A stretch of 64,000 nucleotides of DNA from contig JANXAM010000004.1 of the NCBI GenBank assembly GCA_025062155.1, positions 67,160 to 131,159 on the forward strand, written 5' to 3'. Source of the DNA: Gloeomargarita sp. SKYB120. GTDB lineage: Bacteria > Cyanobacteriota > Cyanobacteriia > Gloeomargaritales > Gloeomargaritaceae. The translations under genes were made by a program, and so were the position numbers. The notes under the pieces are model-generated. The model had not been told where the DNA came from. It saw only the letters and a program-made list of their open reading frames with translations, and ran no database searches. Positions 1 through 64,000 of the stretch are shown here, one piece after another. The stretch's first letter is position 1, and each line of letters begins with the position of its first letter.

Positions 1-474
1 TCCCTGATGCTCTTTGACATTTCTGTGCCCCGCAATGTCTCTGCCGATGTGAACGAATTGCCCCACGTGCATACCTACAACGTGGACGACCTGCGGGAAG
101 TGGTCAGTCGCAACCAGGAGCGGCGGCGGCAAATGGTCATCGAAGCCGAAGCCATTTTGGAAGAAGAACTGGAAGCCTTCGACATGTGGTGGCAATCGCT
201 GGAGACGGTGCCTACGCTGAACCAGTTGCGGGAAAAAGTCGAAGCCATTCGCACCCAGGAATTGGAAAAAGCCCTATCCCGTCTCGGCGCTGATTTGAGC
301 GGCAAGCACCGGGAAGTGGTGGAAGCTTTGACCAAAGGCATTGTCAATAAAATCCTGCACGACCCGATGGTGCAATTGCGGGCGCAGCGGGACATTATGG
401 CTCGACGCCGGGCGATTCAAGCGTTACACACCCTGTTTAATCTCAATCCCGAAGAGTCCTTGTCCCAAAGCTAA
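1..474 (+). CDS. hemA: glutamyl-tRNA reductase, C-terminal part (5' end outside window)
   Basis: HemA reduces glutamyl-tRNA to glutamate-1-semialdehyde, the first committed step of tetrapyrrole (chlorophyll, heme, bilin) synthesis in the cytoplasm. The reading frame is already open at base 1, so only the C-terminal part of the protein is visible. It begins just before the DISVPRNV motif that ends the NADPH-binding domain, followed by [10 protein letters not shown] and the long helical dimerisation domain ([32 protein letters not shown]). These are typical of the family. The stop codon overlaps by 4 bp the stop of the convergent helicase gene, so the defence-like cassette abuts hemA with no spacer. 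The identification is firm; the start lies upstream of the window. Confidence 0.93.
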
Positions 475-3400
475 CCCCTGAGCAGAACAATATAGGTTGG
501 TTCTGTCACTGAATAGGTACCCTGCTCATCCTTGACCAAGAAATCCAACCCCTTGTCGAACAGGACTTGGTGGTGTCGTTGCTCCCCATCAATCAGGGTT
601 AATTTACGCATGTGGGGAATGGCTTTGAGCTGTTGAGGGGGATAGCACTTCAGCTCGAGCGTAACCGCTAAACCCTTTTGCTGAAGATAGTTTTGGATGA
701 CGCGCTGGATTTCGGCTCTACGCTTGTAATTTTGCTCCTGGTTCTCATCCCAAAGCTGCACCATTTCTAAAATCATCTTTTCAGTACCAGGGCCAAGCTG
801 TTGCTCCAATAGACCTATTAAAATTTCCGCCTGTTCTGGTTGCAGGTACCGGTCTTGATAGTGAATGACTTTAGCGGGCGAGGGGGTCAGAAATTGCGTC
901 CATTTGAGTCGTTGCTGCAACGTCGTAATACTCATAGACTTCCAGGTCTTATCGGGGAATACCACCTCAGTGTTTTTATCCTCCAGTTCCGCAGCCATCA
1001 CCGGTCGCGCTTGCTGTTTGAGATGTTGCAAACGCTGAAGCACCGTATTAACACCGCGTTCTGTCGTCGTTTTTAGCCATTCACCGGTTTCAGAGTCTAA
1101 AGCGCCCTGTAGAGCCAACCGGTGGGCACCAACATAGCTGCTAAGACATAACTCAATCGGTCGCCGTTCCTGATCCTGAAGAAGATACAGTTGCAAAACA
1201 CCTTGGTCAAGCCATTGAAACAGTCGCTTGCGCAGCAACCGAGCAGTCGGGGAAGTCGGTTGGGGCAGTTGGCTCACAATGAGTTCCACGCTTTGATTGC
1301 GGCTATAAACTGCTTTGATGAGCTGTTCTAGATTATGCAGGGCAAAAGGTTCTGGGTGTGGCAATTCCGGGAGATAGATAATACTTTGACCGTCGGCATG
1401 TTGGCTGTAGGCATTGAACTCCTGTAGGGCTTTCTGATGGGAAATACGATAGGCATCCGGCGCAAACGCCTGTAGTTCCGGATCGGGCATGATTTTTTCC
1501 ATCAGCGGTTGCAGAAATTGCTCAACCTGGTGCCGGTCCAGCTGGTCATGAAATATTTGATTGGCATAAGTTCGCAAGCAACTATAGCAACTGCGACTAC
1601 AACGACAAGAGCGGACAATTTCATAGGCCCGTTCCAACACCTGAGTAAAGTTTTCACCAATCTTCCGGCTGTAGCCCGCTCCGCCAGGCACGTTGTCATA
1701 GATGATAATTTCCGCTGTGATATTTCCTTCTGAAACGGGTCGAAATAAACCGTCTAGCTCGTTGCGGGGGACGTCAATCACTTGAGCCGCTGCCGCCAAG
1801 AGCGCGTAGGTCAAAGACCGCCAAAAATCAACATTGACTTGGGGCGATGCGTCCAGGGAGAGAACCTCCTGTCCTGTCGTGACATGTTTAACAGCAAATA
1901 ATCGGGGGGTATTGGTTTCCGGTTTGAACCGAATTTTCAGCAAGTCACTCACAAATTCATGCCCCAAACTGATCCACTCATAGGTACCAGAACAGGGCCG
2001 GTTTGTCATGGGGTTCGTGTGTTGAATAGGTCCAGACTTTTTGCTCTTCGATTTCTTCTGATGGTCTTCCTGTTCTTCAACCTGGGCTGTTAAGTCCCGT
2101 CCGCAGAGTCGACAAATGGCATATCCCCTGAAACTTGGACCCTGATTGCACAAGAAAAATCGTCCTCCGCGACTATAAATCAACTGGAAGAGTTCATGCT
2201 CACCAGATAAACATTCCGTTTGATGACCTTCCTGGGCCAAGAAAACCTGTGATGTTGGCTGGCGTTTGGGTTTGATATAGGGGGTTACTTTCGGTTCCGT
2301 ACCCCATTCAGTGGTAAAGGCGATGGGTATTCTATAGGGACGACTCTTTTTGGCAATGGCCACACTCGGTACTCCACCGCAAACGGAACACGTCTCAAAC
2401 GTTTCGCTCTTAACACCTGAAGTAAAGTAGTTGCAGTGCTGACATATCCAGTAGTAACGTTCCTCCAACTTATTGGGCTGAACAATACCGACGCTGGTGT
2501 ACACCCGGTCATCCACAATAACATCTTGACCTGGCGCATATTCGCTCAAGGCAACACGCCGGTCCCGCTCCAGGCGATGTTTTGTCCGGCCTTGCGGGTC
2601 TTTCTCCCCCGTCATGAGACGTACTACATCAATTGGGAAACCGTAAATGGGTAAAATGCCAGCTCGAGCCAATTCGTCGTGCAAACGACGTTCAGTGACT
2701 TTTTTCAGCTCTGCTTCAACACTGTCAATACGCCGGTCAATCCTTTTCCGTTCCGTAGGCCTTTCTCTTCTCTCATTTTCTAGGTAAATTCGCATATCAA
2801 CCAGGCTCGACCAATCAAGGAGTTGTTGCTTCTCAAAGCAGCGCATGGATGCTACAAATTGATTTAGGAAGCTCATCTCCGAGTTTGACTGATTAGCTAG
2901 CTTAGACAACCAGAACTTAGCTGTTTCTTGGGCTTCAGTCGTTGCCAACCAATGCAAGAACTGCACCGCTAAAGATTGGGGGGATGGGTTAAAGTCATCG
3001 CTGGAAGACAGTGATAGAACATTAGACGGTAAGTCAAAAAAGTTGGCAATAGTCAAGCTCTCCACACTGCAGTCGTGCTTCCGTAAAAAGGCAGCTAATA
3101 GCTCTGTCCGAATATGACGTTCTTGAATTTGGGAGTTTGTAGGATCCAGTTTGGGAATCTGGTTTTTACCTGCAATCAACAGCTCGGGTTGTTCAAAGTA
3201 GTAGCGGTCATGAGGACGACGTTGACCATAGACAAGGCTAACAGCCACCCCATCCGTGCGTCGTCCAGCTCGACCAGCCCGCTGTTGATAATTACTGACA
3301 TGGGGCGGAAAATTGCGCATGACAACTGCTTGCAATTCACCAATATCTACCCCCATTTCCAAAGTTGTTGAGCAACTTAGGAGATTGACACTCCCTCGGC

Positions 3401-6400
3401 GAAACCGACTTTCTCGTTGGGCCAAATCATCCGTTTCCAACTGAGCAGTGTGTTCCTGTGCTCGTAGAGGTAAAATCTCTCGACTGCAAATCAGATAGCG
3501 GTAGTGGTTGTAATCATCATTGATAGTTTCGAGAGTGATAGGCTCTAAAACACCAGTGCATTTGAAAATGGGACACTTTCTAATGTTAAAACTGCTAGAT
3601 ACGTTATCAACCTGCGAAAAGTAGGGTAGGTGCATTATCTGCCGGCAGGTATTACAACGGCACCAATCCGATTTTGTCTCGTAGATATTTAGGAGGTTCC
3701 AGGTCAGTTGATAACCGTGGCCATACTTTGTAAAAATACCATACTGATCCATCCACTCATAGAACTTGATTTGTACCTTCTTAAGTTGTTCATATTCACT
3801 TTGCGCATCCCAGCCAAATACTTTTTCAAAGTAGTTAGCAAAGGCGCTGGTGACTAAGCGATTGTTTGCCGCAAAATAGGCGCAAAAAGAGATAGCATTC
3901 CGATCATCTTTAATTGCTTTCTGGAGTTTTAGAAACTTCTTAATTCGACCATGACTATCCAGGAGACTGGGCTGCTCTCCTTCAATACCACCCACTTCTG
4001 GGAAATAGTCTGACGGCCTTTCGATGCTGACCAAACCGTAAAGCCGGATCAAATCGGTCAGTGCGGTCAAGAAAACGACGGCTTCCGATGGAGATACTTG
4101 AAAGTCTTTGCAGATTTCGTCTATCCAGGCCTGGTAATGCACATCATGCCAATCCAGATGACAGGTTAACAATCCAAGGGATTCTATCGAGAAACGACGC
4201 GATGCAGGTAATCCAAACTCGCGCAACAGCAATTCTCTAGCGCGACGGCGAGCGCGGTCTTCACAATCCTTTCGATTCTTTGCGCTACTATCAAGGGGAT
4301 CATGAGGCACATAGCTCTGATGGTGCCACTCAGGAGAGCGGTCTGGGTGAGGAATAGAAGCGGTCAAAAAATATTGAATGAGCGCGTTTTCTACTTGACC
4401 TACGGAAGCAACTCCCTGTGGGTCGCGAGACTGTTGGAAAGCTTGCCAGACACACTGACGATAGAGAACTTCGGTATGCGTGCGTTGAAAGTCAGAAGCA
4501 AAGAAAGCTGCATCTTGTCGCACGTCCGAGAAAACAAGCAATTTACGCCGTGTTGGCTGATGCGTTGGTCTAGCTGATTCAGGTAGCAGTGTAAACAGGC
4601 TATCAATCATCACTTCCAGTGGTGCATCGGTATAGGACACAAAACGGCTAATCACAGAGGTTTGACGTCGGTTCGCCGAACAGGCCGGACACTTGGACAA
4701 GTATCCTCCTTGGGTATTTTTCGTGCCTGGTGGTACATGCCAGGTCAACCGGTAATGGTTCCCAGAAATATCACAACTTGGGTTGCTGCTACGTCCAACT
4801 TCTCCCAACCAACCATCACGCTGATGTAGCAAACACCACCCTGTTGGCGACAGCTCTGTTTCTTCTTCTTCTTCATCCAAGGTCATGCTATCTAAACCAG
4901 TGCTTAACACGTAAACCGATGGATCAACTTCCAAGGCCTCTAGGGAAGAAGGTAAAGGCAATAATCGTCCTTGACTATCGAGGCGCATCAAAGTATACGC
5001 TTGTCCACATTTGCGGCAACTGGCTAGTTCCAGGACCGGTGATTTACAGTAGTCACAAATTTTCTTCTGACTCAAGTAGAGCTTTCCATAGCGCTGGTTT
5101 GGTAAGCCCTCTGTACCAGGACACTTAGGGTTCACACAAACATAGGCCCCTTCCATACTGCGAAATAGCAGATGCAATCGTACTGGTAGCAAGGGTAAGC
5201 TCTCAGGACTTTCTCTGGCCAGCGTACCTAACTGTAGTAGATGGGCTAGAGCTTGTTCAAGTTTTTGTTTTTCCTGCTCAGTTATAGCGCCATCTAAACC
5301 GGTATGGACCGACCAAAGCAAAGGCGACTGAGTTACTTCCTCCCAGGGTTTTGGACCTGCTGCTAATAACTCAATGACTCGATGAAAAAGGGGATGTTGT
5401 TTAAGTGCATACCAAAGGAAGCTGTGTATTTTTTGTGGATAAGGTAGGTGTTCAACTTTTCGCTTTGCGCTTTCAAGTTGGTCTGGCGGAACAATATAAC
5501 TTAATTCGCGTTCCCATTCTGTTAAATCTGCTTGCAAATCCGGTAAGTTTAATGCATAGAAGTATTCATAGATCTCTTCTGCCAGGACGTGTTCAGGTAG
5601 GTTGTAGGGCTGTCCCAGTCGTTCGACAGGCGATACCCGTTCTCCCCGTATGACCTGCTTAAATGCTTCACCGAACAAATCCTGGGCAAACTGTTGGATT
5701 TGGGTATCGGCTGACCGGTCGCCAAGCGTTGCACTAGTTGCAATACAGCGTAATTGACCTGCCGTATCTATACCCACTGTATGTTTCAGTCGCTTTAGCA
5801 GCATAGAAACTTCTGTACCAACTGAACCATTATAGGTATGAGCTTCATCAAGGACTAACAGGTGAAAATATCCCCGTGAGCGCTCAAAGATAGCTTCTCG
5901 TTCCCGAGGTCGAATCAACATGTACTCCAACATGGAATAGTTGGTCACCAGGATGTGTGGCGGCGAAGATTGGATTTCCTCGCGGGACAGTACCTGAACC
6001 CTTCTGACTGTCTGAACAGCTTGTTTGACTACCTCCTCTCGATGACCGTCTGAAATGAGCTGCTTTGCATGATCTCGTTCATCGCAGGGTATAAGTCGTA
6101 GTAATTCCTCATCGCTATAGGCTGCTAGCTCATCCCGAAGTTGTGAGTCTGCATCCTTCGGTTTCTTACAAGTACGACTTGTATAAAAACTAAATTTGAT
6201 AAGATAGGACGTCTCGCACTGATGACACAGTAGGCTACGTAAGCGTTTAATCTGGTCATTAACCAGAGCGTTCATAGGATATAAAATCAAAACTCTCACT
6301 CCTGCCTGTTGTAGCCTTGAACCTTCCCTAAGCATCGTATCAATAATAGGGATCAAAAAGCATTCTGTCTTACCTGAGCCAGTTCCAGTGGCTACAATAA

Positions 6401-6716
6401 CGTTTTCTTGATTGGTTACTACAGCACGTATGGCTTCAACTTGATGTTGGTAGAGAGGGCGGTCAGGGTCAAAGAATTGAAGAATATCTGGATGCAAAAC
6501 ACCCTGCTCGGTTAATTGACGCAATGTTAAAGAAGGACGATAGGGCTGTGTTCCTTCCAGATAAGGCACTTGCCAGATGTTGCCAGGTTTTTCTAGTTCT
6601 TCCTTGAATTGCTGACGTAGGTTGTCATCTCGCAGGGGATAGGCCGTGAGCAAATAGCGAATTAAATCCTCACGCAACTGACGAATAACAGCAACTGGAT
6701 CAAGATAGTGGTTCAT
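471..6716 (-). CDS. giant DEAH helicase with DUF1998-type region, DruE-like
   Basis: A 2081-aa superfamily 2 helicase, last gene of a three-gene minus-strand cassette. Visible motifs: Walker A ([10 protein letters not shown], about residues 109-118), DEAH box at 290-293, motif III SAT near 329, and a second RecA domain near 1115-1155 with [10 protein letters not shown] and [10 protein letters not shown]. Paired cysteines suggesting zinc binding lie near 525-570, 1020 and 1425-1450. A DUF1998-like segment near 1667-1715 has NVPGGAGYS followed by the [10 protein letters not shown] cluster. About 360 further residues follow. Size, order and DUF1998 agree with DruE, the signature helicase of Druantia anti-phage systems; DISARM DrmA/DrmB and YprA/MrfA helicases are more distant alternatives. 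The start overlaps the upstream gene by 17 bp, suggesting translational coupling. Base composition is visibly more AT-rich than the flanking core genes. The helicase call is firm; DruE membership is inference. Confidence 0.85.
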
Positions 6717-7626
6717 CGTAGATGCACCCTAACCGTTCAAAAAGTATTTTTATCAGACTTTGTTTAATACCCTCAACACGGTAAACCGATTGGCTTATCT
6801 TCTGCAAGTATCGTTCACACCACTGGTAGTAGGCCTTTGGCAAATAGATGCCGCTTAAGTCAAGCTCTTGGTTTCGATAAGGGATAATCCGCAAGGGATA
6901 TCCATCCCTGCGGTCTAAGTAGAACATAGCGTAGATTGCTTGGTCCTTTTCTAATTGATACCACTTCCCATCTTCCAACCAAAAGTACTCCTCAGAATTT
7001 TTACCGAAGTCAACCTTAATCAGGCTTTCATTTGTCAAGCCTTCTCGGGAAAGAAGCCGCCAACGCTCACTTTGATTGCAATGAGCAGGGGTATACTGCC
7101 AACAGTCACTACCTGTCAGCGGCTCAGGAATTGGCTGACTGCTCCAGACCTGGGGTTTGCTAGGCAATGGTAGTTCTTCTATCAGCTCCCGCAAAGTAAC
7201 CAATCTAATCCCGTAGCGAGCTAACTCCATCTTGGCATGATGAAAATCACTCACTCGTGAGAGTAACCTTTCTTGATTGGGATTGCTTGTCTTCAAAATT
7301 CGGTGAGCCAGGGGAAGATAAGCCCTATCACCGCGAAATTTTAGGTGTTCCGTTCGTATATCTTCGCTCCCTGAGAAAATGATTGGCGGGGCCATACAGT
7401 AGTAGTTGTTCGCTCCTCGGAGCACTTCTCCCAACATCTCTAACTTGGATAAAATTTCGTTTATTGCAACCTCAAGTTGCCCATTTTCTTGACCAGGGGC
7501 AGCACAGCGGTGCAAGGCATTGACAATATCAACTCTTCGCAAGGGCGCTGGTAAGGTGGGTTTATCAGGCTGGCGATGTTGACTCAGGAGAGTGATGATC
7601 TTCCTGGTTACTGTGTTCTCATCCAT
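6700..7626 (-). CDS. uncharacterised 308-aa protein, middle gene of helicase cassette
   Basis: I do not recognise this protein. The frame is open from an ATG at 7662 (320 aa), but the ATG at 7626 is preferred because it overlaps the stop of the upstream gene by only 8 bp. The N-terminal 80-90 residues look helical and could form a winged-helix fold (RRVDIVNALHRC, EILSKLEMLGEVLR). The middle is polar and mixed. The C-terminal half is rich in Trp and Tyr (YFWLEDGKWYQLEKDQ, YYQWCERYLQKI). There is no signal peptide, membrane segment or obvious catalytic motif. The end overlaps the helicase start by 17 bp, so the three genes are almost certainly co-translated parts of one system. It may be an adaptor or DNA-recognition subunit, or a split-off part of a DruH-like protein; both ideas are guesses. 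Confidence 0.8.
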   Translation of the reverse strand: MDENTVTRKIITLLSQHRQPDKPTLPAPLRRVDIVNALHRCAAPGQENGQLEVAINEILSKLEMLGEVLRGANNYYCMAPPIIFSGSEDIRTEHLKFRGDRAYLPLAHRILKTSNPNQERLLSRVSDFHHAKMELARYGIRLVTLRELIEELPLPSKPQVWSSQPIPEPLTGSDCWQYTPAHCNQSERWRLLSREGLTNESLIKVDFGKNSEEYFWLEDGKWYQLEKDQAIYAMFYLDRRDGYPLRIIPYRNQELDLSGIYLPKAYYQWCERYLQKISQSVYRVEGIKQSLIKILFERLGCIYDEPLS

Positions 7627-10600
7627 GGCAGTTCTCATCAGGTAAAAGCTCGGCAATTTCATCTGGAGTTAGCGGTTGCCTACTCATCCAAGCGAAACCA
7701 CTGGTCGACCTTAAGCAGTCTAAGGCAACTTCCATATCTGAGGGAGATACTTTCACTAGAGCAATATCCCGTTGGTTTTTATCAGGATGTCGTTGGAAAT
7801 CCAGAATAATACTCCAAAGGTTGTCTTGGCGGATTCGGTCTAACAAGTCCCTACGGAAGTCACCCCTTTTACCTGTTTCAACACCAACCTTGTACCAGTC
7901 CCCTTGACGAGGTTCTAAAATTGCTTGCAGCTTAGCTATTAGTGCATTGGCATCTAGCCACTCAGGGAAGAAGAATTCCCTTCGTTGTAGTGAGCGTAGT
8001 ACCCCTTGAATCCAATTCCTATCCCAGTCCAATTTCAGTGCAACTTTCTGAAATTCATTCAGCAAGCTATGGTCTAGGATAGCGTAGCAAAATTCGGTCA
8101 AATTCTTATTTTCATCGGGAGATATACTAAAGTCATATTGTTTGTAACCGCACCACCAGCCAATAGCTTTCACAACTTTCTCGGCATCGTCAATCTGCCA
8201 GTAGTAGATGCCAGGATTAATATTCTCTAGCGATATAGTGACCTGGGAACCTTCAGGAATCGAAATTGCCACTTGCGCCTCATGGGGTCTCAGTAAATTC
8301 CAACCTATCAGTTTGTAATCAGAATGGGGATTCAATCCTTTCAGCAGGAGAGCTTTGTCTTGCCATTCCCAGGTTATTTGCCTTAGGAAAACTAATGCTT
8401 GGGGTGACTGACCGCTACGCCGGTAATCAAGACGAGTTGCTGACGGTAATAAATCACGCAGGCTGGCTAGTTCCACAGTCAATTGACCGTTTTTGTCAGC
8501 CTGTCGCGTTTGGCAAACGGAGCAGTCAAGCAGTAAATCAACCGGCTCTAAGGGCCATAGCCCTGTGATGATCAATGTCTCAGACCAAAGTTGATGGCTA
8601 CCGTCTAGTTCAAGGGGTAGCTGGTTAATTCTCACGCAATCAACGCCCTGTCTCCTTAGAATTGCAACCTCTGGAAATTCAGCAACATGCTCTTCCCTAA
8701 TCTCATAGCTGGCCTTTACATCGAAAGCTTGGGACCAATCACGCAAGCTAACTCTGTATTGTCCAGGTTGTTTAATCCACTCATCTAAGTTGATAGGTAG
8801 CCAATCATTGCTGTGGAAATCAGTTAATCGTTTCTCGAAAGGAGTGTCTGATGCTGGTGTTTCAATAGCAAGTACTAATTCCGTTTCTTCCGGGCGCCGC
8901 AGATACCAAAGGGTAGGTACTTCCAGATAGGAGAATCTCTGGCGCGGCAGAGATAAACCTCTTAAACAGGCATCTATGGGGGACAAACGCCATTCTACCT
9001 TGCCAAAGGAAAACTCTAATTCGCCGAACTGGGCCGTGAGCTTCAATCGCTTGCCGTACCAGCCGCTGATGCTACAGGGCACATGGGCATCAATCACCTC
9101 TACAGCAACCCCTGGGTGAATCTCATTGCCTTCCTGAGTAAAACAGAAGATTTCCGTAGCACCAGCGATAGACGGTTGAGATTGTAGATATTCGCCGGTC
9201 CAGGCATCAAATATCAATGCAGGGAAGTTAGATGAAATCCCATTGACCTCCCAGCATAGTAACTCCCTCCCCTGGTCATCTGTGAGTTGCCACACCCATT
9301 TTTCAGGGATGTGCTGAAGGGTTTGGGTAAGTTCAGGAATCGTGACTTTTCCAGAGGGGTCAATGCGGCCCTGCCAGTTGACTTGGGGAATGAAGCAAAC
9401 CCCTGGTGACCAGTTAATATGCTGTAGGTATTGCTCAGGAAGGACTAGTTGGATATTTAAGGTTTCTACATCGAGCCATAGTGTTAGAGGTCTGCGCTGG
9501 ATTGTTAGCCAATTCCGGCCTGGTCGTTCAGGACTCAAAATTCGGACAACCGCATCCCAGTCTCTCACAAAAAATTTGAACTCAATTTTTTCCGTTACTA
9601 TAAACTCCTGACGCTGGGCATCATCCAGTAGAATCTCCGGCTGCTTGCCATGCTCCCTTAGAACCACAGCTACACGAGCGATGTCCTGGAGTATTTCCCC
9701 TGAGATAGGCTCCATACCGGGCCGACAACTGTACTCTAGAAACCGCTTGAGTAATCTTCTGCTAGGGTAACGATCTCGACAAATATCGAGCAGCTTTTGG
9801 GCAAGTGATAAGGTGTCGTAATCCCTGATCTGCTGCCAGTTTAGTTCTGCACCTAAGTCCACGATGACATCGGCAAAATGGTGTAGGTTGTGTCGGGGGA
9901 TGCCGCTCTGCAGCCAAAGGGTAGAGACCACTTCGTAGCCGTCTTCTGCAATTGGTAGCTTAAGCTTTTTGATGCCCTGCCTAGCAATTTCTCTTAGTGA
10001 ATTCTGCATCTTCTGTTGACTTGGAATATCTAATCTCTTGCACAAGCCTTCCCAGAAGCGATTTTCATAATCTTCTTCATCACTATCCATGTAGTAAGCA
10101 TACTCAACAAAAGCGAAGGTAATAATTTTAAGCCAGTAGAGGTTTTCTTCATCACCGCAGCGCTCGTGTAGATGATCGTACCTAATGTTGTTTTCCCCGA
10201 ATCGCTTCAGCTCGGAGCCAACGATGCTGAGAATTGTTTTGGTCCCCCAAGTTTCATCAGTGTCTTTTTTAGGCAAGCAGATGCTACCTAGAAAAAGTGG
10301 GTCTTTTTTGGTGCAGCGGGGCCACAGTACATCTTCCCATAGCCACTCTGTATGCTCAACGTTACTCAACCGAAACTCCTTAGGTGGAACAAGAGGTACA
10401 AATTTTCTGACCTTACTGGAAATGGAAGTAAGCTGCCTATCTACAGTTACAGTTGTCGTTTGGCTAGGGGCTGGTACTCCAAGCTCCAAACCTTGCTCTT
10501 GAGGTGGTGACGACTCTTTTCCTTCAGAATGTAGAGCATCTTCCTGTAGAACACGCTGGCACTGCGCCTGTAACTGTTCCAATGTCCGGCGCAACTCGTC

Positions 10601-11446
10601 CTGTCTTGCAGTAAGTGTATCCAACTCTTCCTGACACTGTAACTTGCTAGTTTCTAGTTCCCTTTGACGCTGCTTCAAAACTTCGATTTCATCTCGAAGT
10701 GTTTCAATCTGATGATTCAACTGGCTTTTCTGCTCATGCAGGTTGCTGAGTTCGTCTCGGGCGGACTGGATTTGCTGCTGTAGGTCTTGTCCCTGTGATG
10801 CGAGAAGATTGAGTTCGCAATTTAAATCTTCTTTGGCCTGTCTAAGTGCTTGCACATCTTGCTCTAAATGTTGTCGCTGCTCTGCGAGTTCTTGTCGCCG
10901 GAGTAGTAGAGTCTGTCGCTGATTTTCTAAGTACTCGACTTGGGCACCTAACGCTTGCCTTTGCTGCTCAAGACGATTAATTTCATCCTGAACCTGCTGC
11001 GTTCGATGTTGCAGTTCTTGCTCTTGGAATGAGAGTGCCTGAACCTGCTCTTGTCGGGTCTGGACTTGTTGGTAAAGTTCTGCTTTCTTTTGCTCAAGTT
11101 CATCAATGTCGTTCTGTAGAGACTTTTGGCGGCTCTCTAAGGCGGCAATCCGTTGTTCTAGCTCGTGGCGCTGACCATCTAAAATGCAATGTCGCCTATT
11201 TAATAACTCGATCGCTTGGCGGATGGATTCTCTCTGCTGAATCAGTTGCTCCAGTTGAGCGGATGGAGTGGAAGGCTGTTTTTGAAACTTCTCGATCAGT
11301 AAAACACTAGCAGCAGAAACTGTGGCAATTGCACCGGTTACCACAGCTTTTTGTGGGTTTCTGCTCACAATGAGACTAGCAACAAAACTTAGCCCGAAGA
11401 TGCAACCGCCTGCAATTAACCACCGATGACCCACAGACACCCCCAA
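7619..11446 (-). CDS. 1275-aa membrane-anchored coiled-coil protein, first gene of helicase cassette
   Basis: No firm family assignment. Residues about 8-27 and 33-50 form two hydrophobic segments suited to an N-terminal membrane hairpin. Residues about 60-300 are an almost uninterrupted coiled coil, very rich in Gln, Glu and Leu with heptad spacing. A linker (about 300-345) with acidic and Pro/Thr stretches follows. Next is a mixed helical region with WLWEDVLWPR near 365, a hydrophobic tract FAFVEYAYY near 442, and LWLQSGIPRHNL near 510. A long beta-rich stretch (about 600-1060) looks like tandem immunoglobulin-like modules, followed by a helical C-terminus ending LTPDEIAELLPDE. In size and gene order it could correspond to DruH of Druantia type III, from memory and unverified. 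It is divergent from pflB across a 236-bp gap and likely leads the operon. Composition is AT-richer than the core genome. Confidence 0.8.
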   Translation of the reverse strand: MGVSVGHRWLIAGGCIFGLSFVASLIVSRNPQKAVVTGAIATVSAASVLLIEKFQKQPSTPSAQLEQLIQQRESIRQAIELLNRRHCILDGQRHELEQRIAALESRQKSLQNDIDELEQKKAELYQQVQTRQEQVQALSFQEQELQHRTQQVQDEINRLEQQRQALGAQVEYLENQRQTLLLRRQELAEQRQHLEQDVQALRQAKEDLNCELNLLASQGQDLQQQIQSARDELSNLHEQKSQLNHQIETLRDEIEVLKQRQRELETSKLQCQEELDTLTARQDELRRTLEQLQAQCQRVLQEDALHSEGKESSPPQEQGLELGVPAPSQTTTVTVDRQLTSISSKVRKFVPLVPPKEFRLSNVEHTEWLWEDVLWPRCTKKDPLFLGSICLPKKDTDETWGTKTILSIVGSELKRFGENNIRYDHLHERCGDEENLYWLKIITFAFVEYAYYMDSDEEDYENRFWEGLCKRLDIPSQQKMQNSLREIARQGIKKLKLPIAEDGYEVVSTLWLQSGIPRHNLHHFADVIVDLGAELNWQQIRDYDTLSLAQKLLDICRDRYPSRRLLKRFLEYSCRPGMEPISGEILQDIARVAVVLREHGKQPEILLDDAQRQEFIVTEKIEFKFFVRDWDAVVRILSPERPGRNWLTIQRRPLTLWLDVETLNIQLVLPEQYLQHINWSPGVCFIPQVNWQGRIDPSGKVTIPELTQTLQHIPEKWVWQLTDDQGRELLCWEVNGISSNFPALIFDAWTGEYLQSQPSIAGATEIFCFTQEGNEIHPGVAVEVIDAHVPCSISGWYGKRLKLTAQFGELEFSFGKVEWRLSPIDACLRGLSLPRQRFSYLEVPTLWYLRRPEETELVLAIETPASDTPFEKRLTDFHSNDWLPINLDEWIKQPGQYRVSLRDWSQAFDVKASYEIREEHVAEFPEVAILRRQGVDCVRINQLPLELDGSHQLWSETLIITGLWPLEPVDLLLDCSVCQTRQADKNGQLTVELASLRDLLPSATRLDYRRSGQSPQALVFLRQITWEWQDKALLLKGLNPHSDYKLIGWNLLRPHEAQVAISIPEGSQVTISLENINPGIYYWQIDDAEKVVKAIGWWCGYKQYDFSISPDENKNLTEFCYAILDHSLLNEFQKVALKLDWDRNWIQGVLRSLQRREFFFPEWLDANALIAKLQAILEPRQGDWYKVGVETGKRGDFRRDLLDRIRQDNLWSIILDFQRHPDKNQRDIALVKVSPSDMEVALDCLRSTSGFAWMSRQPLTPDEIAELLPDENCHG

Positions 11447-11682
11447 TCGGTTGCTGGCCTTCAGATTAGTAACAATTGATACTGTTGAACCACGGCCCTG
11501 ACAGCTTGACCAGTCGTGACTATTTTACCAGACGGGAACGGGGAGTTGTTAGACAAGTTTACTGATGCAGTTACAGGCTGTAAAACGTTAACGGAATCGT
11601 AAAGTTACGGAAGCTGCCGGAGTTGCAGATGGATAATGGAAATGGGGAGTGAATTGAATGCCCCCCAAAGGAGGCGTAAGCC
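11447..11682. promoter_or_regulatory. divergent intergenic region between defence-like cassette and pflB
   Basis: This 236-bp gap must hold promoters for both the minus-strand three-gene cassette and the plus-strand pflB. I see no clear sigma-70 hexamer pair that I would commit to. A strong ribosome-binding site for pflB (aaaggagg, 11667-11674) lies 8 bases before its ATG and fixes that start. Confidence 0.5.
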
Positions 11683-13965
11683 ATGGCCAAAGAAGGTTTG
11701 GAAGTTCTGGAAAAAATCCACCCCGAAACAGAGACACTGCGACCGGAATGGCAAGGGTTTCAACCAGGGGTGTGGCAAACAGAAGTGAATGTGCGGGATT
11801 TTATCCAACGGAATTACACGCCCTACACAGGCGATGGGTCGTTTTTGACGGGGCCGACGGAACGCACCCGCAAACTCTGGACGCAGGTTCAAGAACTGAT
11901 GCGCCAGGAACGGGAAAAGGGGATTTTGGACGCGGATACATCGCTGCCGTCGAGCATCACATCGCACCCACCAGGCTACATTGACCGGGAACTGGAACAA
12001 GTTGTGGGCTTGCAGACGGATAAACCCCTGAAACGGGCCATCATGCCGTTTGGGGGGATTCGCATGGTGAAAAACGCCCTGGAGGCCTACGGCTATCAAC
12101 TGGACCCCAAGACGGAGGAAATTTTCACCAAGTACCGCAAGACCCACAACGACGGGGTATTTGATGCCTACACACCGGAGATGCGCACCTGCCGCCGCTC
12201 GGGGATTATTACGGGGTTGCCGGATGCCTACGGACGGGGGCGGATCATTGGCGACTACCGGCGCGTGGCGCTCTACGGGACGGCGTTTCTGATTGCGGAT
12301 AAGCAGGCGCAGTTGCACTCGCTGGATGACCGGGAGATGGATGAACCCACCATCCGGCTGCGGGAGGAACTCGCCGAACAAATCAAGGCCCTGCGGGAGC
12401 TGGAAAGCATGGCCCAGAGCTATGGGTTTGACATTTCCCGCCCGGCGGCCAATGCCAAGGAGGCGTTCCAGTGGTTGTACTTCGCTTATCTGGGGGCGGT
12501 CAAGGAGCAAAATGGCGCGGCCATGTCCCTGGGACGGGTGTCCACGTTCCTGGATATCTACTGTGAGCGGGATTTGCAGCGAGGGTGGTTGACGGAAACC
12601 GACGTCCAGGAACTGGTGGACCACTTCGTGATGAAGCTGCGTATGGTGCGGTTTTTGCGGACGCCGGAATACAACGAGCTGTTTTCGGGGGACCCCACCT
12701 GGGTGACGGAATCCATTGGCGGCATCGGGGAAGATGGGCGACCCCTGGTGACCAAAACCAGCTTTCGCTTCCTGCAAACGCTCTATAACCTGGGGCCGGC
12801 GCCGGAACCCAACTTGACCGTGCTGTGGTCGGAGCGCTTGCCAGAAAACTTCAAACGGTTCTGCGCCCAGACGTCTATTGCCACCAGTTCCATCCAGTAC
12901 GAAAACGATGACCTGATGCGCCCCTACTTCGGCGATGACTACGGGATTGCCTGCTGTGTGTCGGCGATGCGCATTGGCAAGCAGATGCAGTTTTTTGGGG
13001 CGCGGGTGAATCTAGCCAAGGCGCTGCTGTATGCCATCAATGGCGGGCGAGATGAAAAATCCGGGGAACAGGTGGCGCCGCCGATGCCCCCCATCACTAG
13101 TGAGGTGCTGGATTTTGAGGAGGTGAAGCAACGCTACGAGCAGGTCCTGGCATGGCTGGCCCGCACCTACATCCACACGCTTAACGTCATCCATTACATG
13201 CATGACAAATACTGCTACGAGCGGTTGCAGATGGCGTTGCACGACCGGGATGTGTACCGCACGATGGCCTGTGGGATTGCCGGGTTGTCGGTGGTGGCGG
13301 ATTCCCTGTCGGCCATTAAATACGCCAGGGTGAAACCGATTCGGGATGAACGGGGCCTGGCGGTGGACTTTGTGATTGAAGGGAGTTATCCCGCTTACGG
13401 CAACAACGACGACCGGGCCGATGAACTGGCGGTGTGGGTGGTGCAGACCATGATGCGGGAGCTGCGCAAGCACAAAACCTATCGGGATGCGGTGCCCACG
13501 CAATCGGTGCTGACCATCACATCCAATGTGGTCTATGGCAAGAAGACAGGGACAACGCCGGATGGTCGTAAAGCGGGACAACCTTTTGCCCCTGGCGCCA
13601 ACCCCATGCACGGGCGGGACTGCTGCGGGGCGCTGGCATCACTCGCATCAGTGGCGAAATTGCCTTACAGCGATGCCTTGGATGGCATTTCCAATACCTT
13701 TTCCATCGTGCCGGAGGCGCTAGGACGCACGGAGGCGGAGAAGGTGAACAACCTAGTGACCATGCTGGATGGCTATTTCCACGACGGCGGGCACCACATC
13801 AACGTCAACGTCCTGCGGCGGGAAACGCTCCTGGATGCTATGGACCACCCTGAACGCTACCCGCAGTTGACCATCCGGGTGTCGGGCTATGCGGTGAACT
13901 TCATCAAACTCACCCGTGAGCAACAGTTGGATGTCATTAATCGCACCTTCCACGAGCGCCGTTAA
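11683..13965 (+). CDS. pflB: pyruvate formate-lyase (formate C-acetyltransferase)
   Basis: Cleaves pyruvate with CoA to acetyl-CoA and formate without making NADH, a core step of mixed-acid fermentation in the cytoplasm. At 760 aa it matches the E. coli enzyme. The catalytic cysteine pair is at residues 424-425 (IACCVSAM) and the glycyl-radical residue is Gly735 in RVSGYAVNF, both in the expected places. The start is set by aaaggagg 8 bases upstream. The stop overlaps the start of pflA, the enzyme that installs the radical, so the two are translationally coupled. AdhE and an acetyl-CoA ligase follow and consume the acetyl-CoA. PFL is uncommon in cyanobacteria but is known in thermophilic mat Synechococcus, where it is used in the dark. 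The protein is oxygen-sensitive in its activated form, so expression is probably restricted to anoxic periods. Confidence 0.97.
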
Positions 13966-14686
13966 AGGCCGGATTCATTCCTACGAAACCATGGGCACGG
14001 TGGATGGTCCGGGGATTCGCTTTGTGGTGTTTACCCAGGGCTGTCCACTCCGGTGCCTGTACTGCCACAACCCCGATTGCCGGGATTTCTACAGCGGGCG
14101 AGAGGTGACGGCGGGAGAAGTCATCGCCGAAATTGCCAAGTACCGGTCTTATTTGAGCAAGGGGGGTGGCGTCACGGTCAGCGGCGGCGAACCCCTGATG
14201 CAACCGGAATTTACGGCGGCAATTTTTCAGGGGTGTCACGCGCAACTGGGGCTGCACACAGCGCTAGATACATCCGGCTACTGCCCGATTGCCGTTGCCC
14301 AACCGGTGCTGGAACACACGGACCTAGTGCTACTAGATATTAAATCCTTTGACCCAGACATCTACCAGCGCGTTACCCATGTGTCCCTAGAGCCAACCCT
14401 AGCAATGGCGCACTATTTAGACCAGATTCACAAGCCCACCTGGATTCGGTTTGTATTAGTGCCGGGGTTGACCGACCCGCCCCACAACATCGAGGGCCTG
14501 GCGGATTTTGTGGCGACGTTGGGCAATGTGGAGCGGGTGGAAGTGCTGCCCTTTCACAAGATGGGGGAGTACAAGTGGGAACAGTTGGGCCTGGAATACT
14601 TGCTCAAAGATACGCCGGAACCCAGTCCCGAGCTCGTAGAGGCGACCAAGGCGGTTTTTCGCGCACGCGGCTTATTCACGCCTTGA
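13931..14686 (+). CDS. pflA: pyruvate formate-lyase activating enzyme (radical SAM)
   Basis: Uses a [4Fe-4S] cluster and S-adenosylmethionine to abstract hydrogen from the active-site glycine of PflB. The cluster motif CPLRCLYC (C-x3-C-x2-C, residues 38, 42 and 45) is intact, as are [12 protein letters not shown] and the [15 protein letters not shown]-binding stretch. Length (251 aa from this start) is normal. The frame is also open from a GTG at 13916, but the ATG at 13931 gives an N-terminus ([16 protein letters not shown]) closest to known PflA. It overlaps pflB by 35 bp in a different frame, indicating coupled expression with its substrate. Confidence 0.95.
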
Positions 14687-14925
14687 TCCTAAGAAGAAGC
14701 TGAAGTTTTGGGGGAAATCCTTTGGCGCTTTGTAGCCTGGAGGTAGGAGGGAATTTATACCTAGACGCAACGGTTATTGCTAAGGCACCTATGCTGGTTA
14801 CCCCTTAGGTCGCAGGGCCTAGCTCTGTTATTACTGCTTGCTCTGACCCAGGCAAGTGGCTTGGCTGCTAAATCAAAGGGGATGATATAGCGCGTATTGG
14901 GATTTGGTATCAGGAGGAACAGACC

Positions 14926-17571
14926 ATGCGAGTAACCAACGAACAAGAGTTAAATGAATTGATTGCCCAGGTAAAAATTGCGCAGGAGCAATTTGCCCGT
15001 TTTTCCCAGGAGCAGGTGGACCGGATTTTTCACCAGGCAGCGATGGCGGCCAACGAAGCCCGGATTCCCCTGGCGAAAATGGCGGTGGAAGAAACGGGGA
15101 TGGGCGTGGTGGAAGACAAGGTGCTCAAAAATCACTTTGCCGCTGAGATGGTTTACAACAAGTACAAAGACACCAAAACCTGCGGTGTGATTGAAGAAGA
15201 CCCCCATTTTGGCATTAAAAAAATTGCTGAACCCGTGGGGATCATTGCCGGGATTGTGCCTACCACCAACCCCACATCGACGACCATTTTCAAGGCGTTG
15301 ATTGCGCTCAAAACCCGTAACGCCATTATCTTTTCACCCCACCCCCGCGCTAAACGCTGTACGGTTGCAGCCGCTAGCATCCTTCGCCAAGCGGCGGTGG
15401 CCGCCGGTGCTCCAGATCCGGTGATCGGGTGGATTGATGAACCGTCGGTGCCGTTGTCCCAGGCGCTCATGCAACACCCCGACATCCAACTCATCCTGGC
15501 AACGGGTGGACCGGCCATGGTGAAAGCGGCCTATTCGTCGGGGCATCCGTCTTTGGGGGTGGGAGCCGGCAACACGCCTGTCTTGATTGACGCTAGCGCC
15601 GATATTCCCATGGCGGTGAGTTCCATCCTGCTGAGCAAGACCTTTGACAACGGCATGATCTGCGCGTCGGAACAGGCGGTGATTGTGGTCGAGCCGATTT
15701 ATGAACAGGTAAAGCGGGAATTCCAACACCGGGGCGCCTACATCCTGACGCCTGACGAAGTAGATAAGGTGCGGCGGATTATCTTGGCGGAAGGACGCTT
15801 AAATCCCGAAATTGTGGGCCAGCCGGTGGCAAAGATTGCCGAGATAGCTGGATTTACAGTGCCGCCGGGAACGCGCCTGCTCATCGGGGAGGTAGAAACC
15901 GTTGGGGAAACGGAACCCTGGTCCTACGAAAAACTGGCGCCCCTGCTAGCGATGTACCGCGTGCCCAACTTCTACGCCGGGGTGGCGATTGCCGCGCAGG
16001 TGGTGAATTTTGGCGGGCGAGGCCATACGGCGGTGCTCTATACTGACCCGGCCAATAAAGATGACATCGCCTACTTTGAGCAGCAGGTGACGGCCAGCCG
16101 GGTGCTGTTGAATACGCCGTCGTCCCAGGGGGCCATTGGCGACCTGTACAACTTCAAGCTGGACCCGTCGCTGACCCTGGGGTGTGGCACCTGGGGCGGC
16201 AATTCGGTTTCTGAGAATGTGGGGCCGCAGCACCTGTTGAATATCAAAACGGTGGTGGACCGGCGCGAGAACATGCTCTGGTTCCGAGTGCCCCCCAAAA
16301 TTTACTTCAAATACGGGTGTTTGCCAGTGGCATTGCGGGAACTGCAAGGGCGACAGCGGGCCTTTATCGTCACCGATAAACCCCTGTTTGAGTTGGGGAT
16401 GCTCAAGGAAGTGGAGCAGGTGCTGGAGGAACTGGGCATCGAGTTCCAGGTGTTTTATGACGTGGAGCCAGACCCCAAACTCAGCAACGTGGAAAAGGGC
16501 CTGGAGCGGTGCCGCAGTTTTCAGCCGGATGTGCTGATTGGGTTTGGCGGTGGGTCGCCCATGGATGCGGCCAAGGTGATCTGGCTGATGTACGAGCACC
16601 CGGAAGTGGAATTCAGTGGCATTGCTATGCGGTTCATGGACATTCGCAAGCGGGTGTACACGTTGCCGCCGTTGGGACAAAAGGCCATTCTGGTGGCGAT
16701 TCCCACCACATCGGGGACGGGTTCGGAGGTGACGCCCTTTGCCGTAGTAACGGATGACCGCACCGGCATTAAATACCCGCTGGCGGACTATGCGCTTACC
16801 CCCACCATGGCCATCGTGGACCCGGAACTGGTGATGCACATGCCGAAAAAACTCACAGCCTACGGGGGGATTGACGCCCTGACCCACGCTTTGGAGGCCT
16901 ACGTGTCGGTGCTGGCGACGGAATTTACCGAGGGGCTGGCGCTGGAGGCCATCAAGTTGCTGTTTACCTACCTACCCCGGGCCTACAAATACGGCGCCAA
17001 GGACCCCGTCGCTCGGGAAAAGGTGCATTACGCGGCGACGATTGCGGGAATGGCCTTTGCCAATGCCTTTTTGGGAATTTGCCACTCCCTGGCCCACAAG
17101 TTGGGTTCCACATTCCACTTGCCCCACGGCTTAGCCAACGCGCTGATGATTGCCCACGTGATTCGCTACAACGCCACCGACGCCCCCTTCAAACAAGCCA
17201 TTTTCCCGCAGTACACCTACCCCCACGCCAAGCAGCGCTACGCGGAAATTGCTGATTTTCTGGGACTAGGGGGGCGCACGGAAGATGAAAAGGTAGAGCG
17301 CCTAGTGGAAGCGGTAGAAAACCTGAAGCGGGAGTTGGAGTTGCCCATGTCCATCAAGGAGGCCTTGCCTGATAAGGAACGGGAGTTTTATGAGCAGGTG
17401 GAACAGATGGCCGAACAAGCCTTTGACGACCAATGCACCGGCGCCAACCCCCGCTATCCCCTGATCCGCGACCTGAAGGAGCTGTACGTGCTGGCCTACC
17501 AGGGCTGCCGGCTCGAGAGCGTGCTCTACCACCGGGAAGAACCCCTAGCGCTGGCAACAACCACGAATTAG
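14926..17571 (+). CDS. adhE: bifunctional acetaldehyde-CoA / alcohol dehydrogenase
   Basis: Reduces acetyl-CoA to acetaldehyde and then ethanol, reoxidising two NADH, and so provides the electron sink for PFL-based fermentation. The 881-aa length and two-domain order are standard. The N-terminal CoA-acylating aldehyde dehydrogenase has its catalytic Cys246 in [10 protein letters not shown]. The C-terminal iron-dependent alcohol dehydrogenase has NAD-binding [12 protein letters not shown] and the histidine-rich metal site [11 protein letters not shown]...HLPHG. A ggagga ribosome-binding site precedes the ATG. The 239-bp gap after pflA suggests its own promoter as well as possible read-through. 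AdhE enzymes of this type usually assemble into long filaments (spirosomes), which is family knowledge rather than something seen here. Confidence 0.96.
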
Positions 17572-17582
17572 GGGGAGGAGCG

Positions 17583-20318
17583 ATGGACTTGGCAACGCGC
17601 TTACCGGTGCCAGAGGGGGTCTCGGACATTTGGCGCACCCAGCCCCGCTCGCCCCTGGAGGCCATCCTGCGTCCCCGGACAGTGGCGGTGGTTGGGGCTA
17701 CAGAACGCCCTGGGAGTGTGGGCCGCACCCTGCTGTGGAACCTGATCAGCACGCCGTTTGGGGGAACGGTGTTTCCCGTCAATCCCAAACGTCCAAGTGT
17801 GCTAGGGATCAAAGCCTACCCCCGCATCCAGGACGTACCCGACCCAGTGGATTTGGCGGTGATTGCCACGCCGGCCCCAACCGTTCCCGAGGTCATTGCT
17901 GAGTGCGCCCAAGCCGGTGTGAAAGGCGCCGTGATTGTCTCGGCGGGGTTTCGAGAAACAGGAGCTGAAGGTCTGGCGCTGGAGCAGCACATCCGGGCCA
18001 ACGCCGGTTCCATGCGCATCATCGGCCCCAACTGCTTAGGGGTGATGAATCCCATCATTGGGCTGAACGCCACCTTTGCCAGTGCCATGGCGCGCCCCGG
18101 GACGGTGGGGTTTATTTCCCAAAGCGGAGCGCTGTGTACGTCCATCCTGGACTGGAGTTTGCAGGAAAACATCGGGTTTAGCGCTTTTATCTCCATCGGC
18201 AGCATGCTAGATGTGGGCTGGGGAGATTTGATTGATTACCTGGCCGACGACCCCCACACCAAAAGCATCGTGCTCTACATGGAGTCCATTGGCGATGCCC
18301 GCTCATTTCTCTCGGCGGCGCGGGAAGTGGCCCTAACCAAACCCATCATTGTGCTCAAGGCGGGGCGCACCGAGGTTGCAGCCCAAGCGGCAACTTCCCA
18401 CACAGGCGCCTTGGCCGGGAGTGATGAAGTTGTCAGTGCGGCTTTCCGGCGGTGCGGCGTGTTGCGCGTCGATAACATTTCCGACCTGTTTGACATGGCG
18501 GAGGTGCTCTCGAAGCAGCCCAAATTACCCCAGGGGAATCGGCTAGCAATTGTCACCAACGCTGGGGGACCCGGGGTGATTGCCACTGATGCTTACTTGC
18601 ACGGCGGAGGACAACTGGCGAACCTGGCGCCCGAGACGATTGCTGAACTGAATCGCCTGTTGCCGCCCCACTGGAGCCATGGCAATCCGGTGGACATCTT
18701 GGGGGATGCCGATGCCGAGCGTTACGCCCAGGCTCTAGAGATTGTCAGTCGCGACCCCAACAGCGACGCCATCTTGGTGATTCTCACGCCCCAGGCCATG
18801 TCCCAGCCTACCGAGACCGCTAACCGGTTAATTGCCTGCGCGCAACAGAGTCGCAAGCCCATCCTGGCCAGTTGGATGGGGGGTGAAAGCGTGGCACCGG
18901 CGATGAATGCGTTAAACGCGGCGGGCATTCCCACGTTTAGTTATCCCGACACCGCCGTTCACATCTTCAACTACATGTGGCGTTACAGCCGGAATCTACG
19001 CGCCCTGTATGAAACGCCGCAATTGCCGCCTGATTCCGACGAATTCACCCCTGACCGCCCGTTGGTGCAACGCCTTTGTACGCAAGCGCTTCAGGCCGGC
19101 CGCACGCTGCTGACGGAATACGAAGCCAAACGAATCTTGAGCGCCTATGGAATTCCCACCGTGCCGACGGCAGTAGCCCACACCAGCGATGAAGCAGTGA
19201 CCATCGCCGAACAGATGGGGTATCCGGTGGTGCTGAAATTGCTCTCGGAGGTCATCACCCACAAAAGCGACGTCGGCGGTGTGCAATTGAACCTGCGCGA
19301 TGCCGAGGCGGTCCGGGCGGCCTTTGAACAAATCCGCACGCAGGCCCAGGCCTACCATCCCAGTGCCTTCCAGGGGGTCACGGTGCAACCGCTGGTGCGG
19401 GGTCCCGGTTACGAACTCATCGTGGGCAGCAGCGTGGATGTGCAGTTTGGGCCGGTCATTTTATTTGGAAGCGGCGGGCAACTGGTGGAGGTGTTTCAAG
19501 ACCGGTCGCTGGGATTGCCGCCCCTGAATAGCACCCTGGCCAAGCGTCTGATGGAACGCACCCGCATCTACCAAGCCCTGCAGGGCGCTCGGGGACAACG
19601 GCCAGTGGATATCGAAGCGCTCGCCCAATTACTGGTGCGTTTTAGCCAGTTGGTCGTCGAGCAACCCCAGATTCAGGAAATAGACATCAACCCCCTGTTT
19701 GCTTCGGCGGACCAGTTGCTGGCTCTGGATGCGCGGGTGGTGTTGCGCCAGGGAGACCCGCCCAAGCTGGCGATTCGTCCCTATCCCACCCAGTACATGA
19801 GCTGTTTCACGCTCAACAACGGCCTGCGCGTCACCCTGCGTCCCATTCGCCCGGAAGACGAACCGCTGCTGGTGGAATTTCACAAATTGCTCTCCGAAGA
19901 AAGCGTGTATATGCGCTATACCCACCTGCTGAAACTGCAACACCGGATTGCCCACGAACGACTGACCCGCATTTGCTTCATTGACTACGACCGGGAGATG
20001 GTGCTGGTGGCCGATTACAAAGACCCCGCCACGGGACAGCATCAGGTTATTGGGGTGGGGCGTTTCAGTCGCTACCACAACTCCGACAACGCCGAATTTG
20101 CCATGATTATTGCCGACCGCTACCAGCGTCAGGGACTGGGTACGGAACTGCTTCGGCGACTGATTGACATCGCCCGGGCCGAGAATGTCCGGCAACTAGA
20201 GGCTTATATGCTTCCCCACAACATTGCCATGCGCAAAATCTGTGAGCGACTGGGGTTTGAACGACAACCCACTAGCCACGCTGACGAACTGGTTTACGTC
20301 CTGAAGCTGCAACCGTGA
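17583..20318 (+). CDS. ADP-forming acetate-CoA ligase fused to GNAT acetyltransferase (or Pat-type lysine acetyltransferase)
   Basis: 911 aa with four parts: CoA-binding domain ([17 protein letters not shown] near 33), succinyl-CoA-ligase-like domain, ATP-grasp domain (about 500-720, [16 protein letters not shown] then [10 protein letters not shown]), and a C-terminal GNAT domain (about 735-911, [15 protein letters not shown] as acetyl-CoA loop). The same architecture is found in Pat/PatZ protein acetyltransferases, which as I recall have lost the phosphorylated histidine. Here that residue appears intact as His273 in TSHTGALAG, so the ligase half may be active, making acetate and ATP from acetyl-CoA. 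This fits its place 11 bp after adhE in the fermentation cluster, with an RBS (gggggaggag) just before the ATG. The GNAT domain could regulate this or another enzyme by acetylation. The frame is open further upstream, but that portion lies inside adhE. Confidence 0.85.
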
Positions 20319-20419
20319 GGGGCCCGGCGTCCCCAAGCGGAAAACACCGGAGCGAACCTGAGGGGTCTGTTGTGTCAGGGGACACCGGCGCTTTCATCCT
20401 AGCAATCTTCTGAGGAGTG

Positions 20420-20690
20420 CTACCCCTCCTTGAGCAGTGGCATGCCCGATGGGCGCAGGACCAGGTTCATCGTCGCTCGCACATCCCCTTCACAATACTC
20501 CTTAATTTTTGGCAAGTTTCTCTCCCGCCAGTACAGTTCATCTGGCTGCCATCCATATCGACCTTGGGGCTTGGAATTTTGAATAAACGCGCCAAAAGCG
20601 CCAAGCTCGTATGATTCTTCATTTCGCCAAACCTCTACAACTCCATCGTATCCACGCGAAGAATTTCCTAGGGTTTTTTGCCGTGGTTAT
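20420..20690 (-). pseudogene. remnant resembling the C-terminus of a DEDDy 3'-5' exonuclease
   Basis: On the minus strand a frame of about 90 codons is open with no usable start codon. It reads ELGAFGAFIQ, then GWQPDELYWRERN, then KIKEYCEGDVRATMNL, and stops at 20420-20422. The YCEGD stretch is the Tyr-x3-Asp ExoIII motif of DEDDy nucleases and its context resembles PolB-like 3'-5' exonucleases of the RNase H fold. Everything N-terminal to this is missing, so it is a decayed fragment. Similarity is judged by eye only. Confidence 0.35.
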
Positions 20691-20701
20691 TGAGTTGTCT
20701 A

Positions 20702-20800
20702 TAGCAAAAAACATTTGAGCTGGCGTGTTTGAGCAGCGGGCAAGGCAAAAGCGTCAAGGCCTCTAGTTGTAGCTCATGCCAAACATTGTGTGCTTAGCTA
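20702..20800. mobile_element. 99-bp MITE, copy C
   Basis: A non-coding 99-bp element flanked by TA on both sides (20700-20701 and 20801-20802). It begins TAGC and ends GCTTAGCTA. Length, TA target duplication and termini match the two elements at 23011 and 23525, and the terminal TAGCTAA is shared with the IS630 remnant at 20869. Internal similarity to the other two copies is weak. Probably mobilised by an IS630/Tc1-type transposase. Confidence 0.55.
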
Positions 20801-20868
20801 TAGGAAGGGGAAAGATGCCATGGATCAACATCCAGCGGGCCAGTGCTGGGCAATCAAATTCCTTGATA

Positions 20869-21614
20869 TAGCTAAAAACACTTAGTCTGACGTAGAATAA
20901 GGGTGATAGGTTACGGAGTGATGTCTATGCCTTACAGCACAGACTTACGTCAGAAAGCCATTGAAGCGGTCTTGGGGGGTGCAACACTCGTCGAAGTGAG
21001 ATATCGCACGTTACAACGCTGGCTCAAGCAATGGTCTGAAACCCGGTTACCAAAAGGGGCATAGTCATAAATTTCGCAAGTTTGTCGAAGCAAATTCCAG
21101 TCTGACCCAAAAGGAAATGGCGGCTAGTATGACGATTTGTAGGGCGCTTAAAAGACGAGCAAGAGCGGCAAGCATATCTCGGGAAAATGAAGGATGTGAA
21201 GTCGGAAGAAGTCGTCTACATAGACCAATCCGGCATTGACCAGCGAGCAAAAGGTGAAAGGGTTTATGGGAAGAAGGCGGGTGGGATATGATGGGTGGTG
21301 ATTATCTCGGGAGACTCATCGAGCCATTAACCTGGATAGGGAGCTGCAATTTACAGGTAGTTTTGACTTGGTTGACGGAGTGGTTATTACCAGTGATTGG
21401 TCCTGGTAAAAAGATAGTGATGGACAGGCGGCGGTTAGGCAAGTGGTGGAAGCGGCTGGGTGTGAGTTATTCACCCGATTTGAATCCAATCGAACAGGTG
21501 TGGTGTCGGATTAAGCAAAAGGTGCATAAGTTACAGGTGAGTCCAATCGAAAATCTGCAATCTTTGGTCAATGAAACTATCCGTAGCTTATGTCAAGTTT
21601 TGTGATTTTAGCTA
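20869..21614 (+). mobile_element. IS630-family insertion sequence remnant
   Basis: A 746-bp element bounded by inverted ends (TAGCTAAAAACAC at the left, revcomp TAGCTAAAATCAC at the right) and flanked by the dinucleotide TA on each side (20867-20868 and 21615-21616), the target preference of the IS630/Tc1/mariner group. Intact members are usually about 1.1 kb, so internal sequence has been lost. A second, more decayed copy of the same family lies at about 52190-52567. Confidence 0.75.
20921..21605 (+). pseudogene. IS630-type transposase, multiply disrupted
   Basis: The N-terminal helix-turn-helix part reads MSMPYSTDLRQKAIEAVL with TLQRWLKQWSETR, then stops at 21061-21063. Later pieces in other frames include VYIDQSGIDQRA (the first catalytic Asp region), a corrupted second Asp block (KKIVMDRRRLG), and the well-preserved ending SPDLNPIEQVWCRIKQKV, the third acidic block (Glu) of the DDE domain. 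The frames are broken by stops and shifts and the middle is shortened. It cannot encode an active transposase. Confidence 0.8.
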
Positions 21615-21628
21615 TAGAATGCGCTATG

Positions 21629-22012
21629 GAATCGTCTATCTTTCCACTCCCTGCGGATGTACAGGACTTTGTAGCCTGTTCCTTAGAGAGCCTGGCTGGA
21701 CAAAACGAGTCTCCCGATGTGGACACCCTGAGCAAGTGGGAGTACCAGTTAAGTAAACTGGCTGCCCTGCTGCACCAGGCCAGGCGGCAATCCCTGGTGA
21801 TGAAGTAGTTACCACCCCAAGACTTTCAGCATCAGGTGCTTACCAAGCTATGCCACACCAACACTCGCCTGGACAAAGCGGCTAGGTACGGATGTGCGGG
21901 CTACCGTCCAACAGGTGATTTACCGTCAGCCGCACAGTGATTGTTGCAGTGGTCACGGCGGTTGTCTTTGCCTTGCTCCGGCCCCAATAAAAAGTGAAAT
22001 TGCTTTTGGGGT
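21629..22012 (+). pseudogene. decayed small hypothetical gene
   Basis: Starts with an ATG 15 bp after the IS630 right end and reads MESSIFPLPADVQDFVACS then WEYQLSKLAALLHQARRQ before an amber codon at 21806-21808. The frame continues sensibly past it (PPQDFQHQVLTKLCHTNTRL), and after a one-base shift continues with TDVRATVQQVIYRQPHSD to a stop near 22012. One nonsense codon and one frameshift therefore seem to split a former gene of about 125 codons. I do not recognise the family. Confidence 0.4.
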
Positions 22013-22140
22013 GTAAGTAAGAAAAGCCTGCGGGCCGCGCGCCGCAGTCGAAAAAAGTCCCAAAAAGTACCTAAGTGGCGGGACTAGCGGCAATTCTAAA
22101 CTTTTTGTGATTTGCCCCCCACGTGCCATTATTCGACTCC

Positions 22141-22509
22141 CTACGAAGGACAGTAAGCAAGCTGCAAAGACTGGGCAACTGTCAGGAGACGTTTATCCCT
22201 TGTCCAAAGCTGGTATTGCGTCTGGGCTGTCGCAGCTAGCAGGTGAGCATCTACCCAGCCAATCCCACTCCCCATGAGTTGATGCCGCTCGACAAAATCT
22301 AACACTCGCTCATGACTCACTAGGGGAAGACTAGGTAAGTCCCGCAGAAAACTCAAGACTCGGTGGCGATTCTTGAAATTACCCAGCGCTAGTTCACCGA
22401 TAATCATTTCGTGGATGCACACACGGCTTGTTTCTAACAGGTTTCTCAGCACGGGATTACCACTACGGAAGTAGTCAATCCAGATAGATGTGTCAACGAC
22501 TATCTTCAT
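22141..22509 (-). CDS. vapC: PIN-domain ribonuclease toxin, VapC family
   Basis: A 122-aa PIN-domain protein, the usual VapC size. The acidic active-site residues are in place: Asp6 in VVDTSIWID, Glu39 in MIIGELALG, Asp87 in GIGWVDAHLLAA and Asp105 in LWTRDKRL. VapC toxins cleave specific RNAs, often tRNAs, when released from their antitoxin. The start overlaps the end of the upstream antitoxin-like gene by 17 bp, the normal toxin-antitoxin arrangement. It is the only apparently intact module in this decayed accessory region, which fits selection for keeping the pair together. Confidence 0.88.
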   Translation of the reverse strand: MKIVVDTSIWIDYFRSGNPVLRNLLETSRVCIHEMIIGELALGNFKNRHRVLSFLRDLPSLPLVSHERVLDFVERHQLMGSGIGWVDAHLLAATAQTQYQLWTRDKRLLTVAQSLQLAYCPS

Positions 22510-22720
22510 GCAGGCTATCCCACCGGCGACGGGGTATGTCTTGCAAATCCGGTTCAGTTCCTTCTAACTCCAACAGGGCTTGTGCCGCTTGCTTTGCCCG
22601 CATCTCCGGCGCATATTCTTCCACAATGGTTACTAGGACGCGAGCCGCTGCAATGTCCGGTTGCTCGCCTACCCAGTGAATCTGTCCATCCCTGTAAATC
22701 GCTTCGTAGGTTTTCATCAT
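22493..22720 (-). CDS. VapB-like antitoxin
   Basis: A 75-aa protein directly upstream of and overlapping vapC, so most likely its antitoxin. The N-terminus MMKTYEAIYRDGQIHWV resembles the short beta-strand start of small cyanobacterial antitoxins. The C-terminal half is acidic and helical (MRAKQAAQALLELEGTEPDL), suited to wrapping and inhibiting the toxin. No classical AbrB or ribbon-helix-helix motif is obvious. The start ATGATG overlaps the stop of the preceding short gene. Such antitoxins usually repress their own operon; no operator was identified here. Confidence 0.7.
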   Translation of the reverse strand: MMKTYEAIYRDGQIHWVGEQPDIAAARVLVTIVEEYAPEMRAKQAAQALLELEGTEPDLQDIPRRRWDSLHEDSR

Positions 22721-22908
22721 ACCGTCCCTTGTTGAACAAGACGCTCAATCAACTGCTTGAAGTCACTTTCTATGTCATAAACGGAAGTCAACTCAGCAAA
22801 TGCCCAGCGGCCATAGATGCCCAGCCTGTTGACTCCAGGAACCCACAGGGTGCGCATCGTTGTTGCCTTCCCCTTGGCATCTTCGAAGACAACCGTTGCT
22901 CTAATCAT
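22717..22908 (-). pseudogene. C-terminal fragment of a type III restriction enzyme (Res-like) subunit
   Basis: A 63-codon frame whose stop overlaps the antitoxin start. The stretch TLWVPGVNRLGIYGRWAFAE and the following DIESDFKQLIERL resemble the extreme C-terminus of Res-type DEAD helicase/nuclease subunits of type III restriction systems. No helicase motifs remain upstream; a MITE lies 100 bp further. It looks like the surviving tail of a lost restriction gene. It still has an ATG and could be translated as the first cistron of the toxin-antitoxin operon. Family resemblance is from memory and moderate. Confidence 0.45.
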
Positions 22909-23010
22909 ACAGGCGGAACCCAGTTGGGCGACTCATCTACCGCTAGGAGCAAGTAGTACTGTCATGCAACGGGCACCTACTGCACCAGGGCCTTTGCTAC
23001 GGGACTTCTA

Positions 23011-23109
23011 TAGCCGAGCCATCTATGGTTGTCAGCCCTAGGGTCCCAGAGCACGGCCCCGCCTTTGGGTTTTCTCTCCTCTCTCTGACAAACTAAAGCA
23101 GCTTAGCTA
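23011..23109. mobile_element. 99-bp MITE, copy A
   Basis: A non-coding 99-bp element flanked by TA (23009-23010 and 23110-23111), starting TAGCCGAGC and ending GCTTAGCTA. Internal sequence is clearly related to copy B at 23525-23623: both carry tctat near the left end, gggttttc in the middle and ctgacaaact near the right end. Equal length and matching ends mark them as one family. Confidence 0.7.
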
Positions 23110-23191
23110 TAGCGCTTTGCCAGCCAGCAATCGCTTTAGGTGTCCAAGGGGCATCCCCAATCTACCCAGCCTAGCGTTATTGGTTAGGGGG

Positions 23192-23758
23192 TTAAGCCTG
23201 GTGAATCGCTGTCAGAACCTTTTGCTGCAAAGACGATTCCAGTGCCGTCCAAATCCGACGCTTTACTGCTGGGGGCCAATCGCGAAGCCAATCCAAACAG
23301 ATTTCCGCTAGAGCTTCTGGTGAGTCTTGACAGGTTTCCAGCAAGCGAACCACAGCTTCAACGTCAGCAAGTGTGGGTTTGCGCCAGGGTTTGGGTTCGT
23401 ACAGTCGCAAATCTCGCAGGGGTACCCGGTGAGTAATAGCTTTCCACTGGGATGAGTCCAGCACGGCTGTATCTCCCTGCAGCGCCTTCACAAATAACCC
23501 CTGCCCTTGGTGGGCCCGCGTCTATAGCTAAGCTATCTATACTGGTCATCTTCTAGGTTGCAGGGCGCAGCTTCGGCTTGGGTTTTCCTATCATCGCCCT
23601 GACAAACTGAAGCGGCTCAGCTATAGGACGCGCTTCAGCTTTCCATCAGCTCCGACGTAAACTACTCGCGCACCCGATGTAATTTCTGCGGCAACTTGCA
23701 AATGAGGGTCCCCAGAGTCCCCATGTACTGCATTTTGTGCTTCTGTGGCCCTATTCAT
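23192..23758 (-). pseudogene. unknown gene split by MITE insertion
   Basis: Reading the minus strand, a 45-codon frame from 23758 runs through ITSGARVVYVGADGKLKR and is ended at 23621-23623 by a TAG supplied by the terminus of MITE copy B. On the other side of the MITE a frame resumes with QGQGLFVKALQGDTAVLD and HRVPLRDLRLYEPKPWRK and ends at 23192, about 99 codons from a GTG. Joined without the MITE the two parts differ by a one-base shift, so decay continued after or before insertion. The family is unknown to me; the wording resembles C-termini of cyanobacterial plasmid or island replication proteins. Confidence 0.45.
23525..23623. mobile_element. 99-bp MITE, copy B
   Basis: A 99-bp element flanked by TA (23523-23524 and 23624-23625), starting TAGCTAAGC and ending CAGCTA. 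It is inserted inside a former minus-strand gene and its right end provides that gene's stop codon. Similar in length, ends and interior to copy A. Confidence 0.7.
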
Positions 23759-24068
23759 CGGCGTTTTAGGATTGTAACTCTTCCTGTTACCCAGAGTCCC
23801 CGCGAGACTCCCCAGCGTCCCCGTTGGCCAACCCGGGTAAAGTCTTGGGAGATGTCGGTGGGGCTAATGGGAACTCCCCGGTGACCCCAAGATTTGCGCA
23901 GAGTCCCCGTTCTACAGCAGGCTTAACATCGGCGTTTCCGACGTTATTGTCATTACACGGTGACCCTGGTGACCCTTCTTTCCAACTCAGCCCCCAAATG
24001 AATGTCGTGACTGTATCTTGTCCACTCGTCCGAGAGCGCCGCCACCCGCCCGGCCACAAGACGCCGGT

Positions 24069-24170
24069 TCATCGGCTATCGGCTACCCCTAAGCCCCGCC
24101 AGTGAAACCGCGCCTGTAAACGCCCATTGGAGTTAATGAGTACCACCGCCCCCTTGGGCGCCCGCTTCAT
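24069..24170 (-). pseudogene. N-terminal fragment of a tyrosine-type integrase
   Basis: A 33-codon frame from an ATG at 24170 reads MKRAPKGAVVLINSNGRLQ then ARFHWRG and soon stops. This strongly resembles the N-terminus of cyanobacterial phage/island integrases, which open with a KGxVxxxxxxGRLxLRFR beta-hairpin. The catalytic domain is gone: downstream sequence (23760-24068) is open only in short pieces with repeated GDSG / GDAG wording. It starts 149 bp beyond the 3' end of tRNA-Gly and has the same orientation, as island integrases usually do. Confidence 0.5.
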
Positions 24171-24181
24171 CGGTGTAACCC

Positions 24182-24263
24182 TACACTTGACTACACCAAT
24201 CTTACACCCAAAATCCTGTAACACACTACGGTTTTGTACTAATCCTTACTTTTGATGTACTAA
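24182..24263. repeat. phased short repeats between integrase fragment and tRNA-Gly
   Basis: TACAC occurs at 24182, 24192 and 24203 (10 and 11 bp apart), and its complement GTGTA at 24173. TGTACTAA occurs at 24235 and again at 24256, exactly 21 bp apart. Helically phased repeats between an integrase start and a tRNA 3' end would suit arm-type recombinase sites or iterons. Function is inferred from position only. Confidence 0.45.
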
Positions 24264-24318
24264 CAGCGTTTTCGGCTAGAGTCTCGTCTGGTACGGGTTT
24301 TGGCGGTTTGATGGGGGA

Positions 24319-24390
24319 AGCGGGCGATGGGACTCGAACCCACGACGTTCAGCTTGGGAAGCTGACATTCTACCACTGAATTACGCCCGC
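24319..24390 (-). tRNA. tRNA-Gly, anticodon CCC
   Basis: The minus strand folds as a full cloverleaf. The acceptor stem GCGGGCG pairs with CGCCCGC, the D-loop carries GGTAGAAT, and the anticodon stem TCAGC/GCTGA encloses the loop TTCCCAA, giving anticodon CCC. The T-arm is GTGGG TTCGAGT CCCAT and the discriminator is T. CCA is not encoded. The 3' end faces the decayed island and integrase fragment, making this the probable attachment site. Confidence 0.95.
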
Positions 24391-24420
24391 AACTTTCTTT
24401 TATCTATCGTAGCATCTAGC

Positions 24421-25719
24421 CTACTTGGAGAGTTGCGGACAGGTAATCAACACCTTGTCCACACGGTTACCGTCCATATCTACAATTTCAAACTCCAAGC
24501 CAGCCCACTCAAAATGCTCCGCCACCCGGGGAATGTGCCCCAAATGGTCAATGATTAACCCAGCCAGGGTGTGGTACGAGCGGTTTTCGGGCAGTTCGGG
24601 AATGTTAAACAGTTCCTGGAATTTCTCGATCCCCATCAGTCCATCCACCAGCCAAGAACCGTCCTCTCGCTGAATGGCTGTGGGTTCGTCCTCGTCGTCG
24701 GTGGAGGGAATCTCGCCAATGATCGCCTCCAGGATGTCCTTGAAGGTCACCAGCCCCTGGACCACGCCGTACTCGTCCACCACCAGCGCCATTGGCGAAC
24801 CGGATTGCCGTAGCAATTCCAACACCTTGAGCACGTGAGTGTTTTCTGGGACGTAAAGGGGGGGACTCAGGTGCTGGGTTAGGTCAAAGGGTTCTCCTCG
24901 CAATGCCTGGGCTAGCAAGTCCTGGGTGGATACAATTCCCACCACATGGTCCAAATCTCCCTGGCACACCGGAAATCGAGAATAGCTGTGGTTGCAAATT
25001 TCCTCTTGGTTTTTGCTGGGGGGGTCCTCCAGGTCAAGCCACACAATGTCGGGGCGGGGGGTCATCAGGGCGCTGATGCGCAGTTCATCCAACCGAAAAA
25101 CCCGCTCGACCAAATCCTGCTCTGACTCAGCAAACGTTCCAGCTTCTGTGCCCTGCTGCAAAAGGAGTTTGATTTCCTCTTCGGAAACCTGGGGTTCCCG
25201 CACTGGCTGAATCCCCATTAGGGTCAAAATGGCCTGGGCCGACCAGCTCAAGATGGCAATCAACGGCGCCATCACCCGCGAAAGCCAGGAAAGCGGCGCA
25301 GCCACGAGCATGGCAATCGGTTCGGGATAGCTTAGCCCCACCTGCTTGGGCACCAGTTCCCCAAAAATTAGGGCAATGTAGGTGCTGCCGATAGCCACTA
25401 GCAGCGTGGAAAGCACATGGGCGTAGGGCGACAAAACCGGAATCTGGGCTAGACTGGCTTGCAGGTGATTGCCCAGCGTCGCTTCCCCAAACGCACCAAT
25501 CAAAATGCCCACCAACGTAATCACGATTTGGATGGTGGACAACATGCGGGTGGGATGGCCGGCAAGGTCCAAAACCAGTTGGGCGCGATGGTCGCCTTCG
25601 TTTGCCTGTTGCTGGAGCCGGGTTTTGCGAGCCGACAGGATCGCCAGTTCTGACATGGCAAATAGACCGTTAATAAGCGTCAGAACCAGGATCAGGCCAA
25701 GCGCAGACCAACTGTTCAT
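24421..25719 (-). CDS. CNNM/HlyC-CorC family membrane protein (DUF21 plus CBS pair)
   Basis: A 432-aa membrane protein of the hemolysin C / CorC / CNNM group, implicated in magnesium or cobalt transport. The N-terminal DUF21 region (about 1-190) has several transmembrane segments (MNSWSALGLILVLTLINGLF, IQIVITLVGILIGAFGEATL). Two CBS domains follow (MTPRPDIVWLD onwards), then the C-terminal CorC_HlyC domain (IGEIPSTDDED, then FNIPELPENRSYHTLAGLI). The frame is open another 78 codons upstream, but that sequence is not membrane-like and MNSW... is the conventional start. It is divergent from ktrB with only 36 bp between the starts, so control of the two cation transport genes may be linked. Confidence 0.9.
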   Translation of the reverse strand: MNSWSALGLILVLTLINGLFAMSELAILSARKTRLQQQANEGDHRAQLVLDLAGHPTRMLSTIQIVITLVGILIGAFGEATLGNHLQASLAQIPVLSPYAHVLSTLLVAIGSTYIALIFGELVPKQVGLSYPEPIAMLVAAPLSWLSRVMAPLIAILSWSAQAILTLMGIQPVREPQVSEEEIKLLLQQGTEAGTFAESEQDLVERVFRLDELRISALMTPRPDIVWLDLEDPPSKNQEEICNHSYSRFPVCQGDLDHVVGIVSTQDLLAQALRGEPFDLTQHLSPPLYVPENTHVLKVLELLRQSGSPMALVVDEYGVVQGLVTFKDILEAIIGEIPSTDDEDEPTAIQREDGSWLVDGLMGIEKFQELFNIPELPENRSYHTLAGLIIDHLGHIPRVAEHFEWAGLEFEIVDMDGNRVDKVLITCPQLSK

Positions 25720-25755
25720 GTATAAAGGGTTAGGAAGCCACCCTAGTACCCCATT

Positions 25756-27075
25756 ATGACCCCAGCCCGCACCATTTGTCTCGGTTTTCTGCTGGTAATT
25801 AGCGTGGGGACACTCCTGCTCGTTGGCCCCTGGGCCACCCAAACCCACCAGTGGAGCGATCCGGTAACCGCCCTGTTTACCGCTACTTCCGCCGTTTGTG
25901 TCACGGGACTTTCGGTGGTAGATGTTGGTACATATTACTCGCTGTTTGGACAAATCATACTGCTGTTGTTAGTGCAAATTGGCGGTTTGGGTTACATGAC
26001 CTCCATGACCCTGTTGTTCATGGCGTTGGGGCGGCGGTTCCGGCTCAAGGATAAGTTAGCCATCCAGCACGCCCTGGACCAGAGTGGCATTGGCGGGATT
26101 CAGGGGCTATTGCGGTTGATCCTGGCGGCGACAGTGCTGATTGAGACGCTGGGGGCACTGGCCCTGTGGTCGGTGTTCCGGCGGGAATATGGCTGGGGAC
26201 GGGGGCTATGGCTGGCAGTTTTTCACAGCGTCAGCGCCTTTAACAACGCCGGGTTTAGTTTGTTTCCCGACAGTTTAATGCGCTATCAACGGTCGGGACC
26301 GGTAGTGGGGGTGGTTTCGGCCTTGATCATGCTGGGGGGCATCGGTTATCCGGTGCTGTCGGACCTGTGGCATTGGTTCCGGCGGCGCCAGGCGGTGAGT
26401 CTCAATACCAAAGTGGTGTTGACGACCAGCGGGTTTCTCTGGGCCGTAGGGATGCTCCTACTTTGGGCGGTCGAGGTGCGCAACCCGGCCACTTTGGGGC
26501 GCTTACCCCTGGCCGGCCAGTGGTGGGCGGCTTGGTTCCACAGCGTCACGCCCCGGACTGCCGGTTTCAACACAATTGATGTGGGGCAAATGACGGTGAC
26601 CGGACTGGTCATTACTATGGTGTTGATGTTTATCGGCGCCAGTCCAGGGGGAACCGGCGGGGGCATCAAAACGACCACTGTGCGGGTGCTGGTGCGAGCC
26701 ACGCGGACCATTCTGCGGGGCCATGAGGAAGTGATTATGTACGAACGGGAAATCCCGCCGGTGCTGATTTACAAAGCCATTGCTGTGCTCATCGGGTCGC
26801 TGGGAGTGGTAATGCTGATGGTGACTTTGTTATCCATCACCGAGGCTGGCCAGGACCACGGGTTTTTGGCGCTGTTGTTTGAGGTGGTGTCGGCATTTGG
26901 CACAGTTGGGCTGTCTACTGGCATCACTGGGCAGTTGACGGTTCCAGGCAAGTTGTTGATCGCGGTGACGATGTACGTGGGACGGGTGGGGGTGTTGTTG
27001 CTGATGGCGGCCATCGTCAGTGAACCCCGCCCCCTGCGCACCCATTACCCCGAAGAGACTTTTTTGGTAGGGTAG
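25756..27075 (+). CDS. ktrB: KtrB-type potassium uptake channel subunit
   Basis: A 439-aa member of the TrkH/KtrB superfamily, the membrane pore of a sodium-dependent potassium uptake system. Four M1-P-M2 repeats can be traced. Selectivity-filter segments include TSAVCVTGLSV near 45, VSAFNNAGFSLF near 165, TPRTAGFNTID near 270 and VSAFGTVGLSTG near 380. Each carries the conserved glycine. The GASPGGTGGGIKTTT stretch, in the gating-loop region between the third and fourth repeats, is typical of the family. The ktrA gene follows after 22 bp. In cyanobacteria Ktr is important for adaptation to hyperosmotic stress. Confidence 0.93.
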   Translation: MTPARTICLGFLLVISVGTLLLVGPWATQTHQWSDPVTALFTATSAVCVTGLSVVDVGTYYSLFGQIILLLLVQIGGLGYMTSMTLLFMALGRRFRLKDKLAIQHALDQSGIGGIQGLLRLILAATVLIETLGALALWSVFRREYGWGRGLWLAVFHSVSAFNNAGFSLFPDSLMRYQRSGPVVGVVSALIMLGGIGYPVLSDLWHWFRRRQAVSLNTKVVLTTSGFLWAVGMLLLWAVEVRNPATLGRLPLAGQWWAAWFHSVTPRTAGFNTIDVGQMTVTGLVITMVLMFIGASPGGTGGGIKTTTVRVLVRATRTILRGHEEVIMYEREIPPVLIYKAIAVLIGSLGVVMLMVTLLSITEAGQDHGFLALLFEVVSAFGTVGLSTGITGQLTVPGKLLIAVTMYVGRVGVLLLMAAIVSEPRPLRTHYPEETFLVG

Positions 27076-27097
27076 AGCTAGGGACCCGAGGGAGCGC

Positions 27098-27796
27098 ATG
27101 CAGGCGTTTTGGCAGCGCCGTCGCCACCAGCAGGGGCGCCAGTTTGGGGTCATTGGCCTGGGACGCTTTGGCCGGTCGGTCTGCCGTACCCTCAAGAGCA
27201 TGGGCTGCGAAGTCCTAGGGGCGGACAAAAGGGAAGACCTGGTGGCGGCCATTGTGGAAGAAGGGATTGTGGACCATGCAGTGGAACTGGACACCACAGA
27301 CCCCAACGCCTTGAAGGAAGCGGGCTTTTTTGAATTTGAAACGGTGATTGTCGCCATCGGCAACTACATCGAACAGAGCGTGATCACCACCTTAAATTTG
27401 CGCGAAGCCAACGTGCCGAATATCATTGCCAAGGCATCATCGGACATTCACGGGCGGTTGCTGGAGAAAGTGGGAGCCACCCGCGTGGTTTACCCAGAAA
27501 AACAAATGGGGGAACAACTGGCCCGCTCCCTGGTGCGTCCCAACATCATCGAGCGGCTGGAGGTAGACCCGGAAAACAGCATCGTGGAGGTGCGGGTGCC
27601 GCCGGCATTCGTGGGCAAAAGTATCGTGGACCTGAAGCTGCGCAACGAGTACGGGATCAGCGTGATTGCTGTGGGTCGTCCCGGTTCCCATTTTGAAATC
27701 AATCCCAACCCGACAGCGCCCCTGGAAGAGGGCATGATGATGTGGGTGATTGGCAGCAACCACGACCTGAACCGGCTGATGGATTTGACCCAATGA
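27098..27796 (+). CDS. ktrA: KtrA-type regulatory subunit (RCK, NAD/ATP-binding)
   Basis: A 232-aa cytoplasmic RCK protein that forms a ring under KtrB and gates it in response to bound nucleotide. The N-terminal Rossmann motif GVIGLGRFGRSVCRTL is followed by DKREDLV, where the acidic residue binds the nucleotide ribose. The C-terminal RCK_C domain (about 150-225) includes VGKSIVDLKLRNEYGISVIA. Size is normal. Its stop overlaps the start of the next gene (ATGA), so the lipoprotein gene is probably translated from the same message. Confidence 0.93.
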   Translation: MQAFWQRRRHQQGRQFGVIGLGRFGRSVCRTLKSMGCEVLGADKREDLVAAIVEEGIVDHAVELDTTDPNALKEAGFFEFETVIVAIGNYIEQSVITTLNLREANVPNIIAKASSDIHGRLLEKVGATRVVYPEKQMGEQLARSLVRPNIIERLEVDPENSIVEVRVPPAFVGKSIVDLKLRNEYGISVIAVGRPGSHFEINPNPTAPLEEGMMMWVIGSNHDLNRLMDLTQ

Positions 27797-28605
27797 AGCG
27801 CCTGGCGCTGGTGCTGTTAGGGCTAGGGCTGGCAGGTTGCACGAACCTCCAGACAACAAAGGCTCCTCCCAAATTGGCTATTGAACAGTCTGTCCCCACA
27901 ACAACCAGGACGGCAAGAGTGCTCGCGGTACCTACCCAGTTGGTCAAAACTGCCAGCCTGTCCCTGCAAGTCGCGGATGCCACTGCCGCCAGCCAACGGG
28001 CCATCACTTGGGTGCGTCAAGCCGGTGGGGAGCTGTTGAACTTGGAAGACAGCGGCATGGTGGGGGACGTGCGCCGGTTAAGTTTGGAACTGCAAGTGCC
28101 CGCTCCTCAGTTGGAAACCATGCTGGAGCGTTTGACAACGTTGGGCACCCTGGAGAGCCGGCAAGTGACCGCCGAAGACGTGAGCGACCAACTGGTGGAT
28201 TTGAACGCCCGCCTGCGCAATCTCCGCCGGACGGAAGCGATGCTGCTGAAGATCATGGAGCGCTCTGGTTCAGTCGGGGACGTGCTCAAGGTGGCTCAGG
28301 AGGTCGCTCGCGTGCGGGAGCAGATTGAGCAGTTGGACGCCCAGCGGGTGAACCTGCAAAACCGCGTGCGCTACGCCCGGATTCAGGTGCAACTGGCGGC
28401 TACCCAAGTGAAAGCGCCTTCTCTGGGTGACCGTCTGGGGGAAACTTGGGGACAGGCCACGAGTGCTCTGAGTCAGTTCACTACCGGCGTTCTCCAAATC
28501 GCCCTGTGGACGGTGGTGTTTAGTCCCTACTGGCTCCCAACCGGCCTAGGGCTTCGGTGGTTCTACCGCGTACTCCGGCAACGACGCCCCTCGCCCGGCC
28601 CCTAA
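27793..28605 (+). CDS. DUF4349 lipoprotein
   Basis: A 270-aa predicted lipoprotein. The N-terminus MKRLALVLLGLGLAGC has a lipobox (LAGC) for acylation at Cys16. The middle (about 55-220) matches the DUF4349 pattern: beta-strand TASLSLQVADATAA, then paired helices with VARVREQIEQLDAQRVNLQN that look coiled-coil. Near the C-terminus is one transmembrane segment (VLQIALWTVVFSPYWL) and a basic tail. The ATG at 27793 is chosen because it gives the signal sequence and overlaps the ktrA stop by 4 bp. Function is unknown; the coupling to ktrBA hints at an envelope or osmotic role, which is inference. Confidence 0.85.
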   Translation: MKRLALVLLGLGLAGCTNLQTTKAPPKLAIEQSVPTTTRTARVLAVPTQLVKTASLSLQVADATAASQRAITWVRQAGGELLNLEDSGMVGDVRRLSLELQVPAPQLETMLERLTTLGTLESRQVTAEDVSDQLVDLNARLRNLRRTEAMLLKIMERSGSVGDVLKVAQEVARVREQIEQLDAQRVNLQNRVRYARIQVQLAATQVKAPSLGDRLGETWGQATSALSQFTTGVLQIALWTVVFSPYWLPTGLGLRWFYRVLRQRRPSPGP

Positions 28606-30020
28606 ACCCGTTCCAGCATGAACTTCGAGCGTTTGAGAGTGTCAGGAACCGGAATCGGGTAATTGCCGGTGAAACAGGCCGAACAAAACTGCTGGGGGGA
28701 CTGACCCGTGGCGCGGAACATGCCTTCCCAGCTCAGGTAAGCTAGGGAGTCCACCTCCAAATGAGCGGCAATTTCCGGCACTGACTGGCGCGCGGCAATC
28801 AGTTGGTCCTGGTTGTCCGTGTCAATCCCGTAGAAGCAGGGGTGGGTCACTGGCGGCGACGAAATCCGCATATGCACCTCGCGCACGCCCGCTTCCCGCA
28901 ACGCCCGCACCAATTTCCGGCTGGTGGTCCCCCGCACGATGGAATCGTCCACCACCACCACTCGCTGCGACTGCAGAACATCCCGCAGCGGGTTGAGTTT
29001 CATGCGAATCCCCGTTTCCCGCATCGTCTGGGTTGGCTGGATGAAGGTGCGTCCCACGTAGCGGTTTTTGATCAACCCTTCGGCGTAGGGAATGCCGCTG
29101 GCGTGGGCGTAACCAATCGCGGCAGGCACCCCCGAATCCGGCACAGGAATCACCAAATCCGCATCCGCGGGGGCTTCCTGGGCCAAAATTTCCCCCAACC
29201 GGCGCCGGTAGGTGTAGAGACTGTGGCCCTCCATGATGCTGTCGGGGCGGGCGAAATAGATCATCTCAAACACGCACAACTTGCGGTTGGCCGGTTGCCA
29301 CTGGCCGCTGGTCAAGCCTTCCGGTGTGATCCACACCCATTCCCCCGGTTCGACCTCCCGCAGGTAGTCCGCTCCGATGATGTCCAGGGCGCAGGTTTCC
29401 GAGGCCAGCACCAACCCCTTTTCCCCTAGGGTCCCCAGCACCAGCGGGCGCACCCCATAGCTATCTCGCAGCCCGAGAATTCCCGCTGGTGTGCCGATGA
29501 CAACGCTGAAAGCTCCTAAGCACTGCCTAGCCATTTGCACAGCACCGGTGACCCAATCGGCCCCTGCATCCACCGCCTGGGCCAACAACTGGGCCATGAC
29601 CTCCGAATCCGTCGTGGCCTGGAGGGGATAGCGGTCGGTGGGAAGCGCACGCCGCAGCTCCAGGGTGTTGATGAGATTGCCGTTGTGGGCGAGCGCCAAG
29701 GACCCCAAACGACTGGAAACCACCACCGGCTGGGCATTGACCACTCGGCTGCTCCCGGTCGTGGAATAGCGGTTATGCCCAACCGCCCACTGCCCCGGTA
29801 ATTGCCGCAGGATGTCTTCCCGGAACACCTGCGAAACCAGCCCCATCTGCTTGTAGCAGTACACCTGTCCCCGGTCAAAAGTGGCAATGCCGGCCGATTC
29901 CTGGCCTCGGTGCTGCAGCGCGTAGAGACCGAAGTAGGCAAGCTTGGCCACTTCTTCCCCCGGCGCGTACACGCCAAAAACGCCGCAGGCTTCTTCCGGT
30001 TTGTCGGGCGGGCTGGTCAT
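28602..30020 (-). CDS. purF: amidophosphoribosyltransferase
   Basis: Transfers the glutamine amide to PRPP to give 5-phosphoribosylamine, the first step of purine synthesis. At 472 aa it is full length. The nucleophile Cys12 follows an 11-residue propeptide (PEEACGVFG), as in the Bacillus-type enzyme. Glutaminase motifs (QHRGQESAGI, GHNRYSTTG) and the PRPP-binding VVVVDDSIVRGTTSR are present. Cysteines of the iron-sulfur type are also visible: one in VTHPCFYGID and two in FCSACFTG. It converges on the DUF4349 gene with a 4-bp overlap of the stops. Confidence 0.97.
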   Translation of the reverse strand: MTSPPDKPEEACGVFGVYAPGEEVAKLAYFGLYALQHRGQESAGIATFDRGQVYCYKQMGLVSQVFREDILRQLPGQWAVGHNRYSTTGSSRVVNAQPVVVSSRLGSLALAHNGNLINTLELRRALPTDRYPLQATTDSEVMAQLLAQAVDAGADWVTGAVQMARQCLGAFSVVIGTPAGILGLRDSYGVRPLVLGTLGEKGLVLASETCALDIIGADYLREVEPGEWVWITPEGLTSGQWQPANRKLCVFEMIYFARPDSIMEGHSLYTYRRRLGEILAQEAPADADLVIPVPDSGVPAAIGYAHASGIPYAEGLIKNRYVGRTFIQPTQTMRETGIRMKLNPLRDVLQSQRVVVVDDSIVRGTTSRKLVRALREAGVREVHMRISSPPVTHPCFYGIDTDNQDQLIAARQSVPEIAAHLEVDSLAYLSWEGMFRATGQSPQQFCSACFTGNYPIPVPDTLKRSKFMLERV

Positions 30021-30144
30021 AGTGCAGTCACCGAGATTACTTTTAACCCAATCTTAACAATAAAGGCGCTCCCCTTTTTAGGGTACCGCTGTGGCTGGGT
30101 CCTGACCACCAACCCGCCGTTTCGTTCTATAGTAGGAGTCGGGT

Positions 30145-30936
30145 GTGAGGTCGAAGGCTGTGCTGCGCAAGGGGTGGTGGGCTGTCCTTTGGCTCTGGAT
30201 AAGTTGGGCCACGCCAGGGTGGGCGACAGTCACAATGCGGGTTTTTTTACGGCAGACCTACCAGCCGCTGACGCTGGGGACTTCAACCCCTGGCCAGGTG
30301 GTGGATGCCTACGGGCGACTGGTGGCTACCCTGCCGCCGCTTAGACGCCTAATTGCCCAAGCTCACAACGGCGAGGTGACCATCGCTGGGCAACGGGGGC
30401 CGTGGTTTTGGGTGCTACCGAGCAGCGGTGGGTATGTCTATGCGGGTGACGGCTGGTATCGGGGGCGGCTGTTGCTGCTGGCGCGTAACGGTTTGAGCGT
30501 GATCAACTATGTGGACCTAGAGGAATATCTCTACAGCGTGGTGGGAGCGGAGATGTACGCCCACTGGCCAGCGGCAGCCCTACAGGCCCAAGCGGTGGCT
30601 GCGCGTTCTTATGCCGTCACCAAGCGCTTGCAACCGGCGGACCGGTATTACGACCTGGGCACCACCGAGCGCCATCAGGTGTACCGAGGATTGCGCTCCG
30701 AACAGCCCAGCACGCGGGCGGCGGTGGATGCCACGCGCGGGCAAATTCTCACCTACCGGGGGGGCATTGTCCTGACCCAGTACGCCGCAAACGACAACAT
30801 CGTGCGAGACGTGTTTGGAGGACGGGGCATGAGCCAACGACGGGCCTACGAGCTGGCGAAACGGCAGTACAACTACCTGCAAATTCTTGGCCACTTTTTC
30901 CCAGGAACTCGCCTGGGGCGTATTCAGGGGTACTGA
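30145..30936 (+). CDS. SpoIID/LytB-domain protein
   Basis: A 263-aa exported protein starting at GTG. A signal sequence (KGWWAVLWLWISWATPGWA) leads into a SpoIID/LytB domain. Typical motifs are VDLEEYLYSVVGAEM, AAALQAQAVAARSYA, YDLGTTERHQVYRG and, near the end, a GGRGMSQRRAYELAK stretch where many relatives have GHGVGMSQ. In Bacillus SpoIID cleaves glycan strands of peptidoglycan; in cyanobacteria the relatives are probably periplasmic cell-wall lytic enzymes. The ending LGRI is standard. The gene stands between divergent purF and petM with no clear partner. Confidence 0.88.
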   Translation: MRSKAVLRKGWWAVLWLWISWATPGWATVTMRVFLRQTYQPLTLGTSTPGQVVDAYGRLVATLPPLRRLIAQAHNGEVTIAGQRGPWFWVLPSSGGYVYAGDGWYRGRLLLLARNGLSVINYVDLEEYLYSVVGAEMYAHWPAAALQAQAVAARSYAVTKRLQPADRYYDLGTTERHQVYRGLRSEQPSTRAAVDATRGQILTYRGGIVLTQYAANDNIVRDVFGGRGMSQRRAYELAKRQYNYLQILGHFFPGTRLGRIQGY

Positions 30937-30982
30937 GCCTTTTCGCTATGATGGAAAGGTAAAAACGTCACAGGTCAAGGGA

Positions 30983-31123
30983 ATGGCGGCGGAAATTTGG
31001 AGTCACGCAGCGGTCATTGCGGGGATGGTGCTGGTGGGCGTGGCCAGTGGGTTTGTGTTGATCAAACTCACGGGGGAATCTTCCGCTGGACGGCTGTTTA
31101 AAATTACGGGCAAACAAGAGTAA
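30983..31123 (+). CDS. petM: cytochrome b6-f complex subunit PetM
   Basis: A 46-aa single-span membrane protein. The start MAAEIWSHAAVIAGMV and the ending of the span, GFVLIKLTGE, match the pattern of PetM (subunit VII), a short hydrophobic stabilising subunit of the b6f complex in the thylakoid membrane. PetM is usually about 35 residues; this one has an extra basic C-terminal tail (FKITGKQE). The frame is open upstream, but that part overlaps the SpoIID gene and is not conserved-looking. It sits 3-9 bp ahead of the hybrid kinase gene. The small size limits certainty. Confidence 0.6.
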   Translation: MAAEIWSHAAVIAGMVLVGVASGFVLIKLTGESSAGRLFKITGKQE

Positions 31124-31132
31124 ACGGTGCCC

Positions 31133-34100
31133 ATGGCTGACCCGCCTGCTGACGACATCCTGGCTTGCTTTCGGGCCGAAGCACCCCAGCTATTGGCGGA
31201 ATTGGAGAAGGGTTTGTTGAATCTACGGCGGGAGCGGTCAGCGGCGGCTTACTACCGTCTGATGCGAGTGGCCCATTCCCTGAAAGGGGGCGCAGCCAGC
31301 GTCGGGATGCACAGTATTCAGACCTTGGCCCAGCGCTTGGAGGAGGTCTTGCAAATCCTAACCGTGCGTCCTGAAACGGATGTTGACGCCATCGAAGATT
31401 TGTTGCTGCAGGGCTTTGACTGTTTGCGCTTGCCCCTGGCCCAGTGGCTGAAAACGGGGGTGTGTGACGCCGAGCCGAGCCTGCGACGGGCTGAGGTGAT
31501 TTACCCGCAGTTGACGGAACGGTTAGGGCCAAAACCCCAGGCGGTGGAACCCTTGACATCGCAGGATTTGCAGGTGGACCTTGTGCAAACCCTGTTGGAG
31601 ACAGATATTGCCCCTAAAATCCAAGAAATTCGCGGGTTATTAAGCCAACCCCACTCCCCCCTGCTGGTGGGAGAACTGCGGGCACAATTCGACGTGCTGG
31701 CGGGGTTGGGGGAAATGCTGGATTTAACGGGATTGACTCGCATCAGTCGCTTGGCCTTGGCGGCCTTGACCCACCATCCCGAGCAGGCGTTGACCATTGC
31801 CGAGATGGCGCTGCGGGACCTGGAAGCTGGAGGGCCACAAGCAGCGCCGAGTCCTGAGCTGGTGGCCTGGAGTGAATCTCTCGGATCCCCAACCGACGTC
31901 GAGCGGGTGGCCCTGAAAGAAACCCCTATTCCGCAGGAGCAGCCAGCCCTGGCCGACAACGGGGGTGCACCGTTTCCAGTATCCCTGTGGGAGGAAATCG
32001 CCAATCAACCGACCGAGTTTGACCCAACGGCGCAGGGCCGGGTGGCCGAGACTGCGACTTCCCTGGGAGAAGCAACCGGTTTGGAGTGGTCGTCAACCGC
32101 AGATGCGCTGGCACCGGCGATGAGCGATGCATCCACTGCTTGGGCTAGTGGCACGCCCATCGAACCGGCTCCGGCAACGGCACCTGCTGGAGACGTTGAA
32201 CCGATGCCCGATACGTCCCTATCCCTTTGGGAGGAGTTGGGTCGTCTCGAATTCACCGAATCCCAGGCGTCTGACACGCCGCCACCTGGTGACCAAACTG
32301 GAGCTGAAGCTACGGCGGATGGGTTCTGGACCGGCCCGCCTTTGCCGCCGCCCACGGAGACCAACGCGGACGCGCTGGCGTTTTTTGCCCAGGAGGCGCA
32401 GGAGTTGCTCCAGACGTTGGAAACCGGTCTGCTGGAGTTGCGCCAGCACCACGACATTCCCCATATCCATGCCCTGATGCGGGCGGCCCATTCCCTTAAA
32501 GGAGGGGCGGCGACGGTGGGTTGGACGGTGGTGCAAGGGATTGCCCATCGCCTGGAAAATGCTCTGCAAGCCCTGTACCACTGGCCAGGGGCGGTGGACC
32601 TGTCCCTGGAGGAGGCGCTGCTGCGGGCGTTCGACAGCCTGCGCCACCCGTTGCAAGCGCAGTTGGAGGGTCTGGAGCTAGACCCGAAGACGGTGCTCCA
32701 GCAAGCTGAGCAGGCCTTCCGGCCCCTTGAAGCGATGTTGGGTGCTACGGCATCCGCCCCTGCGCAAACCTACGTGCCTTCGTCCCAGGATTTGGGGGTG
32801 GACATGACCGCCACCATCTTTAGCGGCGATGTGCAGCAGGGGTTAACCCGTCTGGAGCAATGGCTGGCCCAACCGACACCGGACGACCTCACCGAGGTGA
32901 AAACCCAGTTGGAGGTTCTGGCCAGCATCGGAGAACTGCTCAACTTGGCGGGCTGGCGGGCGATTTGCCAAACCGGTCTCCAGGCGCTTGCCCAGCATCC
33001 AGAACAGGCAACGGCGATTGTGCCGGTCATCGTGCGGGATTTGCGCCAGGGCTACGCGCAGGTCATGGCAGGCGAGCGGGCGTATGGCGGTGCGGTCAGC
33101 CCCGAATTGCAGGCGTTTGTGGAACCAGAGACCGCGCCCCCACCGGTGGCAGAAACGCCGGCGCCGACCAGTCGCAGCGTGCGGGTAGACGTCGAGCGCT
33201 TGGAACGCCTGAACAATCTCATCGGCGAACTGGTCATCCAGGAGAACGGGGCGCTCTTGTACCAGCAACAGCTCCAGCAGCTGGTGCAGCGGTTTAACCA
33301 GCGCCTGCACAAGCTGGAAACCCTCAGCCGGTTATTGCAGGATGCGGCGGACCAAGCGACACTGCTATCGCCTCAAACCGGCGGCGGGCAACCGGCGTTG
33401 GACCCCCTGCAGATGGACACCTACAGCCCGCTCTACAGCTGGGTGCAGACGGTGATCGAGGAGGTGGCCCAGGTAGCGGAGATCATGCGGGATATGGGCT
33501 TGGTCACCCAGCAGGCCCAGGAGCAGTGGCGCAAAAAGCAGCAGACCCTTAAACACATCCGGAGTGATTTGCTGTGGATGCGCATGGTGCCCCTAAACGA
33601 CCTGCTGCAACGCTTCCCCCGCCTAATCCGCGATTTGAGCAGCCAGTATGGGAAGCAGGTGCGGCTGCGGCTGGTGGGGGCCAACACGTTGGTGGACAAG
33701 GCGGTTTTGGAAAAATTGAGCGACCCTCTTGTGCATCTGGTGCGCAACGCCTTCGACCACGGGATTGAACCGCCAGAGGAGCGCCGCCAGCGGGGGAAAA
33801 ACCCTGAAGGAACCATCGAGATTCACGCTTATTACCGGGGTAATCAAACCTACATCGTGGTGCGGGATGACGGGCGGGGCATTGATTTTGAACGGGTGCG
33901 CCAAAAAGCAATAGAAAAACAACTGTTGACCCCCGAACAGGCGGTCCAGGCAACGCAGGAGGAACTCATCAACTGCCTGTTTACGCCTGGCTTCTCAACG
34001 GCCCCAACCGTGAGCGATCTGTCGGGCCGGGGTGTGGGTTTGGACGTGGTGCGCTTGCAAATTCAAGCCCTGAAGGGCACGATTCAGGTGCATAGTGAGC

Positions 34101-34996
34101 CAGGGCAAGGCACGACCTTCACCCTGCGGTTGCCCCTGACCTTGACGATTACCAAGCTGCTGGTGTTTCGGCTGGAGCAGCAGTTGATGGCGCTGGCGGT
34201 GGATAGCTTGGCGGCGATTGTCCGTGTGCCGGATGAGGCATGGCTGACGGTGCAGGGACGGCGGTTGTACCGGTGGCAAGGGCGCTTGGTGCCCCTGATT
34301 CCCCCGTCGGTCCTGGCGTACCACTATCCGGTGCGGTGGAACCGGGCGACGCCGCCAGCCGAGCCTTTACCACTGGGGCAAACCCTGTTGTTGCTCAGCG
34401 TTGGCGACGCAGTTTATGGGCTGGAGATTGACCAGATTGTGCTGGAGCAGGACTTGGTGATCAAGCCCTTGAGCGGTCTGTTTCCCGCGCCCCCTTACGT
34501 GTATGGCTGTACGATCTTGGGAGATGGCCAGCTAGTGCCAGTGTTGGACGCCACAGCGCTGGTGCAGCACTGGCTCCGCACGCCGGAGCTAGGCGTTGTC
34601 ACGCCCCCAACACCTGTGCGCACCCTCGGCCAAACCGAAATCCTGGTGGTGGACGATTCCCTGACGATGCGGGGGATGTTGACCAAAACCCTGAGCAAAC
34701 ACGGCTACCAGGTGTACACGGCGGCGGATGGGCGGGAAGCCCTGGACGTCTTGGCGCAGCATCCAGGGATCAAGGCCGTCTTTTGCGATGTGGAAATGCC
34801 CCGCATGAACGGGTTTGAATTTCTAAGCGTTTGTCGCCAGCAGGGACGCTATCCCGATTTGCCCATCATCATGCTGACCTCGCGCGCGGGGCAAACCCAT
34901 CAGCAACTGGCAAAAGCCCTCGGGTGCAGCGCCTACTTGACCAAACCCTACCTAGAACCCGAGTTGTTGCAAACCTTGCGCCAGCTGACCGGTTAA
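31133..34996 (+). CDS. CheA-type hybrid histidine kinase with two Hpt domains and a receiver
   Basis: A 1287-aa chemotaxis/motility kinase. Two Hpt domains carry phosphoacceptor histidines His48 and His453, each in an AHSLKGGAA motif. Between and after them are acidic Pro/Ala-rich linkers. Then come the dimerisation helices (near 683, [14 protein letters not shown]), an HATPase domain (about 860-1000, [24 protein letters not shown]), a CheW-like domain (about 1005-1150) and a C-terminal receiver with Asp1219 in [12 protein letters not shown]. The order matches cyanobacterial PilL/PixL/TaxAY-type kinases that control type IV pilus motility and phototaxis. No CheW, methyl-accepting receptor or response-regulator genes are adjacent, so partners must lie elsewhere. 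A GTG at 31127 is an alternative start. Confidence 0.93.
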
Positions 34997-35343
34997 CCCG
35001 CCTGTTTCGCCGCCTCCACCACCTGGGCAAAGGTTTCGGGGTCAAGAATGCTCATCTGAGCCAGCATTTTTCGATTGAGGGCGATGCGGGCCTTGTGCAA
35101 TTGCCCAATGAACTGGCTGTAGGACAAGCCTGCCAGACGGGTGGCTGCATTGAGCCGTGCGATCCACAGGCGGCGAAAATCCCGTTTTTTCTCGCGCCGG
35201 TGCCGGTAGGCATAGCGCAGGGCCTTCATCACCCGCTGGTTGGCGGTGCGAAACAGCACCGATGCTGCGCCCCGAAATCCCTTGGCCAGCTTGAGAATTT
35301 TTTTCCGTCGCTTCCGGGCGACATTTCCCCGTTTGACGCGCAT
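34993..35343 (-). CDS. rplT: 50S ribosomal protein L20
   Basis: A 116-aa basic protein of the large ribosomal subunit needed early in its assembly. The family signatures [25 protein letters not shown] and [11 protein letters not shown] are clear and length is standard. It follows rpmI after 9 bp, the universal L35-L20 pair. Unlike many bacteria, infC is not immediately upstream. The stop overlaps that of the convergent hybrid kinase. Confidence 0.98.
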
Positions 35344-35352
35344 GGCAACCCC

Positions 35353-35553
35353 CTACTGCACCAGCATCAACCGCACATTGGCCAAGTCGCTTGCATGCAC
35401 CAACACCTTGTGGGCTAGCCGCCGTTTGCGTTGACTGGACTTTTTCTGCAACAGGTGATTGCGCATACTCTGCCGCCGCAGAATCTTGCCGCTACCCGTC
35501 ACCTGAAACCGCTTGGCCGCCGCCTTCCGGGTCTTGAGCTTTTGCTTCGACAT
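35353..35553 (-). CDS. rpmI: 50S ribosomal protein L35
   Basis: A 66-aa basic ribosomal protein. It starts [16 protein letters not shown] and has [17 protein letters not shown] and KSSQRKRRL, as expected for L35. The frame is open nine codons further upstream, but MSKQK is the conventional N-terminus. Forms an operon with rplT, which in other bacteria represses the pair through mRNA binding; the leader here was not analysed for that structure. Confidence 0.97.
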
Positions 35554-35612
35554 GGCCCTCACCAAAGTCATAGAGATCAATTATACAGTCAACGCCCGAG
35601 CCATCGCAAGCG

Positions 35613-37004
35613 CTACTTGGCGGTGAGACCGGCTTCGCGAGCCGCTTGGGCGACCGCCTGGGCCACGGTGGGCACCACCCGCGAGTCAAACACTGACGGG
35701 ATAATGTACTCCCGCTGCAACTCCTGGGGGCTGACCAAACTGGCAATGGCTCGCGCCGCCGCTAAGTACAGTTCTGGGGTCAATCGCCGCACTCGACTGT
35801 CGAGCGCCCCCCGAAAAATACCCGGAAACGCCAGCACATTGTTGATCTGGTTGGGGTAATCGCTGCGGCCCGTGGCGATCACCGCCACCTTATCTTCAAT
35901 CCACTCCGGCTGGATTTCCGGCACCGGGTTGGCCAGGGCAAACACAATCGCGTCAGGCGCCATGGTACGGACCATGTCTGGGGTGACTGCGCCCGGCACG
36001 CTCAACCCCAAAAACACGTCGGCCTCCACCAGCGCCTCGGCCAGGGTACCGGTTTGGGGCACAGCAAACGCTTGTTTCATCGGATGCAGGTCGTTCCGCT
36101 GCGTACTGACAATGCCCTGGGAGTCACACAGGACCAACCCTTGGGCGCCCGCCCGTTTCAAGAGCGCCGCCACCGCTAAACCCGCCGCACCCGCCCCGTT
36201 GATGACAATGCGCACCCGTTCCAGGGACTTGCCGACCCAGCGCAGGGCGTTCAACAGGGCTGCGAGCGTCACCACCGCCGTACCGTGCTGGTCGTCATGA
36301 AACACCGGCATATCCAACTCCTGTTGCAGGCGTTGTTCGATCACAAAACAGCGGGGTGCGCTGATATCCTCCAGATTGATGCCCCCAAACACCGGTGCCA
36401 CATGCTTGACCGTCTCCACGATGGCCTCTGGGTCCTGGGTATCGAGGCAAAGGGGAAACGCATCAATGCCGGCGAATTCCTTGAATAGCATGGCTTTGCC
36501 CTCCATCACCGGCAACGCAGCGTAAGGCCCTAGGTTCCCTAGCCCCAGCACGGCGCTCCCGTCGGTGACAATTGCCACGCAATTTTGCTTGATTGTGAAG
36601 CGGTAAACCTGGTCGGGGTTTTGGGCGATTTCGGCGCAGACCCGCCCGACACCAGGGGTGTAGGCCATCGCCAGGTCCGCCCGATTTTTCAGGGGAATTT
36701 TGCTCTGCAGGTGAATTTTGCCCCCCTGGTGCAATTTGAACGTCCGGTCGTCCACGCTCAACAACCGCACCTGGGGCAAGGACTTGAGGGTAGCGATGAT
36801 TCGTTCCTCGTGCTCTGGGCTGGTGGCATCAATCGTGATTTCACGGATGGCGGTCTGGCGGGTTTGCTCGATGAGAGTGATCGGCCCCAAGTTGCCGCCA
36901 GCTTCCCCAATCGCCTGGAGAACCGAGGCCAACTGCCCCACCCGGTTTGGGATGGCAATGCGTACCGTCAGGCTAAAACTAGGGCTGGGGGTCAGGGCAG
37001 TCAT
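35613..37004 (-). CDS. NAD(P)-dependent malic enzyme with N-terminal ACT domain
   Basis: A 463-aa oxidative decarboxylase converting malate to pyruvate and CO2. An ACT-like regulatory domain occupies about 1-80 (SLTVRIAIPNRVGQLASVL). The malic domain follows (AMAYTPGVGRVC, VTDGSAVLGLGNLG, MEGKAMLFKEFAGID, metal site LEDIS and HDDQHGTA), then the NAD-binding domain (VINGAGAAGLAVA). The extra ACT domain suggests amino-acid or other small-molecule control. The frame begins 28 codons earlier, but MTALTPS gives the sensible start and leaves a 73-bp gap to rplS. Pyruvate from this enzyme could feed PflB, which is inference. Confidence 0.93.
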   Translation of the reverse strand: MTALTPSPSFSLTVRIAIPNRVGQLASVLQAIGEAGGNLGPITLIEQTRQTAIREITIDATSPEHEERIIATLKSLPQVRLLSVDDRTFKLHQGGKIHLQSKIPLKNRADLAMAYTPGVGRVCAEIAQNPDQVYRFTIKQNCVAIVTDGSAVLGLGNLGPYAALPVMEGKAMLFKEFAGIDAFPLCLDTQDPEAIVETVKHVAPVFGGINLEDISAPRCFVIEQRLQQELDMPVFHDDQHGTAVVTLAALLNALRWVGKSLERVRIVINGAGAAGLAVAALLKRAGAQGLVLCDSQGIVSTQRNDLHPMKQAFAVPQTGTLAEALVEADVFLGLSVPGAVTPDMVRTMAPDAIVFALANPVPEIQPEWIEDKVAVIATGRSDYPNQINNVLAFPGIFRGALDSRVRRLTPELYLAAARAIASLVSPQELQREYIIPSVFDSRVVPTVAQAVAQAAREAGLTAK

Positions 37005-37077
37005 GGGAGGTGGATGATGCAGGAATTCCGTTGTCAACCCTAGCGTAGGCGGACCAGGTAAACCGTTCAGCCCGAAC

Positions 37078-37434
37078 CTAGATGTCAAACCGCTGTTTCA
37101 GGCGAGTCGCCTTGCCCACCCGTTTGCGCAGGTAGTACAGCTTGGCCCGCCGTACCACTGACTTCCGCAGCACTTCGATACTGGCAATGCGCGGGGAATG
37201 CACCAGAAAGACCCGTTCGACGCCGACTCCTTGAAAGGTCCTGCGCACCGTGATACTGAGATTGACCCCTGTACCGCGCCGGGCAATCACCACGCCCTCG
37301 TAGGGTTGCACCCGTTCCTTGCCCCCTTCTTGGATGACCACTCCCACCCTGACCGTGTCCCCCACATCAATTTGGGGCACATCCGACTTGAGATACTCGG
37401 CCTCAATGGACCGGATGATTGCCTGGGCGTTCAT
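37078..37434 (-). CDS. rplS: 50S ribosomal protein L19
   Basis: A 118-aa ribosomal protein at the 30S-50S interface. The signatures [21 protein letters not shown], split as [10 protein letters not shown] and [10 protein letters not shown], then [16 protein letters not shown] and [16 protein letters not shown] are unmistakable, and length is normal. In cyanobacteria rplS is not with trmD/rimM as in E. coli; here it lies between malic enzyme and a SpoU methylase. Confidence 0.98.
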
Positions 37435-37478
37435 GACCTAACCCCCCTACGCCAAACTCCAATCATATGCCAATTTTT

Positions 37479-38255
37479 TTAACTTGTCCAGCGCTGGCGC
37501 CAAGCCTCGTACAGGCAAACGGCGGCGGCCACCGCCACGTTCAAGGATTCGACTCCCGGTTGCTGGGGAATCCGCACCACCTGGTCGGCGACCTGTAACC
37601 AGGCGGCGGGCAAGCCCTGAGCTTCGTTTCCCAGCAGCAAGAGCGTAGGCCGTCGCCAATCCACCTGCCAGTAAATCTGGTCGCCCTGGGCATCGGCGGC
37701 GATCACCTGCACCTGCTGTTGCCGGTAGAGCTGCAGAACGGCTAGGGGGTCGTGACACACAACGGGCGGGCAACGGAACCATTGACCCGCCGCCGCGCGC
37801 AGGACTTTGGGATGGTAGGGGTCCACGCTGTCGTCCGTCAACCAGAACTGGGTCACCCCCACCGCCGCCGCTGTGCGAATCAAGGTGCCCACGTTCCCTG
37901 GGTCCTGCAACCGGTTGCCCAATAGATGCAGCCAACCCACAAGGGGTTGGGATGGAGCGGTGGGGATGGGCGCGACAGCCACGACGCCATCGGGATGGAC
38001 GGTTGTGGCCAGCACCTCCAGCACCGCTGGACTCACGGGTTGGGCAATCCCCGGCGGCAACCGGCCGAGCAACTCGGGATGGTGTTCCGCCCAGGCCGAC
38101 GTGTAGCAAACCTGTTTCAGGGCAACGCCTTGGTTGAGGGCTTCGCTGAGCAAATGCGTCCCTTCCAGTAAAAACTCCCCTCTTTCTCGGCGTCCCCTGG
38201 CAGTGTGGAGCAAACGAATCTGCTGCACCAGGGGGTTCCGACGGCTGGTGATCAC
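37479..38255 (-). CDS. SpoU/TrmH-family RNA 2'-O-methyltransferase
   Basis: A 258-aa SPOUT-class enzyme that probably methylates a ribose in rRNA or tRNA with S-adenosylmethionine. An N-terminal substrate-binding part (VITSRRNPLVQQIRLLH, GEFLLEGTHLLSEAL) precedes the trefoil-knot domain with motifs NRLQDPGNVGTLIRTA, LLLLGNEAQGLP and IPQQPGVESLNVAVAAAV. The third of three consecutive GTG codons (38255) overlaps the sdhB stop as GTGA, so it is taken as the start. Coupling to sdhB is positional only. Confidence 0.9.
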   Translation of the reverse strand: MITSRRNPLVQQIRLLHTARGRRERGEFLLEGTHLLSEALNQGVALKQVCYTSAWAEHHPELLGRLPPGIAQPVSPAVLEVLATTVHPDGVVAVAPIPTAPSQPLVGWLHLLGNRLQDPGNVGTLIRTAAAVGVTQFWLTDDSVDPYHPKVLRAAAGQWFRCPPVVCHDPLAVLQLYRQQQVQVIAADAQGDQIYWQVDWRRPTLLLLGNEAQGLPAAWLQVADQVVRIPQQPGVESLNVAVAAAVCLYEAWRQRWTS

Positions 38256-38980
38256 CACCACGAACGCCAGTACTGCCGTCGCAGGCGGGCAATCACCGTC
38301 AAGGGAATGCGTTGGGGGCACACTGCTGCACACTCACCGTGGTTGGAACAATGCCCAAAACCCTCCGCGTCCATTTGGGCTGTCATCTGCCGCACCCGCT
38401 GCGCCGCCTCCAGTTGACCCTGGGGCAAAAGGCTGAGATGGGTAATTTTTGCCCCAACAAACAGCGCTGCCGACTGATTGGGACAAGCCGCCACACAGGC
38501 GCCACAGCCGATGCAGGTTGCCGCCTGAAACGCTCGTTCCGCTGTCGAGGCCGGAATCGGGATCGTGTTGGCCTCGGGGGCGCTGCCCACGTTGACGCTG
38601 ATGTAGCCGCCCTGGGCCATGATCCGGTCAAAGGCGCTGCGGTCCACCACCAGATCCCGCACCACTGGAAACCCTGGAAATGGCTCGAGCGTCAGCGTTT
38701 GACCCGTGCGAAATTGCCGCATATACACCTGGCAGGTGGTCAGCCCCGCTTGCCCGTGGGGAATACCATTGACCAATATCCCGCAACTGCCGCAGATCCC
38801 TTCCCGGCAATCACTCTCAAACGCCACCGGTTCCTGTCCGCGCTTGATCAAGGCTTCATTGAGTTGGTCCAGGGTTTCCAGGAGCGACCACTGGGGAGAA
38901 ACCTCCGGAAGCGAGTAAGTCATCCAGCGCCCCGGCTGTTGGGGACCCGATTGCCGCCAGATTCGCAGGGTGATGTGCAT
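38252..38980 (-). CDS. sdhB: succinate dehydrogenase / fumarate reductase iron-sulfur subunit
   Basis: Carries electrons from the flavoprotein subunit to quinone. The [2Fe-2S] cysteines lie in DCREGICGSCGILVNG. The ferredoxin domain has CIGCGACVAACP and CSNHGECAAVCPQ for the 4Fe-4S and 3Fe-4S clusters. About 242 aa from the ATG at 38980 (MHITLRIWRQSG), which matches known starts better than the GTG at 39022 that overlaps the upstream gene. SdhA is not nearby, as is usual in cyanobacteria where sdhA and sdhB are unlinked. Confidence 0.93.
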   Translation of the reverse strand: MHITLRIWRQSGPQQPGRWMTYSLPEVSPQWSLLETLDQLNEALIKRGQEPVAFESDCREGICGSCGILVNGIPHGQAGLTTCQVYMRQFRTGQTLTLEPFPGFPVVRDLVVDRSAFDRIMAQGGYISVNVGSAPEANTIPIPASTAERAFQAATCIGCGACVAACPNQSAALFVGAKITHLSLLPQGQLEAAQRVRQMTAQMDAEGFGHCSNHGECAAVCPQRIPLTVIARLRRQYWRSWW

Positions 38981-39005
38981 GTGGGGAATTGGGTCGCCAT
39001 TAGTT

Positions 39006-41198
39006 TCAATTATTACAGGCACAGGTGAAGGACGAGTTCTGGGCTAAGTAGCGTTCCCACATTTGCCAGAGCATCCGGTCAAATTCACGAGCGAATTGGC
39101 GGGCATTCCACAGGGGCGACGTGCGACGCGACAGGAACAACGTTTGCCGCACCCGCCGGCGCAGTTCGGCATCTGTCCCTAAACGAATTCCCCACTCGAC
39201 ATATTCCTGAGCGTTCCAGGCAATGCCCTCCTGCACCCCGCAATTCACCAGGAAACTGTAGCTATTGCGGGCCGCGTACTGTTGCCCTACGCGCGTCACC
39301 AAAGGCACCCCAACCCACAGCGCCTCTAGGGTCGTCGTTGCGCCGTTGTAGGGATAGGTATCCAAAATCACATCGGCAATGGCCATATTGGCGCGGTGAA
39401 TGTACTCATTAGGGTCGCGCTCCAGGAATTTCAAACGGTCGGGATTCACGCCCTGTTCCTGCGCCAAATCACAGAAAAATTCTTGGATGCCCTGCTGGTC
39501 CCCTAGCCCCTTGATGAGCAGATAACTATTCGGGACTTCCCGGAGAATATCGAGTTGCAAGCGCACCGTTTCGTAATGGCGTTTGTAACTGATTTGAGCA
39601 CTGTAGAAAACGGTGGCCTCTGCAGGAATCCCCAGGTTATCCCGGCGCAAGGTTGGCACTCCCACTTCAAATCCATCTACGGCAATATAGCAGTGCGGCA
39701 ACCGCCAGAGGGTTTCGCTGTAGTGCGCTTGAGCATCTTCAGGTAACACATACGGATCCACAACAAAGTAATCCACTGTAGGCGAACCCATTGCATCCCA
39801 GCCAAGCCAATCCACGAGCACCGGCGCTGGTTTATAGGCCAGAACTTCGCCAATCACATTGAGCGTTACACTGTCCAAATCAATCAGGATGTCAATGCCG
39901 TCTTGATAGATTTGTTTAGCCATCTGGTTGGGGTCTCGGTAATAGTGGCACGCGACCGATTTTGGGAGCAAGAACTCATGGGCAAAACCATCCGGCTGTT
40001 GCGTAAGCGAATACATATAAATATCCAACTTTTGCCGGTCACAGTAGCGCAGATACCAGCGCAGCAGCCAGCCCACTGAATGCCGTTTCAAGGTATGGGA
40101 CAAAAAGCCCACCCGCAGTTTTTCCCGCTGACGAGGCGCATGGGTAAAGACGGTGATTTTCTTCTGTAAACAGGCGGTAACTTGACTGACAAATGCCCGT
40201 TTCAAGCGCTGGTTGTTTACCAGGTCATCGCGCAGGTAGGGCAGCCAAAATGGAATATTAAAAGGCCAAGTCCCACTCAACATATTCTCAAAACTTTGCG
40301 GTGTGCATTGGGTCAGTCGTTCCAGGGTATCAATGTATCTCTGGCCAGTTTCATAAACTTCTTGGTTGGTTCTACTGCGTACGTACAGCAACCCCTGCAG
40401 CATGGTTGCAAGGGATTGTAGCTGGTTCAGGAAGGTGCCCTGCTGCTGGGATAACTCGCAAAGTTGCCGTGCTTTTTCCAACCCTATGCGGTATTCTTTC
40501 AATCGATAGAGAATACCCACCAAAAAATATTGGTAATCCCAGTTTTGGGGTTCCTTTTCAATACACCATTCCAGTAGGGTGCGTGCCATCGGAGTGTTGC
40601 CATTTTCATGGTATTGGAGAATAGCGCTTAAAAAAACTCCATAGGTGAAATGAGGGACATAGGCCTGTCCCAGGTCCAGCAGGGCTTGATGCCAAGGCTG
40701 TAGCGTCTCACCAGGGATTTTCTGGAGGATGAGATGCAGGGTGTCCCCCAGGAGCTTGGTATTTACTTTTTCAGGCGGCAGGCGGCGAATCTGCTCAGGG
40801 AGATTCAGCGCTTCCAAACGGGCAAAGTCCTGTCGTTGCGCTAGGAATTCTGCAAACAATAGGAGATTTTCAGTGTCCTCGGGCGCCACCTCCCAAATCC
40901 ACTGCCGCAACCAACCGGCTAGAGGGGTATCCTCCTGTTCCTGGTACTGGTCGGCGACTTGCTTGAGCACCTGGAAAACCTGCACCGTAGCCGTTTCCTC
41001 CAAATGCAGCAGGGCGTGCAACCAAAGTGCTTGCGCCGCCTCGATATCTTCCTGGGCGAGATAGCCAATCAACCCGTAAGCATAGGCGCTGGGTGCCTGG
41101 GGGTCTTGTGCTAGCCAGTCTTGAACGTAGTCGACAAGTTCCTGGTAAGACTGCTTGGCGAGATAGCTCTGGGCCTGGGCTTCTCGCATGATTGGCAT
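39006..41198 (-). CDS. TPR plus GT41 (O-GlcNAc transferase / SPINDLY-type) protein
   Basis: About 730 aa. The first 350 residues are helical repeats of TPR type (SYQELVDYVQDWL, FAEFLAQRQDFARLEAL, EKEPQNWDYQYFLVGILYR). The rest is a GT-B glycosyltransferase of family 41 with LRVGFLSHTLKRHSVGW, DILIDLDSVT, QISYKRH, FLERDPNEYIHRANMAIADV, LDTYPYNGATTTLEALWVGVP and RVGQQYAARNSYSFL. Bacterial relatives transfer sugars to proteins or act in envelope glycan synthesis. The frame extends further upstream to 41333 but would then overlap the divergent E2 gene; M at 41198 or 41189 is likelier. Acceptor and donor sugar are unknown. Confidence 0.88.
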   Translation of the reverse strand: MPIMREAQAQSYLAKQSYQELVDYVQDWLAQDPQAPSAYAYGLIGYLAQEDIEAAQALWLHALLHLEETATVQVFQVLKQVADQYQEQEDTPLAGWLRQWIWEVAPEDTENLLLFAEFLAQRQDFARLEALNLPEQIRRLPPEKVNTKLLGDTLHLILQKIPGETLQPWHQALLDLGQAYVPHFTYGVFLSAILQYHENGNTPMARTLLEWCIEKEPQNWDYQYFLVGILYRLKEYRIGLEKARQLCELSQQQGTFLNQLQSLATMLQGLLYVRSRTNQEVYETGQRYIDTLERLTQCTPQSFENMLSGTWPFNIPFWLPYLRDDLVNNQRLKRAFVSQVTACLQKKITVFTHAPRQREKLRVGFLSHTLKRHSVGWLLRWYLRYCDRQKLDIYMYSLTQQPDGFAHEFLLPKSVACHYYRDPNQMAKQIYQDGIDILIDLDSVTLNVIGEVLAYKPAPVLVDWLGWDAMGSPTVDYFVVDPYVLPEDAQAHYSETLWRLPHCYIAVDGFEVGVPTLRRDNLGIPAEATVFYSAQISYKRHYETVRLQLDILREVPNSYLLIKGLGDQQGIQEFFCDLAQEQGVNPDRLKFLERDPNEYIHRANMAIADVILDTYPYNGATTTLEALWVGVPLVTRVGQQYAARNSYSFLVNCGVQEGIAWNAQEYVEWGIRLGTDAELRRRVRQTLFLSRRTSPLWNARQFAREFDRMLWQMWERYLAQNSSFTCACNN

Positions 41199-41280
41199 CA
41201 GTGCGACCCGTCGAGACTCCTCTATGATAGTGGTTCCTGAAACGGTTACAATCAAGCATGGTTCTTTGTCGGATGTCCCC

Positions 41281-42531
41281 ATGATCCACCCGTTTGTGAT
41301 GCCGGTTTTGAGTTCCACGATGACCGAGGGCAAAATTGTCGCCTGGCTAAAGCAGGTGGGTGATTACGTCAAGGCCCATGAAAACATTGTGGTGGTGGAA
41401 TCCGACAAATCCGACATGGAGGCTGAATCGTTCCAGGAGGGCTATCTAGCAGCGATTTTACTGCCGGCGGGTGCCCAAGCGCCGACTGGTACGCCCATTG
41501 CCCTGATCGCCGACACGGTGGAGGAAATGCAGCAGGTGCAGCAAAACCCTGAAAAGTATCTCGCTGAGTTGCAAGGGGAAACCGCATCGTCTGCTGCGAC
41601 GCCAGTAGCGACGGAAACCCCTCGCCCTGCAGCGGCGGTATCGCGGGCGACCAACGGGCGCGTGATTGCTTCCCCCCGCGCCAAGAAGTTGGCCAAGGAA
41701 CACCAAGTGGATCTGCGTCAGATCCAGGGAAGCGGTCCCTACGGACGGATTACGGCTGAGGATGTCCTGAAAGTCGTGGCACCCCAAACGGCTACACCCG
41801 CAGCACCTGTCACTCCCGTCCCCCGAACGCCTGAAAAAACGCCGCTGGTCCTTGAGGGGGGCACCCTGACGCCGCTCAATACCCTGCAACAGGCGGTGGT
41901 GCGAAATATGGTAGCCAGCCTGGCCGTGCCCGTGTTCCGAGTGACCTACGCCATCACCACCGACGCCCTAGACGCCCTATACCGGCAAATCAAGGGCAAA
42001 GGGGTGACCATGACAGCCCTGCTGGCAAAGGCGGTGGCGCTGACCCTAGCGAACCACCCGCTGCTCAACAGTCGCTACACCGAGCAAGGGATTTACCAGC
42101 CCGAAGGGATTCACATTGCCGTCGCTGTAGCCATGGAGGACGGCGGTTTGATCACCCCTGTACTTGCCAACCCCCACCAGCAGGACATCTACAGCCTCTC
42201 TCGCACCTGGCAAGACTTGGTGCAGCGGGCGCGGGCGAAACAACTGCAACCCCACGAGTACAACAGCGGGACATTTACCCTATCGAATCTGGGGATGTTC
42301 GGTGTGGAACAGTTTGACGCCATCTTACCTCCTAACCAGGGAGCCATTCTTGCTGTGGGGGCAGCCCAACCCGAAGTGGTCGCCCTTGAAGATGGCTGTA
42401 TTGCGGTGCGACGCCGGATGCGGGTGACCCTCACCTGCGACCACCGGGTGATTTACGGTGCCCATGCGGCGGCCTTTTTGCAGGATTTGGCGAAACTCAT
42501 TGAAACCAACGCTCAGTCCCTAGTGCTGTAG
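41281..42531 (+). CDS. pyruvate dehydrogenase E2 (dihydrolipoamide acetyltransferase)
   Basis: Core acyltransferase of the pyruvate dehydrogenase complex, moving the acetyl group from lipoyl-lysine to CoA. 416 aa with a single lipoyl domain (lipoylated Lys in ESDKSDMEAE, near 45). An Ala/Pro-rich linker follows, then a peripheral-subunit-binding domain (RVIASPRAKKLAKEH, GSGPYGRITAEDVL). The catalytic domain ends with TCDHRVIYGAHAAAFL. The catalytic His is present; the usual Asp of DHRxxDG is Tyr, as I recall for plastid and cyanobacterial E2s. The ATG at 41281 gives the right N-terminus (MIHPFVMPVLSSTMTEGKI). Provides the aerobic alternative to PflB for acetyl-CoA. Confidence 0.95.
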   Translation: MIHPFVMPVLSSTMTEGKIVAWLKQVGDYVKAHENIVVVESDKSDMEAESFQEGYLAAILLPAGAQAPTGTPIALIADTVEEMQQVQQNPEKYLAELQGETASSAATPVATETPRPAAAVSRATNGRVIASPRAKKLAKEHQVDLRQIQGSGPYGRITAEDVLKVVAPQTATPAAPVTPVPRTPEKTPLVLEGGTLTPLNTLQQAVVRNMVASLAVPVFRVTYAITTDALDALYRQIKGKGVTMTALLAKAVALTLANHPLLNSRYTEQGIYQPEGIHIAVAVAMEDGGLITPVLANPHQQDIYSLSRTWQDLVQRARAKQLQPHEYNSGTFTLSNLGMFGVEQFDAILPPNQGAILAVGAAQPEVVALEDGCIAVRRRMRVTLTCDHRVIYGAHAAAFLQDLAKLIETNAQSLVL

Positions 42532-43574
42532 GCCTGTTGATAGACCAGTTTTTGCACCGCGCCGATGACCGGGTTGATCTCCCAATTGCGTCGCCGGGGG
42601 TCTTCTAGGTACGCCTGCTGCTCCTGCTCCATCATCGCCACGTCCTCGCGGAGCAAGCCCTGGAGGAAGCCTCTGGCGGCATTGAAACAGCGGTTTTTCA
42701 CCCAGCGGCGGAACCAGACCGGCAGGCGATGCAAACCCCGAAACGCCCCCAGCGAGACCGTATGCACCAGATAGGCACGGGTTTCGGTGGCGTGGACCGG
42801 CACTATCAGGCAGTACAGCCGAAAGTCCTGGCCCAACCAAGCGTGCCAGTGGGGATACTCGTAGCGCACCACGAGGGAAGTCAAAAACCGCTGGCGCAAG
42901 GGAGGAATAAACAGTTGAATGACCGACCAAGGCCGTTTGACTTGGAAATAGCACTCGGCTTGATATTCCGCCTCAACCCAAGCTGGTCCAGCGTTCCTTT
43001 TGCACAAAACGGCGTTGCCCCACGGTTGAAAATAACGGTGCAAGTGGCCGTGATACATATCCATTAAATTTTCTACCAGGAATGAGAAATGGGCGCGGAA
43101 CTGGAAGGGGGCCACGCTCACAACGTAGTTCAAATGATCCCATTCAAATAAATCTGGAGGTTGCGTCTGGAGCGCTTGGTCCAGGTCACCGGGAAAAATC
43201 CAAATAAACCCCTGTTTTTCCTGCACAGGATAACAACGTAAACGACAGGGGGGCAACTTCTGGGATTCCCTCAGGTAGGGAATGGCGACACAGCGGCCTT
43301 GACCGTCAAATTGCCAACCGTGATAGACGCACACAATGGCGTCGCTTTGCACATAGCCGCTGCTGAGTTGAACGCCCCGATGGGGACAACGATTTTCTAG
43401 GGCGTGAACTTCGCCCTGCTGGTTGCGAAATAGGACGATTTTTTGACCCCAGATTTGCACCGCTAAAGGCTTTTTCCCCAGTTCTCGACTGAGGGCAACG
43501 GCGTACCAATAATTCAAATTGACCGGCGCTGTTCTTAATTGCTCTAACCGGGGCACGCCCGCTGATGGCTCCAT
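42513..43574 (-). CDS. Rieske-type oxygenase, pheophorbide/aromatic-ring hydroxylase family
   Basis: A 353-aa Rieske non-heme iron oxygenase. The Rieske cluster ligands are in CPHRG (near residue 62) and CVYHGW (near 81). The mononuclear iron site follows in NLMDMYHGHLH near 185. The layout resembles the cyanobacterial and chloroplast group that includes pheophorbide a oxygenase, chlorophyllide a oxygenase and Tic55, so a tetrapyrrole or aromatic substrate is possible. No C-terminal membrane anchor is evident. The ATG at 43574 is preferred over an upstream GTG. It converges on the E2 gene with a 19-bp overlap. Substrate cannot be told from sequence alone. Confidence 0.88.
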   Translation of the reverse strand: MEPSAGVPRLEQLRTAPVNLNYWYAVALSRELGKKPLAVQIWGQKIVLFRNQQGEVHALENRCPHRGVQLSSGYVQSDAIVCVYHGWQFDGQGRCVAIPYLRESQKLPPCRLRCYPVQEKQGFIWIFPGDLDQALQTQPPDLFEWDHLNYVVSVAPFQFRAHFSFLVENLMDMYHGHLHRYFQPWGNAVLCKRNAGPAWVEAEYQAECYFQVKRPWSVIQLFIPPLRQRFLTSLVVRYEYPHWHAWLGQDFRLYCLIVPVHATETRAYLVHTVSLGAFRGLHRLPVWFRRWVKNRCFNAARGFLQGLLREDVAMMEQEQQAYLEDPRRRNWEINPVIGAVQKLVYQQAYSTRD

Positions 43575-43657
43575 CTCTTTCTCGCGCACGCCTCAATGCC
43601 TGATAGGATAGCATTGGGGGGGTAGGGAGTTGTAGGGAATTTGCGGCGTTATTGGTC

Positions 43658-44413
43658 CTAGGTTTGCGTTGCCAAGGTGTAGGATGGCTTGGTCAAAAGC
43701 TGGGCAGCTTGTTGAGCTAACTCCGCCAGCCCACAGGGTTCAACCGTGAGCTGGGGGGTCAACCGCGCCGTCACCAGGGGATTTACCAGCAGGAATTCCT
43801 GATGCAGTGGCGTGCCCAACACCTCGACCACCCCCAGCAGGACCCGCTGGAACAGGTAACGGGGAACGGCGAGGTCGAAGCAGAAGGGAACGGGACCTGG
43901 CTGGCCGCCGAGCAGGGGGTGTTGGAGCTGCATCACCAGCGCCCTTTGCAAAGGGTCGTGCAGCCGGAAGGACAAGGCCTGGCCTGTGGTCACCCACCCC
44001 TGGAGTCGTAGCGTCTGATGCCAGGGAAATTGGCAGCGGTAATGCCAGTGCAGGGCCAACACCTGGGGCGGACAAGGCTCTAGCGTGATCTGTAAACTCA
44101 GCCCGTCCCCCCAGGACTCCCAAGTGCGGTTGGGTTTTTCTACCCAGCAGCGCAACCGCCATTGCCCCGCCTCCCACCGGGTCCAGGGCAACAACAGGGC
44201 CATTCCTCGCCGGTTGACCCGCACCTCCTGGTGTCGCACGCGCTGGCGACCGGTCCTTGTGGGCCAGAACCATTCCACCGTTACGCTTCCCGGTTGGACC
44301 ACGGGAGTGCGCCCCCACAAGCGATAAACGCCCGGCACGAGGGGTTGCTTCCCCCCCAACCCGCAATAGCTTCGGGGGGCGTCCTGTCGCTGCAGCAGAA
44401 ATTGCCAGGCCAT
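43658..44413 (-). CDS. hypothetical protein coupled to DHH phosphoesterase
   Basis: A 251-aa protein I do not recognise. It is rich in Trp, Arg, Gln and Leu and appears to be largely beta-sheet (VTVEWFWPTRTGRQRVRHQEV, broken as VTVEWFWP and RVRHQEV; LSLQITLEPCPPQVL). There is no signal peptide or membrane segment. Its ATG shares the A of the DHH stop (TGATG), so it is translated from the same message. Probably a cyanobacterial-lineage protein; function unknown. Confidence 0.75.
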   Translation of the reverse strand: MAWQFLLQRQDAPRSYCGLGGKQPLVPGVYRLWGRTPVVQPGSVTVEWFWPTRTGRQRVRHQEVRVNRRGMALLLPWTRWEAGQWRLRCWVEKPNRTWESWGDGLSLQITLEPCPPQVLALHWHYRCQFPWHQTLRLQGWVTTGQALSFRLHDPLQRALVMQLQHPLLGGQPGPVPFCFDLAVPRYLFQRVLLGVVEVLGTPLHQEFLLVNPLVTARLTPQLTVEPCGLAELAQQAAQLLTKPSYTLATQT

Positions 44414-45678
44414 CAGGTCACCGGCGCCGGTCGGTCAGGATTGATCAACCGCAGGAGCTTTTGCTTGATTTGGGTGTCGTACACTTCCCACTTCAAATTG
44501 GCGTAGTTGGGGTTGTCGTTTAGGCCGGCCAGGAACCCCATCGGGATTTCAAACCCGCCCGCTTGGGAACGCCCACCGCCGAAAAAGCGTCCCTGCGGAT
44601 CATGCCCAAAGGCCTCCTTCAAAAATTCGTCCGGGTCCAGGGTTAATTTGGTCGTGCGCAAAGACCCAATCACCAATTCCCGCTCCCGGTCCTTGTCATA
44701 GACAATCCCATAGACCACCGCCGTGTGGACATTGTCTTCGGTCACCAGGAAGTCCGCCGCCTGAGGAATGGCGTCGCGGGCGTCGTAGCGCAGATACCCT
44801 ACCCCCGCCAGGGAGAAGTTGTTCTGGATAATGCGGTTTTTCAAGGCCCGCTCGATCACATCCATCGCCTGCTTGCTGCGATTGACCTGCAGGATGGAAC
44901 GCAACAACTGCGGGTCGTGGTAGCGGGTGAGGTAGGCCACCGCCAGCAAGTCCTCCTCCTGGGCCTGGAGTAACGCCTGGGTGTCGGAACGGATGCCGTG
45001 GATCAGAGCCGTGGCGCACTTGACGTGGTCACTCACGTTGCGGTCGAGCACTAGCAGCTCTCCCTGCAGGTACTGGGTGAGAATAGTGGCCGTGGCCTTG
45101 ACGTTGGGCCGGATGTCTACAAATTCCGCTGCTATTTCCCCCTGGGAGTGATGGTCAATCACCGCAATCACCGGCAACTGTATCTGCCGCACCCAGGGCG
45201 TCAACTGGCTGGTCGCCCCCTGGTTGTCAATGAACACGCACCCCTGGTAACAACTCCAATCCCGGTCCTTCAGGGTGGTGGGGGACCAATTTTGCACCGG
45301 CATCCCCGTTAACTTCACCAGCGCAATGTTTTCTTGATGGCTGATGATCCCCGTATAGACCAGGTCACAGCGGATGTCGTACTGCTGCGCAATCAGCAGG
45401 TAGGCCCAGGCCGACGACAGGGCATCGGGGTCTGGAAAATCCTGCAAAATCACCAAGTGCCGCTCCCCACTGTGGCGGGTCAAGACTCGGTGCAATTCCT
45501 CCAAACGGTGGTCGTTAAAGTGACGGACACGGGTCGTTAGCGTTGCCCCGTTCAGGTTTGGACCGTTGGTGGGTACAATCAACAAGCTGTTCTCACGGGA
45601 TTCAGCCATCGGCGTCTCCGTCGGCGCCCCCTCGACCTTTGACTGTGGATTGGGAGATTCAGTCGGTTCGTTGCTCAT
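44413..45678 (-). CDS. DHH/DHHA1 phosphoesterase, NrnA-like
   Basis: A 421-aa phosphoesterase of the DHH superfamily, whose members degrade short oligoribonucleotides, pAp or cyclic dinucleotides. Manganese-binding motifs are present: FPDPDALSSA (motif I, with the second D of the DxD), VFIDNQGA (motif II), VIDHHSQGE (the DHH motif) and HGIRSDTQAL (motif IV). The C-terminal DHHA1 domain has the glycine loop FGGGRSQAGGFEIP. An N-terminal extension of about 40 polar residues is probably disordered. The exact substrate is uncertain; NrnA-type exonuclease is the default guess. Confidence 0.88.
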   Translation of the reverse strand: MSNEPTESPNPQSKVEGAPTETPMAESRENSLLIVPTNGPNLNGATLTTRVRHFNDHRLEELHRVLTRHSGERHLVILQDFPDPDALSSAWAYLLIAQQYDIRCDLVYTGIISHQENIALVKLTGMPVQNWSPTTLKDRDWSCYQGCVFIDNQGATSQLTPWVRQIQLPVIAVIDHHSQGEIAAEFVDIRPNVKATATILTQYLQGELLVLDRNVSDHVKCATALIHGIRSDTQALLQAQEEDLLAVAYLTRYHDPQLLRSILQVNRSKQAMDVIERALKNRIIQNNFSLAGVGYLRYDARDAIPQAADFLVTEDNVHTAVVYGIVYDKDRERELVIGSLRTTKLTLDPDEFLKEAFGHDPQGRFFGGGRSQAGGFEIPMGFLAGLNDNPNYANLKWEVYDTQIKQKLLRLINPDRPAPVT

Positions 45679-45823
45679 AGGAATTGACCTAGGACAAACA
45701 GATAGGCCCTATCCATTCACTTTGCCCCTTGTCCTTGTCCCTAGGGTACCCTAGCTGTCCTTGGCTAGAGACTCCCACCCTTTATCCTAACCCATCCCCG
45801 GCCCTTGACGACAGGGGGGTGAG

Positions 45824-46024
45824 CTACTCCTGCCGAGCTGAGCGCACCGCCGCCCAGAAACAAGCAACTCCCGTTGGGATACTCAGCACCAAAATCGTCC
45901 AGGTCAAGGGCACACCCAACGGCGGCTGGCCGTAACCCAGTTCAAACATGCAACCCACGGCTGCGATGGCTGCAACACAGGATCCCGCCAAAAATAGGCC
46001 ACTTACCGGCGTCAAGGGACTCAT
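45824..46024 (-). CDS. small conserved membrane protein
   Basis: A 66-aa protein with two transmembrane segments (LFLAGSCVAAIAAVGCMFEL and TWTILVLSIPTGVACFWAAV) separated by a short Pro/Gly-rich turn (YGQPPLGVP). Its ATG overlaps the def stop (ATGA), so it is co-translated with peptide deformylase. It looks like one of the short conserved cyanobacterial membrane proteins; function unknown. The frame continues upstream, but that part lies in def. Confidence 0.72.
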   Translation of the reverse strand: MSPLTPVSGLFLAGSCVAAIAAVGCMFELGYGQPPLGVPLTWTILVLSIPTGVACFWAAVRSARQE

Positions 46025-46587
46025 CGCACTCGCCGCACATCCGCTAGGGAGAACCGGTGCTTGCTCAACTCCCGCGCTAGAGCCAGGGGGTTTTCCACCC
46101 GGTCCACAAACATCACCCCCTGCAGGTGGTCCATCTCGTGCAACACCACCCGCGCCAGCAAATCCGTAAACTGTCGCCGCTGCCATCGCCCCCACTCGTC
46201 CCGGTAACTCACAGTCACCTGGGCGGGTCGTTTCACCGGCAAAAACACCCCCGGAATGCTCAAACAACCCTCTTCGCCTACCACCCATTCCTCACTTTGG
46301 GCTTCAATCACTGGATTGACCAGCACCAGCGGGGGGGTAGCTGCATTATCCGGTTCCGTGTCCACCACGATCACCTGCTTCAGAATCCCCACCTGGGGCG
46401 CTGCCAGTCCAATTCCCTCCCGGCTATACATCGTCTGCAACATCTGCACCGCCAAGTCTCGCAGCTCTTGGTTCACCTGGGGCACTCGCTTGGCAGTCTG
46501 CCGCAAAACCTTACTCCCGAGTACCTCCACCCGTAACGGCGGGGCAGCCAATTTTGTCTTCTCAACCGGCAGGGCCGCTGTCGTCAT
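46021..46587 (-). CDS. def: peptide deformylase
   Basis: Removes the formyl group from the N-terminal methionine of nascent proteins. The three metallo-protease motifs are intact: GIGLAAPQVG, EEGCLSIPG (metal-binding Cys) and HEMDHLQG (two metal His and catalytic Glu). 188 aa is normal. A type I deformylase is the likeliest class. Heads a two-gene unit with the small membrane protein. Confidence 0.97.
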   Translation of the reverse strand: MTTAALPVEKTKLAAPPLRVEVLGSKVLRQTAKRVPQVNQELRDLAVQMLQTMYSREGIGLAAPQVGILKQVIVVDTEPDNAATPPLVLVNPVIEAQSEEWVVGEEGCLSIPGVFLPVKRPAQVTVSYRDEWGRWQRRQFTDLLARVVLHEMDHLQGVMFVDRVENPLALARELSKHRFSLADVRRVR

Positions 46588-46945
46588 GCAATATCAACTC
46601 ACAAATCCTGTTTTTTACTGTAGCATGGGGATAGGCCGACCGGGAGAGATAACAGACGTACTGGTTTCAGCTTCCGGCCAATCCCGAACGGGTTCCCCAG
46701 TACGTCAACCTTACCCTGGCCAATCAACTCAACGACGACGGCGTGATTGACGTTGGCTTTCTGGACCCGTTCTGTCTGCCCTCAAGAGTTGAACCCAGCG
46801 GCGTGCTGGTGCAACTGGTGGCGCGGGTAGCGATGAACATCCGGGTGGTTGAACAACTATACCAACGGCTGCACCAAACTCTAGTGCAACGCTGTCATCG
46901 GTCTCCCTCCCTTAACCCCAACGGAACCGGTAAACCCTAACGTCT
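46588..46945 (+). pseudogene. possible truncated or frameshifted hypothetical gene upstream of response regulator
   Basis: Between def and the response regulator, a plus-strand frame without a normal start codon is open from about 46650 to 46940. It reads WFQLPANPERVPQYV, NLTLANQLNDDGVIDVGF, then LPSRVEPSGVLVQLVARVAM and VEQLYQRLHQTL. The wording looks like real protein rather than a shadow. An ATG at about 46625 lies in another frame, so a one-base shift could have separated start and body. It ends 5 bp before the regulator gene. Family not recognised. Confidence 0.35.
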
Positions 46946-47665
46946 ATGGCGCTGCTGTTGGTGGAAGATGACCTGGACTTAGCGGAACCCTTGACTGCGC
47001 TCCTAGCCCAACAGGGGTACCAGGTGACAGCGGTGCGCGACGGCGAAACGGCCTATGGATTGGTTAAACAACATCACTACGAACTGCTGATTTTGGATTG
47101 GCTGTTGCCCCGCCTCGATGGCCTAACGCTCTGTCAACGGCTGCGACGGGAAGGGGTGACCACGCCGGTTTTGTTTCTCACCGCCCGCGATGGGGTGACC
47201 GACCGGGTCCAGGGTCTCGATGCCGGTGCTGACGACTATCTGGTTAAACCCTTTGCTTTTGCCGAATTGGCCGCCCGTGTGCGGGCTTTGCTGCGCCGAC
47301 CGCCGCCGACCTCACCTACCCGGTTGCAGGTGGGGGATTTGGTGTTACTGCCGGAGCAACGCCTGGCCTACCGGGGCGACCGCCCGATTGTACTTTCCGA
47401 AAAAGAAACCCAATTGCTAGCGCTGTTGCTGCAACAACCGGGGCAAATTCTTTCCCACACCCAGCTCCTAGCTTGCCTGTGGCCGGGGGAAACGCCTGAC
47501 CGGAATTTGCTGGCCGCCCACATCCGCCTGTTGCGCCGCAAGCTGGAGGCCCAGGGGGAACCGCCAGTCATCCAGACCGCCTATGGACGGGGCTACGGGC
47601 TGCTGGTGCCGGGGGCCGACCGGGCTATGATAAAAGGCGTGGGTCGTGATGGTAAAGCGAGGTGA
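46946..47665 (+). CDS. OmpR/PhoB-family response regulator
   Basis: A 239-aa two-component regulator. The receiver domain has the acidic pocket VEDDLDL, phosphoacceptor Asp51 (LLILDWLLP), and the conserved Thr and Lys (FLTARDG, DDYLVKPF). The C-terminal winged helix (about 130-225) contains VLSEKETQLLALLLQQPGQI, shown in parts as VLSEKETQLL and QPGQILS, and ends with the wing YGRGYGL. No histidine kinase lies beside it, so its partner is unknown. It resembles the RppA/NrsR group of cyanobacterial regulators. The stop overlaps the RBS region of the next gene. Confidence 0.92.
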   Translation: MALLLVEDDLDLAEPLTALLAQQGYQVTAVRDGETAYGLVKQHHYELLILDWLLPRLDGLTLCQRLRREGVTTPVLFLTARDGVTDRVQGLDAGADDYLVKPFAFAELAARVRALLRRPPPTSPTRLQVGDLVLLPEQRLAYRGDRPIVLSEKETQLLALLLQQPGQILSHTQLLACLWPGETPDRNLLAAHIRLLRRKLEAQGEPPVIQTAYGRGYGLLVPGADRAMIKGVGRDGKAR

Positions 47666-47670
47666 ACAGG

Positions 47671-48228
47671 ATGCGTCTCAAGCACGGGGTGTGGGGAATA
47701 GGTGTGGCGTTGGCCTTGGGAATGGTGGCCTTGCCGGCGCAAGCGGCTCGAACCGTGAACTTTTGGTTCAATATTTTTGAGGTGGCCAGCATTTCGGTGC
47801 CGGATTTGCGGCGGTTTGTGGATAAGAATGAACTGTCGCCTTCGCTGCGACGGACGCTGCAGCTGTTGCCGGAGCGAGACCGGCAGGGGTTTGAACAGGT
47901 GTTGCGGTTCAAGCTGTCCCTAGAGCCACGGCAAGTCATTCGGCTGGTGGACTCGCCGTCGGTGGAGCAGGTCTTGATGCAAATTCCACCCGTGTTTTTG
48001 CCTAACCAATCGCCGTCGGTGATGCCAGGTCTCAAGGGAGCGCTCATCCTAGCTTCGATTCCCCGAGAGCGGGGGGGTTTTCGGGACAAGGATGGGTTTG
48101 GCCTGGTGAACGTGCTGGAGGCCTACCCGGCGCAGGAAATGAATCTGGATATTCCGGCGTTGTTGCGTTTAGGCCAGCAGGGGTTAGACCTGCAACGGCT
48201 GCTCGGGGGCGGTTTACTGTCACGTTAA
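47671..48228 (+). CDS. DUF1400-type exported protein
   Basis: A 185-aa protein with a signal peptide (MRLKHGVWGIGVALALGM ... PAQA). The remainder matches the DUF1400 pattern found at the N-terminus of some cyanobacterial alpha/beta hydrolases: ARTVNFWF, ISVPDLRRFVDKNELSPSLR and FEQVLRFKLSL. Here the domain stands alone, without the hydrolase. gaggtg precedes the ATG at 47671. It is followed directly by the epimerase gene. Role unknown; location is expected to be periplasmic or secreted. Confidence 0.8.
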   Translation: MRLKHGVWGIGVALALGMVALPAQAARTVNFWFNIFEVASISVPDLRRFVDKNELSPSLRRTLQLLPERDRQGFEQVLRFKLSLEPRQVIRLVDSPSVEQVLMQIPPVFLPNQSPSVMPGLKGALILASIPRERGGFRDKDGFGLVNVLEAYPAQEMNLDIPALLRLGQQGLDLQRLLGGGLLSR

Positions 48229-49125
48229 ATGACGGTTCTGGTTACGGGGGCGACGGGGTTTATCGGGTCGCGGTTGGTGCACCGGTTGTTGATCGAAGGG
48301 GAGTCGGTGCGCGTGTTAACCCGATCACCGGCGCGGGCACAGGCCTTGTTCCCTCAAGCTCAGGTGTTCCCCTGGACGGCGATTACGGAAGCGGTTGAGG
48401 GTTGTACGGCGGTGGTGAATCTGGCCGGCGAACCCATCATCGGGCGGTGGACGCCTGTGCGCAAGCAGGCCATCCTCGACAGCCGCATTAGTGGAACCCG
48501 GCAACTGGTGACCGCCATCGGTCAAGCGCAGCAGCGTCCCCAGGTGCTCATCAATGCGTCAGCCATTGGCTACTACGGGGCCAGTGAAACCGCTACCTTC
48601 ACAGAAGAAAGTCCCCCCGGCAATGACTTTCTGGCGCAGGTGTGTCAGGCCTGGGAGCAGGCGGCGCAGCCCGTGCAGAACCTGGGGGTGCGGTTAGTGA
48701 TTTTTCGCATCGGCATTGTGCTGGGGTTGGGCGGTGCAATTCGCCGGATTTTACCGCCGTTTCGAGCGTTTTTGGGGGGTCCGATTGGGTCCGGTCGCCA
48801 GTGGTTTGCCTGGATTCATCAGGACGACATGGTGAACTTGATTTTAACCGCCCTGTGGGATGAAGGCTGGTCGGGAGTTTACAACGCCACGGCTCCCAAT
48901 CCGGTACGCATGGCCGAGTTTTGCCAAACCCTAGGGCGAGTTTTGCAGCGCCCTTCCTGGTTGCCGGTGCCGGGCGTCGTGTTAGAACTGTTGCTAGGAG
49001 ATGCGGCGCAAGTGATTCTCACGGGTCAACGGGTATTGCCAGCGCGGGTTCAGGCCATGGGGTTTACCTACCAGTACCCCACGCTGTTGCCGGCGTTACA
49101 GGACATCCTCGGGTCTGAAAAATAA
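48229..49125 (+). CDS. TIGR01777-family NAD(P)-dependent epimerase
   Basis: A 298-aa extended short-chain dehydrogenase of the YfcH/TIGR01777 group. The nucleotide-binding motif VTGATGFIGSRLVHRLL is at the N-terminus. NLAGEPI, SAIGYYG and the C-terminal block with LLGDAAQVILTGQRVLPARV are characteristic. Substrate is unknown in all relatives I know of; cyanobacterial and plant homologues have been linked to cell-division protein SulA by name only. It begins immediately after the DUF1400 stop. Confidence 0.93.
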   Translation: MTVLVTGATGFIGSRLVHRLLIEGESVRVLTRSPARAQALFPQAQVFPWTAITEAVEGCTAVVNLAGEPIIGRWTPVRKQAILDSRISGTRQLVTAIGQAQQRPQVLINASAIGYYGASETATFTEESPPGNDFLAQVCQAWEQAAQPVQNLGVRLVIFRIGIVLGLGGAIRRILPPFRAFLGGPIGSGRQWFAWIHQDDMVNLILTALWDEGWSGVYNATAPNPVRMAEFCQTLGRVLQRPSWLPVPGVVLELLLGDAAQVILTGQRVLPARVQAMGFTYQYPTLLPALQDILGSEK

Positions 49126-49221
49126 CGGGAGATAACAATTCATTACGGTCCTGTTGGCATTGACCACAAAGGGCCATGGGCGTTGCTAGGTTAAAAACGA
49201 TGCGCAGCAATGGGGATGGGG

Positions 49222-49530
49222 ATGAAACGGTGGGCGGATGCCTGGATTGACCAGTGGTGTCGGGAACAGGGCTGGAGTGAATGGATGGCTGTGGAGGGGA
49301 CCTACTGGGCGTTTCCTCCCCAAGCAGTGATGCCGGTGCCGATTCCCGAGGAAGCTCTGCGCCAGCTCAAGACGACCCACGGCTTGTCTCCCCAGGAGCG
49401 GTGGGTTGTGGGACTGCTGGGGATAAGTGGGCTAGCGGCGGTTCTGGGGACCTGGTATAGCCACTGTCCGCTGCCGCTAGTAGGCGCGTTCATCCTGGGC
49501 GCCCTCCTGACCGCCGCCTGGGAAGATTAG
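49222..49530 (+). CDS. small hypothetical membrane protein
   Basis: About 102 aa. A Trp-rich soluble N-terminus (MKRWADAWIDQWCREQGWSE) is followed by VEGTYWAFPPQAVMPVPIP and two C-terminal hydrophobic segments (VGLLGISGLAAVLGTW and LPLVGAFILGALLTAAW). It resembles conserved cyanobacterial proteins of unknown function. The ATG at 49222 has a purine-rich gggga stretch upstream and is preferred to 49210. The next 164 bp hold nothing recognisable. Confidence 0.7.
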   Translation: MKRWADAWIDQWCREQGWSEWMAVEGTYWAFPPQAVMPVPIPEEALRQLKTTHGLSPQERWVVGLLGISGLAAVLGTWYSHCPLPLVGAFILGALLTAAWED

Positions 49531-49694
49531 AAGATAGCGTTTCCCGTAATTCCGCTCCCAGAGAGTGTAACCAGGGCACCTGCAATTTGGCGAAGGTCAA
49601 AAGTCTTCCCGTTGTTGGCTCGCTCTCTAACAAACTTTGGCTACACGTTCCAGGCTAACTTGACGGATTCTCGGCACAGTCGAGCGTGGAGATA

Positions 49695-51044
49695 TCAACT
49701 GTCCGTAGCATCGCTGTCCGACTCATCAGTCAGCAGCACGTAAAGATACCGATTCAGAAATAACAGCAGTTCGCGCAACATACCTGCCGCTTGTTCTTCC
49801 GATAGCGGCTCTAACGTAAGCAAATCACGGGGATAAAGTTGCAACCATCGTTGGAGTAAATTTTGGAATGGCTGGGGACCTTCAAACAAGGGCCACAAAG
49901 CTCCGAGAGCAATTGCGTCAAGCTGCACCTCTTCGATTTGGAAGAGACCTTTTACCGGTACTTTCAGATAGTCCGACAACAGAAGCGGCAGGCCACTTTG
50001 TAAACGTGATTTCCAGGCCTGTTGAACCTTTTCATGACAGAGCTGGGGATGGAGAGAAACCAGTGGTTGTTCCGAAGGAGAAACAGGGGACGCCGGCTGT
50101 GGATGACCGCACCACAAATCCAGCAGGCGTTCGTTGGGGTGTAGTAAGTTCAGAAGATGCAAAATTTCCGCCGGACTTGCTCCATCAATCGCCAGTGCCA
50201 ACGCCGCAGGAAGATTTTCCGGGTCTTTGAAAAGCGACGGCAAACGCCAAACCGGCCAATGCACCATTTCAATAAATTCCAATCCCGCCGCTTCCAAACA
50301 GGCAAAAAACTCAGGAATGGTAAACCCCTTATCTCCCTGGAGCAGGTGGTTCATCAGGATAAATTCGGAGAGTTTCTCATTGAGTTTATCCCCCAAACTT
50401 TTTCGGTCTCGGTTCTCCCAGGTTACCCTCTTAACATAAACTTCATCGGCCAGTTGTTCCATAATTTCATAAACTGTCTGGACTTCAAACTCCTCAGGAT
50501 TATCCCGCATCAGCCCTAAAAGACTAAAAAACTCCTGAGCTTGGAAAAAGTATTGACGCTGGTAGCGATTGTGAACATTGACCCGCAGAATACCCTGGGC
50601 CTTGAGAACCTGTTTTAGAGCTGTTAAAATTTCTACTGGATTGGGAACCAATGTCAGCACTTCATCACAATTGATGTAGTCAAATTTCAGCCCCAATTCG
50701 CTAACATTCTCAATCATTAAGACATGAAATTCACAGTTGGAAATTTGGTGAAATTCTAGGCGTTTACGGGCTAATTCAATCGACGCTTCCGATAGGTCAA
50801 TGCCCACCACCCGCGCGCCTGGATTCGCCAGCGCCAGCGCTAAGGCCTTGTACCCTGAGCCGCAACCCGCATCTAAAATGGTCACCTCCTGGGGAGGTCG
50901 CTTCCGATAGCGTAAATAGTAGGGTGTTGTTAGGTTGTGAATAAACAAGGTATCCAAATCGTCTTTGGGCGATGTCTCTAGGGATATGCGCGGGTAGGGC
51001 CCGTAATCAAATTGCTGGCGAATTTTTTCTAAAATCTCATCCAT
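49695..51044 (-). CDS. SAM-dependent methyltransferase
   Basis: A 449-aa protein. Residues about 40-180 are a class I methyltransferase: motif I ILDAGCGSGYKALALA, acidic VVGIDLSEASIELARKRL for SAM ribose binding, and INCDEVLTLVPNP. The last 250 residues are helical with an unfamiliar region (DYLKVPVKGLFQIEEVQL), ending in a strongly acidic tail (LLTDESDSDATDS). The N-terminus YGPYPRISLETSPKDD suggests the group of cyanobacterial methyltransferases found near TPR/glycosylation genes. Substrate unknown. The ATG at 51044 is chosen over a TTG at 51056. Confidence 0.87.
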   Translation of the reverse strand: MDEILEKIRQQFDYGPYPRISLETSPKDDLDTLFIHNLTTPYYLRYRKRPPQEVTILDAGCGSGYKALALALANPGARVVGIDLSEASIELARKRLEFHQISNCEFHVLMIENVSELGLKFDYINCDEVLTLVPNPVEILTALKQVLKAQGILRVNVHNRYQRQYFFQAQEFFSLLGLMRDNPEEFEVQTVYEIMEQLADEVYVKRVTWENRDRKSLGDKLNEKLSEFILMNHLLQGDKGFTIPEFFACLEAAGLEFIEMVHWPVWRLPSLFKDPENLPAALALAIDGASPAEILHLLNLLHPNERLLDLWCGHPQPASPVSPSEQPLVSLHPQLCHEKVQQAWKSRLQSGLPLLLSDYLKVPVKGLFQIEEVQLDAIALGALWPLFEGPQPFQNLLQRWLQLYPRDLLTLEPLSEEQAAGMLRELLLFLNRYLYVLLTDESDSDATDS

Positions 51045-51056
51045 ATCAACCAGCAA

Positions 51057-51400
51057 ACGGTTAAGTTTTTAAATCAGTATAACCGAAAATGGGAGTATCG
51101 CTAGGCATGAACTGGCTTAAAACAATCGGAAATTTGTGGTTCACTGGGCTGTGTTCCTGACGGGTCATCCTGCGTAGGCTATCCGTAGGAGGCGTGTGGC
51201 TGGCATTGGGGAGAGTCAGGGGATAGGGCGCTGGAGACGACGGCTTAGGTTTTGGGGAGTGGTTAGATGGGTCGAGTACGATCTTACGGTCTATCCCATC
51301 ACCGAAGCGATGGCCGCAGCCGCCCTTGCTCCAGGAGTTAACCGTTGAATTTACCAGCACTAGCGGTAGGTTTCGCAAATTCTATGAAGGGTAGGTAGTG
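51057..51400. other. 344-bp stretch without a recognisable gene
   Basis: Lies between the methyltransferase and the IS1-type transposase. One minus-strand frame of 105 codons exists, but it is Pro/Ser/His-rich with no family resemblance and is probably chance. No tRNA, terminator or clear insertion-sequence end could be identified. Confidence 0.6.
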
Positions 51401-52120
51401 CTATGTAAGTAATGATGTATTATAGTGGTGGATGAAGTTGAATATAATGCCGATGTGATTTTCTAGGTTTTTAGAAAAGGACAGAGTTTTCCTCGTCAAG
51501 CGACTCACTCGCTGTCGAAGCGTGTTGTTGAAGCGCTCAATCAAGGACGTCTTACCACTCCCTTCGACACCGACTTCGTGTTGGGATTTCGGAATCACCC
51601 GCCGATAAACTGGCCAAGAATCAGTATAAAATTTTGCCCGTTTTCGCCAAACAGTTGGCACTCTCTTCCATAATTTTTTTGCTGTCTCTATGCTTCTGTC
51701 TCCCACACAGGCGGCTACAATCATACGTGTCTTCCTCTCGGGAACTACCCAGAGCTACTGGAGATGCTTTTTTGAGCCGCAAAACGACCATATCTTGTCG
51801 CATTCCAGCTCTATCTCTTCATCGTCACCGAGCTGAATATCCATCATTTCTGACGTATAAATTGCCTTTTGCTTTACATATTTATACAGCCAAGATTGTG
51901 AAATGCCAGTCACCCGTGAGATGGCGGCAATTGAAAGTTGCTCTGACAGGTCACCTTTGTGCTCCAGAAATGTTTTTTTTCTGGCTTCAGGCATAAATTG
52001 CCGATGGCATTTATAGCAGATATAACGCTGTTTTCCATAGCTAAGCACAGAATGCTTGACATAGGCAGCAACCGGAACCCTACATGTTTCCCTGTTGGTT
52101 GTTGGTTGCTTCTCAAGCGC
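51401..52120 (-). pseudogene. IS1-family transposase interrupted by one amber codon
   Basis: The upper part reads YGKQRYICYKCHRQFMPEAR, the zinc-finger-like end of InsA, then a helix-turn-helix (AAISRVTGISQSWLYKYV) and the first catalytic block ELECDKIWSFCGSKK. A TAG at 51755-51757 follows; the same frame then continues LWVVPERKTRMIVAACVGDRS, shown in part as MIVAACVGDRS, with FYTDSWPVYRRVIP and SLIERFNNTLRQRVSRLTR and KTLSFSKNLE, the IS1 InsB ending. Because the two halves share a frame, a single TGG-to-TAG change (expected WLW) explains the break. The N-terminus upstream of 52048 is also frame-damaged. Confidence 0.8.
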
Positions 52121-52143
52121 GGCAACCTAAATGTTTCCTGCTA

Positions 52144-52186
52144 TAGCAACACGTTCATTATATGACAACCTTAAAAAGCTTAGCTA
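52144..52186. mobile_element. short MITE-like element (43 bp) with TAGC...GCTA ends
   Basis: Starts TAGCAAC and ends GCTTAGCTA, flanked by TA on both sides (52142-52143 and 52187-52188). The termini match the 99-bp elements near 20-24 kb, but the interior is shorter and AT-rich. It lies between the IS1 remnant and the second IS630 remnant and could be a deletion derivative. Confidence 0.4.
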
Positions 52187-52189
52187 TAG

Positions 52190-52567
52190 ACCACATAGAC
52201 CACCTGCTTTGGTGGTATCTGTTTGATTAACTCACCATAAGCCTGTCGCTCTTGCGGGCATAGCCTATCTTTTGCAGGGCTTTAACTCACACCGAAGTGA
52301 GCAGCCATCTCCCGTTGATCCACAAACCGCTGCAATGCTTCCAGGTCCTTCAGTTTATGACTATAGCCTTTTTGATAGCCTTCCTTAGGGTGGACATCTC
52401 CCGTTTCAGACCATTGGTTGAGCCAACATTGTAACGTGCGATATCTCACTTCAACCAGTGTCGCACCCCCTCCCCCAGCTTTCCGACGTGGCTCCGTGCT
52501 GTAAGGCATAGACATCGCTTCGTAACCCATTAGCCTTATTCCACGTCAGACTAAATGTTTTTGGCCA
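52190..52567 (-). pseudogene. IS630-family transposase remnant, second copy
   Basis: Reading the minus strand from 52515: MSMPYSTEPRRKAGGG, LVEVRYRTLQCWLNQW, then LEALQRFVDQREMAAHFGVS with a stop at 52282. After the stop a fragment AYGELIKQIPPKQVVYVV leads towards the first catalytic block, where the copy ends. The N-terminal part is closely related to the copy at 20921 (same VEVRYRTLQ wording), and the 5' flank (ACATTTAGTCTGACG) matches its terminal sequence. The catalytic domain is missing. Confidence 0.75.
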
Positions 52568-52617
52568 TGGATCAACTTTCAGTACTCGCTCAATAACGAG
52601 GTTTTTTCATTTGAATT

Positions 52618-53880
52618 TTAGGAACAGCCATGGTCGCATAACAATCTCTTCCAGTCACCTACTAGTTTCTGCATATCAAAGTTTTTAGCTCTCTCTATTG
52701 ACCTTTCTGAATAGCTTTTCCTTAGTGCTTCGTTTCTAAGAAGTTCTGCTAAGGTTTTTACCCATGTTTTCTCTTTTTCATCTAACGGTTCATTCATCAT
52801 AGAGTATCTTGTTCCAAGGACGGGCATAAGGATGCCATATCGCGCAAGTTCAGGCTCTTTCGTCTCATATTCGGGGTCTGTCTCCGGTGCCAAGATTTCT
52901 CTAGGACCCGATTTGCAGTCAGCAGAAACGATGGGTAAACCACAAGCCATAGCTTCTAGTATTGCGTTAGGCAAACCCTCCCAGAGGGATGGAAACACAA
53001 AAAGAGTCGACCTTGCTATGAACTTGAAGGGGTTCTTCTGAAAACCTACCAGGTAAACGTCGGCATCCTGCTCCAGACCCTCTATGTCCCAAGCACAAGT
53101 TCTGAGGCCAAGTGATCTGGAAAAATCCACTAGGGAATCTTTAAGCTCTCCTTCTCCAAGAATTACAAGCTTCAGCTCTGGAAAAGATTTTTTAAGTTCT
53201 CTGAGCATTCTCAATAAATGCCATTGACCCTTTTGCTGGGTTAGCCTACCCATGTTTAAAAGGGTGGGAGATGAAAAAATTTTTTGGTATTCTCCTAGGG
53301 GTTCTAGCATATTTCTTTGGATTTTTGAAAGGGAAATTGGGTTGTAAATCGTTATCAATTTTCTGTTATCTATGCCAAAGTTTCTAATAAGATCAGTCCT
53401 TAAGACTTTTGATACTGCAACCATGAGATCTGCCCTATTGTATACAGACTTCATTACCAACTTATAAAGTAGTAGGGTAACCTTTCTATCAAATTTACTA
53501 TCTTTTGTATATACATCTTCACAAAGTTCCAATGAATAATAGTTGTGAAAAGACAGGATGACCTTGTCCTTGCCCTTGGTAAGTATATTTAAAAGGTTTG
53601 CCGGTTCAAGTAGGCTAACGGATAGACACACATTCATCCTTTTCTTTAGCTCCTTAAGTTTAAAGAACCTAAAAGCTAAGGTCAGAAACTTCTTAATAAA
53701 GCCCTTCGAGCTAGGAGAGTTCAAGGATATCACCTTGCTCGCCGGTATATCATATGGAAGTTCCTTACGGTCAAAGACAACTATGTAGTCAAAACCCAAC
53801 TCCCTGAGTAGATTTACGGCCACTCGTTGAGCACCACCCTTTGATAAGGAATTAATGATGAGAATTTTGTTAGCTTTCAT
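52618..53880 (-). CDS. GT4 glycosyltransferase of foreign appearance
   Basis: A 420-aa GT-B glycosyltransferase, family 4. The N-terminal acceptor domain begins ILIINSLSKGGAQRVAVNLL. The donor-binding half has LLNMGRLTQQKGQWHLL, KLVILGEGELKDSL, FVFPSLWEGLPNAILEAMA and CGLPIVSADCKSGPREIL, with the EX7E-type motif around the Glu residues. Such enzymes add sugars to lipid-linked oligosaccharides, O-antigen or exopolysaccharide. The coding sequence is markedly AT-rich and uses AGG, AGA and ATA codons freely, unlike every neighbour, so it was probably acquired recently. An IS630 remnant lies on its 3' side and a truncated GT2 gene directly upstream. Confidence 0.9.
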   Translation of the reverse strand: MKANKILIINSLSKGGAQRVAVNLLRELGFDYIVVFDRKELPYDIPASKVISLNSPSSKGFIKKFLTLAFRFFKLKELKKRMNVCLSVSLLEPANLLNILTKGKDKVILSFHNYYSLELCEDVYTKDSKFDRKVTLLLYKLVMKSVYNRADLMVAVSKVLRTDLIRNFGIDNRKLITIYNPISLSKIQRNMLEPLGEYQKIFSSPTLLNMGRLTQQKGQWHLLRMLRELKKSFPELKLVILGEGELKDSLVDFSRSLGLRTCAWDIEGLEQDADVYLVGFQKNPFKFIARSTLFVFPSLWEGLPNAILEAMACGLPIVSADCKSGPREILAPETDPEYETKEPELARYGILMPVLGTRYSMMNEPLDEKEKTWVKTLAELLRNEALRKSYSERSIERAKNFDMQKLVGDWKRLLCDHGCS

Positions 53881-53913
53881 CCCTTACTCCTGCCAGGCGC
53901 AGATATATTTAAG

Positions 53914-54034
53914 CTAAACTCCATCGGCCACCACCCACTCAAAATCCTGGTCCGTCTGGAATGAGCTGCAGCAAATCCCAAGCAGCATTATAGGTGGCGG
54001 TGATAATGCTGAGCAGCGGCTTCCCGTTCGTCAT
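53914..54034 (-). pseudogene. truncated GT2 (GT-A) glycosyltransferase, N-terminal stump
   Basis: From an ATG at 54034 the minus strand reads MTNGKPLLSIITATYNAAWD, the classical start of family 2 glycosyltransferases. After a one-base shift it continues QTDQDFEWVVADGV and then stops at 53914. The rest of the gene is missing exactly where the AT-rich GT4 gene begins. The native gene seems to have been cut by the event that brought in the GT4 gene. No product is expected. Confidence 0.65.
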
Positions 54035-54095
54035 TACTCCCCAGCGCCATACCCTGCGAGACCGTCGTTCCCCACCATGACTCCGGTTGCCTTCA

Positions 54096-55508
54096 TTATC
54101 GCTTGGCCGATTCCCGATACAACTCCTGCACCTGCCATCCCCGTCGTCGCCAGCGCCATATCAACCGGCCTGCCTCCACAAACTCCCGCCACCGTCGCGC
54201 CCAAATCCCCAGGTAACGGGGCTGCAAATGCCGCCAAAGGGGCAAGTAGTCGTTTTCCCAGGCATCCAACAACGACAGGAACAGGCGCACCTCCAGCCAG
54301 GAGGCCCCAGCACCCAAGCGAATCCGCAAGCGTTTGGACGGCCCCCAAGTGGAAAACATGCGCTTGTGGCAGCAGTCATTGACCACCAGCGCTGGCACCG
54401 TGATGGTGAGCGTGGCCTCTATCGGTGCGGTCAAACAACGCACCTGGCGTCGCCGAAAATCCAGCAACCAGTAGTGGTCTTTCCCCTGCTGGATGTGGAA
54501 AAGAACAGTCATGCGAGAAATTTTAGGCAACGCCGGAGGCAAGGCCGCCAAGAGACGGGTGAAATACTGTTCAAATGCCTGGTAATCCGGTTGCACCTGC
54601 GCCTCCTGGGCGTACTGTCTTTCCAGGGTGGGCTGGTATTTTTGGGCCAGGGTGTGGATGTATTCTTCCGCCTTTTGGTAATCGAATTCCCGCAGGGTAA
54701 ATCCCGTTTGCTCCGACCAGGAACTCCCCGGCGGCATCACTACACATTGCGCAGGTAACCCTCGTTCCTGGGCAGTTCGGTTAAAGTATTCGGCAAGGGC
54801 CGCTGGGGAAACCGCCGTGCGGTTAAAGTGGCGGGTCTCCCGGTGTAGAAAGCAGCTATTGCTGGCAAAGGGGACCGCATAGCGCGCCCGGACGTTCAAG
54901 CAAAATTCTGTGAACTCGGCGATGTAGTGCTGGGGGGAACGAAACGCCCCAAACCGGTCGGGGTAGCCCTCGATGCAATAGGGAATTGCCGACGCGCTGG
55001 AAAAACTGCGAAACGCAAAGTCAATCTTGGGAAAGCGCTTTTTGAGCTGCTGCAACGGCAACCCGAAAATTTTACAGTCGTTGGCGTTCAACAGGGTCGT
55101 TTGCCCGTTGGTGAGCACCACCGCCGAATCCACCGTAATCCCGAATTGAAACGAAGATAACCACAGGTTGGCTCCCAAGCGCACCGTGGCTCCGTGGGGA
55201 ATTTCCCGGATGTTTCTAAACCCCAGCGCCCGCAGGTCCTCCACCATGCGACGGGTATGCACCAACGGCACCAGGATGGGGGTATCCCGGTCAAAATAGC
55301 GCAGCGACGGCCCGTGAAAGTGGTCCCAGTGCAAATGGGTGATGTAGATGTAATCGGGTCGCAGGTTGTCAATCAACTCGCGCGGAGGTTCGGGGAAAAG
55401 CCACCAACTGCGCCAGTAGCAGGACCCGCGCAGCCAGGGGTCTATCACCACCGAGACGTTTCCTTCTTCCACCCACAGTCCCGCGTGACTCAGGATGGTA
55501 AAACGCAT
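54096..55508 (-). CDS. MBL-fold metallo-hydrolase
   Basis: A 470-aa protein with an N-terminal metallo-beta-lactamase fold (about 1-230). The zinc motif HLHWDHFHG is near 78, preceded by MRFTILSHAGLWVEEG and VVIDPWLRGSC. A helical C-terminal half (about 270-470) ends in an Arg/Trp-rich tail. The combination recalls the group that includes CMP-N-acetylneuraminate hydroxylase-like and UlaG-like proteins, and its place beside glycosyltransferases is compatible with a sugar or lipid substrate. This is weak inference. It ends 61 bp from the GT2 stump and starts just 6 bp downstream of the metK stop. Confidence 0.82.
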   Translation of the reverse strand: MRFTILSHAGLWVEEGNVSVVIDPWLRGSCYWRSWWLFPEPPRELIDNLRPDYIYITHLHWDHFHGPSLRYFDRDTPILVPLVHTRRMVEDLRALGFRNIREIPHGATVRLGANLWLSSFQFGITVDSAVVLTNGQTTLLNANDCKIFGLPLQQLKKRFPKIDFAFRSFSSASAIPYCIEGYPDRFGAFRSPQHYIAEFTEFCLNVRARYAVPFASNSCFLHRETRHFNRTAVSPAALAEYFNRTAQERGLPAQCVVMPPGSSWSEQTGFTLREFDYQKAEEYIHTLAQKYQPTLERQYAQEAQVQPDYQAFEQYFTRLLAALPPALPKISRMTVLFHIQQGKDHYWLLDFRRRQVRCLTAPIEATLTITVPALVVNDCCHKRMFSTWGPSKRLRIRLGAGASWLEVRLFLSLLDAWENDYLPLWRHLQPRYLGIWARRWREFVEAGRLIWRWRRRGWQVQELYRESAKR

Positions 55509-55514
55509 GGACCG

Positions 55515-56780
55515 TCAGGACACCCCCGAAGCTGACAGGGCCGCTGCTTGCAACTCCTGACTTAACTCGATGTGTTCCCAAGGCAAATCCAGGTCCAACC
55601 GCCCGAAATGCCCGTAGGTGGCCACGTCCTGGTAAAACCGCCCGCCGCGCTCGCGGGGCAAATCCCGCAGGTGGAATTTTTGGATCAGGCCCTCGGGGCG
55701 CAGCTCCACATATTTTTGGATCAGGTCCAACAGCACCGACTCGGGGACCCGTCCCGTGCCAAAGGTTTCCACCAGGATACTCACGGGCCGCGCCTTGCCG
55801 ATGGCGTAACTCACCTGCACTTCACACCGCCGTGCTAGCCCCGCCGCCACGATATTTTTTGCCGCAAACCGGCACCCATAGGCCGCGGAACGGTCCACCT
55901 TGGTGGGGTCCTTGCCGGAGAACGCCCCGCCGCCGTGCCGCGCGTAGCCGCCGTAGGTATCCACAATGATCTTGCGCCCAGTTAAGCCCGAATCACCGCA
56001 GGGGCCGCCCGTCACAAATTTCCCCGTCGGATTGACCAGGAATTTCGTGCGGGCATCGGGGCGCACCGCCGTATCGCTGAACACCGGCAACACCACCGCC
56101 TCCCACAGGTCGCTTTTGATCCGAGCCTGCACCGCATCGTTGCTGGTCAAGTCGCCAATTGTGGGGTCGTGCTGGGTGGAAATCAGGATGGTGTCAATCC
56201 CCACCGGCTGGAAGTCTTCGTAGATCACCGTCACCTGGGTCTTGCCGTCGGGCCGCAGATAGGGCAATTCCCCCAGCTTGCGGACCTGGGCCAACCGCCG
56301 CGCCAACCGGTGCGCCAAAGCAATCGGCAAGGGCATCAACTCCGGCGTCTCATCGCAGGCAAACCCAAACATCAATCCCTGGTCGCCCGCACCCGTCTGG
56401 TCCAAGGGGTCCAAGCTGCCATCCGCCCGTTGCTCCAAGGCCCGGTCCACCCCCTGAGCAATCTCCGGCGACTGCGCATCCATCAACACCTGCACCCGGC
56501 ACTGGTCGCTGGAAAACCCATACTCGGGGTTGGTGTAGCCAATTTCCGCAATCTTCCGCTTGGCCCACCGCTCGTAATCCGCCGCCGTCACCTGCGCCTG
56601 TGTCTGCACTTCTCCTAGGATGATCAGGTCGTTGTTTTTGACCACCACTTCGGCGGCCACCCGGCTGTAGGGGTCGCGGGTGAGCAACTCATCCACAATC
56701 GTGTCGGAAATCTGGTCACACAGTTTGTCTGGATGCCCTTCGGTGACTGACTCTGACGTAAACAGGTAACGGCGTGGCAA
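55515..56780 (-). CDS. metK: S-adenosylmethionine synthetase
   Basis: Makes S-adenosylmethionine from methionine and ATP. Signatures are clear: [31 protein letters not shown] (hexapeptide GAGDQG), and [19 protein letters not shown]. The 421-aa length is typical of cyanobacteria. The only plausible start is a TTG at 56780 giving [17 protein letters not shown], since no in-frame ATG lies close. SAM made here supports the radical-SAM and methyltransferase enzymes encoded elsewhere in the window. No SAM riboswitch was recognised in the leader. Confidence 0.97.
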
Positions 56781-56850
56781 TGGTTGGACCCCCGAAACTC
56801 AATTTAGTTTTCTAAGCTACCAGAGAGACGACCTCGGCGACAAGCGCAGG

Positions 56851-57117
56851 TCAACGGACGTGAAAGCCTGGCGGCACCGGCGCTGCGTAGGGTTCCACCA
56901 CCACCGAAGTCACGTGCGCCGCCGGCGGCCCGTGGTGGCACCAGGCCAGCATCGTCTCGACCGCCTCTGACGCGCCGGCAAACACCGCCCACACCCGTCC
57001 ATCAGGCAAGTTCTGCACCCAACCGTCTAGGCCGAGCTGCAGAGCCTGCTGACGAGTCGCCGCGCGAAAACCCACCCCCTGCACCCGTCCGGAAATCCAC
57101 ACCTGTACGGCTTGCAT
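56851..57117 (-). CDS. acyP: acylphosphatase
   Basis: An 88-aa enzyme hydrolysing acyl phosphates. The active-site loop GRVQGVGFRAA carries the phosphate-binding Arg and WVQNLPDGRV carries the catalytic Asn. The ending FHVR is typical. The ATG at 57117 (MQAVQVWISG) is preferred over 57144. Divergent from htpG, with about 50 bp between the starts. Confidence 0.92.
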   Translation of the reverse strand: MQAVQVWISGRVQGVGFRAATRQQALQLGLDGWVQNLPDGRVWAVFAGASEAVETMLAWCHHGPPAAHVTSVVVEPYAAPVPPGFHVR

Positions 57118-57168
57118 GGACCTGCCTAGAATGAATATGCCCATTCGTTACCCTAGCAGGTGGGGGTC

Positions 57169-59052
57169 ATGTTCGAGCAAGGCACCATTACGATTCACAC
57201 ACAAAATATTTTTCCCATCATCAAAAAGTCCTTGTATTCGGACCACGAAGTCTTTTTGCGGGAACTGGTCTCCAACGGGGTGGACGCCATCGAAAAATTG
57301 AAAATGGTGGCCTATGCGGGTGAAACGGAACTGGGGGATTTTCAACCGGAAATTGTAATTGCGATTGATAAGGACAAGCGCCAGCTCAGTATCAGCGATA
57401 ACGGCATCGGGATGACCGCCGACGAGGTGAAGAAATATATCAACCAGGTGGCTTTTTCCAGCGCTGAGGAATTTATTCAGAAATACCAGGCGGGCGACCG
57501 ACCCCTGATTGGGCACTTTGGGCTGGGGTTTTACTCGGCGTTCATGGTGGCGCAACAGGTGGAGATTGACACGCTGTCCTACAGAAAAGATGCGGAAGCG
57601 GTCCATTGGACCTGCAGCGGCTCGCCGGAATTTACCCTGCGTTCTTCAGAGCGCCAGCAGCGAGGGACTACGGTGACCCTGACGCTGATGGAGGGGGAGG
57701 AGGAATACCTAGAACCGTCGCGGATCCGGGAACTGGTGAAAAAATACTGCGATTTTCTGCCGGTGCCCATCAAGTTAAACGGGGAAGTCCTGAACCGGCA
57801 ACGGGCGATCTGGCGCGAGTCCCCTAGCAGTCTCAGCGAACAGGATTACTTGGAGTTTTATCGCTACCTCTATCCCCTGCAGGAGGAGCCGCTGCTTTGG
57901 GTGCATTTGCAGACCGATTACCCCTTTTTGCTCAACGGCATTCTCTATTTCCCTAAACTGCAACCGGACATTGACGTCACCCGCAGCCAGCTCAAGCTCT
58001 TTTGCAACCAGGTCTTTGTCAGCGACCACTGTGAAGAAATCCTGCCTCGGTTTCTGCTGCCGATGCGGGGCGTCATTGACAGCCCCGACATTCCCTTGAA
58101 CGTTTCCCGCAGCGCCCTGCAAATGGACCGGACGGTGCGCCGCATTGGGGATTTCATTGCCAAGAAAGTGGCAGACCGCCTACGGGAATTGTTTGAGGGG
58201 GATTTTGACCGCTACACCCGCATCTGGCCCGACCTGGGACTGTTTGTGAAATACGGTTGCATCAATGACGAAAAGTTCAAAAAACAGGTGCAGGAGATTC
58301 TCATCTATCGCACGACGGCGGCGTTGCCTGCACCCAACGGCCAGGGCGATGCCACGTTCCATTACACCACGCTGCAGGGCTATCTAGACCGAGCTAAGGG
58401 ACGGCACGACAACCGCGTGTTTTACGCCACCGACGAAGCGGCGCAGGCGACCTATATTGCCCTGCACCAGAGCCAGGGGCTCGAGGTGCTGTTTATGGAT
58501 AGCTTCATCGACCCCCACTTTATCCACTTCCTAGAGCGGGAGTACCCCAACGTCAAATTCAGCCGGGTGGATGCGGACCTGGACGCTCGCTTGCTCGATA
58601 CCAACAAGGCGGCGGAAATCATTGACCCCCGAACCAACAAAACCCGCGCGCAACTGGTGCAGGAACTTTTCCAGACCTATCTCGAAAAACCGAAGGTCAC
58701 GATTCGCACCGAATCCCTGACGGGTGCCGCGCCGCCGGCGATGATCTTGCTGCCGGAAGCCCTGCGACGCCTGCGGGATATGACGGCTCTGTTCCAGCAA
58801 CAAAAACCGGACTTTCCGGAAGAGCACACGCTGGTGGTGAACCTGGCCCATCCGTTAGTGGACAACCTGGTGCGACTGGCGCAGGAGACGGTGGTGGCTG
58901 GGTCGCGGGAGACGCTGCTGCGGAATCTGTGCCGGCACATCTATGACCTGGCCATGCTGGCCCAAAAGCCTCTGGACCCAGAAGGCATGAAGGCGTTTGT
59001 GGAGCGGGCCAGTGACGTGTTGACGCAACTGACCACGCCGGGAGCGGTTTGA
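57169..59052 (+). CDS. htpG: molecular chaperone HtpG (Hsp90)
   Basis: A 627-aa cytosolic Hsp90. The GHKL ATPase domain has SNGVDAIEKL, ISDNGIGMTADEV and IGHFGLGFYSAFMVA. The middle domain contains LFCNQVFVSDHCEEILPRF, shown in parts as LFCNQVFVS and CEEILPRFL, and the Arg finger region NVSRSALQMD. The C-terminal dimerisation domain is shorter and more divergent, as in cyanobacteria. The ATG at 57169 (MFEQGTITIHTQNIFP) is preferred over a GTG three codons upstream. It overlaps hemW as TGATG. In cyanobacteria HtpG interacts with tetrapyrrole enzymes such as HemE and with phycobilisome linkers, so coupling to a HemN-like gene is notable. Confidence 0.96.
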   Translation: MFEQGTITIHTQNIFPIIKKSLYSDHEVFLRELVSNGVDAIEKLKMVAYAGETELGDFQPEIVIAIDKDKRQLSISDNGIGMTADEVKKYINQVAFSSAEEFIQKYQAGDRPLIGHFGLGFYSAFMVAQQVEIDTLSYRKDAEAVHWTCSGSPEFTLRSSERQQRGTTVTLTLMEGEEEYLEPSRIRELVKKYCDFLPVPIKLNGEVLNRQRAIWRESPSSLSEQDYLEFYRYLYPLQEEPLLWVHLQTDYPFLLNGILYFPKLQPDIDVTRSQLKLFCNQVFVSDHCEEILPRFLLPMRGVIDSPDIPLNVSRSALQMDRTVRRIGDFIAKKVADRLRELFEGDFDRYTRIWPDLGLFVKYGCINDEKFKKQVQEILIYRTTAALPAPNGQGDATFHYTTLQGYLDRAKGRHDNRVFYATDEAAQATYIALHQSQGLEVLFMDSFIDPHFIHFLEREYPNVKFSRVDADLDARLLDTNKAAEIIDPRTNKTRAQLVQELFQTYLEKPKVTIRTESLTGAAPPAMILLPEALRRLRDMTALFQQQKPDFPEEHTLVVNLAHPLVDNLVRLAQETVVAGSRETLLRNLCRHIYDLAMLAQKPLDPEGMKAFVERASDVLTQLTTPGAV

Positions 59053-60260
59053 TGGCCCAGGCGGCCTACGTTCATATCCCCTTTTGCCGCCAGCGCTGCC
59101 ATTACTGCGACTTTCCAGTGGTAGTGGATGCGCGGGTGGATTCCCCCTGGCGCGCGGCCTACCTGGCGGCTCTGGTGCGGGAGATCCAGCTAACGCCGGC
59201 GGTGGGGGGGCCGCTCACGTCAGTCTTTTTTGGCGGTGGGACGCCCTCGTTGCTCACGCCTGCCGAACTTGCCTCTGTCTTGCAAGCGCTAGAGCGTCAG
59301 TTTGGGTTTGCCGAGGGCATCGAAATCTCCCTGGAAGCCGACCCTGGCACGCCGGGAATTGCCTACCTACGGGATTACCAGCGACTGGGGGTCAATCGCT
59401 TGAGCGTGGGGGTGCAGAGTTTTACGCCCCAGCTCTTGCGCGCGAGTGGCCGAACCCACACAGTGGAAGACATCGCCGAGGCCGTGGCGCAAATTCATCG
59501 ATGCGGCTGGGAAAACTGGAATTTGGATTTGCTGCAGGGCCTGCCCGGGCAGACACTCGCCGATTGGCAAGCCGATTTGACCCAAGCCGTGCGGGCCCAA
59601 CCGACTCATCTTTCCACGTACGACTTGACGCTGGAACCCAAGACCCGTTTTTACCGAGCGGTGCAGCGGGGGCAACTGGCCCTGCCGGATGAGGCACTCA
59701 CGGCGCAGATGTACGAAATGGCCCATGCCTTCTTGGAAAGCCACGGCTACGAGCACTACGAGATTTCCAACTATGCGCGACCGGGGTACCAGTGCCGGCA
59801 CAACTTGACCTACTGGCGCAACCAACCCTACTACGGGTTTGGCCTGGGAGCGACGAGCTATGTCAATCAAGTGCGTTTTCAGCGGCCCACCACCCTGCGT
59901 GGGTATTTCCAGTGGGTGGAGCAGCAGGCACAGCGGGGTGTGGTGCAGTACCCAGACCCCCCCCTGACGCCTGAAGAGACGCTTATCGAGGGGCTGTTGC
60001 TAGGACTGCGGCTGAAGGAGGGAGTGTCTCTGGCAGACCTGCTCCAAAACGTTCCCGAGCCAGCCCGTTCCCTCTACCACACCCGCATCCAACAAACCCT
60101 GCAGGCGTACGCCGACGTCAAATGGGTGGGCCATGCCGGAGCGCGCTGGTTTCTCCTGGCACCCCAGGGGTTTCTCATGGCGAACACGGTTTTGGTCCAG
60201 GTGTGGCAAGCGATGGAGACAGGGGCACCACCACCGGCGCTGACGTTGTCCAGCGCTTGA
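59052..60260 (+). CDS. hemW: HemW-type radical SAM protein (HemN-like)
   Basis: A 402-aa radical SAM protein. The cluster motif [13 protein letters not shown] (C-x3-C-x2-C) is at the N-terminus. SAM-binding [29 protein letters not shown] and LLQGLPGQT follow, with [20 protein letters not shown] further on, all typical of HemW. HemW proteins bind heme and act as heme chaperones rather than coproporphyrinogen oxidase; the shorter N-terminus supports HemW over HemN. The start overlaps the htpG stop. The last 86 bp overlap the convergent dxr gene. Confidence 0.93.
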
Positions 60261-61404
60261 GCACGTAGTCCCGCGCCCAGGCATCCGCCGCCAGCAGCTC
60301 CTCCAGGGTGGGGTTGGACCGATTCGACGGCGCGTAAGCAGCGCAGGCCTGCTCAATCAACCGGGGAATGTCGTTAAACCCAATCTTTTCGGCGAGAAAC
60401 AGGTTCACCGCCTGTTCGTTGGCCGCATTCAACACCGCCGGCATGGCACCCCCTGCCCGACCCGCCGCGTATGCCAACTGCATACAGGGATACTTCTGGT
60501 GGTCCGGCGCCCGAAACGTCAGACTGCCGATGCTGACCAAATCCAGGGGCCTCCAGGGGGTGGGCAACCGCTCCGGCCAGGACAAGCTATACAGCAAGGG
60601 CAAGCGCATATCCGGCCAGCCCAACTGCGCCAGGACTGACGTATCCTGCAACTCGACCAGCGAATGCACAATGCTCTGGGGATGGATCACGATGTCGATG
60701 TGGTCGTAGTCCAGGCCGAACAGGAAATGGGCCTCGATGACCTCCAACCCCTTGTTCATCAACGTGGCCGAATCAATCGTGATTTTTTGGCCCATGTTCC
60801 AGTTGGGGTGTCTCAGGGCATCGGCAACCGTGACCTGGGCCAGTTTCTCCAGCGGCCAGTCTCGAAACGCACCCCCCGACGCCGTCAAGATAATGCGCCG
60901 TAATCCCCCTGGCGGCACGCCCTGCAAACACTGGAAAATCGCCGAATGTTCCGAATCCGCCGGCAATAATTTCACGCCGTATTCTGCTAGCAGGGGTAAG
61001 ATCACTGGGCCACCGGCAATCAGGGTTTCCTTGTTAGCCAAGGCGATGTGTTTTCCCGCGCGAATCGCGGCAATCGTAGGCAAGAGACCAGCGCACCCCA
61101 CGATCCCTGTGACCACCATCTCTGCATCCCCGTAGGCGGCCACTTCCGCAATTCCTTCTGCACCCGCCAGCAAGCGGGGTTGGGGGTCCACTGTCGCAAT
61201 CGCCGCCTGCAATTCCGGGAGCAACTCAGCGTCTTGAATCGCCACCACTTCTGGGCGAAACTGCTGAACCTGCCGGGCCAACCGACCAATGTTGCGTCCC
61301 GCCGTTAGCCCCACCACCTGAAACCGCTCGGGGTACTGGGCCACGATGTCCAGCGTCTGCGTCCCAATCGAACCCGTTGACCCCAAAACGGTAATCCGCT
61401 TCAC
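60175..61404 (-). CDS. dxr: 1-deoxy-D-xylulose 5-phosphate reductoisomerase
   Basis: Second step of the MEP isoprenoid pathway, converting DXP to MEP with NADPH. The 409-aa protein starts with the NADPH motif [17 protein letters not shown]. It has [25 protein letters not shown] (substrate and metal site), [12 protein letters not shown] and [17 protein letters not shown]. The C-terminal helical domain includes [20 protein letters not shown]. The GTG at 61404 is taken as start. The last 25 or so residues (Pro/Ser/Thr-rich) lie beyond the usual end and are antisense to the hemW 3' end. Confidence 0.97.
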
Positions 61405-61531
61405 ACGCGCTCCCAATCGCTACAGCACTCCCCTTTCACCCTATCACCCACGTTCCCTATCGGCAAGAGACTATAAAAAAATTCGGAAGGTTGTTCTATA
61501 GTGAACAAGAAGGCTGTGAGGCGGTCTACCG

Positions 61532-61951
61532 ATGGGGCGCACGGCGATAGGGACATTTTTGCTGGTGGCTGGAGTTGGCTCTGTGGTTCTTGCCCAGAGC
61601 CATGTCCATACGGAATCGCTACTGAAAAACTTGCCCCGCCCGCGGGGGAGTACGGCTGTGAGTATCACTTTGGCCCCAAACGCCGTTGGTCAAAAGGCGT
61701 TGCAATACCAGGTCCAGATGGCGCCCGAGCCGGCGTTGCAATTTTTCCGGCAGGTTTTGACCCAGCAGGGATATGTGGAACGACCAGCAAATACCATCAG
61801 TGGCGTGTGGGGATTTAGCCTGGTGTTTGACCCACCAGCGACGGTGAACCTGAAGCCCAGGGTTCCTGGCAAAACGGTGGTGCTGGTCTGTCAAGGAACC
61901 GTGACGGCACCTCAGACGTTGACTATCAGCGCGCGATTTGAGGAAATCTGA
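61532..61951 (+). CDS. small secreted hypothetical protein
   Basis: A 139-aa protein with a signal peptide (MGRTAIGTFLLVAGVGSVVLA then Gln-Ser). The mature part reads SITLAPNAVGQKALQYQVQM, EPALQFFRQVLTQQGYVER and ISGVWGFSLVFDPPATV, suggesting a compact alpha-beta domain. No family recognised. It converges on the MFS gene with 3 bp between stops. A real gene is likely because of the signal sequence and continuous protein-like composition. Confidence 0.68.
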   Translation: MGRTAIGTFLLVAGVGSVVLAQSHVHTESLLKNLPRPRGSTAVSITLAPNAVGQKALQYQVQMAPEPALQFFRQVLTQQGYVERPANTISGVWGFSLVFDPPATVNLKPRVPGKTVVLVCQGTVTAPQTLTISARFEEI

Positions 61952-61954
61952 CGG

Positions 61955-63175
61955 CTACCAGCTCACCACCAGGAACATGACACCCGCCAGGCCGAGAAAG
62001 ACGGTCGGCAACCCCACGGAGGTTGCCAGCACGCCCGTGACCGCTAGGGGCAGGCTCAGGGCAATGTTGACAGCATTGTTTTGGAGACCAAACACTTTGC
62101 CCCGCATCGCCTCCGGCGTCTCCGTTTGCAGGAGCGTCTGCAGGGGAATGGTCGCAAGGGCTGCTCCGAACCCTAGCAGTCCATGCCAGAGAAAGGCGCC
62201 CACCAAGCTATGGGTAGTCAACGCCAGCCCTATAAAAGCGCCGCCCATGACCAGGCTGCCTCCGCCAGGCCACTGTCCCAGCCCAGGCCAGAGATGCAGC
62301 ATTAGCGCCCCTAAAGCGACCCCCACCCCCGCCGCCGCCAACAAAAACCCGAACTGGGAAGGCCGCAGGAGCTGTTCCGCCAGTTGAATGGTCAAAACCG
62401 CCAGCGCCGCAAACACGCTATACAGCACCACCAACCGGGCTACCGCTTTGCCCAGCAGCGGTCTGGCCTGCAACATTGCCCAGCCCTCCCGCAAATCCTG
62501 CCAGACCTGCGCGAAGGTGTGGGTGACGGTCAGGACGCGCTCCGGCGCCCGCAGTCCTACCAACAACAGCGCGGCGCTCCAGTAGGCCCCCGCCACCAGC
62601 AACTCTGGCCCCTGGGGCAACCAGTGGGAAGCCCAGCGTAACAACGGGTCACCCAGGGCAAAGCCGACGACTAACGACCCCATCATCGTGGTGGTGTAGA
62701 GAGAATTGGCCGACAGCAGCTGCTCCTTGGGCACCAGCAGGGGGATGGCCGCCTGCTCCGCCGGGGCGAAAAACTGGGTAAGCGTGGATACGGCAAACGT
62801 CACCGCCAGCAAAAACAACCAGGTACGCCAGGGCGACCAGCCCAATCCCAGCACCGGCACCAGCAGCAATACCAACGCCCCCCGCAGCCCATTCGTCCAC
62901 AGCAGCACCTGTTGCTTGCGCCAGCGGTCCACCAACACGCCCGCCACCGAGCCGAAGAGCACTGCCGGAATTGTGAAAGCCACCATAATGCCGCTCACCC
63001 AGGGCGTGATCTGGGCCTGGTCGCCCAACTGCTGATCCAGCAGCGTCGTCATTAGCACTAGGTACACCTTGTCCCCGACCTGGGAAAAGACCTGGGCCAG
63101 CCACAGGAGCAGAAAATTCCCACTGCGCCACAAACTCGACCCCGCAGGACCAGGTTGGGAGGGGAGCGCGTTCAT
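61955..63175 (-). CDS. major facilitator superfamily transporter
   Basis: A 406-aa membrane protein with 10-12 predicted transmembrane segments. The N-terminus LWRSGNFLLLWLAQVFSQVG and the loop VAGVLVDRWRKQQVLLWTN carry the MFS motif A (G-x3-D-R). FAPAEQAAIPLLVPKEQLLSANSL, in parts FAPAEQAAIP and VPKEQLLSANSL, is typical of the MFS_3 / EntS-like group of exporters. Substrate unknown. It overlaps recO by 4 bp and is probably in its operon. Confidence 0.9.
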   Translation of the reverse strand: MNALPSQPGPAGSSLWRSGNFLLLWLAQVFSQVGDKVYLVLMTTLLDQQLGDQAQITPWVSGIMVAFTIPAVLFGSVAGVLVDRWRKQQVLLWTNGLRGALVLLLVPVLGLGWSPWRTWLFLLAVTFAVSTLTQFFAPAEQAAIPLLVPKEQLLSANSLYTTTMMGSLVVGFALGDPLLRWASHWLPQGPELLVAGAYWSAALLLVGLRAPERVLTVTHTFAQVWQDLREGWAMLQARPLLGKAVARLVVLYSVFAALAVLTIQLAEQLLRPSQFGFLLAAAGVGVALGALMLHLWPGLGQWPGGGSLVMGGAFIGLALTTHSLVGAFLWHGLLGFGAALATIPLQTLLQTETPEAMRGKVFGLQNNAVNIALSLPLAVTGVLATSVGLPTVFLGLAGVMFLVVSW

Positions 63176-63939
63176 GAACCAGTCGCAGAGACGAGCGTAA
63201 TCGTACTATACAGCAGGGAAGCCGACCGGATGGGCCGCTCCAGATGGTATTCCGCGTAGGGACGCAACAGGGCTTCCAAGCTCCGCCAAGGCGCAGGAGT
63301 CGGCAGGGGTGCGTCTGGAGCATCAGCCAACGCCTGCAGCGCCTCGACCTGCGCCGGCGATAGGATACGACAGGGAGGCACGTCTGGCGGCAAGGGCAAC
63401 CGTACCAGGCCCCCCAACGGAATACTAAAGCCCACCCGTTGACCTGGCTCCACCGGACGTCCCGTCAGGCAACACAAGCGCACCTGGGGTTGCCAACCCG
63501 CGATGGTCAACAACCGCCACAGGCCGCGCACTAGCATTTCCCAGGGATGCTCCGGCGGCACGTGAGCGACCTCCGCTAGCAGGGCGCTAAACGTCTGGTA
63601 TAGGTCCCCTTGCGCCGCATTCGCCAGCGCTTGCCCCAGCACCAGTTCCGTCAAATACTGGGCCACCACCCAACGGGTGTAGTCCTGGGCCAGGTGCTGA
63701 TGGGTTTGTACCAGGGTCGCCTGGGTAATCCGGTCCAGGGAACGCCCCACGCGCAACTCCAACCGATTCACCGTCAACAGGCCGGTCAACCCCGCCAGGG
63801 GCGACGAGAGTTTGCGGGCGCCTGGGGCGACCACCCGTTGCAAGCCGCGCTCAGGACTCAGGATGGTCAACAGCCGGTCCGCTTCCCCAAGGCTCTGGCA
63901 CTGCAGGTTGATCGCTGTGACCTGGTAGGTGCGCCCCAT
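63172..63939 (-). CDS. recO: DNA repair protein RecO
   Basis: A 255-aa RecF-pathway mediator that helps load RecA on gapped DNA. The N-terminal OB-fold begins YQVTAINLQCQSLGEADRLLT and ITQATLVQ follows. The helical C-terminal domain includes LTELVLGQALAN and WQPQVRLCCLTGRPV. The size is normal. The start lies one base downstream of the stop of the gene upstream, so the two are in one operon with the MFS gene. Confidence 0.93.
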   Translation of the reverse strand: MGRTYQVTAINLQCQSLGEADRLLTILSPERGLQRVVAPGARKLSSPLAGLTGLLTVNRLELRVGRSLDRITQATLVQTHQHLAQDYTRWVVAQYLTELVLGQALANAAQGDLYQTFSALLAEVAHVPPEHPWEMLVRGLWRLLTIAGWQPQVRLCCLTGRPVEPGQRVGFSIPLGGLVRLPLPPDVPPCRILSPAQVEALQALADAPDAPLPTPAPWRSLEALLRPYAEYHLERPIRSASLLYSTITLVSATGS

Positions 63940-63940
63940 G

Positions 63941-64000
63941 TTACTCGCTAGCCGTCGGGCTTTCCGCCAGCGTCAGGGTCGTTGAACGCCGCCGCCGCCG
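63941..64000 (-). CDS. C-terminal end of an upstream gene (partial)
   Basis: A minus-strand frame runs in from the window edge, ending RRRRSTTLTLAESPTASE and a stop at 63941-63943. In some cyanobacteria deoC precedes recO, but 19 residues are too few to identify the gene. Kept because its stop is 1 bp from the recO start, implying an operon. Confidence 0.45.
   Translation of the reverse strand, partial: RRRRRSTTLTLAESPTASE

Follow-up and report, generated by a model that had tools for sequence, protein, structure and literature searches.

The locus examined in the present study raises the question of what three short repeats of equal length are, whether they belong together, and which enzyme moved them. 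They lie in a 64,000-nucleotide stretch of contig JANXAM010000004.1 of Gloeomargarita sp. SKYB120 (assembly GCA_025062155.1), which is referred to here as the window. Copy A occupies positions 23011–23109 (TA at 23009–23010 and 23110–23111), copy B positions 23525–23623 (TA at 23523–23524 and 23624–23625), and copy C positions 20702–20800 (TA at 20700–20701 and 20801–20802), all on the forward strand. These positions, the 99-bp lengths, and the TA flanks are exactly those given by a previous, sequence-only reading of this DNA. We are highly confident that A, B, and C are TA-inserting MITEs of the IS630 (Tc1/mariner-like) kind. For A and B, the enzyme is probably the transposase of a second IS630 type (type 2); for C, that of type 1 is more likely.

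The sequence-only reading regarded A and B as related and grouped C with them. The relationship between A and B was clear: they are identical at 69 of 99 positions in an ungapped comparison, and their gapped score is 40, against a mean of -25 and a maximum of -9 for 500 shuffles. C has the same length and TA flanks; however, only 35 of its 99 positions are identical to A and 38 to B, and its gapped scores (-10 with A and -7 with B) are at about the level of the top-scoring of 500 shuffles (-10 and -6, respectively). Therefore, C represents a separate family with a length equal to that of A and B. Its membership as a third A/B copy was rejected because the interiors are unrelated and no alignment extends beyond the ends.

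Both ends of A and B follow TATAGCYAAGC...TTGTCA, the ends of C are similar, and the terminal repeats, of approximately 26 bp, are imperfect (TATAGCYAA...TTGNCA). The terminus TAGCTAA previously ascribed to the elements was present at the left end of B and, on the other strand, at the right ends of A and C, whereas A starts with TAGCCGA and C with TAGCAAA. The window contains three instances of the pattern TATAGC-N77..107-GCTATA, where 0.02 would be expected, and none of 100 shuffles reached three. A further copy of the C/D type, with a slightly decayed right end, lies at 52037–52145 on the reverse strand (67% identical to C; G000:C4:119192, G000 being the host genome). Between the MITEs, positions 22141–22509 (reverse strand) encode a PIN-domain protein and overlap a small upstream ORF at 22493–22720 (reverse strand), a pair that looks like a VapBC-type toxin-antitoxin.

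In searches of the host genome (G000; 2.48 Mb in 91 contigs), A matched 40 times, B 41 times, and C 27 times. Merging by flanks left approximately 73 distinct near-full copies, this and the other host copy numbers being lower bounds. Thus, the copies expected elsewhere in the genome were found. Forty-eight of them measure 103 bp with both TAs, i.e., exactly 99 bp between the TAs, and 45 retain both TATA ends. The pattern TATAGC-N77..107-GCTATA was detected 51 times, versus once in the control. A has 19 own-genome copies at an identity of at least 90%, and B has a 98%-identical copy at G000:C20:33163. Three further copies of C are 99–100% identical to it, with flanks that all differ. The presence of four C copies at different sites with at least 99% identity indicates that C moved recently.

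The flanks of several copies were joined and sought across the genus. In the sister genome G006, which is 98–99% identical to the host at both loci, two sites were uninterrupted, each containing only one TA. For a C copy, the filled and empty sites read GGTGC[TA]..[TA]GGCGG (L058) and GGGGC TA GGCGG (L147); for an A/B-type copy, they read CCCTTC[TA]..[TA]TTAATC (L038) and CCCTTC TA TTAATC (L154). The copy at L038 splits a CheA-like gene, the frame of which is open across the joined flanks. In these pairs, the filled site is longer by 101 bp, corresponding to the 99-bp element and one TA. The copies and their single-TA empty sites identify the elements as MITEs with TA target duplication, as had been proposed. 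Moreover, a C/D-type copy lies within an IS630 transposase frame (L140), other genomic copies of which provide the unbroken site. CTAG was the commonest target, being used by 13 of the 45 copies with intact ends against a background of 7% (p 1e-5).

An additional candidate for an empty site, near 30.1 kb of the window, was rejected. Gloeomargarita sp. SKYG116, a metagenome-assembled genome and the closest named relative found (89% protein identity in a CNNM protein), has an A copy there and the window has none; the flanks were too diverged for a clean junction. At one other site, the same left flank runs into MITE A in G006 (L107) and into a type-1 IS630 in the host (L086), with different right flanks, reflecting either site reuse or recombination between elements.

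Related elements are widespread in the genus. The TATAGC-N77..107-GCTATA pattern was counted 147 times in G001, 72 in G003, 113 in G004 (a complete genome of the genus; 3,049,282 bp), 20 in G005, 25 in G006, and 0 in G002, with 0–2 in controls. The A family is present at a high copy number in the host and G006, and once in the stretch of SKYG116 examined. No plasmids from the genus carrying a related element were found.

Type 1 of IS630 is represented in the window by a defective element at 20867–21616 (forward strand; ends TATAGCTAAAAACAC / TATAGCTAAAATCACAAAACTTGACATA) and by a fragment near the 52-kb MITE at 52403–52575 (reverse strand; 82%; G000:C4:119562–119734). This type gave 54 matches in all, including that at 20867–21616, and has the ends TATAGCTAAAAACRTTTAG; the ends of type 2 are TATAGCYAAGCTTTTTAAGGTTGTCATA and TATAGCTAAGCTGACAAAGGTTGACATA. 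The longest residual ORF of the element at 20867–21616 (21288–21605) scored 33.9 bits with the IS630 model (cut-off 100) and 23.9 bits with DDE_3 (cut-off 28.6). Since this copy is defective, it cannot itself supply the enzyme. A complete type-1 element of 942 bp with matching ends was found in G006. Its ORF1 contains HTH_Tnp_IS630, while its ORF2 contains DDE_3 and scored 132 bits with the NCBIfam IS630 model (cut-off 100); the two overlap at an A8 run, which looks like a programmed frameshift. No intact transposase was found in the host genome, in which the type-2 copies are broken and the best type-1 copy (C16) is cut short by the end of its contig. Several host contigs start inside type 1 at 92–99% identity (C4:1-77, C24:1-112, C29:1-77, and C49:1-78), and, thus, the gaps between contigs may conceal intact copies, with near-identical type-1 copies being probable there. 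Many type-1 copies, that at 20867–21616 among them, share the same short internal deletions (L084, L085, L086, L087, and L091), such as LVEVSQMLNIGYRTLQ shortened to LVEVRYRTLQ, as if defective versions of approximately 750 bp were themselves being spread.

A core of approximately 33 nt, GGTCGCAGGGGCnnnGCCCCCGnCYTTGGTTCT, occurs in the middle of many elements of other Gloeomargarita species. A and B contain a decayed form of this core with the family consensus GGGTCGCAGGGCnCAGCCCCGCCTTnGGTTTTCC, located at 23041–23074 in A (GGGTCCCAGAGCACGGCCCCGCCTTTGGGTTTTC) and at 23556–23588 in B (GGTTGCAGGGCGCAGCTTCGGCTTGGGTTTTCC), both on the forward strand, and C is without it. The core was first noticed by visual inspection in the course of the analysis. 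A pattern of 20 of its bases, with at most one mismatch, matched 348 times in G001, 264 in G003, and 163 each in G004 and G005; both strands are summed in these counts, and near-palindromic copies could in principle count twice. Several matches were also present in four genomes from a different cyanobacterial family, f23 (G089, G277, G289, and G306), and other genomes had 0–1. Only three single exact matches were detected in viral contigs. The f23 repeats (L297–L304 and L323 in G089; L326 and L334 in G306; L327 and L335 in G277; L289–L296 in G289) have other surroundings, such as TTACGCGGAATCCT..AGGATCTTCCGCGTAA in G089 and TATAGCTGTTTTGCATAGCGATGAGACAAAAC in G306 and G277.

In 400-kb samples, the core was present not only in elements ending in TATAGC but also, within the same genomes, in elements with the unrelated ends GGGCACCTCTA..TAGAGGTGCCC. 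Perfect 4-bp duplications flank 7 of 13 of the latter (p 1e-13), and six of these seven contain the core. Therefore, the core is common to elements with different duplication lengths. This second MITE type was observed at L305–L307 (G005), L328 (G004), and L313 and in the samples of G003 and G001, with the core in most copies. A multi-copy IS630 of G003 was rejected as the driver of the TATAGCAATCC family because its ends are TATAGTCATTT. A function of the core as a transcription terminator was unsupported: a T run is absent, and convergent gene pairs are not preferred. Some core-bearing MITEs of G004 and G001 contain insertions of small palindromes, e.g., AAGCACCTGCGGTGTA and TATGCCTACGGCACGC, at sites that recur.

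In the mechanism we propose, the ends of the gene-less MITE would be bound by an IS630-type transposase encoded elsewhere, which would excise the MITE and paste it into a TA, preferably within CTAG, so that the TA is duplicated. A and B would probably be moved by the transposase of the second IS630 type in the lineage, and C more likely by that of the type whose defective copy adjoins it at 20867. We infer both the action in trans and the assignment of transposases to families. A, B, and C might instead all be internal-deletion derivatives of the type-1 IS630 of the window and depend on that one transposase. We consider this unlikely. All of the elements have TATAGC ends; however, the terminal 6–7 bp are common to both IS630 types and do not discriminate between them. 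Over positions 7–28, the ends of A and B agree with type 2 at 14–16 of 22 positions (p <= 1e-4), with 14–15 at the left end, whereas the left end agrees with type 1 at just 8–10 (p 0.02–0.18); the consensus ends were picked by eye from alignments and several comparisons were made, making these p-values guides. The interior of A and B also shows the genus-wide core rather than any remnant of IS630 coding sequence. A single type-1 origin is nevertheless favored by the right end of A and B, which agrees with the left end of type 1 at 13–14 of 22 positions, and by the left ends of C and D, which do so at 13–16 (16 for C). The right ends of C and D agree with that of type 2 at 16–17 positions and with that of type 1 at 14–16. 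The pairing of families with transposases is no more than probable, since the right end of C fits type 2 (16/22) at least as well as type 1 (14/22). The earlier proposal of a family driven by the IS630 of the window was consequently only partly upheld: the elements are IS630-type, non-autonomous, and TA-duplicating, and the pairing with the window's remnant may at best be right for C, not for A and B.

The repeats may alternatively be old structured regulatory or terminator sequences that are now immobile and kept by selection in intergenic DNA. A and B fold somewhat more strongly than shuffled sequence (z -1.7 and -2.3), and the core in relatives lies in ORFs in just 0 of 60, 5 of 70, and 6 of 49 cases, with ORFs, called by simply taking the longest, covering 84–87%. 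No known RNA family matched the elements, the best result being a sub-threshold snoRNA match. As a full account, this explanation is contradicted by the empty sites, and we regard it as highly improbable. Insertions differ between near-identical genomes with a clean TA duplication, one being in a gene; the four near-identical C copies occupy unrelated sites; and there is no clear bias to convergent, divergent, or tandem gene pairs. At most, such a role could supplement the MITE explanation. We similarly give very little credence to the idea that the likeness between the core of A and B and that of differently ended MITEs arose by chance or mutation in a GC-rich palindrome. The core is a short GC-rich hairpin and matches were chosen by a 20-bp pattern within it, so that likeness there was partly selected. 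However, the adjoining 14 bp, which were not used in the selection, agree at 12 of 14 positions between the TATAGC-ended and CACCTCT-ended consensus sequences, against 42–44% in the flanks, and the 163–348 matches in each of four Gloeomargarita genomes contrast with 0–1 in nearly all other cyanobacteria searched and 0–1 in controls. We tentatively raise the possibility that the core is a portable module, passed between MITE families with different transposases or kept because it aids their persistence, of which A and B have a decayed form. Exchange between MITEs by recombination would explain the shared core without any function.

As judged by layout alone, the repeat unit of pneumococcus (RUP) may be the closest known system; it is approximately 107 bp, has ends like those of IS630-Spn1, and is thought to be mobilised in trans (PMC3049150). 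The elements described here are likewise approximately 100 bp, gene-less, present in many copies, and equipped with ends like those of a host IS630, and they insert both in and near IS elements and pseudogenes. They differ in occurring in another host, in forming several families, and in the A/B core common to MITEs of another type. The chemistry of transposition is expected, by analogy, to be that of ISY100 of Synechocystis, an IS630/Tc1/mariner element with 24-bp imperfect repeats that inserts into and duplicates TA (PMC2170065). ISY100 is autonomous (947 bp) with a single ORF of 282 aa, whereas the Gloeomargarita elements are 99 bp and gene-less, and their related IS630 comprises two ORFs that meet at the A8 run. 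Since the ISY100 transposase acts alone (PMC2170065), action in trans on short elements is plausible. Cyanobacterial MITEs have been described as Nezha, in Anabaena sp. 90, and in thermophilic Synechococcus (PMC10969869; PMC3542288); by description, they are also short, non-coding, and mostly intergenic, with inverted repeats, and some split genes. Those of Anabaena sp. 90 were assigned to type II, and no IS matched them (PMC3542288); in contrast, the ends of the Gloeomargarita MITEs match IS630 ends of their own lineage. A, B, and C agree with what is generally described for MITEs of prokaryotes (PMC10969869). No papers on Gloeomargarita MITEs were found in a literature search, with most subscription journals being outside its reach.

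The 99-bp elements are an ordinary, known kind of mobile DNA, namely, IS630-type TA-duplicating MITEs, and the sharing of the core between differently ended elements is the sole unusual part of the finding. Of the known cyanobacteria, Gloeomargarita is the most closely related to plastids. The present results revealed that its members carry dense populations of TA-duplicating MITEs. The insertion differences between near-identical genomes are usable as markers, and insertions break genes. If true, the shared core would offer a direct test of whether the interiors of MITEs serve only as filler or are modules under selection that pass from one transposon family to another.

Follow-up and report, generated by a model that had tools for sequence, protein, structure and literature searches.

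The genome of the cyanobacterium Gloeomargarita sp. SKYB120 carries a glycosyltransferase gene that stands out by its base composition, which raises the questions of where the gene came from, how it came to lie where it does and what it may do for its host. We examined it within a window of 64,000 nucleotides (assembly GCA_025062155.1, contig JANXAM010000004.1, positions 67,160 to 131,159; coordinates below are those of the window). The gene occupies 52618-53880 on the minus strand as an intact open reading frame (ORF) of 420 aa, with an ATG start and no internal stops. Its GT4 glycosyltransferase domains score above the curated Pfam cut-offs (87.8, 87.1 and 46.7 against 27, 26.4 and 28.5 bits for Glycos_transf_1, Glyco_trans_1_4 and Glyco_transf_4), and its foreign character is seen in codon use, homologues and tree.

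The gene has a GC content of 0.403, whereas that of the window is 0.557. GC at third codon positions (GC3) is 0.408, compared with a mean of 0.673 (standard deviation 0.096, minimum 0.451) for 33 other greedily chosen window ORFs of at least 150 aa, among them one (59084-59692) that is probably spurious. AGA and AGG make up 22 of 25 arginine codons, where the next highest window ORF reaches 0.385, and ATA accounts for 10 of 24 isoleucine codons (next highest, 0.273). These values bear out the first-pass annotation, which had described an AT-rich GT4 gene with alien codons. They also differ from the host's other GT4 genes: in eight of the 16 places in its genome that match PF00534, AGA and AGG (AGR) supply 3-12% of arginine codons. 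The codon taste had further been likened to that of hot-spring Aquificales, and this likeness holds. In nine thermophile gene clusters of 18-19 kb that contain homologues, 72-91% of arginines are encoded by AGA or AGG, and all nine clusters model the gene better (per-codon log-likelihood -1.14 to -1.23) than a native codon model does (-1.45), under which native genes average -1.12. The GC3 of the gene nevertheless exceeds that of 18 homologues (0.17-0.36), which may reflect either a richer donor or partial amelioration, two explanations that look the same here. Only the claim of uniformly GC-rich neighbours went too far, since the insertion sequence (IS) remnants beside the gene have 44-47% GC and a methyltransferase gene at 49695-51056 has 48%, the latter with ordinary arginine codons (AGR 1/22). 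A second AT-rich stretch of the window, with GC3 of about 0.45-0.48, lies at 471-11446; within it, 474-6716 matches Druantia DruE models (E 1e-249) and 7622-11446 encodes a 1275-aa coiled-coil-like protein (AGR 35/91 codons).

A search of 20 relatives at E 1e-15 found no match to the GT4 gene in any of six congeners, and no second copy was found in the host genome at the same threshold. Nine of 386 cyanobacterial genomes matched at E 1e-30, the host itself included, with four candidates scored per genome; the best match in the other 385 had 35% identity (E 1.4e-38). Scanning the GTDB species collection by pattern gave 13 loci, of which the top ones came from bacterium HR19, a Thermodesulfobacteriaceae MAG and a Thermocrinis MAG. 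Genome-by-genome searches, which covered about five phyla, found matches in 12 of 136 Aquificota genomes at E <=1e-40 (the best in G521, with 53% identity and E 1.2e-149; another in G443, with E 3.7e-148), in 5 of 297 Thermodesulfobacteriota (best E 8.2e-135), in 3 of 198 Nitrospirota (best E 4.1e-111) and in three of the five genomes of HR19's phylum. These sequences belong to an unnamed thermophile GT4 subfamily that is ~40-53% identical to the window GT4 over ~410 residues and shares its codon taste and the C-terminal motif GPREILAP..TD. Foreign composition and patchy presence, by which horizontal acquisition is judged, are thus both found in this gene. Carriage by a phage or virus was rejected because a scan of viral_contigs, with patterns that were built from one query and could miss a distant relative, returned no GT4 relative.

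Some of the homologous loci are irregular. One Aquificota homologue (L041, genome G464) is a pseudogene with three TGA and three TAA codons inside, and the 444-aa copy of G463 (L045/L051) has an apparent 45-residue internal repeat, query residues 233-277 being matched twice. The contigs of L060 (G404) and L046 (G513) stop near the boundary between the N- and C-terminal halves of the gene, which would follow if the C-half were an assembly-breaking repeat.

In a tree of 46 rows, the window protein is sister to that of G521 (support 99/90) and then to that of G443 (100/98), both from Aquificota. The enclosing clade (100/100) has 23 rows and otherwise consists of Aquificota, Thermodesulfobacteriota, Nitrospirota and bacterium HR19; 12 cyanobacterial GT4 rows fall outside it. 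The rows left out were L013 (two partial copies), L041 (six stops), L046 (a fragment), L045 (the same ORF as L051) and the duplicates L038, L054 and L060; L110-L112 were found later. The nearest homologues are therefore the opposite of a wholly cyanobacterial set with the same composition, and codon statistics and phylogeny both favour a foreign, thermophile-type origin. It is extremely improbable that the gene is a vertically inherited cyanobacterial GT4 of locally biased composition. Such genes are common in cyanobacteria, as the 16 PF00534 places of the host itself illustrate, but constraining the window protein to the cyanobacterial clade costs 86 log units and is rejected (p-AU 1.6e-6), the congeners are without the gene, and the eight other GT4 genes of the host have normal codons.

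The two halves of the protein were also analysed separately, after nine long or partial rows of the 46 had been dropped (L015, L019, L020, L021, L023, L025, L055, L056 and L061). The N-half tree again gives the Aquificota sisters (99/88 and 100/98), and in the C-half tree the window gene falls among the thermophile rows (100/99), with support for no particular sister. The full-length Aquificota placement thus rests on the N-terminal half, and the C-half says only "thermophile clade". The guess that the donor was of Aquificales type gains support from the two tree sisters, with the caveats that the C-half taken by itself does not point to Aquificota in particular and that identity to the nearest relative reaches only 53%, so that the actual donor is unsampled.

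We judge it unlikely that the gene came from another thermophile phylum, whether Thermodesulfobacteriota, Nitrospirota, the lineage of HR19 or one not yet sampled, with Aquificota merely the best-sampled holders of a shared mobile family. Such a donor would fit a 100/100 clade that mixes phyla, a C-half no closer to Aquificota than to Nitrospirota or HR19 (52-59% for all), and the nearly identical copies of G459 (Aquificota) and G570 (Thermodesulfobacteriota), with branches of 0.026 and 0.028; against it, the two nearest rows are Aquificota on both the full-length and the N-half tree, with starred support. To judge from these comparisons, Aquificota rather than a neighbouring thermophile phylum is most likely the source. 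The GT4 family itself moves between thermophile phyla. The polysaccharide clusters of G459 (L076) and G570 (L077), one on a 1.83-Mb contig and the other on 469 kb, contain nearly the same GT4 copies (branches 0.01-0.05), and these near-identical copies reflect either recent cross-phylum transfer or a mis-binned contig. Thermophilic cyanobacteria have been described in hot-spring mats (PMC9600594); the passages concerned mention neither Aquificales nor Thermocrinis, so that a habitat shared with the cyanobacterium is presumed here. We found no report on glycosyltransferase transfer between Aquificales and cyanobacteria in hot springs. A foreign glycosyltransferase with thermophile relatives in a cyanobacterium is a known kind of event, of which this is a new case.

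The surroundings of the gene were compared with the congener that has the nearest homologue of the neighbouring gene (G002, 81%), where the gene order is metK, a metallo-beta-lactamase-fold gene, GT2 and a native GT4. On the right, the native metallo-beta-lactamase-fold gene of the window (54096-55508, minus strand) is collinear with G002 contig C7. Similarity is unbroken over 54145-57956 and then recurs only at 53916-53959, where the window matches the start of the next G002 gene, GT2, at 93% identity. The native GT2 survives as a stub on the minus strand (53916-54034), comprising about the first 40 codons with a 14-bp frame-shifting deletion before it is cut. The foreign GT4 begins 34 bp after the cut-off GT2, behind a leader (53881-53915, minus strand) that has no counterpart in G002 and contains an AGGAG with a putative ribosome-binding role. 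The GT2 and GT4 sequence of G002 has no other match in the host genome. The left side corresponds to another G002 contig, C13, and this collinearity ends at about 51045, within the native methyltransferase gene (49695-51056, minus strand).

Between this gene and the GT4 lie an IS1-family transposase remnant with an in-frame stop (51394-52038, minus strand; copies in the host genome are 93% identical at full length, others lower) and two repeats without assigned strand. One, of ~110 bp (52037-52146), has many copies in the host genome, occurs also in congener G006 and is possibly a small non-autonomous element. The second is a remnant of another repeated element (52144-52575), with pieces ~70-98% identical in many places of the host genome; an ORF within it (52282-52530) has no Pfam match. 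The remaining 3' flank of the GT4 (52576-52617, minus strand) is AT-rich (33% GC), reaches the repeat debris and showed no similarity in a search of the genus. The IS debris and truncated GT2 gene between which the first reading had placed the GT4 are thus both real. Since the GT4 and the repeats lie between native ends, the foreign piece spans at most ~52576-53915.

The spot varies in the genus anyway: in G001, G003, G004 and G005 a glutathione S-transferase-like gene follows the metallo-beta-lactamase gene (domain scans of G001, G004 and G005), and in G006 the contig stops inside the latter. The GT2 gene of G002 (locus L069, 14277-15070) itself has an in-frame stop, and decay of this GT2 may therefore not be confined to one species.

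Several other arrangements were considered. A composite transposon was rejected, as IS debris is present on the 3' side only and there are no long flanking repeats; the sole flanking candidate, a 14-nt repeat (D2) at 51041 and 54156, is near chance. The methyltransferase gene at 49695-51056 was rejected as part of the foreign piece, being native and collinear with G002, with homologues in G006, G004, G001 and G003. The leader contains a frame (IYLRLAGVR) whose stop overlaps the GT4 start, which resembles the gene order of G521. It was set aside as the tail of a donor methyltransferase, because it is missing the conserved LYFQ ending found in all seven cluster methyltransferases looked at; its score was reached by 14 of 5000 shuffles, with frame and partner picked after looking. 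A promoter search returned four sites where 2.4 were expected, no evidence beyond chance.

The comparison with G002 also bears on whether another genome's piece was wrongly joined in assembly or binning, which we hold to be very improbable. The genome is in 91 contigs and the left side of the gene consists of repeats, a typical place for a mis-join; against this, the right junction (53916) is in unique sequence, 34 bp from the native stub, and the gene is flanked on either side by native genes in the interior of a 136-kb contig.

The AlphaFold2 model of the protein (pLDDT 90.6) has a GT-B layout, with an N-domain to about residue 177, a C-domain beyond it and terminal helices at 368-416. The best Foldseek matches are BshA, a WlaC-type glycosyltransferase (6eji), PglA, PimA and WaaG, with TM scores mostly of 0.6-0.7 by query length. 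The donor site of GT4 enzymes is marked by an EX7E motif and basic residues. In the window protein E301 and E309 are eight residues apart and accompanied by R212 and K217; these four residues and G16 are invariant across 23 sequences (the window GT4 and 22 homologues). R212, K217, E301 and E309 are residues of catalytic type. The best NCBIfam match is PglJ, the GalNAc transferase of Campylobacter N-glycan assembly (NF050063; residues 7-331, E 2.9e-51), but at 174.8 bits against an equivalog cut-off of 500 the protein is PglJ-like and not PglJ. The best solved sequence relatives, a WaaB-type LPS 1,6-galactosyltransferase (5n7z) and the TagF-like Cps3D (8qoy), match mainly in the C-terminal domain and only at E 3e-12 and 6e-17, and the LPS 1,6-galactosyltransferase model (NF007396) gives 77.7 bits against a cut-off of 385. 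We predict a retaining GT-B sugar transferase that acts on a lipid-linked surface glycan.

The thermophile homologues sit in polysaccharide clusters with a MurJ/MATE-type flippase, methyltransferases, an asparagine-synthase-like amidotransferase, GT2 and GT4 genes, to which the G521 cluster adds a PF00953 sugar-phosphate transferase. Whereas the members of the subfamily are clustered, often with a second paralogue, the window GT4 is alone. A search without a positive control found one distinctive donor-cluster methyltransferase in none of seven genus genomes, so the window enzyme would be without at least that partner. This missing partner is one reason to consider that the gene is a functionless passenger, which arrived with the rearrangement and has yet to decay; the codons rare for the host and the IS debris and broken GT2 around it point the same way. 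We regard this as somewhat unlikely, given a complete 420-aa frame that stays intact beside an already decayed GT2 and IS1, keeps the residues common to all 22 homologues and is preceded by the ribosome-binding-like AGGAG.

Taken as a whole, we are fairly confident in the account of a retaining GT-B gene of the GT4 family, acquired from a thermophile (most likely of Aquificota), located at a backbone rearrangement and with a surface-glycan role. The gene would come from the pool of surface-polysaccharide genes of hot-spring bacteria. A donor piece of at most ~1.35 kb, the gene plus some tens of bp at either end, would have landed at a chromosome rearrangement point, where two backbone pieces that are on separate contigs in the nearest congener meet. 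The native GT2 has been cut after ~40 codons, and the native GT4 that stands behind it in that congener is gone. The gene is presumably expressed in its cyanobacterial host. The C-terminal domain would bind a nucleotide sugar, probably a UDP-sugar, the N-terminal domain would take a lipid-linked sugar acceptor, and the enzyme is predicted to add one sugar to a growing cell-surface glycan, probably instead of, or beside, the lost native GT2/GT4 pair. The gene represents a well-supported case of gene flow from a thermophile of Aquificota type to a phototroph, at a site where native surface-glycan transferase genes were lost.

The thermophile relatives revealed a second pattern. Five genomes (G521, G443, G459, G570 and G518; loci L074, L075, L076, L077 and L082) contain two GT4 copies whose N-halves are 27-35% identical and whose C-halves are 82-92% identical; these are all five of the examined thermophile genomes with two different N-types. 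Between different genomes, C-halves are 66-69% identical. The switch in the DNA is sharp: in G443 the pair is 62% identical up to codon 179 and 98-100% from there on, including a run of 253 identical nucleotides. The homogenised tracts are 597-707 nt long, with edges near the domain boundary (first residues 171-213 and last residues 375-411 in the numbering of the window protein), and none of 1000 shuffles reached any tract. Plain conservation was rejected as the cause of this likeness, because third codon positions of the C-domain match at 65-95% within genomes compared with 38-53% between them. The C-half tree groups the copies by genome (G459 and G570 by genome pair) and the N-half tree mostly by type; since G459 and G570 count as one event in the C-half tree, the pairs represent about four independent lineages.

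A CPR pair (G406) acts as a negative case, with no tract and a score (18) that 142 of 1000 shuffles also reached. The host of the window gene has a single copy and no such tract, and the G670 pair is a whole-gene duplicate. The G402 pair is cut by a contig end: in its locus (L013, 7000-9405), a GT4 copy without an N-half lies beside a TnpB-like ORF; next comes a second copy, and the two have 108 identical nt of C-half in common, starting at residue 199. Identity drops again at the last helix in the pairs, to 3-9 of 13-14 residues. In GT-B enzymes this helix packs on the N-domain, as PMC1885805 states for UGT; here the segment is short and variable, so the point is weak.

As the sequences stand, the pairs would best be explained if gene conversion had repeatedly overwritten the donor domain while selection kept the acceptor domains distinct; the alternative is replacement of the N-domain after duplication. 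The vertebrate UGT1 locus, in which variable N-terminal exons are combined with constant C-terminal exons (PMC1885805), offers an analogy. Both systems consist of GT-B enzymes that differ in the acceptor domain and share one donor domain within a genome, but UGT1 shares its exons by splicing, whereas the thermophile pairs are separate complete genes with homogenised DNA. On balance we lean slightly towards regarding the pairs as a bacterial form of the UGT1-like principle, in which two GT4 genes of one polysaccharide cluster would retain distinct acceptor N-domains of ancient origin, their donor (C-terminal Rossmann) domains would be overwritten time and again by conversion within each genome, both would use the same activated sugar, and a member could leave its pair for another host, such as this cyanobacterium. 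The window gene looks like a stranded lone member of such a thermophile paralogue family. We found no report of homogenised donor domains in bacterial glycosyltransferase pairs, which is weak evidence of novelty given poor coverage of subscription papers.

Donor-domain homogenisation in these relatives matters more than the window gene, and it is the part worth following. If the principle is true, a shared, converted C-domain would allow the same sugar donor and different acceptors to be predicted from sequence alone. As the donor specificity of glycosyltransferases is hard to predict, such a donor-sharing rule would be directly testable with a few purified proteins.
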